Shown: one piece after another, positions 1-51,360 of the stretch
Layout of the letters: the number at the start of each line of letters is the position of its first letter
Numbering within the stretch: the stretch's first letter is position 1
NCBI GenBank assembly: GCA_003215475.1
Contig: QCKH01000012.1
Span: 1 to 51,360, forward strand
Direction: 5' to 3'
Length of the DNA stretch: 51,360 bases
Origin: Prochlorococcus sp. AG-409-L21
GTDB lineage: Bacteria > Cyanobacteriota > Cyanobacteriia > PCC-6307 > Cyanobiaceae
Program-made: the position numbers and the translations under genes
The notes under the pieces: model-generated
Seen by the model: only the letters and a program-made list of their open reading frames with translations
What the model was told of the DNA's origin: nothing
Databases searched by the model: none

Positions 1-1
1 A

Positions 2-3000
2 ATGACATTTTACACATCTTCCTCATCGGCTAGAGTTGGTTTTGGTACTACAGTACCAGATGGTACGTTTCAAATTGCGAAAGCAGGATCAATTGCCAAT
101 CAAACTAAATATCCTGATGAAACTAATATTGTAATAAATAATACAAGTAATGGATTTAGTGGTTCAACACACCCTAACAGTGCAGCGTTTAGATTTGATC
201 ATGGAACAGGAGAAGATCCAGGTGGTTTAATTACATCAAAACGTTTACCGAGTTGGGATACTGGAGAAAAAAGTACCTCTTTAGAAATATGGAATGCTTC
301 AGGAGAAACCCTAATAAAAAGAATTGAAATATTACCTGATGGACAAACTACAATATCAGGTAATACTATTATAGATGGGTCACTTAGAATAACTGATATA
401 GGAAGTGCAACCCCTATAGGTAATTTAGGGTTTGATGTTGACGGTAATGTAATTAGAGGCGTTATTGGTGGTGGTGGATCAGAAATTACAGGATATACTT
501 ATAACCCTACGAATAATACTTTGAGTATTGGGTTAAGTGGTGGTACTTCTTTTGATGCAACTATTAATGTAGTAAGTGGGTTAACAGTAACTAATGATTT
601 AATAGTTAGTGGTAACACCGGAATTGGGACAGATACTCCTTCACAAAAACTACATGTTGAGGATGGGGAAATTTTTGTTAACCACAATCAAAATGCAAAT
701 ACTAGAATAGAAATTAAAAATGTTAATACCGGTGCAGAAGCCAGAGCATCATTAAGTTTAACTGTTGATGGTTTAAATGGTTTTGAAACAGGTGGTGTTA
801 TGACATACATTGGGGATAATTTTAATTCCGTTGGTACTTTTCAAGGAAAATATTTACCTAACTCCTTAAACATAACTACAGGTGGTGGTGGACCGGATGA
901 TAGAGCACATATTAATATTGGACCTAGGGCGACAACTGGTGAAACAAGATTCTTTAGTGGTAGTGATGACTTTGATGATAGTACATTAATAGGTAGATTT
1001 TTCACAACAGGTTTAACAACCACTAATGATAAATTTATTAATACAGATAAAATAAGAGTTAGAGGGGGTGCAAACAACGGATATGTATTAACTTCTGATG
1101 CAGATGGTGTGGGTACATGGCAATCTATTGGTAGTGCCGGTGGAGGACAAACTATTACTGGTTATACTTATAACCCCACTAACAATACATTTAGTATTGG
1201 TATTAGTGGAAGTACACCTTTTACTGCAACTATTAATGAAATGAGTGGTTTAACAATTAATGGGACTTTATCTGCCACAACATATTTAGGAATTAATACT
1301 TATTGGGAAACTGAAAATGGAGGATTAAAAAGTATTAACCAAAATGCTGGTACAATTAGTGGGACATCAACTGGTTCTATATTAGTAGGGGGTTATTTTA
1401 CTAACAATAATATTACTGACAGTTTAGCGTCTACAATAATAAATGGTGGTAGTAATACCTTAAGTGGTGGATCCGCATCCGCTATTATCTCAACTAATAA
1501 TTCAAGCATTCTTAGCCGAAATGGTTCAAATATTGATTATAGTGTTATAATAGGGGGGCAAAGTCATTCTATTAGTGATATTAGTAGTGATTCAGATAGA
1601 ACAGTAATTATTGGGGGTGGTACAAACAATGTAACAGATAGTAGGGATTGTGTACTAATCGGATCAACATTAACCAATTTAATTGGGCCATCCACTAATG
1701 CTGGATTCTATAGTACTGTAACTTCAAGTGGAACTAATATGGTACAATCGGCAATTGTAGGTGGTTCAGCACATTCTTTAGTAGGTACATCTGATTCCGC
1801 AATTATTGGTGGTTCTACTCATAAGTTAACTGGAGATAGATCAGTTATTTTAGGTGGTAGTGACATTAGTGGTACTACAAATGATACAGTATATGTACCC
1901 CAATTAAATATAAGTGAGGTTGGTAATGGTACTTCACTATATAATTTAGGAATTGATGCAGATGGATTTGTAGTGACAGGTACAACTAGTGGTGGTGGTA
2001 CTATGTCATTCACAGTAGCTGGAGATAACGGTACACCTTTTTCTATAACTTCTGGCGACACACTTACTTTTGAGGGGTCTACAGGTATTGACGTAGGAGT
2101 CGGTGCGAGCGATAACGTATTAATTGCGGTAGACTATTCAGGTGTGGATTCAGTTATTATGGCGGCGACTAATGGAACTGGTATAACAGTAGATGGTGCA
2201 AACGATAAATTACTTATATATGATAATGATGCAGCAACAGTAAAATATATTAATGCTAACCAACTTCCTTCTAGTGGGGCGGCTAGTACTCCAATAACCG
2301 GATATTCTTATAATCCCGCTAGTAATACTTTCACTATAGGTTTAAGTGGTGGAACTTCTTTTGATTCACAAATTTTAGAAGTTAGTGGTATTACTGTTAA
2401 TGGTGATATAATTCAAACTGATACTAGTTCTACTTTTAGTAATGGTAATTATTTAGAGATTGGAACTGGTTTTGCCAATACGGGACAACTAACCTTTAAT
2501 GCTAATCATGATGGTGGAGTTGGGACAAACACATATACTCCGGTCTTTGCAGGTAATGTGAATGCTGGTATGACAGTTATTAAAATGCCAAGTGGTGGAG
2601 AAGGTGGTTTAGATTTTTATGTAAAAAATCATGGATTAACAAGTGGTTCACAGAATTTAAATACATTCACTAAAATATTAGAACTAAATCAAGATGGAAA
2701 TTCTACTTTTGGTGGTGAGTTAGATATTTTAAGTGGTTTAACTCTTTCACAAACACCAACATTAAACAATAGTGAAACTGCAATATTAGTAAGAAATAGT
2801 AGTACTGGTGAAGTGGAATATAGAGAAGCATCAACCTTAACCGGAAGTACAGATACTAACACATTTGTTACTGGCGGAACATATAGTAGTGGTACTACAT
2901 CTTTAGATTTTGTAGGTAATTCCGGATTTGCCCCATTTAGTGTAAATGTACAAGTATTAATAAGTCCTTTTGAGGTAACAGGTACTCAAGGTGCAGTACA

Positions 3001-6000
3001 ACCTAAAGATAGTAGTTATACTAATACTACTCAAGGTACGGTATGGTTAGGTGGTACTGTAAGTAAAATTGCGGGTGATTATAATTTTATTGGTAATGGA
3101 ATTAACCATAATATAGAAGCAGCTGCCGATTATTCTTTTATTGGAAATGGTAATAATAATCATTTAGGTGATGGTGTTAATCAAGTATCGTATTCTGCAA
3201 TTCTCGCAGGTAGGGATAATACCATAGAAGGAACAGTATCTAATTCAGCAATTATTGCTGGTGAAAATAATACCATAACCCATAATAATACTTTTATACT
3301 AGGATCTAATATTAATAGTAGTCAAGCAAATACTACATATGTTGAGAATTTAAATATTGGAGATGTTGGTAGTGGTACTTCACTATATAATTTAGGAATT
3401 GATGCAGATGGATTTGTAGTAACGGGAGTAACCGCAATAGACACTAACACATTTGTAACGGGTGGAACACTTTCCACTGATTCATTATTGACATTAGGTT
3501 ATAATAATGGTGGATTTGCTAACCCAATTGATTTAAGTACTTTAGTGGATGGGGGGGACACCATCACAGGTTTTACGTATGATAAAAACACTAATACTTT
3601 TAGTATTGGGGTAAGTGGTAAAACTTCTTTTGATTCACAAATTTTAAAAGTTAGTGGTATTACAGTTGAGAATTCTATGGAATTAGGTGAATATATTAAA
3701 CATAGTGGAGATACTAACACTTATTTCGGATTTAATGGGACAGATAGTTTTGTAGCATTTACCAACGCAAGTAGGAAGTTAAGAATTGGTACAAACGCAA
3801 TAGATTTAGAATATAATGGTAATGTAAAATTATCAACCATTTCAAATGGGGTGTTTATTGATGGTAGATTAGGTGTTGGGACGGATACCCCATTAGAAAA
3901 ATTAGATGTTAGAGGTGATGCATTAATTTCAAATCCAAGTGGTAATGGTTCACTAACACTAAGTGGTGCTTCTACGAGTGAGGCAGTAATTGATTTTGAT
4001 AATGAGGGTGTATCTACACCCTTTGCTAGAATTGAAGGTTCGACTTTTGGTGGTGGTGTCTCAGGTAATTTACGATTTTTTACTTATCCTACAGGTGGGC
4101 CACTAAGTAGAGTAATGGTATTAACAAATAACCAAAGGGTTGGTATTGGAGATATTACAAATAATGATGTAGAAGAATTACTACACGTAGAAGGAGGAGA
4201 CTTTTTAATTAGCAATACACAAAGATTTTATAGTGTGTTAGATTCAAATACACCATTAATTCGTTTTAGTGGTCAAAGTAATGATTTAGTACAATTAAAC
4301 GTCGCAGCTAACAATGGTGCAACAGATGGTGGATTAGGGGTGGTAACAAGAGGTTTTTCTGAAGCTTCTTTTCCTGGATATGGAAAACAAGGTGATGGTT
4401 CATTATATTCTTCTATACATCAAAACGGTTTAAATATAATATCTGCACCTGGTACAGATACAGAAGATTACATTAGATTTTTCGCTGGTACTGATGCCGA
4501 TGGAAATACTGCAAACATGTTCATTTCAGGAACAGGTTCTACAAAAGGATTTATAGGTATCAACACAGAAACACCAACTGAAAGATTACACATTGCAGGT
4601 TCAATCAGAATAGTTGATGGGACAGAACAAAACAATTATGTTTTAACATGTGACGCAAATGGTGTGGGAAGTTGGCAACCTTCCTCTGGCGGATCAGGAA
4701 CTTCATTTTGGCAAGAAGAGGGATCAAGTAACGAAGTATTAGTTGATTCAAAAGGTAGTAGTAGTTATACAGTAAATGGTGAGTCTCTTGGGGCTATTAT
4801 TGCGGCAGGAACCGGACACACTTTAACAAACACTCAATATAGTGCCTTTTTAGGTGGGTCTAATAATACTATAATTAATTCTTCCTCTCTCATAGGTAGT
4901 GACGTTCAGATTGGTGGGGTTGGTAATACCATATCTGGTTTTACAGGACTTCATTATGGTAATATTAATATTGGTGGTGGCAACAACCTAGTGGTTGCAT
5001 CACGAGAAAATACTATGTTAGGTACAAGCGATTCTAGGATATTTGGTGGAAATAACAATTTTATAATTGGTGGTGGAAACCATAAAAATGGTATCGATGG
5101 ATATGGGTTATATCAAAATACTTCAAGTGGTATAATTGGTGGTTCAAATCATACTTTTGCGAACTTAGTAACAAGATCCGTAATAATAGGTGGTAATGGA
5201 TTAAGTGCCACAACAAATGACACAGTTTACGTACCTAATTTAAATATTAATTCTATCGGTGCAGGTACACCAATAGGTAATTTAGGATTTGATTCTAGTG
5301 GTAACGTTGTTACGGGCACAACAGGGGGTGGATCTAGCTTTAGTTGGGCTGACCCAGTAGTTACTAGCGGTAATACATCTTCAGAGTGTATAGATGATTT
5401 ATATGTAACTAATATACATTCTTGTTCACCATTATTTATAAATCCAGGAAATGAAGGTGATGTATATTTTGGAAGTAGTAGTGGTGTTACAATACAAACT
5501 TCGTTTGGAAGAATCGGTGTTGGCACACAAACTCCAAAATCATCCTTACATGTCAATAATGGTAACGCATTAATTAGTAATGAAGATGTTGCACTTACTC
5601 TAAGTTCTATGACTGTAGGTGTAAGTGGAGAATATGAAAATCGTATAAACTTTAAAAGTGTCGGTTCAAATGCAAGTGACGATTTTGATGCACAGATAAG
5701 AACAGAAAGTAATGGTACTAGGTCTAATTTATTTTTTGGTACTATTGCGTCTAGTACTTTAAGTGATAAAATGATATTAACTGGTAGAGGTCGTTTAGGT
5801 CTGGGTACAATGAATCCGGATAGTACTTTACATATTAGTGGTTCAGGTATCCAACAAATAAATGTAGTATCTACAAACAACAACGCAACTTTAAAATTAA
5901 AGTCTGATGATGGAAACAATGCATATATAGATTTTGAAGAGACTAGTGGTAATAGATGGTTAATGGGTTCTTATAGCGTAAACGACAAATTCGTTTGGGC

Positions 6001-7492
6001 AACTGGAAACACTTTTAGTACTGGTGGATTAATGGCATTAACTCAAGATGGAGATTTAGGTGTTGGTAATATTTCACCTTCATCTAAATTACATGTCAAT
6101 ATTAGTTCATTACCTTCTTTACCCACTTTAGGTAATGACAATGTGGCGTTATTCGAATCAGATAACGAAACTGAGGTAGCCATAGTTGGTACTGAAGATA
6201 GGAATGTTTTTCTTAAATTTGGTGATGAAAATGTATTAGATGGAGTTATCGCATATGACAATTTTAATAAAGAATTTACATTTCAAACAGACGGTATTAA
6301 TGTTTTATCATTAAATACTGAACAAGTTGTTAATGAAAAACAAGTAGTACTTAAGGAATTTGGGGTGGGTGATCCTATGTATACTTTACACGTATCACGA
6401 TCTGGCAATACACCCAGTAATTATACATACAATATAGTATCTGGTAATACCGGTTTAAATTCGGGTAGTTGTATAAGTGAATTTTGGGTAACCAATTTAG
6501 AATCTTGTTCTCCTTTACATATTAATACACAAAATCAAGGGGATATTTACTTTGGTGATCAGGGTGGAGGTGTACCGACAGTTACTTTAGATATAACTAC
6601 TGCGGGTGAACCAGGAATGTATTTTGGGGAAGAAAGTTTTATTAGATATAATGAAACACAAAAAGAATTAATTGTTGGAGAAGACGAAGCAGGTGGTAAA
6701 GTTAAATTTGTAGTAGAAGGTGATGAAATATTAGAAGTTGAACCTACTCGAACTGTAATAAAACAAGGAGATTTAGAAGCAGATGATGGTAACGTAATAA
6801 TTAAATCTGGTAATAGTAAAACATTAATAGTAGAAGATATTCGTGATGTAGGTGGGGCTAATTTAGGTACAGATGTAGATGGTAGATTAATTGATATTCC
6901 TTCCGATAGAAAAGTTAAAACAAGTGTGGTGGAATTACCTAATGTCGTTGACCCACTAGAATTTATAAAACATGTTAAAGGATACCAATTCCAATGGGAT
7001 ACAATGAGTAGGATTGGTGACCCAACCAAAAAACACTATGGATTTATGGTGGACGATTTTAGAGATAATTTAATTAGTCCACAAAAACAAAACTTTAACT
7101 CTGATCATCAGATATGTAACGATATCGCCAAATCTATGGTTAAAAGAACTAGTACTACATTTAAACATTCTCAAAATCCTCAAGGTACTAAGGTAGATAA
7201 AATGAATTATCAGGATCTAATACCGTTTATGGTAGAAGGTATTAAATCTTTAGATGTTAAAATAGATAACGTAAACGGAGGTGATTCTAGAAAATATGTG
7301 GAATTATTAACAATCCAAAAAAATACACCTACTACGATTCAACATAATTTAAATGATGAAGATGTAATAGTACAAATTCTTAATGAAAGTGGGGAATTAA
7401 TAATACCAGATAAAGTTTCTAATTATCAAAGTAATAGTGTAGATGTACTAGTATCAATAACAGGAAATTACAAAATCATAATTTTAAAATAA
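2..7492 (+). CDS. Giant tail fiber protein with C-terminal S74 self-cleaving chaperone (5' partial)
   Basis: A host-binding fiber of at least 2496 residues. The first visible residues already lie inside a VGFGT-x-P-type repeat, so the gene almost certainly starts upstream of the window. The body contains at least eight copies of a G[IV]GT..P..KLHV motif, typical of phage fibers, four copies of a module beginning ITGYTYNP or similar (near 484, 1147, 2296 and 3562), and YadA-like AIIGG beta-roll stretches. Residues from about 2298 (IPSDRKVKTS) match the S74 intramolecular chaperone family, with Ser2301 of the S-D-x-x-x-K type site as predicted cleavage residue; the mature fiber would then end near residue 2300. 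After the chaperone core comes a HNLN..DVIVQ beta module, also found in the gene at 12233. The stop codon shares one base with the next start (TAATG), so the two are translationally coupled. Fiber role is firm; receptor unknown. Confidence 0.85.
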   Translation: MTFYTSSSSARVGFGTTVPDGTFQIAKAGSIANQTKYPDETNIVINNTSNGFSGSTHPNSAAFRFDHGTGEDPGGLITSKRLPSWDTGEKSTSLEIWNASGETLIKRIEILPDGQTTISGNTIIDGSLRITDIGSATPIGNLGFDVDGNVIRGVIGGGGSEITGYTYNPTNNTLSIGLSGGTSFDATINVVSGLTVTNDLIVSGNTGIGTDTPSQKLHVEDGEIFVNHNQNANTRIEIKNVNTGAEARASLSLTVDGLNGFETGGVMTYIGDNFNSVGTFQGKYLPNSLNITTGGGGPDDRAHINIGPRATTGETRFFSGSDDFDDSTLIGRFFTTGLTTTNDKFINTDKIRVRGGANNGYVLTSDADGVGTWQSIGSAGGGQTITGYTYNPTNNTFSIGISGSTPFTATINEMSGLTINGTLSATTYLGINTYWETENGGLKSINQNAGTISGTSTGSILVGGYFTNNNITDSLASTIINGGSNTLSGGSASAIISTNNSSILSRNGSNIDYSVIIGGQSHSISDISSDSDRTVIIGGGTNNVTDSRDCVLIGSTLTNLIGPSTNAGFYSTVTSSGTNMVQSAIVGGSAHSLVGTSDSAIIGGSTHKLTGDRSVILGGSDISGTTNDTVYVPQLNISEVGNGTSLYNLGIDADGFVVTGTTSGGGTMSFTVAGDNGTPFSITSGDTLTFEGSTGIDVGVGASDNVLIAVDYSGVDSVIMAATNGTGITVDGANDKLLIYDNDAATVKYINANQLPSSGAASTPITGYSYNPASNTFTIGLSGGTSFDSQILEVSGITVNGDIIQTDTSSTFSNGNYLEIGTGFANTGQLTFNANHDGGVGTNTYTPVFAGNVNAGMTVIKMPSGGEGGLDFYVKNHGLTSGSQNLNTFTKILELNQDGNSTFGGELDILSGLTLSQTPTLNNSETAILVRNSSTGEVEYREASTLTGSTDTNTFVTGGTYSSGTTSLDFVGNSGFAPFSVNVQVLISPFEVTGTQGAVQPKDSSYTNTTQGTVWLGGTVSKIAGDYNFIGNGINHNIEAAADYSFIGNGNNNHLGDGVNQVSYSAILAGRDNTIEGTVSNSAIIAGENNTITHNNTFILGSNINSSQANTTYVENLNIGDVGSGTSLYNLGIDADGFVVTGVTAIDTNTFVTGGTLSTDSLLTLGYNNGGFANPIDLSTLVDGGDTITGFTYDKNTNTFSIGVSGKTSFDSQILKVSGITVENSMELGEYIKHSGDTNTYFGFNGTDSFVAFTNASRKLRIGTNAIDLEYNGNVKLSTISNGVFIDGRLGVGTDTPLEKLDVRGDALISNPSGNGSLTLSGASTSEAVIDFDNEGVSTPFARIEGSTFGGGVSGNLRFFTYPTGGPLSRVMVLTNNQRVGIGDITNNDVEELLHVEGGDFLISNTQRFYSVLDSNTPLIRFSGQSNDLVQLNVAANNGATDGGLGVVTRGFSEASFPGYGKQGDGSLYSSIHQNGLNIISAPGTDTEDYIRFFAGTDADGNTANMFISGTGSTKGFIGINTETPTERLHIAGSIRIVDGTEQNNYVLTCDANGVGSWQPSSGGSGTSFWQEEGSSNEVLVDSKGSSSYTVNGESLGAIIAAGTGHTLTNTQYSAFLGGSNNTIINSSSLIGSDVQIGGVGNTISGFTGLHYGNINIGGGNNLVVASRENTMLGTSDSRIFGGNNNFIIGGGNHKNGIDGYGLYQNTSSGIIGGSNHTFANLVTRSVIIGGNGLSATTNDTVYVPNLNINSIGAGTPIGNLGFDSSGNVVTGTTGGGSSFSWADPVVTSGNTSSECIDDLYVTNIHSCSPLFINPGNEGDVYFGSSSGVTIQTSFGRIGVGTQTPKSSLHVNNGNALISNEDVALTLSSMTVGVSGEYENRINFKSVGSNASDDFDAQIRTESNGTRSNLFFGTIASSTLSDKMILTGRGRLGLGTMNPDSTLHISGSGIQQINVVSTNNNATLKLKSDDGNNAYIDFEETSGNRWLMGSYSVNDKFVWATGNTFSTGGLMALTQDGDLGVGNISPSSKLHVNISSLPSLPTLGNDNVALFESDNETEVAIVGTEDRNVFLKFGDENVLDGVIAYDNFNKEFTFQTDGINVLSLNTEQVVNEKQVVLKEFGVGDPMYTLHVSRSGNTPSNYTYNIVSGNTGLNSGSCISEFWVTNLESCSPLHINTQNQGDIYFGDQGGGVPTVTLDITTAGEPGMYFGEESFIRYNETQKELIVGEDEAGGKVKFVVEGDEILEVEPTRTVIKQGDLEADDGNVIIKSGNSKTLIVEDIRDVGGANLGTDVDGRLIDIPSDRKVKTSVVELPNVVDPLEFIKHVKGYQFQWDTMSRIGDPTKKHYGFMVDDFRDNLISPQKQNFNSDHQICNDIAKSMVKRTSTTFKHSQNPQGTKVDKMNYQDLIPFMVEGIKSLDVKIDNVNGGDSRKYVELLTIQKNTPTTIQHNLNDEDVIVQILNESGELIIPDKVSNYQSNSVDVLVSITGNYKIIILK
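1927..1974 (+). repeat. 48-bp exact repeat, copy 1
   Basis: Identical over 48 bases to 3373-3420 in the same gene. It encodes the GTSLYNLGIDADGFVV cap module. Confidence 0.85.
2816..2868 (+). repeat. 53-bp exact repeat shared by two fiber genes, copy 1
   Basis: Identical over 53 bases to 15668-15720 in a different fiber gene. It encodes the EYREASTLTGSTDTNTFV linker. Confidence 0.85.
3373..3420 (+). repeat. 48-bp exact repeat, copy 2
   Basis: Second copy of the 1927-1974 repeat, about 1.4 kb downstream in the same fiber gene. Confidence 0.85.
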
Positions 7493-10131
7493 TGGAGTTA
7501 ATAGGAAATTTAAATATAGATAATCACTTAAATGTAGGTGGAAATGTGGGGGTAGGAACACTCACCCCAACCAATAAACTTCATGTGGTAGGCTCTACTA
7601 AAGTTACTTCTGATTTATGGTTAGGTGGTAAAGTACAGTTTCCCCCTGTAAATGGTACAAGTCCAGCCACATCTGGTTTTAATTCAAGTGCAACAAAACA
7701 CACTGCTATTTTTATGGATATGGATGGGGATGATTCATATTTAGAATATGGGCACTGCGATACTAGCCAAACTTATACTCAATTTAGAATAACTGATAAC
7801 AATACTGGTGATCGTTTTAGAATATATATTGACGATTGGCAAGGTCAAAGTCACGACAGAATCCCTTTAGATGTAAGAGGAGATAGAGTTCTCTTATCTC
7901 AAGATGGGGGAAGTGTTGGTATTGGAACAATCAACCCAGATACTAAATTACATGTAGAAGGACAAATAAAAATAACCGGAGGTAATCCTGGTAGTAATAA
8001 AGTATTAACTTCGGATGCAACGGGTGTTGCATCATGGAATGATATATCTTCTTTAGTAGGAGGTGATGATGATTCTCAAACAGATAAATTTTTAGTTAGT
8101 GCTGATTTAATAGATGGTACATCTAATGGAAGATGCCAAGTTAAATTATTAAAGTTAACAATGTCTGATGATACAGAAATTGATGTTGATGTAAGCGATT
8201 TAATTAGGGATAACTACGTTTCTAATTTACTTTTTGATGATAATACAAATATATTAACTTTAGTTCATTCTACTGTAGATAGTTGTGGGGTTGCTGCACA
8301 ACAAACTATAGATTTATCTGCATTGGCGAGTGTGGGAACAGATGTTCATTTATCTAGTGCTACACTACAAGGAAATATATTACAATTAGGTTTAAATAGT
8401 GGTACAGATTTTAATGTAGATTTATCTTCTTTAAAAGGTGGTGATACTGTAGGTGATTCAGATTGGACAGTAGTAAGTAATGATATGTATTCCAATCCAT
8501 CTGGTAAAGTTGGTGTAGGTATTAATACACCACAAACTAAATTACACGTAAAAGATAATAACGCAATTCTAACTTTAGAAACCACTGCTACTGCAGGTGG
8601 TAATTTTATTGATTATACCAACAATTCAGGAACAAAGGCAAAAGTTGGTTTTATAAGTGATAAAACTGAGGATTTCTTTATTTGGAATACGGAATCAAAT
8701 GGTGCTATTAATTTAATAAATAGCCCTGGTACTATGGCATTATCCGCACAAAATGGGCAAGTGGGTATCGGTGGTATTGGTCCTTTAGGTACGCATTCGT
8801 TATCTGTAGAAGGGACGACTCACTTAAAAGAAATTACTGGTAAGGATGTTTTAGAAATAACTAATGATCATGGTATATTTTCAGTTGGGGGTAGTGTAGG
8901 TGCTGGTAATAAAACTAATAATGTTATTCTTAAACATAGACCCCAGACTGGTGGTAATGATACTTCTTCAAGTTGGCAAACCAGAGCCGCACACACTACA
9001 AAATACCCAGAGGGGCAAATTGCGATAGAGTTAACTACATATTTTACCAGTAATGGTGAAAATATTTCCTACAATGCATTAGCAATGAATTCTGGTGTTA
9101 ACCCAGTAAACATAATAGGGGCAACTAACGATGATGATACTGCAATACTATCGTTACAATCAGATTCTAAAATAACATTTCAAAGTCATTCCATATCTTG
9201 GCCTTCAGGTACTAAGGAAACAATGACAATAGATATTGCAAATGATAAGGTAGGTATTAATCAAAGTTCACCTGATGTAGATTTACATATTAATGGACAA
9301 ATTAAAATAGTAGACGGTACACAAGGTAACAATAAAGTTTTAACATCAGATGCTAACGGATTAGCGAGTTGGCAAACGCCATCTTCTAATGGTGGTAGCA
9401 GTGTACCTGTAGGTAGTATAATACAATTTGCTGGTGACACTCCTCCTCCAGGTTGGTTAATGTGTGATGGTGCAGCGTATGAACCTAATGACTATTTTCT
9501 TTTATTTAATGTAATTGGTTTTACTTATGGGGAAGTAGAAGCCCAATTCAATCCTGGTGATAAAGGTGGTGAAACATTAGATGGAGGAAGTAGCTTTAGA
9601 GTACCCTTATTAAGTGGTAAAATACCTGTGGGTAAAGATAATGGTGATAGTGATTTTAATAGTTTAGGTGATATGGGTGGTGAAAAAACTGTAACATTAA
9701 GTCACACAGAAGTACCATATAAAGAACACACTCACACAATTAATGATGATAGTGGTAGTAAACATCATCATGAAATTAGTTGGGTACATGATGGTCAAGC
9801 CACTTATCAAACTGATGCTAGTGATAGAGAACAAGCCACTAATGTAATAAATTTACACCACTCTAAACGATTAAATGCTCAAAGAAATTTAGGGGGATTA
9901 GATGCTGGGTATCAAAACAGTGTATTTACAGGTGGTCATCAATATTTACCGGGTGGTAATGTAGACGAAAAAGATTCTAATTGGGCTATGAATAATGGTA
10001 AATTAAATCCTGATGGGGAACATACTCATACTATGGATGTTGGTGCCGCTTCTTCTAATAGTAATGGTTCACCTCACAATAATTTACAACCGTACATAGT
10101 ATTAAATTACATCATTTACGCTGGTGTGTAA
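7492..10131 (+). CDS. Short tail fiber / collar-domain fiber protein
   Basis: An 879-residue fiber. LHV-type repeats (GVGTLTPTNKLHV near residue 24 and several more) form the shaft. From V638 (VPVGSIIQF, then PPPGWLMCDG) it carries a phage tail collar domain, the receptor-binding fold of T4 gp12-type short fibers. Histidine pairs that could bind a metal, as in gp12, are visible at H746/H748 (HTHT), H758-H760 and H844/H846 (HTHT). The C-terminus (LQPYIVLNYIIYAG) is the classic ending of this family. The start overlaps the previous stop by one base. A weak AT-only hairpin follows the stop. Function as an adhesin is well supported; which receptor it binds cannot be read from the sequence. Confidence 0.85.
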   Translation: MELIGNLNIDNHLNVGGNVGVGTLTPTNKLHVVGSTKVTSDLWLGGKVQFPPVNGTSPATSGFNSSATKHTAIFMDMDGDDSYLEYGHCDTSQTYTQFRITDNNTGDRFRIYIDDWQGQSHDRIPLDVRGDRVLLSQDGGSVGIGTINPDTKLHVEGQIKITGGNPGSNKVLTSDATGVASWNDISSLVGGDDDSQTDKFLVSADLIDGTSNGRCQVKLLKLTMSDDTEIDVDVSDLIRDNYVSNLLFDDNTNILTLVHSTVDSCGVAAQQTIDLSALASVGTDVHLSSATLQGNILQLGLNSGTDFNVDLSSLKGGDTVGDSDWTVVSNDMYSNPSGKVGVGINTPQTKLHVKDNNAILTLETTATAGGNFIDYTNNSGTKAKVGFISDKTEDFFIWNTESNGAINLINSPGTMALSAQNGQVGIGGIGPLGTHSLSVEGTTHLKEITGKDVLEITNDHGIFSVGGSVGAGNKTNNVILKHRPQTGGNDTSSSWQTRAAHTTKYPEGQIAIELTTYFTSNGENISYNALAMNSGVNPVNIIGATNDDDTAILSLQSDSKITFQSHSISWPSGTKETMTIDIANDKVGINQSSPDVDLHINGQIKIVDGTQGNNKVLTSDANGLASWQTPSSNGGSSVPVGSIIQFAGDTPPPGWLMCDGAAYEPNDYFLLFNVIGFTYGEVEAQFNPGDKGGETLDGGSSFRVPLLSGKIPVGKDNGDSDFNSLGDMGGEKTVTLSHTEVPYKEHTHTINDDSGSKHHHEISWVHDGQATYQTDASDREQATNVINLHHSKRLNAQRNLGGLDAGYQNSVFTGGHQYLPGGNVDEKDSNWAMNNGKLNPDGEHTHTMDVGAASSNSNGSPHNNLQPYIVLNYIIYAGV

Positions 10132-10134
10132 CTA

Positions 10135-10160
10135 TAATTAAATCTTATTGATTTTAATTA
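10135..10160 (+). terminator. AT-rich hairpin after the collar fiber gene
   Basis: TAATTAAATC (10135-10144) pairs with GATTTTAATTA (10150-10160) around a TTATT loop, with one bulged T. It lies four bases after a stop and just before a new promoter motif, which suggests a weak terminator or processing site. It lacks a GC core and a clean U-tract. Confidence 0.35.
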
Positions 10161-10170
10161 GTATTTCTTA

Positions 10171-10178
10171 ATATTTAT
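10171..10178 (+). promoter_or_regulatory. ATATTTAT motif (putative late promoter)
   Basis: ATATTTAT ends 15 bases before the start at 10194. The same motif with similar spacing precedes several other structural genes here. Confidence 0.5.
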
Positions 10179-10193
10179 TAATAAACTATATTA

Positions 10194-12182
10194 ATGAGTA
10201 ATATTAACCAAAATAATTTCAATAACTGTTTTAATTTACGTTTAAGTAATTCAGATTATTGGGATTTATTTATTTGTAACGATTGTGGATGTGGTTTAGA
10301 CCATCAAGAAATACTAGATGAATGTGTTATTATTGATATTATTGTAGATAACGATAAATGTGTCAGTGGTAATTCATTATGTAGTCTAGTTGGTTGGGGT
10401 GGAGATACGTGTTTTGAAAGTTTATCTCTTCCTACTTCTGCACTTACATTAAATGATATTGGTTTAACGGGTATTGATAATGGTTTTATACCTTATGATT
10501 GTACGGGTTCTACCACAGGATCAACTTTTATTAATACCTATACAGGTTCTTCTTTAACTATAACTTCAGCAGATACTAAATTTTGTTTTACTAAAGTGAG
10601 TGGGTGTACCTACGATTATCCTACACAATTTATTGCTTCGGCAAATACAGTAGGTAGGTATGTAGAATTATGTGGTGGATTTTATCAAGGATTTTTTAAA
10701 TTATCCAATAGAACGTTCTTTAAAGAAATTTCTGATAATATGTTTGTTTGGCCGATGGATTGGTTTAGATGTCCACCCCCTTGTGGTACGGGATGTACCA
10801 CAGGTGTAACGGCAACTACTTCATGTTGTAATAGTCAAGATAACCCTATTTTTATTCCAGGATCCACTAATTGTAGTTGTGGAAATAATAACTGTCAACT
10901 ATGTGGTACAGTATATGAAGAAGAATATACTGGTGGATGTGGGCCGTGGTGTAAAAACGGTAGTGACTGTAAAGGTTGTCCTGACCCTAGAAAAGCATAT
11001 CAATGTTATTTAGAAACTAAACCAGTTGATTGGGATTATCAAATTTTACCTACTAGATATGAAAGTGGGTGGACTGCAGAATTTTGGATGAGAGTCAAAG
11101 GTAGTGGATGTACTGGTACTACTACTACATTAAATGATGACTACCCTAATAATAAAGGATTATTTTATTATATGGGGACACGTGCCGAAAATAAGTTTTG
11201 GGATGTGTTTAGTGGAGAAACTGGGTATACTACTTCATCAGGATATCCATTACCACCACCTAAAACAAGTAAAAAAGAATTATTAAACAACCCATTTTTA
11301 GTTTATCAACCGCAAGGTGAATGTTGTTACGATGGGGAAATAACTGTAACCACTCATGAAAGAGATAAAAATGCAGACATTATAAATAATGCTTTAGGGT
11401 TTAGAATCAAAGAAGATGGTTCAATAGGATATCGTTCATTAGGAGTAAGTGGAGTGTGTTCGGCAGTTACATCTACTACTGTTGCCAATTGTTGTGACAC
11501 CTGCAATTGTATATGTAATTGTCAATTATGTGATACCTATTATGCAACGGAATTCGTAGGTGGTTGTGGTTCATGGTGTGAGGATTGTGGGGGTAAAATA
11601 TGTCAAAAAACAGGTACAACAGTACAAGAAAAATATGTTACTGGTGTCACCATTAATGAAGAGTATTCTCAACCCGGTATTATACCTACAGATGAATGGT
11701 TTCAACTAGCAATTAGATTCTGTGCTTATGAAAGTTATGAATTAGAAGAAATCAAAAATGTACCTAGACGTAAAGGAAGATTAGATTTCTTTGTTAATGG
11801 ATATTTAAAATATTCTATAGAAGAGTTTGATGAGTTTTTATTTAAGGATTTATTTGAATATAGAGAAAAGCAAGAAGGTGTACCATTTAATTATTCATTA
11901 GGTGGGGGAACACAAGGATTAGTAGAAACCAATACAATTGGTGGTCCTGACCCAAAAGATGAAAATTTAATTATACAAGAAAATTTTGCCGGTACATTTA
12001 TAGGTGACATATCTAGATTTAGGTTATATGAATGTTGTTTAGACATAACCACCATTAGATATAGATTTAAAAAATACTGTTTGAATTATGGAATTTGTCC
12101 TCCAGAATTAATTGCTTATCTATTAACTGAGAATAGTAATATAATTTCTAGTGAAGATGGAGGCGATTTCTTAATAGTATAA
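10194..12182 (+). CDS. Cysteine-rich fiber-associated protein with LamG/concanavalin-like domain
   Basis: A 662-residue protein with many Cys pairs (CNDCGCG near residue 28, later CCNSQ, CNCICNCQLC). It lies in the middle of the fiber cluster. The region from about residue 295 (GWTAEFWMRVKG) to about 645 resembles a concanavalin A-like/laminin G lectin fold: TDEWFQLAIRF, then GRLDFFVNGYLKYSI, then GDISRFRLYECCL are the usual strand signatures. Two long Cys-rich inserts interrupt that fold. A carbohydrate-binding adhesin or fiber-tip role is inferred from the fold and neighbours. It has its own ATATTTAT motif upstream. The Cys clusters could bind metal or form disulfides after release; the sequence does not decide. 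Confidence 0.6.
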   Translation: MSNINQNNFNNCFNLRLSNSDYWDLFICNDCGCGLDHQEILDECVIIDIIVDNDKCVSGNSLCSLVGWGGDTCFESLSLPTSALTLNDIGLTGIDNGFIPYDCTGSTTGSTFINTYTGSSLTITSADTKFCFTKVSGCTYDYPTQFIASANTVGRYVELCGGFYQGFFKLSNRTFFKEISDNMFVWPMDWFRCPPPCGTGCTTGVTATTSCCNSQDNPIFIPGSTNCSCGNNNCQLCGTVYEEEYTGGCGPWCKNGSDCKGCPDPRKAYQCYLETKPVDWDYQILPTRYESGWTAEFWMRVKGSGCTGTTTTLNDDYPNNKGLFYYMGTRAENKFWDVFSGETGYTTSSGYPLPPPKTSKKELLNNPFLVYQPQGECCYDGEITVTTHERDKNADIINNALGFRIKEDGSIGYRSLGVSGVCSAVTSTTVANCCDTCNCICNCQLCDTYYATEFVGGCGSWCEDCGGKICQKTGTTVQEKYVTGVTINEEYSQPGIIPTDEWFQLAIRFCAYESYELEEIKNVPRRKGRLDFFVNGYLKYSIEEFDEFLFKDLFEYREKQEGVPFNYSLGGGTQGLVETNTIGGPDPKDENLIIQENFAGTFIGDISRFRLYECCLDITTIRYRFKKYCLNYGICPPELIAYLLTENSNIISSEDGGDFLIV

Positions 12183-12205
12183 AATGAATAATAAAGAATA
12201 TTAAC

Positions 12206-12213
12206 ATATTTAT
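12206..12213 (+). promoter_or_regulatory. ATATTTAT motif (putative late promoter)
   Basis: ATATTTAT, followed by an A-rich run, ends 19 bases before the start at 12233. Confidence 0.5.
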
Positions 12214-12232
12214 ATAAAAAAAGAAAAATAAA

Positions 12233-15200
12233 ATGGGATTTCCTAAAAAAATAAGTCAATTACCTTCTAATTCATCGGTTAAATTAACCGATTTATTAGT
12301 TAGTGTTAATAATAATGATGTAACAACTAAAATTACTGTAGGTCAATTATTAACTACGGTATCAGGAAGTACTAACACTTATGTTACAGGAGGTACATAT
12401 AATGATGTAACTAAAAATATTAATTTTGATGGTAATAGTGGATTTCCACCTTTTAGTGTAAATCTATCTGGTATTAGTACTACAGATACTTTTGTAACAG
12501 GGGCTACATTAAATGGTGTAATTTTAGAAATAGATAGAAATAATGGTGAATCAGTAATTAGTGTAGATTTAAGTTCCCTTAGTGCTGATACCAATACATC
12601 TATCACTGGTACAACTTTAATAGGAACTAACTACACTATTAATGAAAATAATGGTTCATCTTTTACAACAGATTTTAATCCCATAATTAGTGGTAAAGTA
12701 GATACAATACTATTTGATTCTTATACTGCAGATACACAAACAGAAATTAATAGTAAATTAAATATTACTACTTTCGACACATATACTGCAAATACTGTAG
12801 ATAATGTAGTTACAGGTGCAACCTTAAATAGTACTACATTAGAATTAGAAAGAAATAATGGGTTAAGTAATGTAACTGTAGATTTAAGTTCATTAACTGG
12901 TGCAACAGACACTAACACATTTGTTACTGGAACTACCTTAGTAGGTGATTCATACACTTTAAAAAGAAATGATGGAGTGGATATAACAACAGATTTTAAT
13001 CCCATTGTTAGTGGTAAAGTAAATACTTCATTATTTGATGTGTACACTGCAAGTACAGAAACAGAAATTAATAGTAAATTAGATATAACTACTTTCAATA
13101 GTTATAGTGCACTTACTGAAATGTTAATAGAAACTAAACTAGATATCACTACTTTTGATTCTTATACTGCCAATACTACCGATAATGTAGTTACAGGAGC
13201 AACTTTAGTGGGGTCAACTTTAGAATTAGAAAGAAATAACGGATTAACTGATGTTACTGTGGACTTAAGTTCATTAAGTGGTTTAACTACTACTGTTTGG
13301 GAAGAAGGATCGGCAGGGAATTTTTCAGTAAAACAAATAACCGATTCTACAACTGACGCTACAGGAGATTATGCAGTAGCACAAAACGAATCAACAATTG
13401 CAACTGGACGATCTTCACACGCAGAAGGAAGATTCACAAGTGCATTGGGTGATTATTCACACGCAGAAGGATTTAGTACACAAGCGAATGGGAATAATTC
13501 ACACGCAGAGGGTACGGCAACTAGGGCAAACGGTTTACATTCACATTCACAAAATTTTAATACCTTCGCAAATGGTGATTCGTCACACGCTGAGGGTAGT
13601 TCTACCATATCGGTTGGTGAAGCTTCTCACGCACAAAATGAACAAACTGTTGCTGGTGGGGTTAATTCACACGCAGGTGGTTTTAACTCTGTTGCTTCGG
13701 GATCAACATCATTTATACATTCAACAGATTCGTTAGTTACAGGTGATAGGTCAGTTGTATTAGGTGGTCAAAATATAACTGGTACTACTGATGATACGGT
13801 ATATGTACCATTTCTTAATATAAATAATGTAGGTGGGGGAACATCAATAAATAATTTAGGTATTGATTCTAATGGATTTGTAGTTGTTGGTGCAACAGAT
13901 GAAAATGTTTTTGTTAATAGTGGTAATGCCGATGTGGCAACACAACAATTAATTTTTACTAATACTACTGGTGGTACATTTAATGTTACTAATGCAGCAG
14001 CACTCTACAGTGATAACGATATTAATGTTACTGGAGGTACATATGACAATAATACTGGATGTGTTACATTTAAAACCAATAGTGGTGGTACTTTTGATAT
14101 TTGTGGTTTTATTACAGGATTAACCGATACGTACATTGATAATGCTAGTCTGGTTGGGACAACTTATACCTTAAATAGAACCGATGGGGCAACAATACCT
14201 ACAGATTTTAACCCTATTGTTAGTGGGAAATTAGATACAGATATTTTCAATAATTACACCGCAAATACTACAGATAATGTAGTTACAGGTGCCACATTAA
14301 ATGGTGCTATATTAGAATTAGAAAGAAATAACGGATTAACTGATGTTACTGTGGACTTAAGTTCATTGACTGGTGCAGTAGATACGAATACTTTTATAAC
14401 TGGATTTACATATAACGATAATAACACTTTTACAATAACAGATAACCAAGATAATAGTTTTAGTGCAACCATAAATCAAATGAGTGGTTTAACTATTACT
14501 AATTTTTTCCAAGACACTATTAAAAGTGGTAGTACGTATGAATTTGGTCAGGAATTTAAAATATATTTAGCATCTGATAGTGACCCTGCTTTAGAAAAAT
14601 TTAAAGCGGGAATGTTTACAGGGGCAACAGGACCAACCGATACTACAACTACTGTATTTTATACATCCGATACTTCTAAAATGATACTTGGTAGTACAGG
14701 TACAATACAAAGTGGAAATACTACTATAGTAGGTTCAGATAGTATTGATGTTGGGGCAACCACAGAATTTAATTTAACAAGTAGTATTGGGGGTGTTGTT
14801 AATATTGGTAAATATGGATTATCTGCCCCATTTCCACCATCAACTATTAATATTGGGAATAACCCTACTAATACTAACTTAAATGTTGTAGTTAATACTG
14901 CTAATATTACCGGTGATACATCAATAGATGGACATTTAACTGTTACTAGTTCTGGTTCTAATACTTCAGATACGGTATTCTTAGTACAAGATAGTTTAGG
15001 TAACCATATTATAGAAGGTAAAGACACAGGAGAAGTACATATTGGTGATTTAGTTAATAGTGCAGACCCAGCAACCCCAACATTGATGATTGGTGCAGGT
15101 AAAACACCAAATGATAGAGGTTCATTAGCTTTTACTTCTTCAGGTATAGGTATAGGGGGAGATAACGATACAACGGGAGATTACTTATTATTTAGAGTAC

Positions 15201-17374
15201 CAACAAGTACAGGAAGTAGATGGAGGTTTGATACTACTTCTAATTTTGGTTACACACTGGTTAGTAGACAAAATAATAATTTTGGTTCAGGTGCAGGACT
15301 TAGAAATAGTTTTTACACTAGTAGAACATACGGAATTGACTTCCTATTAGGTTATAATAATGCCCTTGCGGTTACTGACCCTATAGGATATAGATTTAAT
15401 ACTAAAGATAGTCTTCTGGCAGGTGCAAATGATGTAGAAAGATTCATTATTGGGAACGGTACAGGTGAAACTAAATCGTATTTTACTAATTTAAGTGTGT
15501 TAGGGGTAGGTACATCTAATCCCGATACTAATGTTAAGTTACATATATCTGGGGATACATTAATTAATGGTGGTTTAAGTGCTGATACTATAACACTCTC
15601 TGAGGATCCAACATTAAATAATTCTGGCACAGACATATTAGTAAGAAATAGTGCTACCGGTAATGTAGAATATAGAGAAGCATCAACCTTAACCGGAAGT
15701 ACAGATACTAACACATTTGTAACTGGTGGTACATTAGAAAATGGTGTACTATCATTAGATAGAAATGATGGTGTAGAAGTGAATATTAGTGGATTTAGTT
15801 CAGGTAATACAATCTATACCACTACAACTAATTTTAGTGCTGGTATACCTCAAACTATAACACATAATTTAAACACACCAAACGTTATTGTACAAACTAT
15901 TGATACTAATACTTCTGAATTAATTAATGGTACAATAAGTAATTATACTAATAATACATTAGATGTAACTATATCAAGTAGTATAAATAACATTAAAACA
16001 ATTGTTATAGGTAATTCTAATTCTACAATTGTTAACCCTTTATTTAGTTGGAATGACCCAATAGTACAAAGTGGTAATACTTCTGGAACATGTATTGATC
16101 AATTATTCGTACATTCTATATCTGGATGTTCTCCTGTCTTAATAGGTGATACCCAATTTACTAATCAAGTAACTTATTCACCACAAACTATAGTAGATTT
16201 ACCAACTTATATACTAACCGATTGTACTAATAGTCTTAATACTATTACTACTACCCAAAATTTACAAGAATATATAGGTAAGACTATAACTTTAGCTAGT
16301 GAAGGTGCTACTAGGTGGAGTGTAGAATTACAACCACAATTAGAAGTTACTAGTGTAAGTGATTGTTGTTTTATAAATTGGGATGTAAGAGATTGTGATA
16401 CAGGAGAAAGATGGAATGTAGTAACATATAAATGGGATGCTTCTGGATATACGGGATCAACAATAACCCTTGAGGAACAGGAAGGGTGTTTTACTGTTAG
16501 TGGTACTTGTGAAGAAGCAACTCTTTTCGTACCTATTAATGTAATAGAATCTTTTGAAAGTTGTGAATTATGTAATACTTCTTTATATCAAATTTTTAAT
16601 TGTGAAGGATTATTACTTGGTGTGACGGATGAAGATTTAAGTGCGTTTGTTGGTGCAACATGGACAGGTTCAACTAACCCACTTTTAATTGAAGAGTGTT
16701 TCACTATTGAAAGTGGTGGTGAAGAAGTTACTATTGATGGGACAATACTAACTAACCCGTTAATAGAAATAGATTGTGCAGAATGTACTTCTGAACCTAC
16801 ATTATATACTCTATTTACTTGTGAAGGTGAGGAAATAGGGGTTACTGCACAAGATTTATCATCTGTCGAAGGTGGTACTTACAGTGGTACTACTAACCCT
16901 ATATTAAGTGGTATTTGTTTCACTATTGAAGGTGGTGGTGAAGAAGTTACCTTTGAAGGTACTATAGATACAGAAGAATTGGTAGAAAAAGATTGTGAGG
17001 AATGTGTGTCAGAAGAAGGTACTACATTAACAATTGATGGTGAGTCACAACCCACAAATGCTGATTTTGCAGCTGCCCCGTATGATGGAAACAGTCCGGG
17101 AGATGGTTGGTCTTGGATACTTATAACATATAGTGAAGAGGGTCCCATAGGTCAAGATGTAAATACGGTATTTACTACTGAAGGCTTCTTTGAGGGTAAT
17201 TTCCCGGCAGGATTAATAGTGATTAGTGAAGCACTAGGTGTATATATACCAAATTCTGGTGGATTTAATAGTATAGGGAACTTTATACCAGGAGAAAGTT
17301 ATCAGGTAAATATAGATACAAATTCAATAATTAATAGTGGGTCGGCCGGATTAGAAGGGTTTTTCACATTTTAA
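12233..17374 (+). CDS. Giant modular tail fiber/adhesin with YadA-type head repeats
   Basis: A 1713-residue fiber. It opens with MGFPKKISQLP, an N-terminus common in large-phage fibers. The N-terminal third alternates VVTGATL...LELERNNGL..VTVDLSSL units with coiled linkers. Residues 395-492 are seven consecutive 14-residue SHAEG-type repeats (YadA head family), followed by a DRSVVLGG...NLGID cap also found in the fiber at 2-7492. Further on are an LHI repeat, a HNLN..NVIVQ module (near 15850) and a FSWNDP...CSP cysteine module (near 16040). The last 400 residues hold about four Cys-containing beta modules of roughly 70 residues, the third and fourth (NCEGLLLGVT... and TCEGEEIGVT...) being clear duplicates. 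Trimeric fiber architecture is expected for YadA-like repeats. Only 15 bases separate it from the next gene, so the two are co-transcribed. Confidence 0.8.
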   Translation: MGFPKKISQLPSNSSVKLTDLLVSVNNNDVTTKITVGQLLTTVSGSTNTYVTGGTYNDVTKNINFDGNSGFPPFSVNLSGISTTDTFVTGATLNGVILEIDRNNGESVISVDLSSLSADTNTSITGTTLIGTNYTINENNGSSFTTDFNPIISGKVDTILFDSYTADTQTEINSKLNITTFDTYTANTVDNVVTGATLNSTTLELERNNGLSNVTVDLSSLTGATDTNTFVTGTTLVGDSYTLKRNDGVDITTDFNPIVSGKVNTSLFDVYTASTETEINSKLDITTFNSYSALTEMLIETKLDITTFDSYTANTTDNVVTGATLVGSTLELERNNGLTDVTVDLSSLSGLTTTVWEEGSAGNFSVKQITDSTTDATGDYAVAQNESTIATGRSSHAEGRFTSALGDYSHAEGFSTQANGNNSHAEGTATRANGLHSHSQNFNTFANGDSSHAEGSSTISVGEASHAQNEQTVAGGVNSHAGGFNSVASGSTSFIHSTDSLVTGDRSVVLGGQNITGTTDDTVYVPFLNINNVGGGTSINNLGIDSNGFVVVGATDENVFVNSGNADVATQQLIFTNTTGGTFNVTNAAALYSDNDINVTGGTYDNNTGCVTFKTNSGGTFDICGFITGLTDTYIDNASLVGTTYTLNRTDGATIPTDFNPIVSGKLDTDIFNNYTANTTDNVVTGATLNGAILELERNNGLTDVTVDLSSLTGAVDTNTFITGFTYNDNNTFTITDNQDNSFSATINQMSGLTITNFFQDTIKSGSTYEFGQEFKIYLASDSDPALEKFKAGMFTGATGPTDTTTTVFYTSDTSKMILGSTGTIQSGNTTIVGSDSIDVGATTEFNLTSSIGGVVNIGKYGLSAPFPPSTINIGNNPTNTNLNVVVNTANITGDTSIDGHLTVTSSGSNTSDTVFLVQDSLGNHIIEGKDTGEVHIGDLVNSADPATPTLMIGAGKTPNDRGSLAFTSSGIGIGGDNDTTGDYLLFRVPTSTGSRWRFDTTSNFGYTLVSRQNNNFGSGAGLRNSFYTSRTYGIDFLLGYNNALAVTDPIGYRFNTKDSLLAGANDVERFIIGNGTGETKSYFTNLSVLGVGTSNPDTNVKLHISGDTLINGGLSADTITLSEDPTLNNSGTDILVRNSATGNVEYREASTLTGSTDTNTFVTGGTLENGVLSLDRNDGVEVNISGFSSGNTIYTTTTNFSAGIPQTITHNLNTPNVIVQTIDTNTSELINGTISNYTNNTLDVTISSSINNIKTIVIGNSNSTIVNPLFSWNDPIVQSGNTSGTCIDQLFVHSISGCSPVLIGDTQFTNQVTYSPQTIVDLPTYILTDCTNSLNTITTTQNLQEYIGKTITLASEGATRWSVELQPQLEVTSVSDCCFINWDVRDCDTGERWNVVTYKWDASGYTGSTITLEEQEGCFTVSGTCEEATLFVPINVIESFESCELCNTSLYQIFNCEGLLLGVTDEDLSAFVGATWTGSTNPLLIEECFTIESGGEEVTIDGTILTNPLIEIDCAECTSEPTLYTLFTCEGEEIGVTAQDLSSVEGGTYSGTTNPILSGICFTIEGGGEEVTFEGTIDTEELVEKDCEECVSEEGTTLTIDGESQPTNADFAAAPYDGNSPGDGWSWILITYSEEGPIGQDVNTVFTTEGFFEGNFPAGLIVISEALGVYIPNSGGFNSIGNFIPGESYQVNIDTNSIINSGSAGLEGFFTF
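13220..13275 (+). repeat. 56-bp exact repeat, copy 1
   Basis: Identical over 56 bases to 14312-14367. It encodes LELERNNGLTDVTVDLSS; diverged copies lie near 12530, 12840 and 17525. Confidence 0.85.
13415..13708 (+). repeat. Seven perfect-length 42-bp SHAEG repeats
   Basis: Seven in-frame units of exactly 14 codons, each starting Ser-His (SHAEG, SHSQN, SHAQN or SHAGG), encode YadA-head beta-roll turns. Units differ in sequence but not in length. Confidence 0.85.
14312..14367 (+). repeat. 56-bp exact repeat, copy 2
   Basis: Partner of 13220-13275 in the same gene. Confidence 0.85.
15668..15720 (+). repeat. 53-bp exact repeat shared by two fiber genes, copy 2
   Basis: Partner of 2816-2868, 12.8 kb away, in the same reading frame. 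Confidence 0.85.
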
Positions 17375-17389
17375 AAAAATTAAAAAGAA

Positions 17390-20347
17390 ATGAGTACATT
17401 TAAACAATATTCCAACTTAGAAATAATAGGGGCATTATCTGCCACAACTTTATATGGAGACGCATCTAATCTTAGTGGTATAACCAACACCTTTGTAACT
17501 GGTGCAACATTAAATTCTAGTATTTTAGAATTAGAAAGAAATAATGGGTTGTCAGATGTAACCGTAGATTTATCATCTTTAAGTGGTGATCCTTTAGAAA
17601 TCAATACTGGTAGAGTATTATGGGTAGATTCAATTTTTGGTGATGATGCGACTGCACTTACTAATAGACAAGATAAACCTTATTTAACTATAGAACAAGC
17701 GTTGAGTGATTCAACCAATGGTGATACAGTAATTGTACGACCAGGAGAATATGATGAAGAAGAATTAAATGTCCCACAAGGTGTTTCTTTAGTGAGTGAA
17801 GGTGGTTGGGAAGTTACTATAATTGGTAAGTCACCAGCAACCGCAGCTAGAGATATTGTAGAATTAAATGAAAATTCAGTTATAGATGGATTTAGTATTA
17901 ATGTACCAGAAGGAAGTTTGAATGGTATAAGCTCATCAAATAGTAGTGGAACATCTACTGCCAACAATATTACATTCTTTGGTAATGGTGGTGCAGGTAG
18001 TAGTGGTACTGGTTTATTTAAAACAGGTGGTGGTAAATTAATAGGTACTTCAATTAGAGTAGAAGGTGGGGGTATGGCTAATTGTTTAAAAGTAGATTCA
18101 GGTACTTTAGCATTAGAAGGGGTTCACGTACCACAATCTAATGGTGATATAGATAATGTATTATTAGTCACTACTTCAGGAGGTACTAATGTAGGTAGAG
18201 CTCAAATGTTAAACTTTAACTCAGGAAGTAATAATGTAACCAACGCAGTAAAAACTACAGGGGGTAGTACAGGCGTAATCCCTACCGCTTTAATTTATAC
18301 ACCAAATATTTTTAATTGTACAAATGCAATAAAAAGTGAGGGAGATTACGAAGAAATAAACTTTTTAGGGGGGAGAATAGATAATGTAACTTATGTGGTA
18401 AATGTGGATTTAGCAGGAACCGGTGAAGAATCTAAATATAGAATAACCTCAAATCACCAACCTGATTATATTTATCCACCTGCAGTTGCATATAATGCAG
18501 AATTTGGTTTGGATTTTATGCAAGAAGAAACTGAAATTTTTAATTCAAGTAAAAATTTATTCGGATTAGATCAAATGAGTGTGGGTACTGCAGAAATAGG
18601 TACTAAATCCCATTTTGGTAGGGGTGCATCTTCTACTGTTGGTTTAAAAGTTTTTACAACTGATAATACCGCATCGAGTGTAAGTGATGGTGGTAATTTT
18701 ATAGATGTTACAGATAATGCTAAATCTAAGGAAGGTAGTACAATAACTTTTCAAACTGGTGGTACAAATACTACTATTTTATTTACTACACAAAGATATA
18801 GTGATGATTTAACAACTACTTTACCCTTTTATGGTTTAAATGTAAATGTATTACAACGTGCAGTAGGTGGTAGTTATGTGTTTGAGTATTGGGATGGTAG
18901 TGAATGGAAAACAGATTCTGTTCATTGTGTTTCAGAAGATTTAGGGTATAATTATGGTAATACATTGTTTTTACGTAATCAAAGTGAGGAAAATTTAACT
19001 TTTGATTTAAGTAAGGATAGTTGGACGGGTAAAACTATTAATGGTGTAGAAGGTTATTGGATGAGATGTAGAACTGTTAGTACAGGTACAACTAAACCTA
19101 CTTTTGAACAAGTAAAAATTATCTATGATAATACGACTATAAGTAAAGAGGGTATTTTATCACTACATGGTAAATCTTTATATAGAGAAAGTATAAATTT
19201 AGTACAAGGTAATTGGGATGGTAGTTCTACACTTGACGATTATACTTCTACTGTAGGGACAGGTAGTAATTCTTGGACACATAGATTTAAAGAGTCAGAA
19301 TTAGATACTAACGAAAGTGCATATCTTAATATGGTAATTCCTGCAGGTACTTCGACATCACAAAAAGTTAATATTACCGCAAATTATATTACGAGTGGGG
19401 CAGATGCAAATGATGAAATTTCTACATTAAAATTTTATTTCTTACCTGTAGAAGTATCAAATAACTTAATTGCCGATAGTGATGGTGGAAAAGAACCGGT
19501 TCAAAGAACAGTTTCTAACACTAGTTCTTTAGATTCTATTGAACCTCAAGTACAGATTGAAGATACTGTTACCGGTACAAATATAGTACATTCTGTTAGT
19601 TTCGGTGACTTTGATATTTCGGATTTCTATGAAGGAGACATGGTATTAATGAGGTTAGAAAAAGAAAGTGATGGGGGTACAGTTAATTTTAATTTAGCAT
19701 CTTTAAACCTAAGTTTATCTAAATGGAGTTTAGGACAACAATCAGAACCATTTAGATTAGGTAGCGAAACTATTTTCACTGAGGATTGGGAAGATGGTGG
19801 TGTATCTAATGGATGGTCATTTGTAACTGCAGGAACTAATGTATGGGTTGTCTCTGACGACACTTCTTATTCCGGTACAAATTCACTATATATTACTGAC
19901 GATGCAGGAGGAAGTAAACCATATCAATATGCAGGATCTAGTCAATCTGGAACACACGCTTATGTAGACTTTTCAATCCCTGATAATGCAATTTCATTAA
20001 CCGTTAACTTTTATTGGACTTGTGATGGTGAAAATGGTGCAGGTGTTGACCAATATGATTTCGGTGCAATTTATATGACGGGCACTACCGGTGTCCCATC
20101 AAGTGGCGGATTACCTCCATCAGCGGGTAGGATTGGTGCTACAGACAATCAAGGTAAATTTAATGATGGTTATAAATCAGCAGAAGAAGGGAACTGGCAA
20201 TTAGAGACAATTCCTGTGGCTAGTAATTTATGGGCACCTGGTACTGATGCTAGGTTAATTTGTAGTTGGCGAAATGATAGTAGTGTTCAAGGCCAACCAC
20301 CAATGGCAATAGATAATATAACAATAGAAATAGAATACAATATTTAA
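17390..20347 (+). CDS. Fiber/tailspike protein with beta-helix and C-terminal jelly-roll-like domain
   Basis: A 985-residue protein. The N-terminus carries the same VTGATLNSSILELERNNGL module as the preceding fiber, so the two probably attach or assemble alike. Residues about 80-330 look like a right-handed parallel beta-helix of pectate-lyase type: GDDATALTNRQDKPYLTIEQAL, GDTVIVRPGEYDEEELNVP and IIGKS are its usual entry motifs, followed by short Gly/Asn-rich turns. The last 200 residues (TEDWEDGGVSNGWSF...) resemble a MAM/carbohydrate-binding jelly roll. A glycan-binding or glycan-degrading spike is likely; I see no certain catalytic residues. No promoter motif lies upstream, so it is expressed with the gene before it, and its stop is one base from the next start. 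Confidence 0.7.
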   Translation: MSTFKQYSNLEIIGALSATTLYGDASNLSGITNTFVTGATLNSSILELERNNGLSDVTVDLSSLSGDPLEINTGRVLWVDSIFGDDATALTNRQDKPYLTIEQALSDSTNGDTVIVRPGEYDEEELNVPQGVSLVSEGGWEVTIIGKSPATAARDIVELNENSVIDGFSINVPEGSLNGISSSNSSGTSTANNITFFGNGGAGSSGTGLFKTGGGKLIGTSIRVEGGGMANCLKVDSGTLALEGVHVPQSNGDIDNVLLVTTSGGTNVGRAQMLNFNSGSNNVTNAVKTTGGSTGVIPTALIYTPNIFNCTNAIKSEGDYEEINFLGGRIDNVTYVVNVDLAGTGEESKYRITSNHQPDYIYPPAVAYNAEFGLDFMQEETEIFNSSKNLFGLDQMSVGTAEIGTKSHFGRGASSTVGLKVFTTDNTASSVSDGGNFIDVTDNAKSKEGSTITFQTGGTNTTILFTTQRYSDDLTTTLPFYGLNVNVLQRAVGGSYVFEYWDGSEWKTDSVHCVSEDLGYNYGNTLFLRNQSEENLTFDLSKDSWTGKTINGVEGYWMRCRTVSTGTTKPTFEQVKIIYDNTTISKEGILSLHGKSLYRESINLVQGNWDGSSTLDDYTSTVGTGSNSWTHRFKESELDTNESAYLNMVIPAGTSTSQKVNITANYITSGADANDEISTLKFYFLPVEVSNNLIADSDGGKEPVQRTVSNTSSLDSIEPQVQIEDTVTGTNIVHSVSFGDFDISDFYEGDMVLMRLEKESDGGTVNFNLASLNLSLSKWSLGQQSEPFRLGSETIFTEDWEDGGVSNGWSFVTAGTNVWVVSDDTSYSGTNSLYITDDAGGSKPYQYAGSSQSGTHAYVDFSIPDNAISLTVNFYWTCDGENGAGVDQYDFGAIYMTGTTGVPSSGGLPPSAGRIGATDNQGKFNDGYKSAEEGNWQLETIPVASNLWAPGTDARLICSWRNDSSVQGQPPMAIDNITIEIEYNI

Positions 20348-20348
20348 G

Positions 20349-20717
20349 ATGGAGTTTTTTATAAATCAAAATAGTAACTTACCACCATTAAAAATGGAGT
20401 TGGTTAACGATGGTAGAAATGATTTTCGTAAGTTTTTTGAAAAAATTCAAAATGCAACTATAAAATTTAATATGTATGATGTTACAAATAAAGTTAAAAT
20501 AATCGCTAATGCCGCAGCAGATATCCAACTTAAATGTGAATCATGTGATATTGGGGGAGATGAACAAGAATATTATATTGTTTATGAATGGAAAAATAGA
20601 GACACTAGAAAAGTAGGAAAATTTAATGGTGAATTTATCATAGAATTCTTAGATGGGACAGGTACATTAATAGTACCAATTAGAGACAAATTATTTATTA
20701 ATGTCTTAGAAAGTTGA
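20349..20717 (+). CDS. Small beta-rich structural protein, last gene of the fiber operon
   Basis: A 122-residue product starting one base after the preceding stop, so it is translationally coupled to the spike gene. The pattern (NATIKFNMYDV...KVKIIANAAADIQL..., then GKFNGEFIIEFLDGTGTLIVP) suggests an immunoglobulin-like sandwich similar in style to the N-terminal domains of siphophage baseplate upper proteins, but I do not recognise a family with confidence. A fiber attachment or capping role is inferred only from position. One CESC pair is present. Confidence 0.6.
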   Translation: MEFFINQNSNLPPLKMELVNDGRNDFRKFFEKIQNATIKFNMYDVTNKVKIIANAAADIQLKCESCDIGGDEQEYYIVYEWKNRDTRKVGKFNGEFIIEFLDGTGTLIVPIRDKLFINVLES

Positions 20718-20743
20718 AAATTAAAATATTTTTCGTATATTTG
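20714..20743 (+). promoter_or_regulatory. Bacteroidota-type host promoter for the DNA polymerase
   Basis: TTG at 20714-20716 and TATATTTG at 20736-20743 are separated by 19 bases, matching the known Bacteroidota -33 TTG / -7 TAnnTTTG arrangement. The polymerase start at 20767 would have a short leader. The -33 element overlaps the stop of the preceding gene. Confidence 0.6.
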
Positions 20744-20766
20744 TAATAAAGTTATAAATTATAAGT

Positions 20767-23535
20767 ATGCCTGCAACAGTAGAAGAAATTAAAGAATATC
20801 TTGAAGGATATGATGATCAGAAGTATATTGTTGGTGTTGAATCTTCTTATAGAGAAAATAAAATAAGTTTAATTATACACGACCCTGAAAAAGGAAAACG
20901 TATAGAAAAACATAGACTTAAACCTTTCTTATGGATGAAAACACCTGATATGAATCATTTCTATAAAGGTGATAGAAGAAAGATAAAAAGTAAAATGAGG
21001 GAATATAGAATTAAATTTATACCCTTAAACTTAACTGATGAAAATGGTCTAGGAGTACCTAGATTAGAAGATGGTTATAAATTTTTGGTAACTTGTAAAG
21101 GAACTTATGGTGAGTTATTAAAATTCTTTAAAGAAGGTGGTACGGGTGTTTATGATGAGGAACACAGAGATAAATTTTTAGCAATAACACCTACAGAACA
21201 ATTTTTAATACAAACAGGTAAAAGGTTATTTAAAGGTTTTGAAAACTATGATGACATACATAGATTTTCTTTTGATATTGAAACAACTAGTTTAGATCCT
21301 AACGATGGTAGAATTTTTCAAATAGGTATGAAAGACAATAGAGGTTTTCAACATGTATTGTCTATTGAGGGTGAAACTAGACGAGAATTAAGAGAAAGAG
21401 AAAGAGAGGCAATCATTACCTTTTTTAAGGTTATTAATCATTTAAAACCTGCTATTATTGCAGGTTACAACTCTGAAAATTTTGACTGGCATTTTATAGT
21501 TAAGAGAGCACAATATCTCGGTTTAGAAATAGATAAAATTGCTAAAACTTTAGGTCCAATACCGTTTTATAGAAAAAAACAAACACTTAAAATGGGTCCG
21601 GAAATGGAGTATTATGAACAAACCATAATGTGGGGTTATAACATTATGGATGTTTATCACGCAGTAAGAAGGGCACAAGCAATAAATTCTTCTATTAAAC
21701 AAGCAAGTCTTAAATATATTACGAAATATTCTAATGCGGCTAAACCTAATCGTGTATATATACAAGGTGATAAAATTAGTAAGATTTGGGAAGATAAAGA
21801 TAATAAGTATTGGTTTAACAATGAAAATGGTGAATGGGGTGTGTTAACAGATACCTTACCACCTAATTGTGAAAAGGTTACTGGTCAATACATAGTGGAG
21901 AGATATCTAATAGATGATTTATGGGAAACCGAAAAAGTAGATAATATTTTTAATCAGGCAACATTTTTATTATCTAAAATATTACCCACTTCCTTTATGA
22001 GATCTTCTACTATGGGTACTGCCGCAACGTGGAAATTGTTAATGTTAGGGTGGTCATACCATAAAGGTTTAGGTATACCACATACTATGCCTACAAAAGG
22101 TTTTACTGGTGGATTATCTAGATTATTAGAAGTAGGGTATACTCAAAATGTTGTTAAATTTGACTTTGCATCACTATACCCTTCAATTCAACTTACACAT
22201 GATGTATTTACTGATTGTGATGTTACTGGTGCAATGAGAGGATTATTACAATATAACTATGATTATCGTAATTTATATAAAGAATTAAAATCCAAACACG
22301 CAAAATTAGGGGAAAAAGAAAAGTCCGAATATTATGATAAAAAACAATTACCCTTAAAAATACTAAATAATGGTATGTTTGGTTCTATTTCTGCACCTAA
22401 TGTATTTCCGTGGGGTGACACCTATATGGGTGAAAAAATTACTTGTACTGGTAGACAATACCTTAGACATATGATTCGTTTTTTTGATAAAAAAGGATTT
22501 AGACCTTTAGTAGGTGATACTGATGGATTTAACTTTTCAATACCAAGTAATGTAGATGATTATATTTATACTTCTAATGGTAAACATAGATTTAACAAAA
22601 TAGGTGAAACATACAAAGGTTTAGATGCAGTAGTAGCGGAATATAATGATAAGTATATGAAAGGGGTGATGGGTCTAGATGTAGATGAAATATGTGAATC
22701 TACTATTAATATTGCACGTAAAAATTATGCAGATTTAATAGATGGTAAGGTAAAATTAGTGGGGAATACAATTAAATCTAAAAAACTTCCTACATATATT
22801 GCTGAATTTATAGATAATGGGATACACCTATTATTAAAAGGTAAGGGATATGAATTTGTTAATGAATATTATGATACGATAGAAAAGATATATAATTTAG
22901 AAATTCCTTTATCTAAAATTGCTAATAAATCTAGAGTTAGAATGTCTATAAAAGATTATGAAAAAAGGGCATTACAACTAAATAAAGCGGGTAACCCATT
23001 ACCTAAACAAGCACATATGGAATTAATTATAAAAGAAAATCTAACAGTAGATTTAGGAGATACAATATATTATGTTAATACAGGTACTAAAAAATCTCAT
23101 GGTGATATACAAACAAAAACTAATAAAAAAAGTGGTGAAAAAAATGTTTTAATTAATTGTCAATACATTTCTCAAGATATTATAGAAAACCATCCTGAAA
23201 CCACAGGTAATTACAATATAGAAAGATATATAGACGCATTTAATAAAAGAATAAAACCATTGTTAGTGTGTTTTTCACCTGAAGTTAGAGATGATATTTT
23301 AATAACATCTCCTTTACATAGACAATATTTTACACAGAAACAATTAGAACTAACTTCAGGACAACCTCTGAAAGAAGGTGATCAAGATACATTAGAAAAT
23401 TTACTTAGAATTACTGATGAAGAAATATTGTTTTGGGAAACAATTAATCTATCCCCTACTTATATGTTTGAGGAATATGGTATTGTAGACGAATTTTCTT
23501 TAGATAACAAACAAACCGAGAGGTCTATAACTTAA
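20767..23535 (+). CDS. Family B DNA polymerase with 3'-5' exonuclease
   Basis: The replicative polymerase, 922 residues (T4 gp43 is 898). Exo I is FDIETTSLD with D170 and E172; Exo II is YNSENFDWHFI; a YLIDD stretch is a candidate for Exo III. Motif A is DFASLYPSI from D466. Motif B is K531-ILN-N535-GMFG, where most family members read NSxYG: Tyr is replaced by Phe and Ser by Gly. Motif C is GDTDG with D584 and D586, again with Gly for the usual Ser. All metal-binding Asp residues are kept, so both activities should be intact. The gene has a host-type promoter rather than the ATATTTAT motif, fitting early expression. Its 3' end overlaps the convergent neck gene by 36 bases. Unusually, it sits directly behind a fiber operon. 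Confidence 0.95.
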   Translation: MPATVEEIKEYLEGYDDQKYIVGVESSYRENKISLIIHDPEKGKRIEKHRLKPFLWMKTPDMNHFYKGDRRKIKSKMREYRIKFIPLNLTDENGLGVPRLEDGYKFLVTCKGTYGELLKFFKEGGTGVYDEEHRDKFLAITPTEQFLIQTGKRLFKGFENYDDIHRFSFDIETTSLDPNDGRIFQIGMKDNRGFQHVLSIEGETRRELREREREAIITFFKVINHLKPAIIAGYNSENFDWHFIVKRAQYLGLEIDKIAKTLGPIPFYRKKQTLKMGPEMEYYEQTIMWGYNIMDVYHAVRRAQAINSSIKQASLKYITKYSNAAKPNRVYIQGDKISKIWEDKDNKYWFNNENGEWGVLTDTLPPNCEKVTGQYIVERYLIDDLWETEKVDNIFNQATFLLSKILPTSFMRSSTMGTAATWKLLMLGWSYHKGLGIPHTMPTKGFTGGLSRLLEVGYTQNVVKFDFASLYPSIQLTHDVFTDCDVTGAMRGLLQYNYDYRNLYKELKSKHAKLGEKEKSEYYDKKQLPLKILNNGMFGSISAPNVFPWGDTYMGEKITCTGRQYLRHMIRFFDKKGFRPLVGDTDGFNFSIPSNVDDYIYTSNGKHRFNKIGETYKGLDAVVAEYNDKYMKGVMGLDVDEICESTINIARKNYADLIDGKVKLVGNTIKSKKLPTYIAEFIDNGIHLLLKGKGYEFVNEYYDTIEKIYNLEIPLSKIANKSRVRMSIKDYEKRALQLNKAGNPLPKQAHMELIIKENLTVDLGDTIYYVNTGTKKSHGDIQTKTNKKSGEKNVLINCQYISQDIIENHPETTGNYNIERYIDAFNKRIKPLLVCFSPEVRDDILITSPLHRQYFTQKQLELTSGQPLKEGDQDTLENLLRITDEEILFWETINLSPTYMFEEYGIVDEFSLDNKQTERSIT

Positions 23536-24654
23536 TGATTTATTAAGATTTTCTGCTTCTCCAGCTTTAAGTTCTAACTGTTTAGCATTACTTAACCTTT
23601 CTAACCTCGCATCTAAATCTTCTAATAATTTACTTTGTTCTTCTTTACCTTCACTTAATAAACTATCATAGTCCATAGTTAATTCTGCATCAGGTACTTT
23701 TAATGAACCACTGAATTTACCTCTAACTCTACCTAACGCTTCTTTAAACAATGCAGTTAAGTATCTTCTAACCCAAACTCTAGTAGGTTCATTTAAATCA
23801 GAATATTGTAATTTTGATAGTGGTACATCATTAGGTAACTTAATAATATCTTTATTTTCATTTAAACAGTTATCGATTTCATCTTCTGACATACCATTAG
23901 TATCGTAATAATAATACCATACCTTTGTTCCTGCTAACCCAATTTGACTCCCCACTAATCCGGCAGCACTAAAAGATAATCTACTACCAGGTATCGGCAT
24001 AAGGTGTAATAACCTAGTACCATTTGGTCCTGCAGTAACTTTATATGTTAATTGACTTCTTAATAATTTAGATTTTAAACTAAAATCCGATGCCCTTAAT
24101 AAAACATCAAATGCGGGTGCAACATAAAAACCACCATTTCCTAATCCACCACCTTGTCCCCAACCTGCGTAAGGTACTTGTCCGAATCCACCCCCAAAAC
24201 CATAATCACCGAATCCTGCAAATGAATATAATGCATGATCAGTACTATTAGGTGTTATCCATAATATTTCATTAACTTCTCTACCACCAGGAATTTGGTA
24301 TACTTGTTGTCCCGAAACTATAGTGACATAATCCTTTTTCATTTCCCATGGACCTCTATCTTGTAACCCCACTTGTTTAGAATAGGCGTAAGTAAATCTA
24401 GTTTCAAAATCCAAAGAACGAGTAGTTAATGCAAATGCAATATCTAATTTTTCTACTTCATTACCAAGTAAAGATGACCATTGATTTTCTATCAACCAAT
24501 CTTGTACTCTTTGAGCATAATCTTCTATGGCGGTTTCCAATAAAGAACACATTTGATCGTTATCTAACTCTATCTTTCTTATTGGTGCACCTAATCTATG
24601 TTTAATTAACGTAAACAATTCTTCTTTTAATTGGTCATTTAATGCATTTCCCAT
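23500..24654 (-). CDS. Neck / head-closure protein (T4 gp13-like)
   Basis: A 384-residue structural protein. Its N-terminal helix pair (LKEELFTLIKHRLGAPIRKIELDNDQ...LETAIEDYAQR), the YVTIVSGQQVYQIP strand and the C-terminal WVRRYLTALFKEALGRVRGKFSG...LLSEGKEE segment are the pattern I associate with gp13-type neck proteins of T4-like phages. A Gly/Phe/Tyr-rich loop of about 40 residues (near 150-190) is inserted between them. The gp14-, gp15-, gp18- and gp19-like genes at 27184-33585 support the assignment. It is on the opposite strand, separated from them by helicase and glutaredoxin genes. An ATATTTAT motif on the minus strand lies 18 bases before its start. It could instead be another connector component. 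Confidence 0.55.
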   Translation of the reverse strand: MGNALNDQLKEELFTLIKHRLGAPIRKIELDNDQMCSLLETAIEDYAQRVQDWLIENQWSSLLGNEVEKLDIAFALTTRSLDFETRFTYAYSKQVGLQDRGPWEMKKDYVTIVSGQQVYQIPGGREVNEILWITPNSTDHALYSFAGFGDYGFGGGFGQVPYAGWGQGGGLGNGGFYVAPAFDVLLRASDFSLKSKLLRSQLTYKVTAGPNGTRLLHLMPIPGSRLSFSAAGLVGSQIGLAGTKVWYYYYDTNGMSEDEIDNCLNENKDIIKLPNDVPLSKLQYSDLNEPTRVWVRRYLTALFKEALGRVRGKFSGSLKVPDAELTMDYDSLLSEGKEEQSKLLEDLDARLERLSNAKQLELKAGEAENLNKSLSYRPLGLFVI

Positions 24655-24672
24655 AATTCATTGTATTTATTT

Positions 24673-24680
24673 ATAAATAT
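24673..24680 (-). promoter_or_regulatory. ATATTTAT motif, minus strand (putative late promoter)
   Basis: Minus-strand ATATTTAT lies 18 bases before the start of the gene at 23500-24654, back to back with a plus-strand copy at 24685. Confidence 0.5.
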
Positions 24681-24684
24681 TAAG

Positions 24685-24692
24685 ATATTTAT
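24685..24692 (+). promoter_or_regulatory. ATATTTAT motif (putative late promoter)
   Basis: ATATTTAT ends only 3 bases before the first ATG (24696), 6 before the second (24699). The transcript would be nearly leaderless, or the motif here serves only the divergent gene. Confidence 0.35.
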
Positions 24693-24695
24693 TAA

Positions 24696-25106
24696 ATGAT
24701 GAAAAGAAACACAATAAAAAAAATATTAAGGGAAGAAACACAGTACGCAGTAGAAAAAAATAGGTTTCCCTACACTGAGGTTGATACACATAGTTCTACT
24801 GATATTGCAGTTGGCTTAATGCATAAAGCAATGAATCATTTAGCTTCTGCTTTGAGAGATATTGAGGCGGCAATACAATTTGCATATGAAGCGGACACTA
24901 ACAATGAAGAACTTATTGAAGGATTAGAAGATATTAGAATGTCGTTATTACATGGTAGTGGTAATGGTGCAGGATGGGATGGGACTGAAGAACACGATAA
25001 TATAATGAATGATTTAGGTGCACTCATTGATAAATATTCTGAAGATACTGACAATTTTAACCTTAACGGTTCTCATGATCAGAAAGCTCCTGAAGGTACT
25101 TCTTAA
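24696..25106 (+). CDS. Small protein with putative capsid-targeting leader
   Basis: A 136-residue acidic protein of unknown function. The basic, amphipathic N-terminus MMKRNTIKKILREE ends in L-R-E, matching the (L/I/F)-x-E rule of the T4 prohead protease, so I infer packaging into the head and trimming after Glu. The rest is mainly helical (LMHKAMNHLASALRDIEAAIQFA) with a Gly-rich stretch (HGSGNGAGWDG). The 3' end overlaps the convergent glutaredoxin gene by 44 bases. ATG at 24696 or 24699 may be the start; the second gives the more typical MKRN leader. Confidence 0.65.
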   Translation: MMKRNTIKKILREETQYAVEKNRFPYTEVDTHSSTDIAVGLMHKAMNHLASALRDIEAAIQFAYEADTNNEELIEGLEDIRMSLLHGSGNGAGWDGTEEHDNIMNDLGALIDKYSEDTDNFNLNGSHDQKAPEGTS

Positions 25107-25344
25107 TTAATTGTACTCCTTCGTCAATCGTTTTAAAAGATCTATCTGGTAAAAATGCCCTTCTACCAACAATTACTGCCGGTAAATAGTCACTATTAAC
25201 TTTTTTAGAGAATGATTCATATAACATTTCATGTTCATCAACGTCCTTTTCTAAAAAATTAATATTCTCTTCTTTTAATTGTTCTTTTAAGTTATCACAA
25301 TGTGGACAACCTTTCATACTAAAAATTACTGGTGTATTTCCCAT
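25063..25344 (-). CDS. Glutaredoxin
   Basis: A 93-residue thioredoxin-fold protein. The active-site motif is C13-P-H-C16 and the cis-proline loop is LPAVIVG; together they identify a dithiol glutaredoxin. Phage glutaredoxins usually supply electrons to ribonucleotide reductase; no reductase gene is in the window, so the partner is unknown. The start overlaps the end of the SNF2 helicase gene by 26 bases on the same strand, so the two are one minus-strand operon. The 3' end overlaps the convergent gene at 24696-25106. Confidence 0.9.
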   Translation of the reverse strand: MGNTPVIFSMKGCPHCDNLKEQLKEENINFLEKDVDEHEMLYESFSKKVNSDYLPAVIVGRRAFLPDRSFKTIDEGVQLIKKYLQELSDHENR

Positions 25345-27145
25345 TTTCTAAATTATTTAAAAATTCTGTTATTATTTCATCTTCACCCATTATAGTGCCG
25401 ATAACTTTCTTTTTTTCATTTAAAATATCCCAAACTAATGTGTCAATAGTATCATCTATTAACATATAATAAATATTAACGGTTTTATTTTGTCCTATTC
25501 TATAAGCCCTATCTTCTGCTTGTTCATGATTACCAGGAACCCAATCTAATGAGTTCATAATAACTATCTCAGCCGCAGTTAATGTCAATCCTACTCCCGC
25601 TGCTTTTATTTGTCCAACAAAGACTTTACAATCATCATCTTCTTGAAACCTATCTACTGCCCACTGTTTTTGTTTATCAGACATACCTCCTCTCACACAT
25701 ACTGCTTTATCTCCGAAATATCTTAAAAATGCATCCATTTCATCATTAAAATTACAAAATATAATAGTTTTTTTATTTAATTCTAATGCTTCTTCGGTTT
25801 TTTCTATAGTATAAGGTACAGTTTCCATTGCAATAAACGTTCTAAGTAACGTCATTTCTACTAAATCTTTTGCAGGGTTACCTTTTTTACCATCAATTTT
25901 ACGTTGGTGTAAATATTCTTCCCAAACATTATTATAACCATCTACATTTTGTAATTCTAAATAAATAGGCGTAATTAACTTATCAGGTAAATCTAAAACT
26001 TCTTCTTTCTTTCTTCTTAATATTGTTCTTTTAGTTTTAGCTGCTAATTCTTCTAAATTAGATGCACCTTTTGTAACCCATACAAATCTACCACCTTTTT
26101 TAAATCTCATACCTTCACAATAAGTTTTTGCATAATGTACCCAATTATTGGCTACCGAACAATCTATAATTGATAAAAGATTATAATAATCCATAGGTCG
26201 ATTCGCTATTGGTGTACCTGTTAATAACCAACATCTTTCGGGTGAATATTTTTTAGAAATGTCTTTTAAAATTTTACCCCTAATACTTTTATGGTTTTTA
26301 ACAAAATGTGCCTCATCTAAAATAATTAAATCTGGGTTAAACTCTACAATTTCTCTCCTTAATTCCCATTCTTCATATTTCTTACCCCTTTCTTCTATAG
26401 TATGGAAATTTTTTAATATATCATAATTTATTATAGTAAACCTATCAGGATTCCAGTGTTTCCCACTAATAATAGATACTTCATCACAAAAATTTTGTAC
26501 TTCCCGCATCCAATTAATTTTTAAGGATGCAGGACACACTATTAAAACTCTTTCTGCACCACACTCTAATGCTGCCACTATGGATTGGTATGTTTTACCT
26601 AATCCCATATCATCCGCTAAGATACATTTCTTATTCTTTAAAAGAAATTCTATCCCTTCTTCTTGATGTTTAAATGCCCTCCACCCTCTTTTATCTAAAT
26701 TTATATATTTTTCGTAGTCTACCTCAACGTTAATTTCTTCATAATGTATATCTTCAATTAATTGTGTTTTAGGTATCCATAACAATTTAACTTCTTTTTG
26801 GTTTTTATAAAACTTACAGATAACATGAAGTGCTTTATCACTTTCTGCCAATATCGTCTCTATTAAAATTTTAGATATGGGGGTTTTTAATTTATGTTCT
26901 TCGCTTAATTGTTCTGAAAAATATTCAGTTAATTCCACTACTTTATTTATATTTTTTGGGACATAATTAAAATAATTAGTTATATATTTGGTTTGACTAT
27001 TAGTTAAGAAATACGATTTTTCCGTTTGGTATTTTTTCTTCATATAATTAATATATGGGTTTTTACCTTCGTATGATACTAATAGTTCTTCAACTTTTAA
27101 TCCTTTTATGTCTTTTATATCTAACATATTTTCAATTATAGTCAT
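25319..27145 (-). CDS. SNF2-family helicase/translocase
   Basis: A 608-residue superfamily 2 DNA translocase. Walker A is DDMGLGKT (178-185), motif Ia is VCPASLKINW, motif II is DEAH (277-280), motif III is LLTGTPIANRP, motif V is AAGVGLTLTAA and motif VI is QAEDRAYRIGQ, all intact. The compact layout without a nuclease resembles SMARCAL1/HepA-like annealing helicases, and a replication, recombination or repair role is likely. The N-terminal 150 residues are not recognised. It is first in a two-gene minus-strand operon with glutaredoxin and shares a palindromic ATAAATATTTAT element with the divergent neck gene at 27184. Confidence 0.92.
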   Translation of the reverse strand: MTIIENMLDIKDIKGLKVEELLVSYEGKNPYINYMKKKYQTEKSYFLTNSQTKYITNYFNYVPKNINKVVELTEYFSEQLSEEHKLKTPISKILIETILAESDKALHVICKFYKNQKEVKLLWIPKTQLIEDIHYEEINVEVDYEKYINLDKRGWRAFKHQEEGIEFLLKNKKCILADDMGLGKTYQSIVAALECGAERVLIVCPASLKINWMREVQNFCDEVSIISGKHWNPDRFTIINYDILKNFHTIEERGKKYEEWELRREIVEFNPDLIILDEAHFVKNHKSIRGKILKDISKKYSPERCWLLTGTPIANRPMDYYNLLSIIDCSVANNWVHYAKTYCEGMRFKKGGRFVWVTKGASNLEELAAKTKRTILRRKKEEVLDLPDKLITPIYLELQNVDGYNNVWEEYLHQRKIDGKKGNPAKDLVEMTLLRTFIAMETVPYTIEKTEEALELNKKTIIFCNFNDEMDAFLRYFGDKAVCVRGGMSDKQKQWAVDRFQEDDDCKVFVGQIKAAGVGLTLTAAEIVIMNSLDWVPGNHEQAEDRAYRIGQNKTVNIYYMLIDDTIDTLVWDILNEKKKVIGTIMGEDEIITEFLNNLENGKYTSNF

Positions 27146-27158
27146 TTTTTTGTTAAGA

Positions 27159-27170
27159 ATAAATATTTAT
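27159..27170. promoter_or_regulatory. Palindromic bidirectional promoter element ATAAATATTTAT
   Basis: A perfect 12-base palindrome in the 38-base gap between divergent genes. It supplies the ATATTTAT motif on both strands, each copy ending 13 bases from its start codon (27145 on minus, 27184 on plus). Confidence 0.5.
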
Positions 27171-27183
27171 AGAGAAAAGATAG

Positions 27184-27705
27184 ATGAAATATAATAGAAA
27201 AATTCCTATAACTAGAGTTAACAAGTTTTTTTCACAAGAAGATTTTAATTTAGAAGTTGATTTTGGTAGAGAATGGTTAGAGGGAGATATTAATATTAAA
27301 GTAATTTTATTTCAAGTGGATCAAGGTAAATCATTAACTGATGATATATACGGTGAAGCAGGAAGAAATGAAATTAGATTTAAACCTCCTGTTGAGTTGA
27401 CTGTTAACTTTCAAATGGATACACCTAAGAATGAGGCATACAACCCTAATGGTAGTTTACGCCATTTAGAACATGGTAATATAACTTTTGGTGTCTATCA
27501 ATCACATTTAGACGAATTAGAAGCAGAAATTAACTACGGTGATTATATTGGATATGCGGAAACGGAAGATAAAATTTCTTATTTCACTGTCTCTAATAAT
27601 GGAATTATTAATTCTGATAACACTCACACTATTGTGGGATATAAAGGATTTTACAGAACTGTGACATGTGTACCTGTAGATCCAGATGAATTTAATGGTA
27701 TTTAA
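27184..27705 (+). CDS. Neck protein (T4 gp14-like)
   Basis: A 173-residue structural protein. The DDIYGEAGRNEIRFKPPVELTV segment followed by a GDYIGYAETEDKISYFTVSN region is the pattern of gp14/head-closure proteins (a YGE-x-RF-PP loop, then a GD..Y..V beta unit). It is followed six bases later by a tail-terminator candidate and then sheath, matching T4 gene order 14-15-18. The promoter element is shared with the divergent helicase gene. The length is shorter than T4 gp14 (256), so the identification rests on motif style and position. Confidence 0.55.
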   Translation: MKYNRKIPITRVNKFFSQEDFNLEVDFGREWLEGDINIKVILFQVDQGKSLTDDIYGEAGRNEIRFKPPVELTVNFQMDTPKNEAYNPNGSLRHLEHGNITFGVYQSHLDELEAEINYGDYIGYAETEDKISYFTVSNNGIINSDNTHTIVGYKGFYRTVTCVPVDPDEFNGI

Positions 27706-27710
27706 ATAAT

Positions 27711-28742
27711 ATGGGCTTACCTAAAAATTATAGAAAAAATTTAAAGTTTACACCTACACCTGAAGGATTTCAGGCTAGACAAAACATTTTAAATGATATT
27801 GCAAATCCTGGTACGTATTTACCTAAAGGTATTTTACATGAAGATATGGATAGGGAATTCATACAATATATGGAAAACGACATAAGTTTAGTCTTAGGTG
27901 GTGAAAAAGTACCGGTTATCTTTTTAAGTATACAAAGATGGGCAGAATTTGCTAAAACATGGACATTCTCTGATGAATATAAAAATGTAAAAATGCCGTT
28001 TATAACAATAATTAGAAAACCCGATGCACAAACAGGGACTAATTATGCGGGAACATTTAATGTACCAGGTAAACCTACATTTACATATATGAAGATACCT
28101 ACTTGGGATGGGAATATTAAAAGTTATGATATTTATAAAATCCCACAACCAGTCTCTGTAGATTTAAATTACGAAGTTAGATTGTTTTGTACCCGTATGA
28201 GAGACCTTAACATATTAAATAAATTAATGTTAGACTCTTTTTCTGCAGGTGAAAAATATATTAGAGTAAATGGTCACCCAATACCTCTAATGTTAGATAG
28301 TATTGGTGATGAAAGTTCTATACAAAATTTAGATGAAAAAAGATACTATGTACAATTATTTAGTATTAAAATGTTAGGGTACTTATTAGACCCACAACAA
28401 TTTGAGGTTACACCGGCAATTAGTAGGTCAATAAACTTCTTTGAAATAGCGGAAAACGTTCATTATGCTGCATACCAAATAAAAACTAGAGAAGAAGATG
28501 AAATTATTGAGTTGAACATATCCTATGAGCCCGGTATAAACATATTCCAATTAACAGTGGAAAATGACGCATTGATTAATAATATATCAATTGAAAATAT
28601 TAGTAGTTATACAATCACCGTCAATGGTGATGTTAAAACTATACCTTTTGAGGTTAAGTTTGGTGACACCTTAAATATTACAATAACAAAATTAGATGTG
28701 GCAAATCCCGCATATGTCTTATTAAGTGGTAATTTACAATGA
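27711..28742 (+). CDS. Tail terminator / tail completion protein (gp15-like)
   Basis: A 343-residue protein. The central part (VPVIFLSIQRWAEFAKTW, PQPVSVDLNYEVRLFCTRMRDLN, then GHPIPLMLDSIGDES and RYYVQLFSIKMLGYLLDP) parallels the order of elements in T4 gp15: a P..I.YE...FTR..D core, a substrate loop and a terminal strand. The C-terminal 100 residues (from about 245) look like an added immunoglobulin-like domain that T4 gp15 lacks. Position between neck and sheath genes fits. The stop overlaps the next start (ATGA). Confidence 0.55.
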   Translation: MGLPKNYRKNLKFTPTPEGFQARQNILNDIANPGTYLPKGILHEDMDREFIQYMENDISLVLGGEKVPVIFLSIQRWAEFAKTWTFSDEYKNVKMPFITIIRKPDAQTGTNYAGTFNVPGKPTFTYMKIPTWDGNIKSYDIYKIPQPVSVDLNYEVRLFCTRMRDLNILNKLMLDSFSAGEKYIRVNGHPIPLMLDSIGDESSIQNLDEKRYYVQLFSIKMLGYLLDPQQFEVTPAISRSINFFEIAENVHYAAYQIKTREEDEIIELNISYEPGINIFQLTVENDALINNISIENISSYTITVNGDVKTIPFEVKFGDTLNITITKLDVANPAYVLLSGNLQ

Positions 28743-29032
28743 AAAGAATAGTTAGAAATTATGTAGTAAGAGACCCTAAACCAATTATGAACGCAATAAT
28801 TGGGGGCATAAATAAATATAAAGCAATTTCAATTACACCATCAGTTGATGGACAATTGATTTTTGAGGAAACTGTGGGTGTTATTATTGGAGATATTGAA
28901 AAAACCGAATTATATATAAATGGTGTGAGATATAATCATGGGACAGATTATACAATCGAAAATAATAAATTAATATGGTTAGGTGATTTTGAAATAAAAG
29001 TAACTAATAAGATAGTTTTTATTTGTAGATAA
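28739..29032 (+). CDS. Small beta-rich virion protein candidate
   Basis: A 97-residue protein coupled to the preceding gene through an ATGA overlap. The segment TELYINGVRYNHGTDYTIENNKLIWLGDFEIKVTNKIVF resembles the repeated beta unit of many phage fiber and decoration proteins, with an NG..Y..G.DYT turn. I do not recognise a specific family. A decoration or tail-collar role is only a guess from position between terminator and sheath genes. Confidence 0.6.
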   Translation: MKRIVRNYVVRDPKPIMNAIIGGINKYKAISITPSVDGQLIFEETVGVIIGDIEKTELYINGVRYNHGTDYTIENNKLIWLGDFEIKVTNKIVFICR

Positions 29033-29194
29033 TTATTTATTCACTATTTCTCCGTAAATATCTTTTTTTGGGATACACCTTTCTTTTATTATTTTTTCCA
29101 CAAACGCAAACATTTTTAAACCATTTTGTTCACAATAAGTTTTTAATAGTAAGTGAGTTTTCGGTGTTATTTTTAGATTTTTAGTCCTTTTCAT
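29033..29194 (-). CDS. Small ribbon-helix-helix-like protein
   Basis: A 53-residue minus-strand reading frame whose stop codon abuts the stop of the plus-strand gene. It reads a basic strand (KRTKNLKITPKTH), helix (LLLKTYCEQNGLK), then helix (MFAFVEKIIKERC), the ribbon-helix-helix layout of Arc/MetJ-type DNA-binding proteins, and small proteins of this style are frequent in T4-like phages. It would act as a dimer, possibly as a transcriptional regulator. No clear Shine-Dalgarno sequence is seen, in line with neighbours. It explains about half of the 307-base gap before the sheath gene; I see no other gene in that gap. Confidence 0.6.
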   Translation of the reverse strand: MKRTKNLKITPKTHLLLKTYCEQNGLKMFAFVEKIIKERCIPKKDIYGEIVNK

Positions 29195-29288
29195 AGTTGT
29201 TTTTTATATAAGTATGATAAAAGTATGAAAAATGTCTTACTAAATATTACATAATTGAAATAAAACACTTACTTTCAAAAAAAATCGC

Positions 29289-29296
29289 ATATTTAT
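29289..29296 (+). promoter_or_regulatory. ATATTTAT motif (putative sheath promoter)
   Basis: ATATTTATAATTAAA lies 43 bases before the sheath start. The tail tube gene has nearly the same extended sequence and spacing (39 bases), suggesting matched expression of the two most abundant tail proteins. Confidence 0.55.
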
Positions 29297-29339
29297 AATT
29301 AAAAGTATTAAATAATAAAAATATTAAAATAAAAATTAA

Positions 29340-32159
29340 ATGGCTTCAACAAATAGAATTTTCGTTAGTCCAGGTGTTTTTACATCAGAAAAGGATTTAA
29401 CATTCGTAACAAGACAAGTAGGGGTTACCACTTTAGGTTTATTAGGGGAAACTCCAAAAGGTCCGGCATTTGAACCAGTATTCATTTCAAACTATGATGA
29501 ATTTACTTCTTATTTTGGTGGATTAAACCCTGAAAAATACAAAGGTAATGGTTACCCAAAATATGAATTAAATTATGTAGCAAAATCTTTTTTAACACAA
29601 ACTAACCAATTATATGTTAGTAGAGTATTAGGGTTATCTGGATATAAAGCAGGTAACGCTTGGTGTATTACTTTAGATGCAGCTGCTGATCCATCAACAG
29701 AGGCAGTAGCTTCAACTACTACATCTACATTTACTTATAGTGCAAGTACTGGTGGTACACCGGTAACAGTAACATTTGCAAACCCTTTATTACAAGAATT
29801 ATATGATGAAGGAGAAATTAGTGGTAGTTTTAGTGAATTAGGTACATTAGGAACTGGGGAAACTATTTCTATATCTTCACCAAAATATATAAAAACCGGA
29901 AGTGATTTTTCAGGTGCAACTTTTGATTTTACAATTGATGCTACCGGATCGGCTGGTGGTGGTTTTGTCACTGGTAGTTCATCAGGTACTGTAGTTACAT
30001 ATACTGCAACTTCTTATGACATTGATGGTAGTGTTGTTTCTACATTAAGATCAAGAGGTTCTTATGGTGGTGATGAAATATTAGATTTTACTGTAAGTGG
30101 TATTACAGATGCTAGTATGACAAATACAGATTCAATTGAAACTGACCCATTTGCAAACTTTACTATTAGTGGTACAACTAGTGGTGGTAATGATTTTGAT
30201 TATAATGTATCTTTAAGTACATCTAAAAAGAATTATTTACCAAATGTGTTTGGTGTTGGTTCACAAGATAAGGAAACTGAATTATTCGTAGAAGAATTAT
30301 TCATTAATAGTTTACAGGATTTATATAGTGCTGGTAAGGTTAGAGGGTTAGATACAACTTTCCTTAGAATTAGTGCAGATTCAACAAATAATTTAAATGA
30401 TTATGAAGAACAATATCAATCAGCGGTTTCACCATATGTATTATCAGAATTAAGAGGTAATAAATTACAAAGATTATTTAGATTTATTACAATTTCTGAT
30501 GGTAATGCAGCTAACAGAGATATTAAATTTTCAATTATCAATATTAAACCAGATAATAAAACTTTTGATTTAGTAATAAGAAGTTATAGTGATACTGACG
30601 CAAACTTAAGTGTTATTGAGAAATTCTCTAGTTTATCATTAGACCCAACAGACAATGGGTTTATTGGTAGAAAAATTGGTACTTCAGATGGAGAATTTCC
30701 ATTAAGAAGTAGATATATTATGGTAGAAATGGCAACAGACTACCCAACTAATGGTGTACCTGCAGGATTTGAGGGTGTAGAAGTTAGAGATTATATTGGT
30801 GATAGAACTGCGGTTATTCCACAAATTGAGTACGCAACTCAATATCCATCACTTAACAATTCACAACTTAGAAAATATTATTTAGGTTTAAATAGTACTA
30901 TTGGTGTGGATCAAGACTTCTTTGACTATAAAGGTTTAGATGGTGTAACTGGATTACCATTTACTGGTAAAACATCTGGTTTCCATTTAGATGTTAATGC
31001 AGAAGGTGCGGAAATATCGGCAGGTGATGATAGTTACGTACCAACACTACAAGTAGGTATTTCAGCATTTACCACAGACGCATCACTTATAGGTGGACCT
31101 TACGAAAAATTATCGGCAAGAAAATTCACATTTGCACCATATGGTGGATATGATGGATGGGACATCTATAGATTAGATAGAACTAACACTAACAATTACA
31201 CTAGAAATGGTAGTAAAGGTAGTGCAGGGTTAACACAAGGGGTATTTAAATCTTATATTACTTCTGAAGGTGATGACGGTATTACTTCTGATTACTATGC
31301 GTTCTTAGAAGGTATCTATACTTACAATAATCCTGAAGCGGTTAACATTAATGTTTTTGCAACACCAGGTTTAGACTTAAGAGATCAATCTTCATTAATT
31401 GATTCTGCAGTTGATATGGTTGAAAACGATAGAGCGGATTCATTATACGTTATAACTTGTCCTGATACAGATTCAGATGGTACAACAGTATTGACACCAG
31501 ATGAGGCGGTAGACGTATTAGAAGACTCTGGAATTGATAGTAACTATTCCGCAACTTACTTCCCTTGGTTACAGATGAATGATACTGAGAATAATCAGTA
31601 TATTTGGTTACCACCAACATTAGAAGTTGTTAGGAATATTGCGTTAACCGATAATGTTGCATTCCCTTGGTTTGCGGCAGCTGGTTTAAACAGAGGTACA
31701 ACAAACGCTATCAAAGCGAGAACTAAATTAACTTTAGACCAAAGAGATGACTTATATGAAGGTAGAATTAACCCGATGGCAACATTCTCAGATGTAGGTG
31801 TTGTAATATGGGGTAACAAAACCTTACAAACTAAGGATACTGCACTTAATAGAATCAACGTTAGAAGATTACTATTACAGGCGAGAAAACTTATTTCAGC
31901 AGTATCTATCAGATTGTTATTTGAACAAAATGATGATGTTGTAAGAAACCAATTCCTTTCATTAGTTAATCCAATATTAGATAATATTAGAAAAGAAAGA
32001 GGTTTAACTGACTTTAGAGTTGTGTTAGATGACACACCAGAATCTATTGACAGAAATGAATTAAACGGTAGAATATTCATTAAACCAACAAGATCTTTAG
32101 AATACATTAGTATTGAATTTAATATTACTAATACTGGTGCATCTTTTGATGATATTTAA
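29340..32159 (+). CDS. Contractile tail sheath protein (gp18-like)
   Basis: A 939-residue sheath subunit. The N-terminus (IFVSPGVFTSEKDLTFV...GLLGETPKGPAFEPVFISNYDEFTSYFGG) and C-terminus (INVRRLLLQARKLISAV...SLEYISIEFNITNTG) are typical of T4-type sheaths. T4 gp18 has 659 residues; most of the excess is a Ser/Thr/Gly-rich, repetitive beta insert at about residues 112-310, probably a surface protrusion. The gene is monocistronic by appearance: a promoter motif lies upstream and a strong terminator hairpin downstream, as expected for one of the most abundant proteins. Codon use includes more C-ending codons towards the 3' end than in neighbours, consistent with high expression. Confidence 0.93.
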   Translation: MASTNRIFVSPGVFTSEKDLTFVTRQVGVTTLGLLGETPKGPAFEPVFISNYDEFTSYFGGLNPEKYKGNGYPKYELNYVAKSFLTQTNQLYVSRVLGLSGYKAGNAWCITLDAAADPSTEAVASTTTSTFTYSASTGGTPVTVTFANPLLQELYDEGEISGSFSELGTLGTGETISISSPKYIKTGSDFSGATFDFTIDATGSAGGGFVTGSSSGTVVTYTATSYDIDGSVVSTLRSRGSYGGDEILDFTVSGITDASMTNTDSIETDPFANFTISGTTSGGNDFDYNVSLSTSKKNYLPNVFGVGSQDKETELFVEELFINSLQDLYSAGKVRGLDTTFLRISADSTNNLNDYEEQYQSAVSPYVLSELRGNKLQRLFRFITISDGNAANRDIKFSIINIKPDNKTFDLVIRSYSDTDANLSVIEKFSSLSLDPTDNGFIGRKIGTSDGEFPLRSRYIMVEMATDYPTNGVPAGFEGVEVRDYIGDRTAVIPQIEYATQYPSLNNSQLRKYYLGLNSTIGVDQDFFDYKGLDGVTGLPFTGKTSGFHLDVNAEGAEISAGDDSYVPTLQVGISAFTTDASLIGGPYEKLSARKFTFAPYGGYDGWDIYRLDRTNTNNYTRNGSKGSAGLTQGVFKSYITSEGDDGITSDYYAFLEGIYTYNNPEAVNINVFATPGLDLRDQSSLIDSAVDMVENDRADSLYVITCPDTDSDGTTVLTPDEAVDVLEDSGIDSNYSATYFPWLQMNDTENNQYIWLPPTLEVVRNIALTDNVAFPWFAAAGLNRGTTNAIKARTKLTLDQRDDLYEGRINPMATFSDVGVVIWGNKTLQTKDTALNRINVRRLLLQARKLISAVSIRLLFEQNDDVVRNQFLSLVNPILDNIRKERGLTDFRVVLDDTPESIDRNELNGRIFIKPTRSLEYISIEFNITNTGASFDDI

Positions 32160-32179
32160 TCAGAATATAAAATATAAAT

Positions 32180-32207
32180 AAGGTGGGTGTATTCCCACCT
32201 TTTTTTT
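32180..32207 (+). terminator. Rho-independent terminator after sheath gene
   Basis: AAGGTGGG pairs with CCCACCTT around a TGTATT loop and is followed by an unbroken T run to 32207. It is the clearest terminator in the window and ends four bases before the next start codon (32212). Confidence 0.85.
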
Positions 32208-32211
32208 ACCC

Positions 32212-33030
32212 ATGAAAATAAAATTAAGTCAATATCAGAAATCGTTACTTTTGGAATTTAAAAAACGAGCATATTCATTTGACTGGGATGATAATATCTT
32301 ATTTATGCCCACTCAGATATATTTAGAAAAGAAAGTAGGTGACGGTTGGGTTCCTGTTTCTATTTCTACGGAAGAATTTAGGGAAATACGTAACAAAATA
32401 GGTACAGATTACAAATATGGTAATGATGATTTATTTTTTTCGTTTAAGGATTTTAGAGATTATGACGCATTTATTAGAGATACAAAAGAAGCATTAAGAA
32501 AAAAATCTTTTGGGCCCAGTTTTAATAAGTTTATAGAGGCTTTAGAGTATGGTAATGACTTTTCTATTATAACTGCAAGAGGAAATCCTCCTAAAGCGAT
32601 AAAAGATGGTATAAAAACCATAATAGATACCATATTTACTGACGAACAAAAAGAAAAAATGTTATCTAACTTAAATGGTGTTACGATTGATGAGTATCTC
32701 AATTTACAAGATTATTACCCAGTGACTTCAACAGAATTTATTAATAAGTTTGATGCGGGTGCTAGTGTAAAAAACCCTGAAGTAGGAAAAATGATAGCAT
32801 TAAAAACTTTTGTAGATAAAGTGGTAAACGCAGTTAAAGAAATAAAAGACGATAAAGACTATAGTGGTATTAGTATTGGTTTCAGTGATGATGATTTAGG
32901 TAATGTTGAAAGTGCAGAATTGTATATAGAAAAAGAACTTAAAAATTTATATCCCGATGTAAAATTTTTAGTATATGACACATCTGACCCTAAAAACCCT
33001 AAGAAAAAAAGAATTATCATCAAAAAGTAA
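32212..33030 (+). CDS. HAD-superfamily phosphatase with putative capsid-targeting leader
   Basis: A 272-residue hydrolase. Motif I is FDWDDN with D24 (nucleophile) and D26 (acid/base); motif II is the Thr in SIITARGN (T121); motif IV is FSDDD (D226-D228) followed by GNVE; a Lys in VGKMIALKTF is the likely motif III residue. These define the HAD fold; substrate (nucleotide or nucleic-acid 3' phosphate, or other) cannot be read. The first 15 residues, MKIKLSQYQKSLLLE, are basic and amphipathic and end in L-L-E, resembling a prohead protease site, so it may be a packaged enzyme. The start is directly behind the sheath terminator with no ATATTTAT motif, so expression probably depends on readthrough. 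Confidence 0.8.
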   Translation: MKIKLSQYQKSLLLEFKKRAYSFDWDDNILFMPTQIYLEKKVGDGWVPVSISTEEFREIRNKIGTDYKYGNDDLFFSFKDFRDYDAFIRDTKEALRKKSFGPSFNKFIEALEYGNDFSIITARGNPPKAIKDGIKTIIDTIFTDEQKEKMLSNLNGVTIDEYLNLQDYYPVTSTEFINKFDAGASVKNPEVGKMIALKTFVDKVVNAVKEIKDDKDYSGISIGFSDDDLGNVESAELYIEKELKNLYPDVKFLVYDTSDPKNPKKKRIIIKK

Positions 33031-33049
33031 AATTTTTTTTAAAAACTGA

Positions 33050-33057
33050 ATATTTAT
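33050..33057 (+). promoter_or_regulatory. ATATTTAT motif (putative tail tube promoter)
   Basis: ATATTTATAATTAAA lies 39 bases before the tube gene and matches the extended motif upstream of the sheath gene. Confidence 0.55.
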
Positions 33058-33096
33058 AATTAAAGAATAAAAACGACAATATAAAAAAAAGAAATT

Positions 33097-33585
33097 ATGG
33101 CAGATTTATTAATGAGAATGCCGGTTCCTTATGAACCATTAAGAAAGAATAGATGGATTCTTAGATTTCCTGACGATTTAGGTATTCAAGAATGGTGGAT
33201 ATCTACGGCAAGTAGACCAAAATATACAAGTGATGAAGTATCAATTCCTTTCTTAAATACTGAAACTTATGTTATCGGTAGATTTAGATGGGAAACTATT
33301 TCTGTAACATTTAGAGACCCAATTGGGCCTTCTGCTACACAAGCATTAATGGAATGGGTAAGGTTACACTCTGAATCAGTAACAGGTAGACAAGGATATG
33401 CCGCTGGTTATAAAAAGAATGTAGAATTAGAAATGTTAGATCCTACAGGTGTTGTAGTACAGAAATGGATTTTGGAAGGAACTCAATTAAATGACGCTGA
33501 CTTTGGTGGGTTAGATTATAGTTCTTCTGATTTAGCAGATATAACTTGTACTTTAAGATTTGATAGAGCAATTAACGTATTCTAA
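33097..33585 (+). CDS. Tail tube protein (gp19-like)
   Basis: A 162-residue tube subunit, the same length class as T4 gp19 (163). RKNRWILRFPDDLGIQEWWISTASRPKYTSDE, ETYVIGRFRWETISVTFRDPIGPSATQALMEWV and the ending DITCTLRFDRAINVF are characteristic of the T4 gp19 family. It forms hexameric rings inside the sheath. It has its own promoter motif and a terminator directly after it, a monocistronic unit matched to the sheath gene. Confidence 0.92.
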   Translation: MADLLMRMPVPYEPLRKNRWILRFPDDLGIQEWWISTASRPKYTSDEVSIPFLNTETYVIGRFRWETISVTFRDPIGPSATQALMEWVRLHSESVTGRQGYAAGYKKNVELEMLDPTGVVVQKWILEGTQLNDADFGGLDYSSSDLADITCTLRFDRAINVF

Positions 33586-33609
33586 ATTAACCTCACATAT
33601 ATTATAATT

Positions 33610-33635
33610 AAAAGTCGCTTTATGCGGCTTTTTCT
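33610..33635 (+). terminator. Rho-independent terminator after tail tube gene
   Basis: AAAAGTCGC (33610-33618) pairs with GCGGCTTTT (33624-33632) through nine pairs including one T-G, loop TTTAT, followed by a short T run. Confidence 0.8.
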
Positions 33636-33645
33636 ATGCTTCTAA

Positions 33646-33653
33646 ATATTTAT
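33646..33653 (+). promoter_or_regulatory. ATATTTAT motif (putative late promoter)
   Basis: ATATTTAT ends 15 bases before ATG 33669, the spacing seen at 10194, 39096 and 41917. This favours 33669 over 33660 as the start of the next gene. Confidence 0.5.
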
Positions 33654-33668
33654 TAAAAAATGCATTTA

Positions 33669-34460
33669 ATGAAAAATAAATTCGATACCATTAAAGAACA
33701 ATCTAACAGAATAAAATCTTTATTTACTGAAGAAAGATTATATGGTAATTTAGTAAATGAACAAACCGATGAAGAATGTGTTACACAATTACAAACTAAA
33801 GGGTATCTTATTACTAAACCTACGGATGTTAGTGGGCAATATAGAACAAAACAATTAAAAAATTGTTTGGAATTAAGAAACGGAAAACCCACAAAAATGG
33901 GTCAGGTTTGGAAGTTTATCGAAAGTAGATCAGGTAATAATGTGAAAGTAGAGGTTGATGGTAGTTCAGGTTCTAATTGTAAATTAATTTTAAGTTCTAA
34001 ATTAAAGTGTGATGGACAAGAAGATACTACCATTGTTTCCATATATGGGGGTACACCATATACTAACACATTTAATTTACAAGTATTATATAATTTTGTT
34101 GACTCAGTAAAGTACAACCCATCAAGACTTATAGATGTAGGAATTAATTATTTAAGATATGAAGGATTTATAGAAATTCAAGAAGATGGTAGTGGTAACA
34201 TAAGAGGTATAGATTATAGAGATTTAAAAATAAATTCAATATATAAAGGTAATGTTAATATTACTGGTGCGTTAGACGTAAACGCAGATTTTACTTCATA
34301 TGAAGATAATAGTGGAACTACATCTACTTTTAAAGACTTTATTTTTAAACAAAAAAATATTAGTCAAAGTGGTAACTTTGAGAAATTAATTATGGATGAT
34401 TTTATAGAGTGTGAAAATCATAGAACTGCCACTATTTTAAAAAGGAAAACAGGATATTAA
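33669..34460 (+). CDS. Putative capsid-targeted internal protein A
   Basis: A protein of 263 residues from ATG 33669 (266 from 33660). I prefer 33669 because it gives a leader starting MKNKFDT and standard promoter spacing. The leader contains RIKSLFTE-ERLYGNLVNEQ: F-T-E and V-N-E are both plausible prohead protease sites, and the same RLYGNLV block recurs in the next gene. The mature part has Cys residues (CVTQLQ, KNCLELR, GSNCKLI) and a mixed beta composition with a motif ITGALDVNADFTSYED. No known family is recognised. It is first of three consecutive leader-bearing genes (spacing 11 bases to the next). Role as an ejected head protein is inference. Confidence 0.65.
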   Translation: MKNKFDTIKEQSNRIKSLFTEERLYGNLVNEQTDEECVTQLQTKGYLITKPTDVSGQYRTKQLKNCLELRNGKPTKMGQVWKFIESRSGNNVKVEVDGSSGSNCKLILSSKLKCDGQEDTTIVSIYGGTPYTNTFNLQVLYNFVDSVKYNPSRLIDVGINYLRYEGFIEIQEDGSGNIRGIDYRDLKINSIYKGNVNITGALDVNADFTSYEDNSGTTSTFKDFIFKQKNISQSGNFEKLIMDDFIECENHRTATILKRKTGY

Positions 34461-34471
34461 AAATTAAAAGG

Positions 34472-36610
34472 ATGAAAAATTTAAATGAACAAATTTTAAG
34501 GATGAAATCTCTAATGGGTGAAAGTAGACTTTATGGTAACTTAGTAGAGGATAAAGTTATGATAAATGAACAATCTTGGGGAAAGAGAATTATTAGAGCC
34601 ATTGCGGATGCAATACAAGTGGAAAAAAGAGCACTAAATAAAATTAATAAACAAATTGTCGATAATTATGAAAAAGCGTTAAAGGCAGCGGACAGTGGAA
34701 ACCCAAACGAAGCATTAAAATTATTTAAAAAAAATCAAGATTATATTAATAGTTCTAAAAATAAAGATAATATACAGGACTTATTAAAACTACAACAGAA
34801 AAGACTAGGAGATAAATACGATTTTTCTGCAGAAGACGTTCCTAATTTTGTCAATATGTATGTTACAATGCAAAAATTGATTAATGTGTCGTTAGCAAAA
34901 GGATGGGACTGGAATCAATCAGTTAAACAATTTGAAAAATCATTAGGTTTATCTAAAGAGCATGCCGATGCGGCAATATTAATTGTATTACATAATAAAC
35001 CGAAATTAAGAAAAAGATTAAGATATGCGCTAGATGATAGTGATTTATTAAAAAGAAAAGACGTGATTACTAACCCTGACTTAAACAAGGGTAGTAAAAT
35101 TTTTAACATAACCGCAGAAAATGCTTGGGAATTGACACGGAAAAACCTTGATTCTGATTGGATTAAATTATCTAAGAAGTTTGATGATGTTCTAGAGGAT
35201 ATTGATTATAAGCAAATATCTAAGGAGGTTTCCGATAGTAGTGAAAATATTCTTAAAAGGATTGAGAATGCGTTGGACTGGAAGAAATTAGGTAATACGA
35301 TAGCTAAAGTGAGTCTTTGGTATCCACTAGTAGTAGGTGCAAGAATATTCAAATTTTTATTCATTTACGCAAGAATACCAAGGGCGGCTAAATTTTTTGA
35401 TGATTTAGGTTTGGGATCGGTGTCTAAAATATTAGGTAGTATTCCTTTTTTCTCTACAATGTATTCGTCATATTGGGCTTGGGTATTCTATCAACATAAT
35501 AAAAATATCAAATGTGATGGAAATGGTTGTCATAGCATAGCAGCAGAAAAAGAGGAAGGTAGATCTAAAGAAGAAGATTTTTGGGTAGAGAATAGGTGGA
35601 AATTTGCGGGAATGGTTGCAATGGAATGGCTTAATAATCACCCCTATAAACTATTTGCAGAATTTTCGGCACCTTATACCGGATTAGATATCCCTTTTCG
35701 TGCAGCCAAAATGGATTTAGAAGATTTAGAGAAAGTGATAAAACAAAAATTTATTAATAGTACTATGTGTTGTCCTAAATCAGAATTGAAGCCAGTTGAG
35801 GGTGTTCCCGATGATGAAGCAATAAAGAATAAAATATGGAATGAAAAATTTGCACATGAGGGATGTGAGAAATTAAATAATCCGGGATTTGGATGTAAGT
35901 TTCCAGATGGAAAACCAACATGTGAAGAATTATACAAAGTACTTATAGATCCAAAAACATCTCAAGAAATGTTTATAGAACTTAACAAAAAAAATGGTAT
36001 GGGTAATGGTAGAGCAAATTATTTGACACGAATTATGGAAAAGCAGTTTAACCCATTTGGGTTATCAGAGGATGAGGAAATAACCCCTACTAGTGGGCCA
36101 AAAGGGTTGGCGTTTTTTATTCAAAATACTATTTCTGAAAAAACAATTTGTGATTATGTGAAAACTGATAAGTTACCTGTGAAAAAATATCAAAAAGAAA
36201 TAGATGAGTTATTAGCAAACAAAATGGAAAATGTGGATCCTAATGACTATATTGAAGAAAAAATTATAGTAATTAATTATGGACCAGTTCAGGACACATA
36301 TGATATAGTTACCAGTAATATTAAAAGTGGGAAATTAGATTGTGAGGATTGGAAAAATTCTGCTTATGTAGGTAACAAAAAAACACATAGTGAAGAAGAA
36401 AAGAATAATATAAAAGATGCTTTGAAGTCTTACGATACTTTCAGTGAATATTATTGTGAGTATATGACTAAAAAAGCTGGGACAACAAAAGAAGGTAAAG
36501 AAGTATTTAGAATGAAAGATTGTATTAAAGCAGTAGAAGGTGCATGTGAAGGAACACCCTTTGACAGTCTATTTAACGAAAAAACTATAGAAGATGAATT
36601 TGGTGGATAA
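34472..36610 (+). CDS. Putative capsid-targeted internal protein B with membrane-capable segments
   Basis: A 712-residue protein of unknown family. The leader MKNLNEQILRMKSLMGE-SRLYGNLV is homologous to that of the previous gene, with candidate cleavage after E17 and after E33 (MINE-Q). The N-terminal 270 residues are helical and charged. Residues about 276-300 (AKVSLWYPLVVGARIFKFLFIYA) and 318-341 (SKILGSIPFFSTMYSSYWAWVFY) are hydrophobic enough to span a membrane. The C-terminal half is hydrophilic with paired Cys (CCPKS, CEKL, CKFPDGKPTC). This resembles an ejection protein that would insert into the host membrane, but homology is not established. The end overlaps the next start by 17 bases. 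Confidence 0.65.
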   Translation: MKNLNEQILRMKSLMGESRLYGNLVEDKVMINEQSWGKRIIRAIADAIQVEKRALNKINKQIVDNYEKALKAADSGNPNEALKLFKKNQDYINSSKNKDNIQDLLKLQQKRLGDKYDFSAEDVPNFVNMYVTMQKLINVSLAKGWDWNQSVKQFEKSLGLSKEHADAAILIVLHNKPKLRKRLRYALDDSDLLKRKDVITNPDLNKGSKIFNITAENAWELTRKNLDSDWIKLSKKFDDVLEDIDYKQISKEVSDSSENILKRIENALDWKKLGNTIAKVSLWYPLVVGARIFKFLFIYARIPRAAKFFDDLGLGSVSKILGSIPFFSTMYSSYWAWVFYQHNKNIKCDGNGCHSIAAEKEEGRSKEEDFWVENRWKFAGMVAMEWLNNHPYKLFAEFSAPYTGLDIPFRAAKMDLEDLEKVIKQKFINSTMCCPKSELKPVEGVPDDEAIKNKIWNEKFAHEGCEKLNNPGFGCKFPDGKPTCEELYKVLIDPKTSQEMFIELNKKNGMGNGRANYLTRIMEKQFNPFGLSEDEEITPTSGPKGLAFFIQNTISEKTICDYVKTDKLPVKKYQKEIDELLANKMENVDPNDYIEEKIIVINYGPVQDTYDIVTSNIKSGKLDCEDWKNSAYVGNKKTHSEEEKNNIKDALKSYDTFSEYYCEYMTKKAGTTKEGKEVFRMKDCIKAVEGACEGTPFDSLFNEKTIEDEFGG

Positions 36611-37769
36611 AAAAATAATTATAATTACAGAGTCTCAATATAATAGATTGTTCTTAGAACAAACTGCATACACAAGACATTTAGATAGAGCATATTCTAC
36701 TTATGATGGTGCAGTTAAACAAATGGACGCAAATAGAGAAGTTGTTGAATTTATAGGTCATATTTGGGATAATTATAAACATGAAATTATAGATGTGGCA
36801 GCTATTGTGGTATTAGCTATACCGGTGGCTGGGCCATTCATTTCAATAGGTTTAGAATTAGCCAATGCAGGATTATATTTTGCAGAAGGTGATGAAGTAA
36901 TGGGTGGATTATCTGCATTATTAGCAGTTGTACCTGGAGGAATGATTGCAAGGAGAGCATTAAAGAAATCGGGTATAGTAAAACAAATTGATAATGTAAC
37001 TGAATGGATGTTGAAACAACAAAAAGCAGGAAAAACAGTTACGAAAGAACATATAGAAAAAAAATTAAGGAAAGAATTAAGTGAAAAAACTATAAAAAAT
37101 AATGATAAACTAATTAAAAATTATTTTGATGAGGTATTACCAACACTAACTAAAGGGACTGCTAAAAAACACGCCGCCAAATTACAGAAGTTAATAAATA
37201 AAACACAAGGATATTGGAAAGATTTTGTATCAAACGAAAAATTGTTTAAAAAATTCTTACTTGCGAATAATGATAGTACTTATAAAGCATATATTGCGTA
37301 TCTTAGAAGTGTTAGTATGAATGAGTCTTTTTGGGGTATGGCAATATATTCATTATTAATGGCTTTTGGTGATGATGTTGTAACCTTTGTTATTGAAGAA
37401 TCTCCGTATGTACAAAAAAAACTTAAGGATTGGAAAAAATCAAGATTAGAAGATGACGCTAAAAGAGGTAATATTAGTAGTATCGTTAGGAATGACGGTT
37501 ATCCATGGAAAGAAACTAAAGAAATGTTTATGTCGGATGGTTCTGCAGAAGATAATAAACTTTTAAAAGGTGCGTGGAAGGCTGGTTGGAGACCTGATTC
37601 CGGAAAATTTGTACCTCAAGAATTCTGGACAGATTCTTATAGAAAAATGATAGAAGAAAAGGCGAGTTCTTTAGATAATTTTAACTTTAATAGAGAAGAT
37701 GATACCTTAATGATGGATAAGTATAACACCATTGATCAAAATGTTTTAGACTCAATGTTAGATTTATAA
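36594..37769 (+). CDS. Putative capsid-targeted protein C with pretoxin-like hydrophobic domain
   Basis: A 391-residue protein. The leader IIITES-QYNRLFLEQ is of the ITESQ..RL type common at the N-termini of virion proteins of large phages, with I-T-E as likely cleavage site. Residues 66-117 form a Gly/Ala-rich hydrophobic block, IPVAGPFISIGLELANAGLY followed by FAEGDEVMGGLSALLAVVPGG, whose pattern (P.aG, nAg.Y.a.GD, agLsal..vPgG) resembles the hydrophobic pretoxin domains of bacterial polymorphic toxins. The remaining 270 residues are Lys-rich and helical without a toxin motif I can name. It is the third of three leader genes and overlaps its predecessor by 17 bases, which suggests coupled translation. 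Confidence 0.65.
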   Translation: MNLVDKKIIIITESQYNRLFLEQTAYTRHLDRAYSTYDGAVKQMDANREVVEFIGHIWDNYKHEIIDVAAIVVLAIPVAGPFISIGLELANAGLYFAEGDEVMGGLSALLAVVPGGMIARRALKKSGIVKQIDNVTEWMLKQQKAGKTVTKEHIEKKLRKELSEKTIKNNDKLIKNYFDEVLPTLTKGTAKKHAAKLQKLINKTQGYWKDFVSNEKLFKKFLLANNDSTYKAYIAYLRSVSMNESFWGMAIYSLLMAFGDDVVTFVIEESPYVQKKLKDWKKSRLEDDAKRGNISSIVRNDGYPWKETKEMFMSDGSAEDNKLLKGAWKAGWRPDSGKFVPQEFWTDSYRKMIEEKASSLDNFNFNREDDTLMMDKYNTIDQNVLDSMLDL

Positions 37770-38018
37770 TTATTTTAAAATTAATGTATTACTATTAGGT
37801 AAAATTAAACCTACATCCTTTTTTCCTTGACGAGGTACTATTATTTCGTCTTCTTTAATTTTAGAATATTTCATATTATTATTCTTAGTTTTAATCTTCA
37901 ATTCAATATCAATAAAAGATAATTCATGTTTAATTTTATTGTACCCACTAATTACTATATTAGGTGATAAAGAATAAACAATGAAGATAATAAGTGCGAT
38001 TTTTCCAATAGTTCTCAT
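37770..38018 (-). CDS. Small membrane-anchored or secreted protein
   Basis: An 82-residue minus-strand gene whose last base abuts the end of the plus-strand gene. Unlike the antisense frames inside other genes, it fills an otherwise empty gap. The N-terminus MRTIGKIALIIFIVYSLSP is basic then hydrophobic, a signal anchor or signal peptide without a lipobox Cys. The rest is Lys-rich and polar. No family is recognised; a host-envelope function such as superinfection exclusion is possible but not shown. No clear promoter was found in the 115 bases that separate it from the divergent gene at 38134. Confidence 0.55.
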   Translation of the reverse strand: MRTIGKIALIIFIVYSLSPNIVISGYNKIKHELSFIDIELKIKTKNNNMKYSKIKEDEIIVPRQGKKDVGLILPNSNTLILK

Positions 38019-38097
38019 AGTTATTTGATTTTGATATTACTAAATTACAAAAAATTTTTTAAACTACCAAATAATTCATTAAAAACTTTAATTTTTA

Positions 38098-38105
38098 ATA
38101 TTTAT
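38098..38105 (+). promoter_or_regulatory. ATATTTAT motif (putative late promoter)
   Basis: ATATTTAT lies 28 bases before the start at 38134. Confidence 0.45.
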
Positions 38106-38133
38106 TAGTATATTAAGTTTAAAATAAAGTTTT

Positions 38134-38916
38134 ATGGAAAATCAACATATACCTCAAGTAGATCCTACTTACGTACCATCAGAATATCAAGTTCCCTATG
38201 ACGTAATAGATTTACCTTCTCAAGGGTTATTATACCCTAATAAAAAATCTACAGTAAAAGTAGAGTATTTAACTGCGTTTGATGAAACTGTTTTATCTTC
38301 ACCAAATATTTCATCCAATGGTGGAATAATGGATATATTAATAGAAAGAAAAGTTAAAGAATTAGGTTTTAACCCATTAGATTTATTATATAGTGATAGA
38401 GTAGCAATATTATTATATTTAAGAACCACTGCGTTTGGTCCGGAATATACACAATTAGTTTATAACGATAGTACCGAAAAATTAGAAGAAGGGGTGATAG
38501 ACCTTTCTCAATTAAAACAAAAAAAATTAACAGTTAAACCAGACGAAGATGGTTTATTTGATTTTACTTTACCCCAAAGTGGTAAAACTATTAAATTTAG
38601 ATTTTTAACGGGTAGAGATGAAAAAGATATAGACGTTTTAGATAAAAACTATATGGAAAAAAATAAAACAGATATTTCTAATCGTTTATTTTTTAGGTTA
38701 GAAAAACAAGTTATGTCCATAAACGGTGAAACTGACAAAATAAGAATATCTAATATATTAAAAAATCTTTCAATTATTGATTCGAGAAAACTTAGAAAAT
38801 ATATTGGCGATATTGAACCAGGAATAGACTTCGAAACAGAAGCACGGATGCCGGGGGGAGCGTCCGTGAGTTGCTTTCTTAGATTTAACACATCTTTTTT
38901 CTTTCCTGAACTCTGA
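38134..38916 (+). CDS. Baseplate hub/tail assembly protein (T4 gp26-like), frame-0 product
   Basis: A 260-residue protein ending at TGA 38914-38916. PYDVIDLPSQGLLYPNKKSTVKVEYLTAFDE, LLYSDRVAILLYLRTTAFGPEYT, FDFTLPQSGKTIKFRFLTGRDEKDID and the ending FNTSFFFPEL are the pattern of the gp26-type hub proteins of T4-like and larger phages (T4 gp26 is 208 residues). It lies two genes upstream of the tape measure, where tailed phages usually keep a tail assembly chaperone made in two lengths by frameshifting. The last sense codon and stop are CTC TGA, a classic +1 shift sequence, and the +1 frame is open for 51 more codons. A GC-rich hairpin lies inside the 3' end of the gene. Confidence 0.75.
   Translation: MENQHIPQVDPTYVPSEYQVPYDVIDLPSQGLLYPNKKSTVKVEYLTAFDETVLSSPNISSNGGIMDILIERKVKELGFNPLDLLYSDRVAILLYLRTTAFGPEYTQLVYNDSTEKLEEGVIDLSQLKQKKLTVKPDEDGLFDFTLPQSGKTIKFRFLTGRDEKDIDVLDKNYMEKNKTDISNRLFFRLEKQVMSINGETDKIRISNILKNLSIIDSRKLRKYIGDIEPGIDFETEARMPGGASVSCFLRFNTSFFFPEL
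38843..38868 (+). other. GC-rich RNA hairpin inside the gp26-like gene
   Basis: CACGGATGC (38843-38851) pairs with GCGTCCGTG (38860-38868) over nine base pairs (one T-G) around the loop CGGGGGGA. The codons across it (CGG, CCG, GGG, GCG, TCC, GTG) are ones this AT-rich phage otherwise avoids, so the RNA structure seems to be conserved for itself. It ends 42 bases before the CTC TGA shift site. No T run follows closely enough for a terminator. Confidence 0.65.
38911..38916 (+). other. Putative programmed +1 frameshift site CTC TGA
   Basis: A Leu CTC codon is followed by TGA, the arrangement used by the bacterial release factor 2 gene (CTT TGA). A shift over T38914 continues with GAG TAC TTA into a 51-codon open frame. 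The +1 frame is closed upstream by TGA at 38867-38869, so the shift must occur between 38870 and 38914. Confidence 0.6.
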
Positions 38917-39070
38917 GTACTTAATTACAGTACATAAACATTCGGGATTTTTGAGTAAATATTATAACTTTAGTTATAGTGATATTATGAAAATGCCTAC
39001 TTTTTCTAGAATTATGTTTATACAACAAGCTACTCAAGAAATAGAAAAAACAAAAGAAAATAAAAAATAA
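38915..39070 (+). CDS. +1-frame extension of the gp26-like protein (chaperone-like tail)
   Basis: Fifty-one codons and a TAA follow in the +1 frame, giving a 311-residue fusion. The segment reads EYLITVHKHSGFLSKYYNF, then SYSDIMKMPTFSRIMFIQQA. The f.s..dI..MP..e...F...A pattern resembles the second domain of tail assembly chaperones produced by frameshift in other contractile phages. There is no suitable start codon for most of this stretch; the first ATG (38987) would drop half of it. It ends just before a promoter motif at 39073. It may alternatively be a degraded separate gene or reflect a sequence error. Confidence 0.55.
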   Translation, partial: EYLITVHKHSGFLSKYYNFSYSDIMKMPTFSRIMFIQQATQEIEKTKENKK

Positions 39071-39072
39071 TG

Positions 39073-39080
39073 ATATTTAT
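39073..39080 (+). promoter_or_regulatory. ATATTTAT motif (putative late promoter)
   Basis: ATATTTAT ends 15 bases before the start at 39096. Confidence 0.5.
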
Positions 39081-39095
39081 TAATAAAAGTATATT

Positions 39096-39728
39096 ATGAC
39101 AAAATTTTCTAATAAAGATATTAAAGATATTATTGCACTCTTAGATGAACAAATAGATTTAAAAGAGCAAAGAAAAAGATTTAAACTTGGTTATAGTGAA
39201 ACCCCAAGCACAAAACAAAGTAAGGATGCTGAAGATTATGTACAAAGTCATGGTATAGATTCCGGAATAGACAAAGCCGCATCGGACATACAAAGTGCAT
39301 ATGGGGATATAAAAAGTAAATTAGGTAAATTTAAAAGGATTAAGGGTAATGATAATGTAAATACTAGTAGTAAATCACAGAGTAATGCTAGTAAATTTAA
39401 AGAGGTACAAGGGGGTAGAGAATTTAAAATAGAATGGAGTGCCATTGACAATGGTAGTAGTGCGGTTAATTTAACTGCAGATAATAAAAATGCTACCTTA
39501 CAAGCCTCTGGTGGGGCGTCAGGTAAATTTAAACCTTTAGAAGTTAGTAATAATGCTTTAAAATGTGAAGGGACTGGAGGTCAAACAGATAATAATTTTT
39601 GGTTAATTTCATTCACCAATGAAGTAGAAAACGCACAAAATAATAATGGTAAAATTACATTATTAGAAGATAGGGCGGGTAATATTCGTAGTAATACTAT
39701 TGATTGGGCAGGTAAAATAACTACTTAA
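39096..39728 (+). CDS. Leader-bearing virion protein of unknown function
   Basis: A 210-residue protein between the gp26-like gene and the tape measure. The N-terminus MTKFSNKDIKDIIALLDE-Q fits the hydrophobic-x-Glu prohead cleavage rule after L-D-E. The middle is Ser/Lys/Asn-rich and probably disordered (SSKSQSNASKFK); the C-terminal 100 residues look like a beta domain (FKIEWSAIDNGSSAVNL, NFWLISFTNEVE). No family recognised. Start chosen because of the 15-base spacing to the promoter motif. It is 21 bases from the tape-measure gene and probably co-transcribed with it. Confidence 0.6.
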   Translation: MTKFSNKDIKDIIALLDEQIDLKEQRKRFKLGYSETPSTKQSKDAEDYVQSHGIDSGIDKAASDIQSAYGDIKSKLGKFKRIKGNDNVNTSSKSQSNASKFKEVQGGREFKIEWSAIDNGSSAVNLTADNKNATLQASGGASGKFKPLEVSNNALKCEGTGGQTDNNFWLISFTNEVENAQNNNGKITLLEDRAGNIRSNTIDWAGKITT

Positions 39729-39749
39729 ACATAATATAAAAAAAGTAAA

Positions 39750-41696
39750 ATGCCTACATCAGACGAGTTAAATAAGCAGTTAGAGGTAATGAAAAAACAA
39801 ACTTCTGAGTTAAATACTCAAGAAAGTTATTACAATTCAATTAAAGGTGTATCTGATGAAACAAGAAGAGGTATAGAAGAATCTATACAAAAATCTAACG
39901 CTATGTTAAAAGCGTTAAAAGATGAAGCAGAGACACTATCTGGTGCCGCAAAAACCGCAAAACTAGAACAGATTGATCTTTTAGAAAAACAAAGAGATGA
40001 ATTATCAAAATTAAATAAAGAATATAGAAAACAATACACAATTGTAGGTAGAATAAGGGGTGAATTCGCAGCACAACGCACAGAATCATTAGATTTTGTT
40101 AAAACACAAGCTGCGTTATTTAATTATTCAGAAAAAATTGCACATGAATATAGAGATATTGCGAGAGATGTAGGGTTAACTAGGGATCAAGCACATGGTG
40201 TAGGAGTTGCCTTTAGAGCTGCTTTACCTGAAGTTTTAGCTATGGGTGGTGAAATGTCTGATATCACTAATTTATATGAAAAATTTATGGAACAGAGTGG
40301 TAGATTAAGATTTTTCAGTGAAGAAGATATTATTATCATGGATTCTATGTCTAGGGCAACTAAATTAATGCCAACCGAGATAGCATCAATGGCAGAAACA
40401 TTTGATTTAATGGGTCAGAGTGTAGAAACGATGAATGAAAGTATTGTAGATGTATTTGACGCATCACAAAAAGCAGGATTAAATTCAACAAAAGTTATAA
40501 AAACATTACAATCAAATATTAAACAAATGAGTTCGTTTTCTTTTGTTAATGGGGTTAGAGGAATGACTGAAATGGCAAGACAAGCGGTTAAAATGAGGAT
40601 TGAGGTTAGTGATGTATTATCTATGGCAGATAAATTTTATCAACCAGAAGCTGCAATTGAAGCAGCAGCTAATTTACAAATGTTAGGGGGAGATATTGCT
40701 AAGGCATTTGGTGACCCATTTGAAACTATGTATTTGGCTAGAAACAAACCAGAGGAGCTAGCTAAAAGACTACAAACTATGACAGAAAATATGTTACAGT
40801 TTAACGAACAATCTGGTGAATTCGAATTACCTGCAGAAGCAAGAATGCAATTAAAAGCGGCTGGTGATCAATTAGGTATTAATGTTGATAAAATGACCGA
40901 AATGGCTCGTCAATCATCTAAAATAAGTAAAATTAAGATGAATATTGAGGGTAATGCTTTTGATGAAGAAGTTAGAGAGGGTATTGCAGGAATGGCTAAA
41001 ATGAAAGATGGGAAGTGGGTAGTAGATTTTTCATCACCTACAGGTGAAAAAATGGAGATTGACATTAGAAATACTGATCAGTTAAGAGAGGCGGTAGATC
41101 AAGGGTTATTAGATACTCAAAAAAGTGATAGTGATTTATTCAGAGATATTGCAATGAATACGCAAACAATGTCTGAAAGAATGACTAGTATGGGGGAAGC
41201 AACTCGTGCTACTGCAGTACAAGCAACTGATTTTCATCAAATTTTTGAGGAAGCGTTAGGACCACAAATAGAAAAAATGGAAAAGGAAACTCAAAAAATG
41301 GTTTCAGGTATAATGAGTACTTACAACCCTAATGTAATGGCGAATGAAGGGTTAGTGGCATTACAAGATTGGGCACAAGGATTAACTACTATGGATCCTA
41401 GTACACTTAATATTAATTTAAATAATGGTATGAATTTACCTAATGGTGGTGGTGGAGGTGGAGGATTAAATTTACCATCTAATACTAACTTAACACCACA
41501 ACAAATTCAAGAAATGAATGAAGTTTCATATAACGGACAATTAGATATAAATCTTAATATTGGGGGTCAGTTAGCTTCTGCATTTAATACGCCAGAAATT
41601 AAAAATATGATTGGTGCTGAGGTTAATAAAGTACTTTCCAATGGTTTGGAAGTAGTAACAGACGGATCAAATATCAATGTAGTTTTAACTACCTAA
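39750..41696 (+). CDS. Tape measure protein candidate (gp29-like position)
   Basis: A 648-residue protein. The first 130 residues are predicted coiled coil (LNKQLEVMKKQTSELNTQE, then KLEQIDLLEKQRDELSKLNKEYRKQ). The middle (GVAFRAALPEVLAMGGEMSDIT..., MTEMARQAVKMRIEVSDVLSMADKF, then AAIEAAANLQMLGGDI) has the alternating Ala/Met/Gln helical pattern and GGD/FG..ET loops of tape-measure proteins. A Gly-rich linker (NGGGGGGGLNLPS) precedes a beta C-terminus. At roughly 0.15 nm per residue it would specify a tail near 100 nm, similar to T4 (gp29, 590 residues). It lies between assembly-protein and baseplate genes, as expected. Confidence 0.7.
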   Translation: MPTSDELNKQLEVMKKQTSELNTQESYYNSIKGVSDETRRGIEESIQKSNAMLKALKDEAETLSGAAKTAKLEQIDLLEKQRDELSKLNKEYRKQYTIVGRIRGEFAAQRTESLDFVKTQAALFNYSEKIAHEYRDIARDVGLTRDQAHGVGVAFRAALPEVLAMGGEMSDITNLYEKFMEQSGRLRFFSEEDIIIMDSMSRATKLMPTEIASMAETFDLMGQSVETMNESIVDVFDASQKAGLNSTKVIKTLQSNIKQMSSFSFVNGVRGMTEMARQAVKMRIEVSDVLSMADKFYQPEAAIEAAANLQMLGGDIAKAFGDPFETMYLARNKPEELAKRLQTMTENMLQFNEQSGEFELPAEARMQLKAAGDQLGINVDKMTEMARQSSKISKIKMNIEGNAFDEEVREGIAGMAKMKDGKWVVDFSSPTGEKMEIDIRNTDQLREAVDQGLLDTQKSDSDLFRDIAMNTQTMSERMTSMGEATRATAVQATDFHQIFEEALGPQIEKMEKETQKMVSGIMSTYNPNVMANEGLVALQDWAQGLTTMDPSTLNINLNNGMNLPNGGGGGGGLNLPSNTNLTPQQIQEMNEVSYNGQLDINLNIGGQLASAFNTPEIKNMIGAEVNKVLSNGLEVVTDGSNINVVLTT

Positions 41697-41916
41697 AAAA
41701 TATTTCACTTTTTTTATTATTTACTATTGACTTTTTGGTGAAAAAAAATTATCTTGGACCGCGAACAACAATTATAAAAATATATAAATAAATAATAATT
41801 ATTAAAACTAGAACAAATATAATAAATTATCTAGTAATAATCTATTAATTATATATAATATATAATTTTATTTTCCTGAAATTTCTTGTTTAAATATTTA
41901 TATAGAAAGAATATTT
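41697..41916 (+). promoter_or_regulatory. 220-base non-coding gap with candidate host-type promoter
   Basis: This is the largest gap in the window without a gene. TTG at 41728-41730 and TATCTTGG at 41750-41757 are 19 bases apart, the same spacing as the polymerase promoter, with one mismatch to TAnnTTTG. The next bases form a local GC patch (CTTGGACCGCGAAC, 41753-41766) foreign to the AT-rich surroundings. A weak inverted repeat ACTAGA/TCTAGT lies at 41807-41812 and 41830-41835. The rest is A/T tracts. A transcript from here would have a leader of about 150 bases before 41917. Confidence 0.35.
41894..41901 (+). promoter_or_regulatory. ATATTTAT motif (putative late promoter of the baseplate operon)
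   Basis: ATATTTAT ends 15 bases before the start at 41917. A second copy at 41911-41918 overlaps the start codon itself and is probably accidental. Confidence 0.5.
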
Positions 41917-44900
41917 ATGCCTGGAATTTTAAACGAGACATTATACACAACAAGTTTTGGAGTTTTAAGTACAGAAGACCTAAGAACAGAGTTACTTAAA
42001 AGAAATTTACCACCACCGGTTAATAGAACTTTAGAACAAGGTGGATTAACTTCCCAACTTGAAGATATTGGGAAAGTTATAAATATTCCTGTTGGTGGAA
42101 CACAAAATGAAAATAACGTAATATCTTATAATGAAGATGAAAATATTATAACTCAAGGTGAAATTTATAGAGACACACAAAATGTTAATAATAATAGATT
42201 TATACCTGAAAGAGACGAGTATAATGAATACGGTGTAAATACACCATCAGAACCTTATCCTAATTCAGGAGAAAAAGACAGGTTACCTTATCCAACAAAT
42301 TCAAATATAGATAGTTTTAGTTTATTAAGTACTGGTGACAATACATATGTGTCTTTTCCATTCAATGTAATTGATAAAATTTCTAAATTAACTTTCAATA
42401 ATGAAAGTTCTTTAGGGATTATAGGGGCAAACTCCTTAAGAACAAATGTAATAGCAAAAACTGCACAAATAGAAGAAAAAATGTCTAGTGATTTAAATAA
42501 ATTTGCTATTACTTATTTCCAACCACCCGAAAATGAGGCAAATGAATTCCAAAATAGGATGAGAGGTGAACCATTAGTAGAAAATAGTTTACCAAACGAA
42601 GCGGTAGGTTGGCAAGAATATAATAGACTAAATAAAACAAATAAATTAGGTAATATTTCAACAGGTAATCAAACAAACCCTGTATTATCCACCGAACAAA
42701 GAAATAATAAATTAATTGAAAGTACGGGAATAAATCAAACTACGTTTTTATTTAACGCGTTAGGTTTGAATTTATATGTACCATCTTATACAGATAGAAG
42801 ATTATCAGATACCTCAAATGCGGGTACAAATAGTAGATATTATATTGGAAGTGAGAGAAGTACTAATAGAGGAAGTAAAATAGTAACTAATTTTACTGCA
42901 GATGAATTTAACGGTGCTGACGGAGTTCAATCAGAGCAAGTGGGGCAAACTACCGTAAATGAAGATTTCTATTGGGAATTCAAAGATAATAACGATTTTA
43001 ACAATAAAACTATCTTATCTGAGACACAAAATTTAGTAAATAATTTTCCAGATGATGTTTTTATTGATCAAACTAAAAAATATTTTAAAGATAAAGTTAA
43101 AGGTAGGTTAATAAGTAGAGGTAATGCTATTAGTAGTGAATCTTTTGAATCTGCAATACAAAACGGTAAATTTTGTAGGGTTTGGACACCAGATAACCCT
43201 TATAAGTATAGTAATGCAATAAGAAAAAGTGGTCTATTTAGTTCTGACGATGTATCTAAACCTGGATTTTCTGTATCATCAGATAACGCTTCATTAAGTG
43301 TCTTAGGTAGTAATGGTATGGTTAAATCCTACCCAACTGCAATCGATAGGACAACAACTTTTAAAAAATATATGTTATCTATAGAAAATTTAGCGTGGGC
43401 AGATAATTTAGCAGATTTAAGTTTAGATGAAATTGGACCTGGTGACCCTTTAAGTAGAAATAAAGGTAGAATTATGTGGTTTCCTCCTTATGATTTAGGA
43501 TTTGATGAAAGTTTAAGTGCAAATTGGACTAAAACTGATTTTATTGGTAGGGGTGAACCAGTTTATACTTATAATAATTCTACAAGGACTGGACAATTAA
43601 AATTTAAAATTTTAGTTGATCATCCTAGAGTAGTTAATGCATATAGAGGAAGACGAACAAATGAAATAGAAAGATTTTTCGCTGGTTGTATTTCTCCTGA
43701 AGAATTTTTGGATTTATTAGATAATAGTCAAGGTGTGAGTGAGTCCACTAAAAGTGATATAGAAAAAAAATTAAACTTACAAATACAACAATCTACTTCT
43801 ACAAATTATAGTGCTAGTGAAAAATATACTTTACCATTTGAAGAGAACATAAGTAGTGGTGTAACTATAGACAGTGGAAGTATAACATCATTTTTAAACC
43901 AACAAAAAAATAGTGATAAATCTGTTAAAATTATTGTTAATGGTTATGCATCTCAAGATGAAACTAACCCTAACGTTTTAGCAAAAAATAGGGCAGCAGA
44001 TATTAAATCACAAGTAGAAGTTATAGTTAAAGGTATCAGTAACATAACTTACACCATAGTTAGTTCTTCTAAAGTAATTGACATTAGTGGTGACCCTAAT
44101 AGTAGGAGAGTAGATTTAAAAATTAGTTATGATGCAGTAGGTGATAGTACTGCACAACATAAATCTACAGAGGTAGATAGTAATTTAGTTACTTTACCTT
44201 TAGATTCTCAGATAGTAGATAACTTAAGGATTGATGAAACAAGGTATTTTGACTTTATTGGTGAAGAGTATCCTGAATATTTTGAAACAATATCTGAAAA
44301 AATAAAATATTTTCATCCTGGTTTTCACTCTACTACACCCGAAGGATTAAACACAAGGACAACCTTTTTACAACAATGTGTTAGACAGGGTCCTAGTGTA
44401 TATGATAAAAATGATTCTACTGGTATAAAACCACAAAACTTAGCCTTTGGTAGACCACCTGTATGTATATTAAGAATTGGTGATTATATCAACACTAAAA
44501 TATGTATAAATAGTGTTAATATTACATATAATGCCGGTTCTTCTCCACAATGGGACTTAAACCCTGAAGGTATAGGGGTACAACCTATGATGGCAGATGT
44601 AACTTTATCTATAGATATAATAGGGGGTCAATCTTTACAAGGTCCAATAAGTAGACTACAAAATGCATTATCATTTAATTATTATGCTAATACTGAAATG
44701 TATGAAAGGAGAAGTGATCAATTGGAGGTAGATGCATTTATTGGTGCGAGAATTATAAACGGTAGAAGTAGTTTATTTAATGAATTATTACCTGGTGTTG
44801 CTAATGCTGCACAAAAACTATCATTATTAGGTGATTCCCCTAAAAATACTTTAAAACAAGAAGTACCACTTAATCAAATGGACGAAAATAATAATCCAAC

Positions 44901-45390
44901 AAACTTTAATCAACCTAGTATACCTACCGATACAATAGTTATTAATATAAATGGCGTTAACCAATCAGTGGTGGTGGAAACAATACTTAATGGTAGTTTA
45001 AGACCTTTAAATGATCCAATTAGAGTAATTATTACAGACAGTTTAACAGATATAATACATAAAGATGAATCATACACTAGTGCAAGTAATACAATATCTT
45101 TAGCAGGTATTCCTACATTTAGTCAATCTTTCATTAAATCAGCACAAATAGTAGATTTACAAAACCAAACTACTACATTGGAAGCTGAATACGATTCATT
45201 AAATAACAATAGTGCGTATAATATCAATAGAAAATCAGAAATACAATCGGAAATAAGTACCATTAGTAAAGAAATTTCTAGTTTAAACTCACAAATAACA
45301 AATGCAAATGTGAGAGTGATTTATAATTTAGATGGTGAAGAATTATCTAGAACCCAATCATTTACTATTAGTGAAAATAAATTAATATAA
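41917..45390 (+). CDS. Baseplate tail-tube/initiator protein with embedded OmpA-like domain
   Basis: A 1157-residue protein, first in a three-gene baseplate operon. The N-terminus (LYTTSFGVLSTEDLRTELLKRNLPPPVNR) and the region near residues 842-940 (FGRPPVCILRIGDYINTKIC, SVNITYNAGSSPQWDLNPEG, then LQNALSFNYYANTEMY) recall the tube-initiator/baseplate tail tube proteins of large myophages (functional counterparts of T4 gp48/gp54). Residues about 635-738 are an OmpA/MotB-like domain: LPFEENISSGVTI, GYAS at 676-679, NPNVLAKNRAADIKSQ and SRRVDL at 729-734, the usual peptidoglycan-binding fold. The C-terminus has a coiled coil near 1090-1140. Five bases separate it from the next gene. Confidence 0.65.
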   Translation: MPGILNETLYTTSFGVLSTEDLRTELLKRNLPPPVNRTLEQGGLTSQLEDIGKVINIPVGGTQNENNVISYNEDENIITQGEIYRDTQNVNNNRFIPERDEYNEYGVNTPSEPYPNSGEKDRLPYPTNSNIDSFSLLSTGDNTYVSFPFNVIDKISKLTFNNESSLGIIGANSLRTNVIAKTAQIEEKMSSDLNKFAITYFQPPENEANEFQNRMRGEPLVENSLPNEAVGWQEYNRLNKTNKLGNISTGNQTNPVLSTEQRNNKLIESTGINQTTFLFNALGLNLYVPSYTDRRLSDTSNAGTNSRYYIGSERSTNRGSKIVTNFTADEFNGADGVQSEQVGQTTVNEDFYWEFKDNNDFNNKTILSETQNLVNNFPDDVFIDQTKKYFKDKVKGRLISRGNAISSESFESAIQNGKFCRVWTPDNPYKYSNAIRKSGLFSSDDVSKPGFSVSSDNASLSVLGSNGMVKSYPTAIDRTTTFKKYMLSIENLAWADNLADLSLDEIGPGDPLSRNKGRIMWFPPYDLGFDESLSANWTKTDFIGRGEPVYTYNNSTRTGQLKFKILVDHPRVVNAYRGRRTNEIERFFAGCISPEEFLDLLDNSQGVSESTKSDIEKKLNLQIQQSTSTNYSASEKYTLPFEENISSGVTIDSGSITSFLNQQKNSDKSVKIIVNGYASQDETNPNVLAKNRAADIKSQVEVIVKGISNITYTIVSSSKVIDISGDPNSRRVDLKISYDAVGDSTAQHKSTEVDSNLVTLPLDSQIVDNLRIDETRYFDFIGEEYPEYFETISEKIKYFHPGFHSTTPEGLNTRTTFLQQCVRQGPSVYDKNDSTGIKPQNLAFGRPPVCILRIGDYINTKICINSVNITYNAGSSPQWDLNPEGIGVQPMMADVTLSIDIIGGQSLQGPISRLQNALSFNYYANTEMYERRSDQLEVDAFIGARIINGRSSLFNELLPGVANAAQKLSLLGDSPKNTLKQEVPLNQMDENNNPTNFNQPSIPTDTIVININGVNQSVVVETILNGSLRPLNDPIRVIITDSLTDIIHKDESYTSASNTISLAGIPTFSQSFIKSAQIVDLQNQTTTLEAEYDSLNNNSAYNINRKSEIQSEISTISKEISSLNSQITNANVRVIYNLDGEELSRTQSFTISENKLI

Positions 45391-45395
45391 AGAAT

Positions 45396-45722
45396 ATGAG
45401 TACGGAATATTATAATAGATATCAAAAATTTAACTTCAACGGTAAATACCAACCTTTACCTTTTATAAAGATAGAACCTAAATCAACTGATAAAAGTGTT
45501 CTCTATCGACAACAAAAAGATAGGATGGATAAATTAAGTTTAGAATATTATGGTAATCCATATCATGGGTGGTTAATTATGTTGGCTAATCCACAATACG
45601 GTGGTGTAGAAGAAGATATACCAAATAACGAAATTATAAGAATACCGTTTCCTTTTAAAGATAGTTTGCAACAATATATTAGTGAAGTTCAAAAGTATCA
45701 GAGGTTAAATGGTACACAATAA
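45396..45722 (+). CDS. Baseplate wedge protein (gp53-like, LysM-like fold)
   Basis: A 108-residue protein. DRMDKLSLEYYGNPYHGWLI, then MLANPQYGG..EDIPNNEIIRIPFPF is the LysM-like core of gp53-type wedge proteins (a D.LS..YYG....W.I..AN stretch followed by an I.IP strand). T4 gp53 has 196 residues, so this is a short form. It sits in the baseplate operon, 5 bases after the tube-initiator gene and 11 before the hub gene. Internal LysM-like folds in baseplates are structural and are not evidence of cell-wall binding. Confidence 0.7.
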   Translation: MSTEYYNRYQKFNFNGKYQPLPFIKIEPKSTDKSVLYRQQKDRMDKLSLEYYGNPYHGWLIMLANPQYGGVEEDIPNNEIIRIPFPFKDSLQQYISEVQKYQRLNGTQ

Positions 45723-45733
45723 ATTTATTAATA

Positions 45734-48700
45734 ATGCCTGAAAAAAGTAATGATGTAAAAGTAGAAACTAAAGGGGCAGGATTATTTTTAGTTGATCCTA
45801 ATCCTTCTGGTAGAAATGTTGTTCCTGTAGAGGATATGTTTATTTATGTAAAACTAACCGCAACAGAACGTAGTAGAGGGGTCGTAACTTTAGCGCAAAA
45901 TGATAATGAATTTGATGAGAGTAGATTTGGGGAGATAGATTTTATTGCAACTGAAGTCAAATATGATACTTCAGGACAACCTCAAAAAGATATTATGGGG
46001 GATGTAAAATCATATGCAACCACAAATTATACACAAATAGGGGGGATACAAAATAGTTTTGGTAGTGGTTTATTAGAAGGTTTTGGTATTACAAGTATTA
46101 ACATAAAATATAATACGAGTTTAGTTCCTCAAGTGGATATTGATTTTACGGATTTAAGGGGGAGTGGTTTATTTGATGTTATAGAACAAGATAATAGAAA
46201 ATCTCCTTATAGTATATTTTTTAAAATGCCTTACCCTATATTTAGTTTAACCATTAAAGGGTATTTTGGGAAACCTGTTGAATATTGTTTAAATATGGTT
46301 AATTGGACTTCTAAGTTTGATCCAGGTACAGGTAATTTTAATATATCTGCTAATTTTGTTGGTTTCCAACAAGCATTTTTAGCGGATTTAACAATGGGTG
46401 ACATTATTGGTGTAGTAAATACAGATGAAGGGGCACAAAATTTAAAAAAACTTAATTTAAAGGTAGGTACATTAGATAGTGATACTAATCAATTAACCCA
46501 ACAAAGAGATATCCCAACACCATCGTTGGATGAGTTCATTAAAAAATTAAGCAAATTACAAATAGATTTAGAAAAGTTAAAAGCTAATAGTGAAAAATAT
46601 AAAGAATTAACTATATTAAACACTCAACAGAACAAATTAGAGGATATTAGAGATTTTATTGGGAGACCAATTAGAAAAGATAATAGTGAGACAAGTAATA
46701 GTATAAATCAAACTGAATATTCTAAACAATTAAATGATCCAGAAGTGGTATCAACTAGTTCAGTTAAAAATGTCAATTTAAATAAATTTAAAAATTATTT
46801 GTCTATAAGAGATATATTATTTTTTAAGACCCCAATAAGAGATGAAGTTGATTTATATATGAAAGATTTATATGATAAATTAGAATCTTATAAAATATTT
46901 TATATTGAAAATAAAACTAAATTAGATAATAATGATAAAATAGTACAGGGTAATTCATTAAATCCGTCAGTTTTCCCTATCACACAAACTAACAACTCTA
47001 CTAGCGTAGACTACCAACCATTAATAATACAATTTAGTGGTTCAAACAATAAAGGGGATATAGGTTTAGAAAATTTTATTGATGAACTTAGAAGAAGCAA
47101 TAGTATTTTACTAGATAATAACCCAACTACCTTAAAAAAGGTTAATAATAATTTTTCTCTTTCTGCAGTTACACTCACAGAATTTTCTAGCGATGATGAA
47201 GTAAATGGTGCAAAGGGTAATAAAAATAGTGAGTTTACCAATACAACACAAGGTTTCCCTGTGGATTTTAGGGCAATGAGAATGTGGGTAAATGATATGT
47301 TAATTAATTTAAAAGGTAGAAAAGAAGTTTTAGAACAACAAACTATTGATGAGTTAAATGAAAAATTATCTAAAGAATTGGGTTTTAGTCCGACTATCGG
47401 TACAGTCTTTGAAATTTTATGTAATAACGCACAAGCGTTTTTAAATACGGTGTATGGGGTTGCAAAAAAAGCGGAAAATAGACAAAAACAGAGACAAAAA
47501 TCTTTAAAAAAGGTACAACCTGAAACGGATTTACAAACTAAAGAAAAAAATAATTTTAGTAGTCAAACAATATATGCATTCCCTTCAATTTTTATAGAAG
47601 AAAATGGTGGATTTGTTGAAAAGTATATAGGTTCTAAAGACGTTTTTGAAGATACGGATACAGATGCTAAGTTTGCCTTTCCTGAAATAGACTTTATTGA
47701 AAAAATTGTTTTAGCAATTACTGAAAGTGAACCACAAATACAAAACATAACTCAAAATTTAAGTAAATCTAAAATAAATGATCCTAATACTGATACAAAT
47801 AATTGGATACCCATAAACCCAATAGATTTTTCTATAAACCCATTTTTATCATTAAATACCAATAATGCATCTTCAGGTGATAAAGTGTTAAAGACTAATT
47901 TTATTAAAATTTTGGTGGAAAGATATATAATTCTAAATAATTACTCTAAATATTCTAACGTTAAATCTTATGCAAAATGGGATGCATTATTAGCAAATAA
48001 ATCTTTATTGGACGATAGAGTTAGGAATTTTTTATATACATTTTTAAAAGAAGAAACCGATATATTAAACACTTATTGGGAAAATAATTTAGATGATATA
48101 GAAATAAGTGGTTTAAAAATAGGGGGTGTAGGTACAGATGATTTACAATATTTAGTTATTGAAGACAGTAATTTAGGTAATAATATTTTGGAAAATAATA
48201 TAACGGTATCAAAAGATATATCAGATACCACTGATTATAAAACTCAATTTATTGATGATAGAGTAACTAATGACTCCCAAAATAACTATAGTTATTGGAG
48301 TAATACTAATTTTAATTATTTTAGTAATCAAGCTTATAATTGTTGGTTTAAAAAAGTATCTGAAAGATTGAAATCTAATTTAACTGAAGGGACTAGTGCT
48401 TTTGATATTGTTGGTAATGATATAACACTGATTGATGGTGGTGTTAACCCCATTAAAAATCCTGGTGTAAGTACACCCATACCAACTGAGTGGATTAATA
48501 TATATTCTAAAAATGATAATGGTGGTAGTATTGAATTGGAAAGATATTTAAGTGATACGGACTTTTATGCAAACCAATCTGAAAATGGTAAGGCATTATT
48601 ATTATTATCGACATTACCATTTCAAATCTTTAGTGTATTAGAATTACCTACTATTTCTACCATTATGAATTTACCGCAACATTATTTATTATTTATTGGT

Positions 48701-51136
48701 GGTACATTATGGAGATATAACCAATCGACTAACACTTCTGACCCAATAGATTGGGCTAAATGGGAAGGTGGGACACCACCCCCTAATGGTAGTGAATATA
48801 TATCTGCAGGTTGGGTGACTAGCACAAGTCAAACTAGGGGTGCAATAGAAGATAGTTTAGTGAACTTACCTACCACAACAAAACAAGTCCTTATTAATTA
48901 TTTCACTAATTGGGTGAGTTCAGGTGAATACAATGATTTCAAAAACACGGTAATTAATTATAGTAAAGAAGAAGACATAGCAGCTAAGTTTGATGTTGGT
49001 ACAACTTTAGCATCTACATTAAGTACTACTAAATTTTTAATTGTGTTGGCACCTGATGTCTTTAACCTTACCCCTAATCAAATTATAGATTTAAATATAG
49101 ATGGTTTTAGTGTATATTTTGAAAATTTTAAAAAGGCGTTTAAAGGACAAATAGGAAATGAAAATAGTACTACAAATATAAATGAAAATTTAAATACTAA
49201 AACAAAAAATTTAAATGAGGTTAAACAAAGCGCTTACAACAGTATAAAGAATGTGTATGATAGATGGATTGCAGGTAGTACGGATGGTGATATAGCCTAT
49301 AATGCTTGTGGTACACCTAATAGAGATTTATTTGATTATTTTCGTTTTATTGATAGAGGTTTTAATGACATTGGTAGTAAAGCAATAATAAACTTACAAA
49401 GTGTTATCTCTTTAAGTGAAAATATGACAACTAATTTATATTTTTATATGTCCAATATTCTAAGACACAGTAATTTCTTATTTCAAATAATGCCAAATTA
49501 TATAAATTATAAAGATCCTGAAGAAATATCGGATATGTTTAAACCTATAACAAATGTTAGTGAAAGAAATACTAGTAGTGGGCCAACTTATTTATGTATA
49601 TATGCAGGAGGTGCATCACAAGTTTTAAATATAGATGAAAAAAGTAGGTATACTTTTAAAAATGATGGATTTAGTTTAGATTTACCACCAACAGACATTG
49701 CATCTAAAAAAACAACTAATGGTGAAGATTTTAATTTAGTTGCATTTAGAGTTGCATTTGGTGCTGAAAATCAGACAGTTTTTAAAAGTGTTTCTTTAAA
49801 TCAACAAGAACATAAAGATACTAGTGAATATTTCGCAACATTAACAGACTTAATCGATAAGAGGGGTGGTACTAATAGGTCATATCAAGGAACAGATTTA
49901 TATAAGATGTTTAGGGCTAGATCTTATACGTGTAATGTGGAAGCATTAGGATGTATGAATATACAACCAATGATGTACTTTCAATTAGATAATGTACCAT
50001 TTTTTGATGGGGCATATATGATTTTAAATGTAACACATAATATTTCACCAAATCATATGACAACTTCTTTTACGGGAGTAAGACAAAGTAAGTATTTAAC
50101 ACCTGTAGTAGATAAGATGACAACCTTTTTAGATATTAGTTTAGATGAAAGTTTAGATGTTGAACCTATTAATTCTCAATCTTTAGTTCAAAGAGAAATT
50201 AATTATAATACTGGTATAGTTGAAGATAATTCACCTAATGGTCCTTTTGATTTCACACAAATAAATGAAGGTACATTAAGTGATATTGGGGTAACTAATA
50301 TAAATAATGGGACTTCTTTACAACTAGTTAATTCATTAAAAAGTGTATCCAATAGTGATATTACTACTAATTCACAATTTACTATGTTTTTAGCCGCTAG
50401 TCTTACTTATTCTAATAATTTCTCAAAATCTGTGGAAGTATGGAATGATAAAAATTCTGCGGCAGGTAAGGAAATATATGTTGCAGAAAATAATCCTTAT
50501 GGGAATAGAAATTTAGAGGATGCATATACTTTTAGAAAAAGGGGTTTTATACCCATTGTTGGTAGAGACCAATATACTAGATTTTCTAATGATACTAAAA
50601 TACCATTAGATCAACTTACTGGAGATACAATATCAGTAGCACACGCAGTAAAAATTTCAGAGTGGAGATGGCAGAATTATCCCTACAGTAATAGTTATCA
50701 TAATCAATCAGAAGTCGCAAAACTAACAAAACAAAAAACTAACATTACCGAGACAGAAGAAATTAATAAAATAGATAAAGAAATAAATGTTTTAAATGGT
50801 CAAGAAGATGATATGTTAACTAGCATTAAAAATTATCCACCTTCAGTTTGGGCTAATGGTGGTTATGCTAGTAATTATTCTGAAGTATTAAATACCTTAA
50901 CAACTAAAGAAGGGTCTAATATAAGTAAGGGCTTTGATAATTTTGCTACTGTTTTAAGTGTATTTTCTAATGAAGGAGAAGAATTATTGGGTGTAACTAC
51001 AGGTGGTGTTAAGGCAGATCTTAAAAAAGGTAATTTATATGCATCTAAAGACACCAAAGAAATTTTAGAAGAAAAAAATAATATATCAAGCACCCAAAAT
51101 ACCTTATCAACAAATACTTTGGCGGGTATTACTTAA
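45734..51136 (+). CDS. Giant baseplate hub protein with C-terminal GH19-like domain
   Basis: An 1800-residue protein. The N-terminal 230 residues (SINIKYNTSLVPQVDIDFTD..., MPYPIFSLTIKGYFGKPVEYCL, TGNFNISANFVGFQQAFLADL) and the segment near 1400-1450 (EALGCMNIQPMMYFQLDNVP, then FDGAYMILNVTHNISPNHMT) match hub proteins of large myophages, gp27/VgrG-like in style. Coiled coils lie near 255-310 and 1650-1700. Residues about 1546-1640 resemble a GH19 chitinase/muramidase fold: FLAASLTYSNNF (1552-1562) aligns with FLAQ.aHES..F, and RKRGFIPIVGRDQYTRF (1601-1617) with the RGRGfiQLTGR.nY signature. The catalytic His-Glu is replaced by Thr1558-Tyr1559, so the domain is probably inactive. It ends the operon. 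Confidence 0.65.
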   Translation: MPEKSNDVKVETKGAGLFLVDPNPSGRNVVPVEDMFIYVKLTATERSRGVVTLAQNDNEFDESRFGEIDFIATEVKYDTSGQPQKDIMGDVKSYATTNYTQIGGIQNSFGSGLLEGFGITSINIKYNTSLVPQVDIDFTDLRGSGLFDVIEQDNRKSPYSIFFKMPYPIFSLTIKGYFGKPVEYCLNMVNWTSKFDPGTGNFNISANFVGFQQAFLADLTMGDIIGVVNTDEGAQNLKKLNLKVGTLDSDTNQLTQQRDIPTPSLDEFIKKLSKLQIDLEKLKANSEKYKELTILNTQQNKLEDIRDFIGRPIRKDNSETSNSINQTEYSKQLNDPEVVSTSSVKNVNLNKFKNYLSIRDILFFKTPIRDEVDLYMKDLYDKLESYKIFYIENKTKLDNNDKIVQGNSLNPSVFPITQTNNSTSVDYQPLIIQFSGSNNKGDIGLENFIDELRRSNSILLDNNPTTLKKVNNNFSLSAVTLTEFSSDDEVNGAKGNKNSEFTNTTQGFPVDFRAMRMWVNDMLINLKGRKEVLEQQTIDELNEKLSKELGFSPTIGTVFEILCNNAQAFLNTVYGVAKKAENRQKQRQKSLKKVQPETDLQTKEKNNFSSQTIYAFPSIFIEENGGFVEKYIGSKDVFEDTDTDAKFAFPEIDFIEKIVLAITESEPQIQNITQNLSKSKINDPNTDTNNWIPINPIDFSINPFLSLNTNNASSGDKVLKTNFIKILVERYIILNNYSKYSNVKSYAKWDALLANKSLLDDRVRNFLYTFLKEETDILNTYWENNLDDIEISGLKIGGVGTDDLQYLVIEDSNLGNNILENNITVSKDISDTTDYKTQFIDDRVTNDSQNNYSYWSNTNFNYFSNQAYNCWFKKVSERLKSNLTEGTSAFDIVGNDITLIDGGVNPIKNPGVSTPIPTEWINIYSKNDNGGSIELERYLSDTDFYANQSENGKALLLLSTLPFQIFSVLELPTISTIMNLPQHYLLFIGGTLWRYNQSTNTSDPIDWAKWEGGTPPPNGSEYISAGWVTSTSQTRGAIEDSLVNLPTTTKQVLINYFTNWVSSGEYNDFKNTVINYSKEEDIAAKFDVGTTLASTLSTTKFLIVLAPDVFNLTPNQIIDLNIDGFSVYFENFKKAFKGQIGNENSTTNINENLNTKTKNLNEVKQSAYNSIKNVYDRWIAGSTDGDIAYNACGTPNRDLFDYFRFIDRGFNDIGSKAIINLQSVISLSENMTTNLYFYMSNILRHSNFLFQIMPNYINYKDPEEISDMFKPITNVSERNTSSGPTYLCIYAGGASQVLNIDEKSRYTFKNDGFSLDLPPTDIASKKTTNGEDFNLVAFRVAFGAENQTVFKSVSLNQQEHKDTSEYFATLTDLIDKRGGTNRSYQGTDLYKMFRARSYTCNVEALGCMNIQPMMYFQLDNVPFFDGAYMILNVTHNISPNHMTTSFTGVRQSKYLTPVVDKMTTFLDISLDESLDVEPINSQSLVQREINYNTGIVEDNSPNGPFDFTQINEGTLSDIGVTNINNGTSLQLVNSLKSVSNSDITTNSQFTMFLAASLTYSNNFSKSVEVWNDKNSAAGKEIYVAENNPYGNRNLEDAYTFRKRGFIPIVGRDQYTRFSNDTKIPLDQLTGDTISVAHAVKISEWRWQNYPYSNSYHNQSEVAKLTKQKTNITETEEINKIDKEINVLNGQEDDMLTSIKNYPPSVWANGGYASNYSEVLNTLTTKEGSNISKGFDNFATVLSVFSNEGEELLGVTTGGVKADLKKGNLYASKDTKEILEEKNNISSTQNTLSTNTLAGIT

Positions 51137-51155
51137 CTTTTTAAAAAAAAATTAC

Positions 51156-51163
51156 TATATTTG
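51156..51163 (+). promoter_or_regulatory. TATATTTG host-type -7 element
   Basis: An exact match to Bacteroidota TAnnTTTG, 20 bases after the hub stop codon and four bases before ATG 51168. No clear -33 TTG is at the usual distance. Transcription would begin at or next to the start codon. Confidence 0.4.
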
Positions 51164-51167
51164 TGAT

Positions 51168-51360
51168 ATGTTTATAGGTAATATAGTTACACAAAAGGAA
51201 TTTTCTGATAAAAGATATAATATATGTAAATCTTATAAAGAGGTTAATAAGATACTCCCCACTTTAATAATTGGGTGGAAAAACGTTAAAGATATTTTTG
51301 GGGAAGATAATGTTTCTATATTAAATAAAAAAATAAATGAAAATACGTTTTGGACTTTCG
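51168..51360 (+). CDS. Unknown protein, 3' partial at the window edge
   Basis: Sixty-four codons are visible. It begins MFIGNIVTQKEFSDKRYN, continues KILPTLIIGWKNVKDIFGED and ends ILNKKINENTFWTF at the window edge. The P.LIIGW..vK..fg pattern looks like a conserved phage hypothetical, but I cannot name a function. Its TATATTTG element, unlike the ATATTTAT motif of structural genes, suggests early expression and the start of a new gene module beyond the window. Confidence 0.6.
   Translation, partial: MFIGNIVTQKEFSDKRYNICKSYKEVNKILPTLIIGWKNVKDIFGEDNVSILNKKINENTFWTF

What the first reader, a model, noticed from the sequence alone, without database searches (positions are those of the whole stretch)
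38870..39070. Putative programmed +1 frameshift (CTC TGA) makes two lengths of a gp26-like tail protein upstream of the tape measure
Seen: the gp26-like frame ends CTC TGA, and shifting over one T continues directly as EYLITVHKHSG... for 51 codons to TAA 39068-39070, ending in a helical chaperone-like tail (SDIMKMPTFSRIMF). There is no adequate independent start. Known: most tailed phages make a tail assembly chaperone in two lengths by frameshift just upstream of the tape measure (lambda G/GT, P2 E/E'), usually -1; CTT TGA is the +1 site of release factor 2. Inference: this T4-type phage uses a +1 site in its gp26-like gene, a situation I do not know to be described for that family.
Basis: partly seen in the sequence, partly recalled or inferred. 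Interest (0 to 1): 0.85.

Follow-up and report, generated by a model that had tools for sequence, protein, structure and literature searches.

The report
Frameshifted tail chaperone of T4-type phage
A virus of bacteria appears to make a short and a long version of one tail-building helper protein by having ribosomes skip forward one base near the end of the gene; relatives seem to use either this forward skip or a backward skip at the same spot.

Summary
The gp26-like ORF (38134-38916) ends CTC TGA, and the +1 frame continues to TAA 39068-39070. Of 80 viral-contig relatives, 78 reach the junction; all 73 with an uncut tail have a +1 frame open for at least 133 nt past the stop, against 25 of 272 ends of other long open frames. 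The tail is conserved and under purifying selection; 0 of 114 further loci have it in frame 0.

The slip site was misplaced. The stop and the codon before it vary, while a Phe UUU followed by a pyrimidine, 15 nt upstream, is kept in 8 of 8 clade sequences; in the wider +1 group the site is UUU UUU UGG in 56 of 78. UUU_U at 38896-38899 is the likely site. An upstream hairpin with two covarying pairs (38844-38867) may stimulate it.

The protein is a relative of T4 gp26/gp51, known tail assembly chaperones. Other relatives have the tail in -1, after U_UUU_UUC/U, at the same Phe-Phe pair. I found no report of +1 in this family, but could not read the key paper. All evidence is comparative; no protein was measured.

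The parts
38134..38916 (+). gp26-like tail assembly chaperone, short form (frame 0, 260 aa, stop TGA 38914-38916)
   Evidence: phrog_150 baseplate hub E 3.5e-7; PF12322 16.9 bits, under its cut-off of 24.5; tblastn to immuto, SP-15 and others; AlphaFold2 pLDDT 88.8 and BFVD matches to T4-like hub assembly proteins
38896..38899 (+). likely slip site UUU_U (Phe codon 255 plus the skipped base)
   Evidence: UUU followed by T (7) or C (1) in 8 of 8 distinct clade sequences; the exact codon is inference
38900..39070 (+). +1-frame C-terminal extension of the long form (56 codons and TAA 39068-39070), predicted long form 311 aa
   Evidence: tail HMM built without the window clade finds it at E 1.4e-7, best of 1380 shuffles 0.11; window-L001 pN 0.13, pS 0.35, from 16 and 9 changes
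38844..38867 (+). conserved RNA hairpin upstream of the slip: arms 38844-38851 and 38860-38867, G-rich loop 38852-38859
   Evidence: 8 sequences, 93.8% of cells paired, 7 cells changed on both sides, covariation 0.304 (each reached by 1 of 500 shuffles); only 2 of 8 pairs covary, and the count of such pairs is reached by 329 of 500; same helix by RNAalifold
38872..38885 (+). TGCTTTCTTAGATT, identical at DNA level in the clade although the codons for C F L R F could vary
   Evidence: in all 5 members found by protein search; the 3 further distinct members were fetched by a pattern that contains it, so they do not count as support
38911..38916 (+).
   Evidence: varies within the clade
39750..41696 (+). 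candidate tape measure gene by position and size only
   Evidence: no significant similarity to the immuto tape measure protein
33097..33585 (+). tail tube gene (T4 gp19-like), genomic context
   Evidence: PF06841 E 0.018, below cut-off
29340..32159 (+). contractile tail sheath gene, genomic context
   Evidence: PF17482 32.9 bits over cut-off 26.9

Best explanation
The gene encodes a T4 gp26/gp51-type tail assembly chaperone in two lengths. Most ribosomes stop at 38914 and give the 260-aa short form. A fraction shift one base forward while tRNA-Phe sits on UUU 38896-38898, re-pair with the overlapping UUU 38897-38899, and read on in the +1 frame to 39070, giving a 311-aa long form with a conserved C-terminal extension. 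An RNA hairpin 28 nt upstream and a conserved stretch between it and the slip site may raise the rate of shifting. By analogy with lambda G/GT, the short form would coat the tape measure protein and the extension of the long form would recruit tail tube subunits. Shown by comparison: the conserved +1 tail, its selection, the kept UUU-pyrimidine, the covarying hairpin. Inferred: that it is ribosomal, +1 rather than -2, the exact codon, the role of the hairpin, and the division of labour.
For: 78 of 80 relatives reach the junction with an FFWP-like motif; codons TTT TTT TGG 56, TTT TTT TA[CT] 10, TTT CTT TGG 5, others 7; 73 of 73 uncut +1 extensions reach 133 nt, against 25 of 272 controls. A second set of 114 classifiable loci: 71 tails in +1, 43 in -1, 0 in frame 0. 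+1 and -1 tails are homologous (hhalign probability 97.7, E 1.9e-12, 53 columns). Tail under purifying selection: pooled pN/pS 0.28 over 14 non-overlapping pairs. The clade DNA pattern hits 13 viral contigs, all 13 at this junction, 8 distinct sequences, all with UUU then pyrimidine, which is not part of the pattern. Upstream hairpin with covariation; a downstream hairpin with covariation in 11 other relatives chosen for it. Fold: among the 50 of 107 PDB matches listed, HK97 tail assembly chaperone 2ob9 has the highest Foldseek probability, though weak (0.23, E 2.3).
Against: No protein or reporter data. In the window's clade the codon after the slip is UUC, UUA, CUA or UGG, and UUC is not an obviously slow codon, so the cause of pausing is unclear. 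U_UUU_UUC in the window also fits the classical -1 heptamer, yet its -1 frame closes two codons on. Only 2 of 8 hairpin pairs covary; four bases of its 3' arm are fixed by the pattern that fetched 3 of the 8 sequences; two of five measures are unremarkable (329 and 68 of 500 shuffles). Codon conservation in the last window before the junction (0.78) is matched elsewhere in the ORF (0.78 and 0.77). Single-sequence folds of the junction are not unusual. No downstream helix is found in the window's clade. No complement of 9 nt or more to TGCTTTCTTAGATT in the bin's 16S gene. PF12322 matches only below its cut-off, and no PDB match is significant.
Confidence: 0.8

Rival explanations
1. The shift happens at CTC TGA: a ribosome waiting at the stop codon slips +1, as in release factor 2.
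For: A stop codon is slow; in 8 of 8 distinct clade sequences the stop lies at the same place, 15 nt after the UUU; the reading is consistent with the open frames.
Against: The codon before the stop is CTC, TTC, ATC or ATA and the stop TGA or TAA in the clade; CUC, AUC or AUA shifted +1 would re-pair badly; in the wider +1 group the stop lies at varying distances while UUU UUU UGG is found in 56 of 78.
Confidence: 0.1
2. The +1 frame is reached by a -2 shift, as in phage Mu, giving one extra residue.
For: +1 and -2 cannot be told apart by frame; T7 runs allow a -2 re-pairing in most loci; -2 is known for Mu (review PMC5009743, passages).
Against: TTC TTT TGG (2 loci; L181 and L215), GXN1 TTC TTT CGT and LR756508 TTT CTA do not allow a good -2 re-pairing but allow +1; nor do L115, L117 and L118 of the window's clade. 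This is reasoning on base pairing, not a measurement.
Confidence: 0.1
3. RNA polymerase slips on the T-run, and mixed mRNAs give both proteins.
For: T7 runs in most relatives; transcriptional slippage makes two protein lengths in Citrobacter tssM (title and start of abstract in a search listing only).
Against: Runs are short in several members: TTTCTTTGG (5 loci), TTCTTTTGG (2 loci), and 5-6 T in L115, L117 and L118 at most; conserved flanking hairpins fit ribosomal shifting better.
Confidence: 0.06
4. The tail is a separate small gene with its own start.
For: In several named phages part of it is annotated as a hypothetical gene: immuto, Mel-JY01, SP-15, 121Q, CBB. A TTG at 38951 could start 39 codons of the window's tail (read).
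Against: No strong start in the window; the likeness of the +1 peptide begins upstream of the frame-0 stop, by eye; LIS04, GXN1 and RaK2 have no gene annotated there.
Confidence: 0.03
5. Sequencing or assembly error.
For: Only that the site is a T-run.
Against: Same junction in independent metagenomes and isolates.
Confidence: 0.01

Closest known systems
T4 gp26 and gp51 (PF12322, phrog_150, phrog_634), tail assembly chaperones according to Vladimirov, Gautam and Davidson 2022 (Virology 566:9-15; I saw only the title and citing passages)
   Same: Same family by profile; the short form ends near the FF motif as T4 gp26 does (..KEFFELL), and gp51 carries a C-terminal extension as the long form does; gp26 and gp51 resemble each other
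   Different: T4 uses two genes; its gene 26 is followed by no tail in either other frame. gp51's extension is not better than shuffles by my tail HMMs; the link runs through phrog_634
Relatives of the same gene with the tail in -1: XacN1, RAS14, LR756511, 121Q, RaK2, CBB, XaC1, PA5oct, Atu_ph07, Phosso, Vibrio 2.275.O, SCTP-2, C48C1 (Kyanoviridae)
   Same: Same gene family, same FF codon pair; as alignments the tails are homologous, though singly only 8 of 13 beat the best shuffle
   Different: Opposite direction; T_TTT_TTC or T_TTT_TTT in 13 of 13
Lambda G/GT and the -1 tail chaperone frameshift of other tailed phages
   Same: Short and long chaperone from one gene among the tail genes
   Different: -1 rather than +1; kinship of the folds not established here. 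Review PMC5009743 names T4 as the exception (passages)
Release factor 2 site CUU UGA and influenza PA-X site UCC_UUU_CGU
   Same: P-site tRNA moves +1 onto an overlapping U-rich codon; 5 relatives have CTT_T before GG
   Different: A-site codon is a sense codon, not a stop; no Shine-Dalgarno element shown. PA-X site from the abstract; RF2 details recalled
+1 or -2 shifts in other tailed viruses (HSTV-2, Mu)
   Same: +1 frame used for the long form
   Different: No kinship tested here; taken from passages of PMC5009743

Membership tests
T4 gp26/gp51 tail assembly chaperones | Profile match to the family | tested here: met
   phrog_150 E 3.5e-7 over residues 18-257
T4 gp26/gp51 tail assembly chaperones | Pfam PF12322 above its curated cut-off | tested here: not met
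   16.9 bits against 24.5; SP-15, 121Q and C48C1 pass, immuto has no match
T4 gp26/gp51 tail assembly chaperones | Predicted fold like other members | tested here: met
   BFVD: SP-15 hub subunit TM 0.79/0.83; T4-like hub assembly proteins among the best hits
T4 gp26/gp51 tail assembly chaperones | Binds tape measure and tail tube, absent from the virion | not testable with these tools
   needs experiment
Programmed-frameshift tail assembly chaperone (lambda G/GT kind) | Conserved out-of-frame extension of the short gene under selection | tested here: met
Programmed-frameshift tail assembly chaperone (lambda G/GT kind) | Gene lies just upstream of the tape measure gene | tested here: inconclusive
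   by annotation in immuto and LIS04, likely in SP-15, whose next large ORF is called only a putative tail protein; not so in 121Q, RaK2 or CBB, where it lies near the portal gene; in the window by position only
Programmed-frameshift tail assembly chaperone (lambda G/GT kind) | Fold of a known tail assembly chaperone | tested here: inconclusive
   HK97 2ob9 is the most probable of the 50 PDB hits listed but only 0.23, E 2.3, TM 0.48 on the target
Programmed-frameshift tail assembly chaperone (lambda G/GT kind) | Two protein lengths made in vivo | not testable with these tools
   needs mass spectrometry
RF2-type +1 site (CUU UGA with upstream Shine-Dalgarno) | CUU before a stop codon | tested here: not met
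   window has CTC TGA; clade varies
Classical -1 heptamer site | -1 frame open after the heptamer | tested here: not met
   U_UUU_UUC is present, but the -1 frame reads CTT TCC TGA and stops after two codons (read)

The most novel reading that the evidence does not exclude
One orthologous gene of T4-type phages has reversed the direction of its programmed frameshift at the same Phe-Phe codon pair. A large, mostly environmental clade, including this window, shifts +1 at UUU followed by a pyrimidine (most often UUU_UGG); relatives in giant phages and in one Kyanoviridae record shift -1 at U_UUU_UUC/U; T4 carries two genes. Because AAT TTT TTC TTT CC goes with a +1 tail in the window's clade (L035) and AAT TTT TTC TTC CC with a -1 tail in others (L174 and kin), direction would be set largely by surrounding RNA, such as the covarying hairpins found here, not by the slippery run alone.
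Probability: 0.6. Interest if true: 0.72.

Novelty: new variant of a known kind. Interest (0 to 1): 0.56.

Why it matters
[quoted passage not shown] The survey fits the later view that gp26 and gp51 are short and long chaperones, and shows many relatives that seem to make both from one gene by a shift in either direction. Nearly identical slip sequences with opposite outcomes would give a natural test of what sets the direction of ribosomal frameshifting. In practice the long form goes unannotated: in the 18 annotated phage records seen, none shows a joined gene.

Tried and rejected
CTC TGA as slip site: rejected because neither the codon before the stop nor the stop is constant in the clade. 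Independent start for the tail: none strong. RF2-type site: not met. A -1 reading of U_UUU_UUC in the window: the -1 frame closes at once. Structure over the whole junction in single-sequence folds: z -1.47 and -0.47. Unusual codon conservation before the junction: 0.78, equalled elsewhere in the ORF. Downstream hairpin as a general feature: whole-set mean z -1.25 (n 78) against -0.25 in controls (n 234), but absent from the window's clade. Pairing of TGCTTTCTTAGATT with the bin's 16S: no exact complement of 9 nt or more. Pseudoknot between the G-rich loop and CTTTC: possible by eye, untested. First DNA pattern ATGCCGGGGGGAGCNTC: 2 of 6 viral hits real (window and the L001 contig), 4 chance. 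Genome contigs: protein query found no relative; 16 of 16 DNA-pattern hits were chance. T4 gp51 against the tail HMMs: not better than the best shuffle; RM378: +1 frame open but tail similarity not detected; 5 of 13 -1 tails not better than the best shuffle against the +1 HMM. Tape measure homology of the 648-aa ORF: none. Host of the bin: not determined.

Rows left out or selected: L067 (contig ends) and L098 (no motif) of 80; 5 of 78 tails cut by the contig end; L170 (contig ends) of 115. L032 is the L001 contig again. The 20 phage records were chosen by me, one or a few per group, from the hits; the -1 scan re-found some. One search used tail HMMs built in part from the same phages. The 11 loci were picked because they showed the hairpin, so their share of paired cells is biased. 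Three of the 8 sequences came from a pattern that fixes part of the 3' arm; the two covarying pairs lie outside it. Pairs for pN/pS were limited to tails of equal length and 60-97% identity.

Full report
What is there. The window is a 51,360-base viral contig (IMGVR_UViG_2716884754_000004) held as contig C12 of a 1.34 Mb bin. The gp26-like ORF 38134-38916 follows the sheath (29340-32159) and tube (33097-33585) genes, with three other large ORFs in between, and precedes a 210-aa and a 648-aa ORF. It stops at TGA 38914-38916; the +1 frame continues to TAA 39068-39070. The family match is phrog_150, baseplate hub, E 3.5e-7; Pfam PF12322 is under its cut-off. An AlphaFold2 model from 28 sequences has mean pLDDT 88.8 and matches predicted T4-like hub assembly proteins; no PDB match is significant, HK97 tail assembly chaperone being the most probable of the 50 listed at 0.23.

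Is it real? A 90%-identical relative in another metagenome has the same arrangement with TAA for TGA. Of these, 78 reach an FFWP-like motif near the frame-0 end. The +1 frame stays open 133 nt or more past the stop in 73 of 73 that are not cut by the contig end, against 25 of 272 control stops in the same loci. A tail HMM built without the window's clade finds the window tail at E 1.4e-7; the best of 1380 shuffled sequences has 0.11. Pooled over 14 non-overlapping pairs, pN/pS in the tail is 0.28, with differences by codon position 174, 113 and 353. Two further scans gave 115 loci; 1 ends early, and the other 114 have the tail in +1 (71) or -1 (43), none in frame 0.

Where is the slip? In the 78 loci the codons are TTT TTT TGG 56, TTT TTT TAC 7, TTT CTT TGG 5, TTT TTT TAT 3, TTC TTT TGG 2, TTT TTT TTC 1, and four of the window's clade. 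The distance from there to the stop varies. A clade-specific DNA pattern found 13 viral contigs, all at this junction, with 8 distinct sequences. In all 8 the first Phe codon is TTT followed by T or C, whereas the codon before the stop is CTC, TTC, ATC or ATA and the stop TGA or TAA. The +1 peptide upstream of the stop (SFLNSEY) lines up by eye with FGLxxEY of the wider family, where the same residues can lie before the frame-0 stop. The window's likely site is UUU 38896-38898 with one T skipped; the long form is 311 aa either way.

RNA elements. In the window's clade an 8-bp hairpin (38844-38851 with 38860-38867) around a G-rich loop is kept: 93.8% of cells pair, 7 cells change on both sides and the covariation score is 0.304, each reached by 1 of 500 shuffles, with slid controls at 0.085 or less; but only two of the eight pairs covary, and two of the five measures are unremarkable. 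RNAalifold finds the same helix. TGCTTTCTTAGATT lies between it and the slip in all 5 members found by protein search. A sliding count of codon conservation is high there (0.78) but as high at two other places in the ORF. In 11 other relatives, picked for it, a 6-bp hairpin begins 6 nt after the second Phe codon, with all cells paired and a covariation score reached by 0 of 500 shuffles. Single-sequence folds of the window junction are not unusual.

Two directions, one gene. Of 20 phage records looked at by frame, 7 have the extension in +1 (immuto, Mel-JY01, LR756508, LIS04, SP-15, GXN1, RM378; similarity weak for GXN1 and not detected for RM378) and 13 in -1. All 13 of the latter have T_TTT_TTC or T_TTT_TTT. 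+1 and -1 tails are homologous as alignments (hhalign probability 97.7); singly, 8 of 13 -1 tails beat the best shuffle against the +1 HMM. On a quick tree of 92 sequences, 66 of 69 +1 rows, the window among them, lie on one side of a branch with support 98, and direction changes at least twice on the tree as drawn, the starred branches alone forcing one; the root and the long-branched rows (T4, RM378, C48C1) are unsure.

Comparison with print. T4 gp26 ends at its FF motif and gp51 runs on; phrog_634 links gp51's C-terminus to the last 34 codons of the -1 tail of C48C1, annotated there as a separate hub assembly catalyst. This agrees with Vladimirov et al. 2022, known to me by title and from citing passages: PRFect says some T4-like phages carry one short gene and one long fusion gene, and the Adele paper says poly-T -1 signals are known in T4-like chaperone genes. 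A 2016 review says -1, -2 or +1 is used in different tailed phages and excepts T4 from G-T frameshifting (passages). My ten paper searches, of open-licence papers only and judged from listings, showed no report of +1 in this gp26 family; the Vladimirov paper itself was not readable, so priority is uncertain.

Verdict. A programmed frameshift in a T4-type tail assembly chaperone, +1 frame, correctly spotted but placed 15 nt too far downstream. New variant of a known kind. The most interesting part is the opposite direction seen in relatives on almost the same slip sequence. Everything here is comparative; direction (+1 against -2), level and site need a peptide or a reporter.

Noticed in passing
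33660-37769: Three consecutive large ORFs between the tube gene and the gp26-like gene; the first two start with a similar motif (RIKSLFTEERLYGNLV / RMKSLMGESRLYGNLV). By recall this resembles capsid-targeting leaders of T4-like internal proteins. No Pfam match over cut-off.
   Followed up: partly
41917-45390: 1157-aa baseplate-region ORF with a stretch (VNGYASQDETNPNVLAKNRAADIKSQV) that by eye resembles an OmpA-like domain; the Pfam scan gave no such hit.
   Followed up: no
39096-39728: 210-aa ORF of unknown family between the chaperone and the candidate tape measure gene; no Pfam match and only weak PHROG matches.
   Followed up: partly
20767-23535 and 25319-27145: Family B DNA polymerase (+) and SNF2-type helicase (-) next to the structural genes.
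   Followed up: partly
2-20347: Five very long ORFs, repetitive and fibre-like by eye, make up over a third of the contig.
   Followed up: no
L026:3277-3381: The short 'baseplate hub assembly catalyst' gene of Kyanoviridae phage C48C1 looks like the 3' part of the -1 extension of the gp26-like gene rather than a gene of its own.
   Followed up: partly
L098:3001-3735: Relative whose frame-0 ORF stops at 3676, inside the region of similarity; possible error or broken copy.
   Followed up: no
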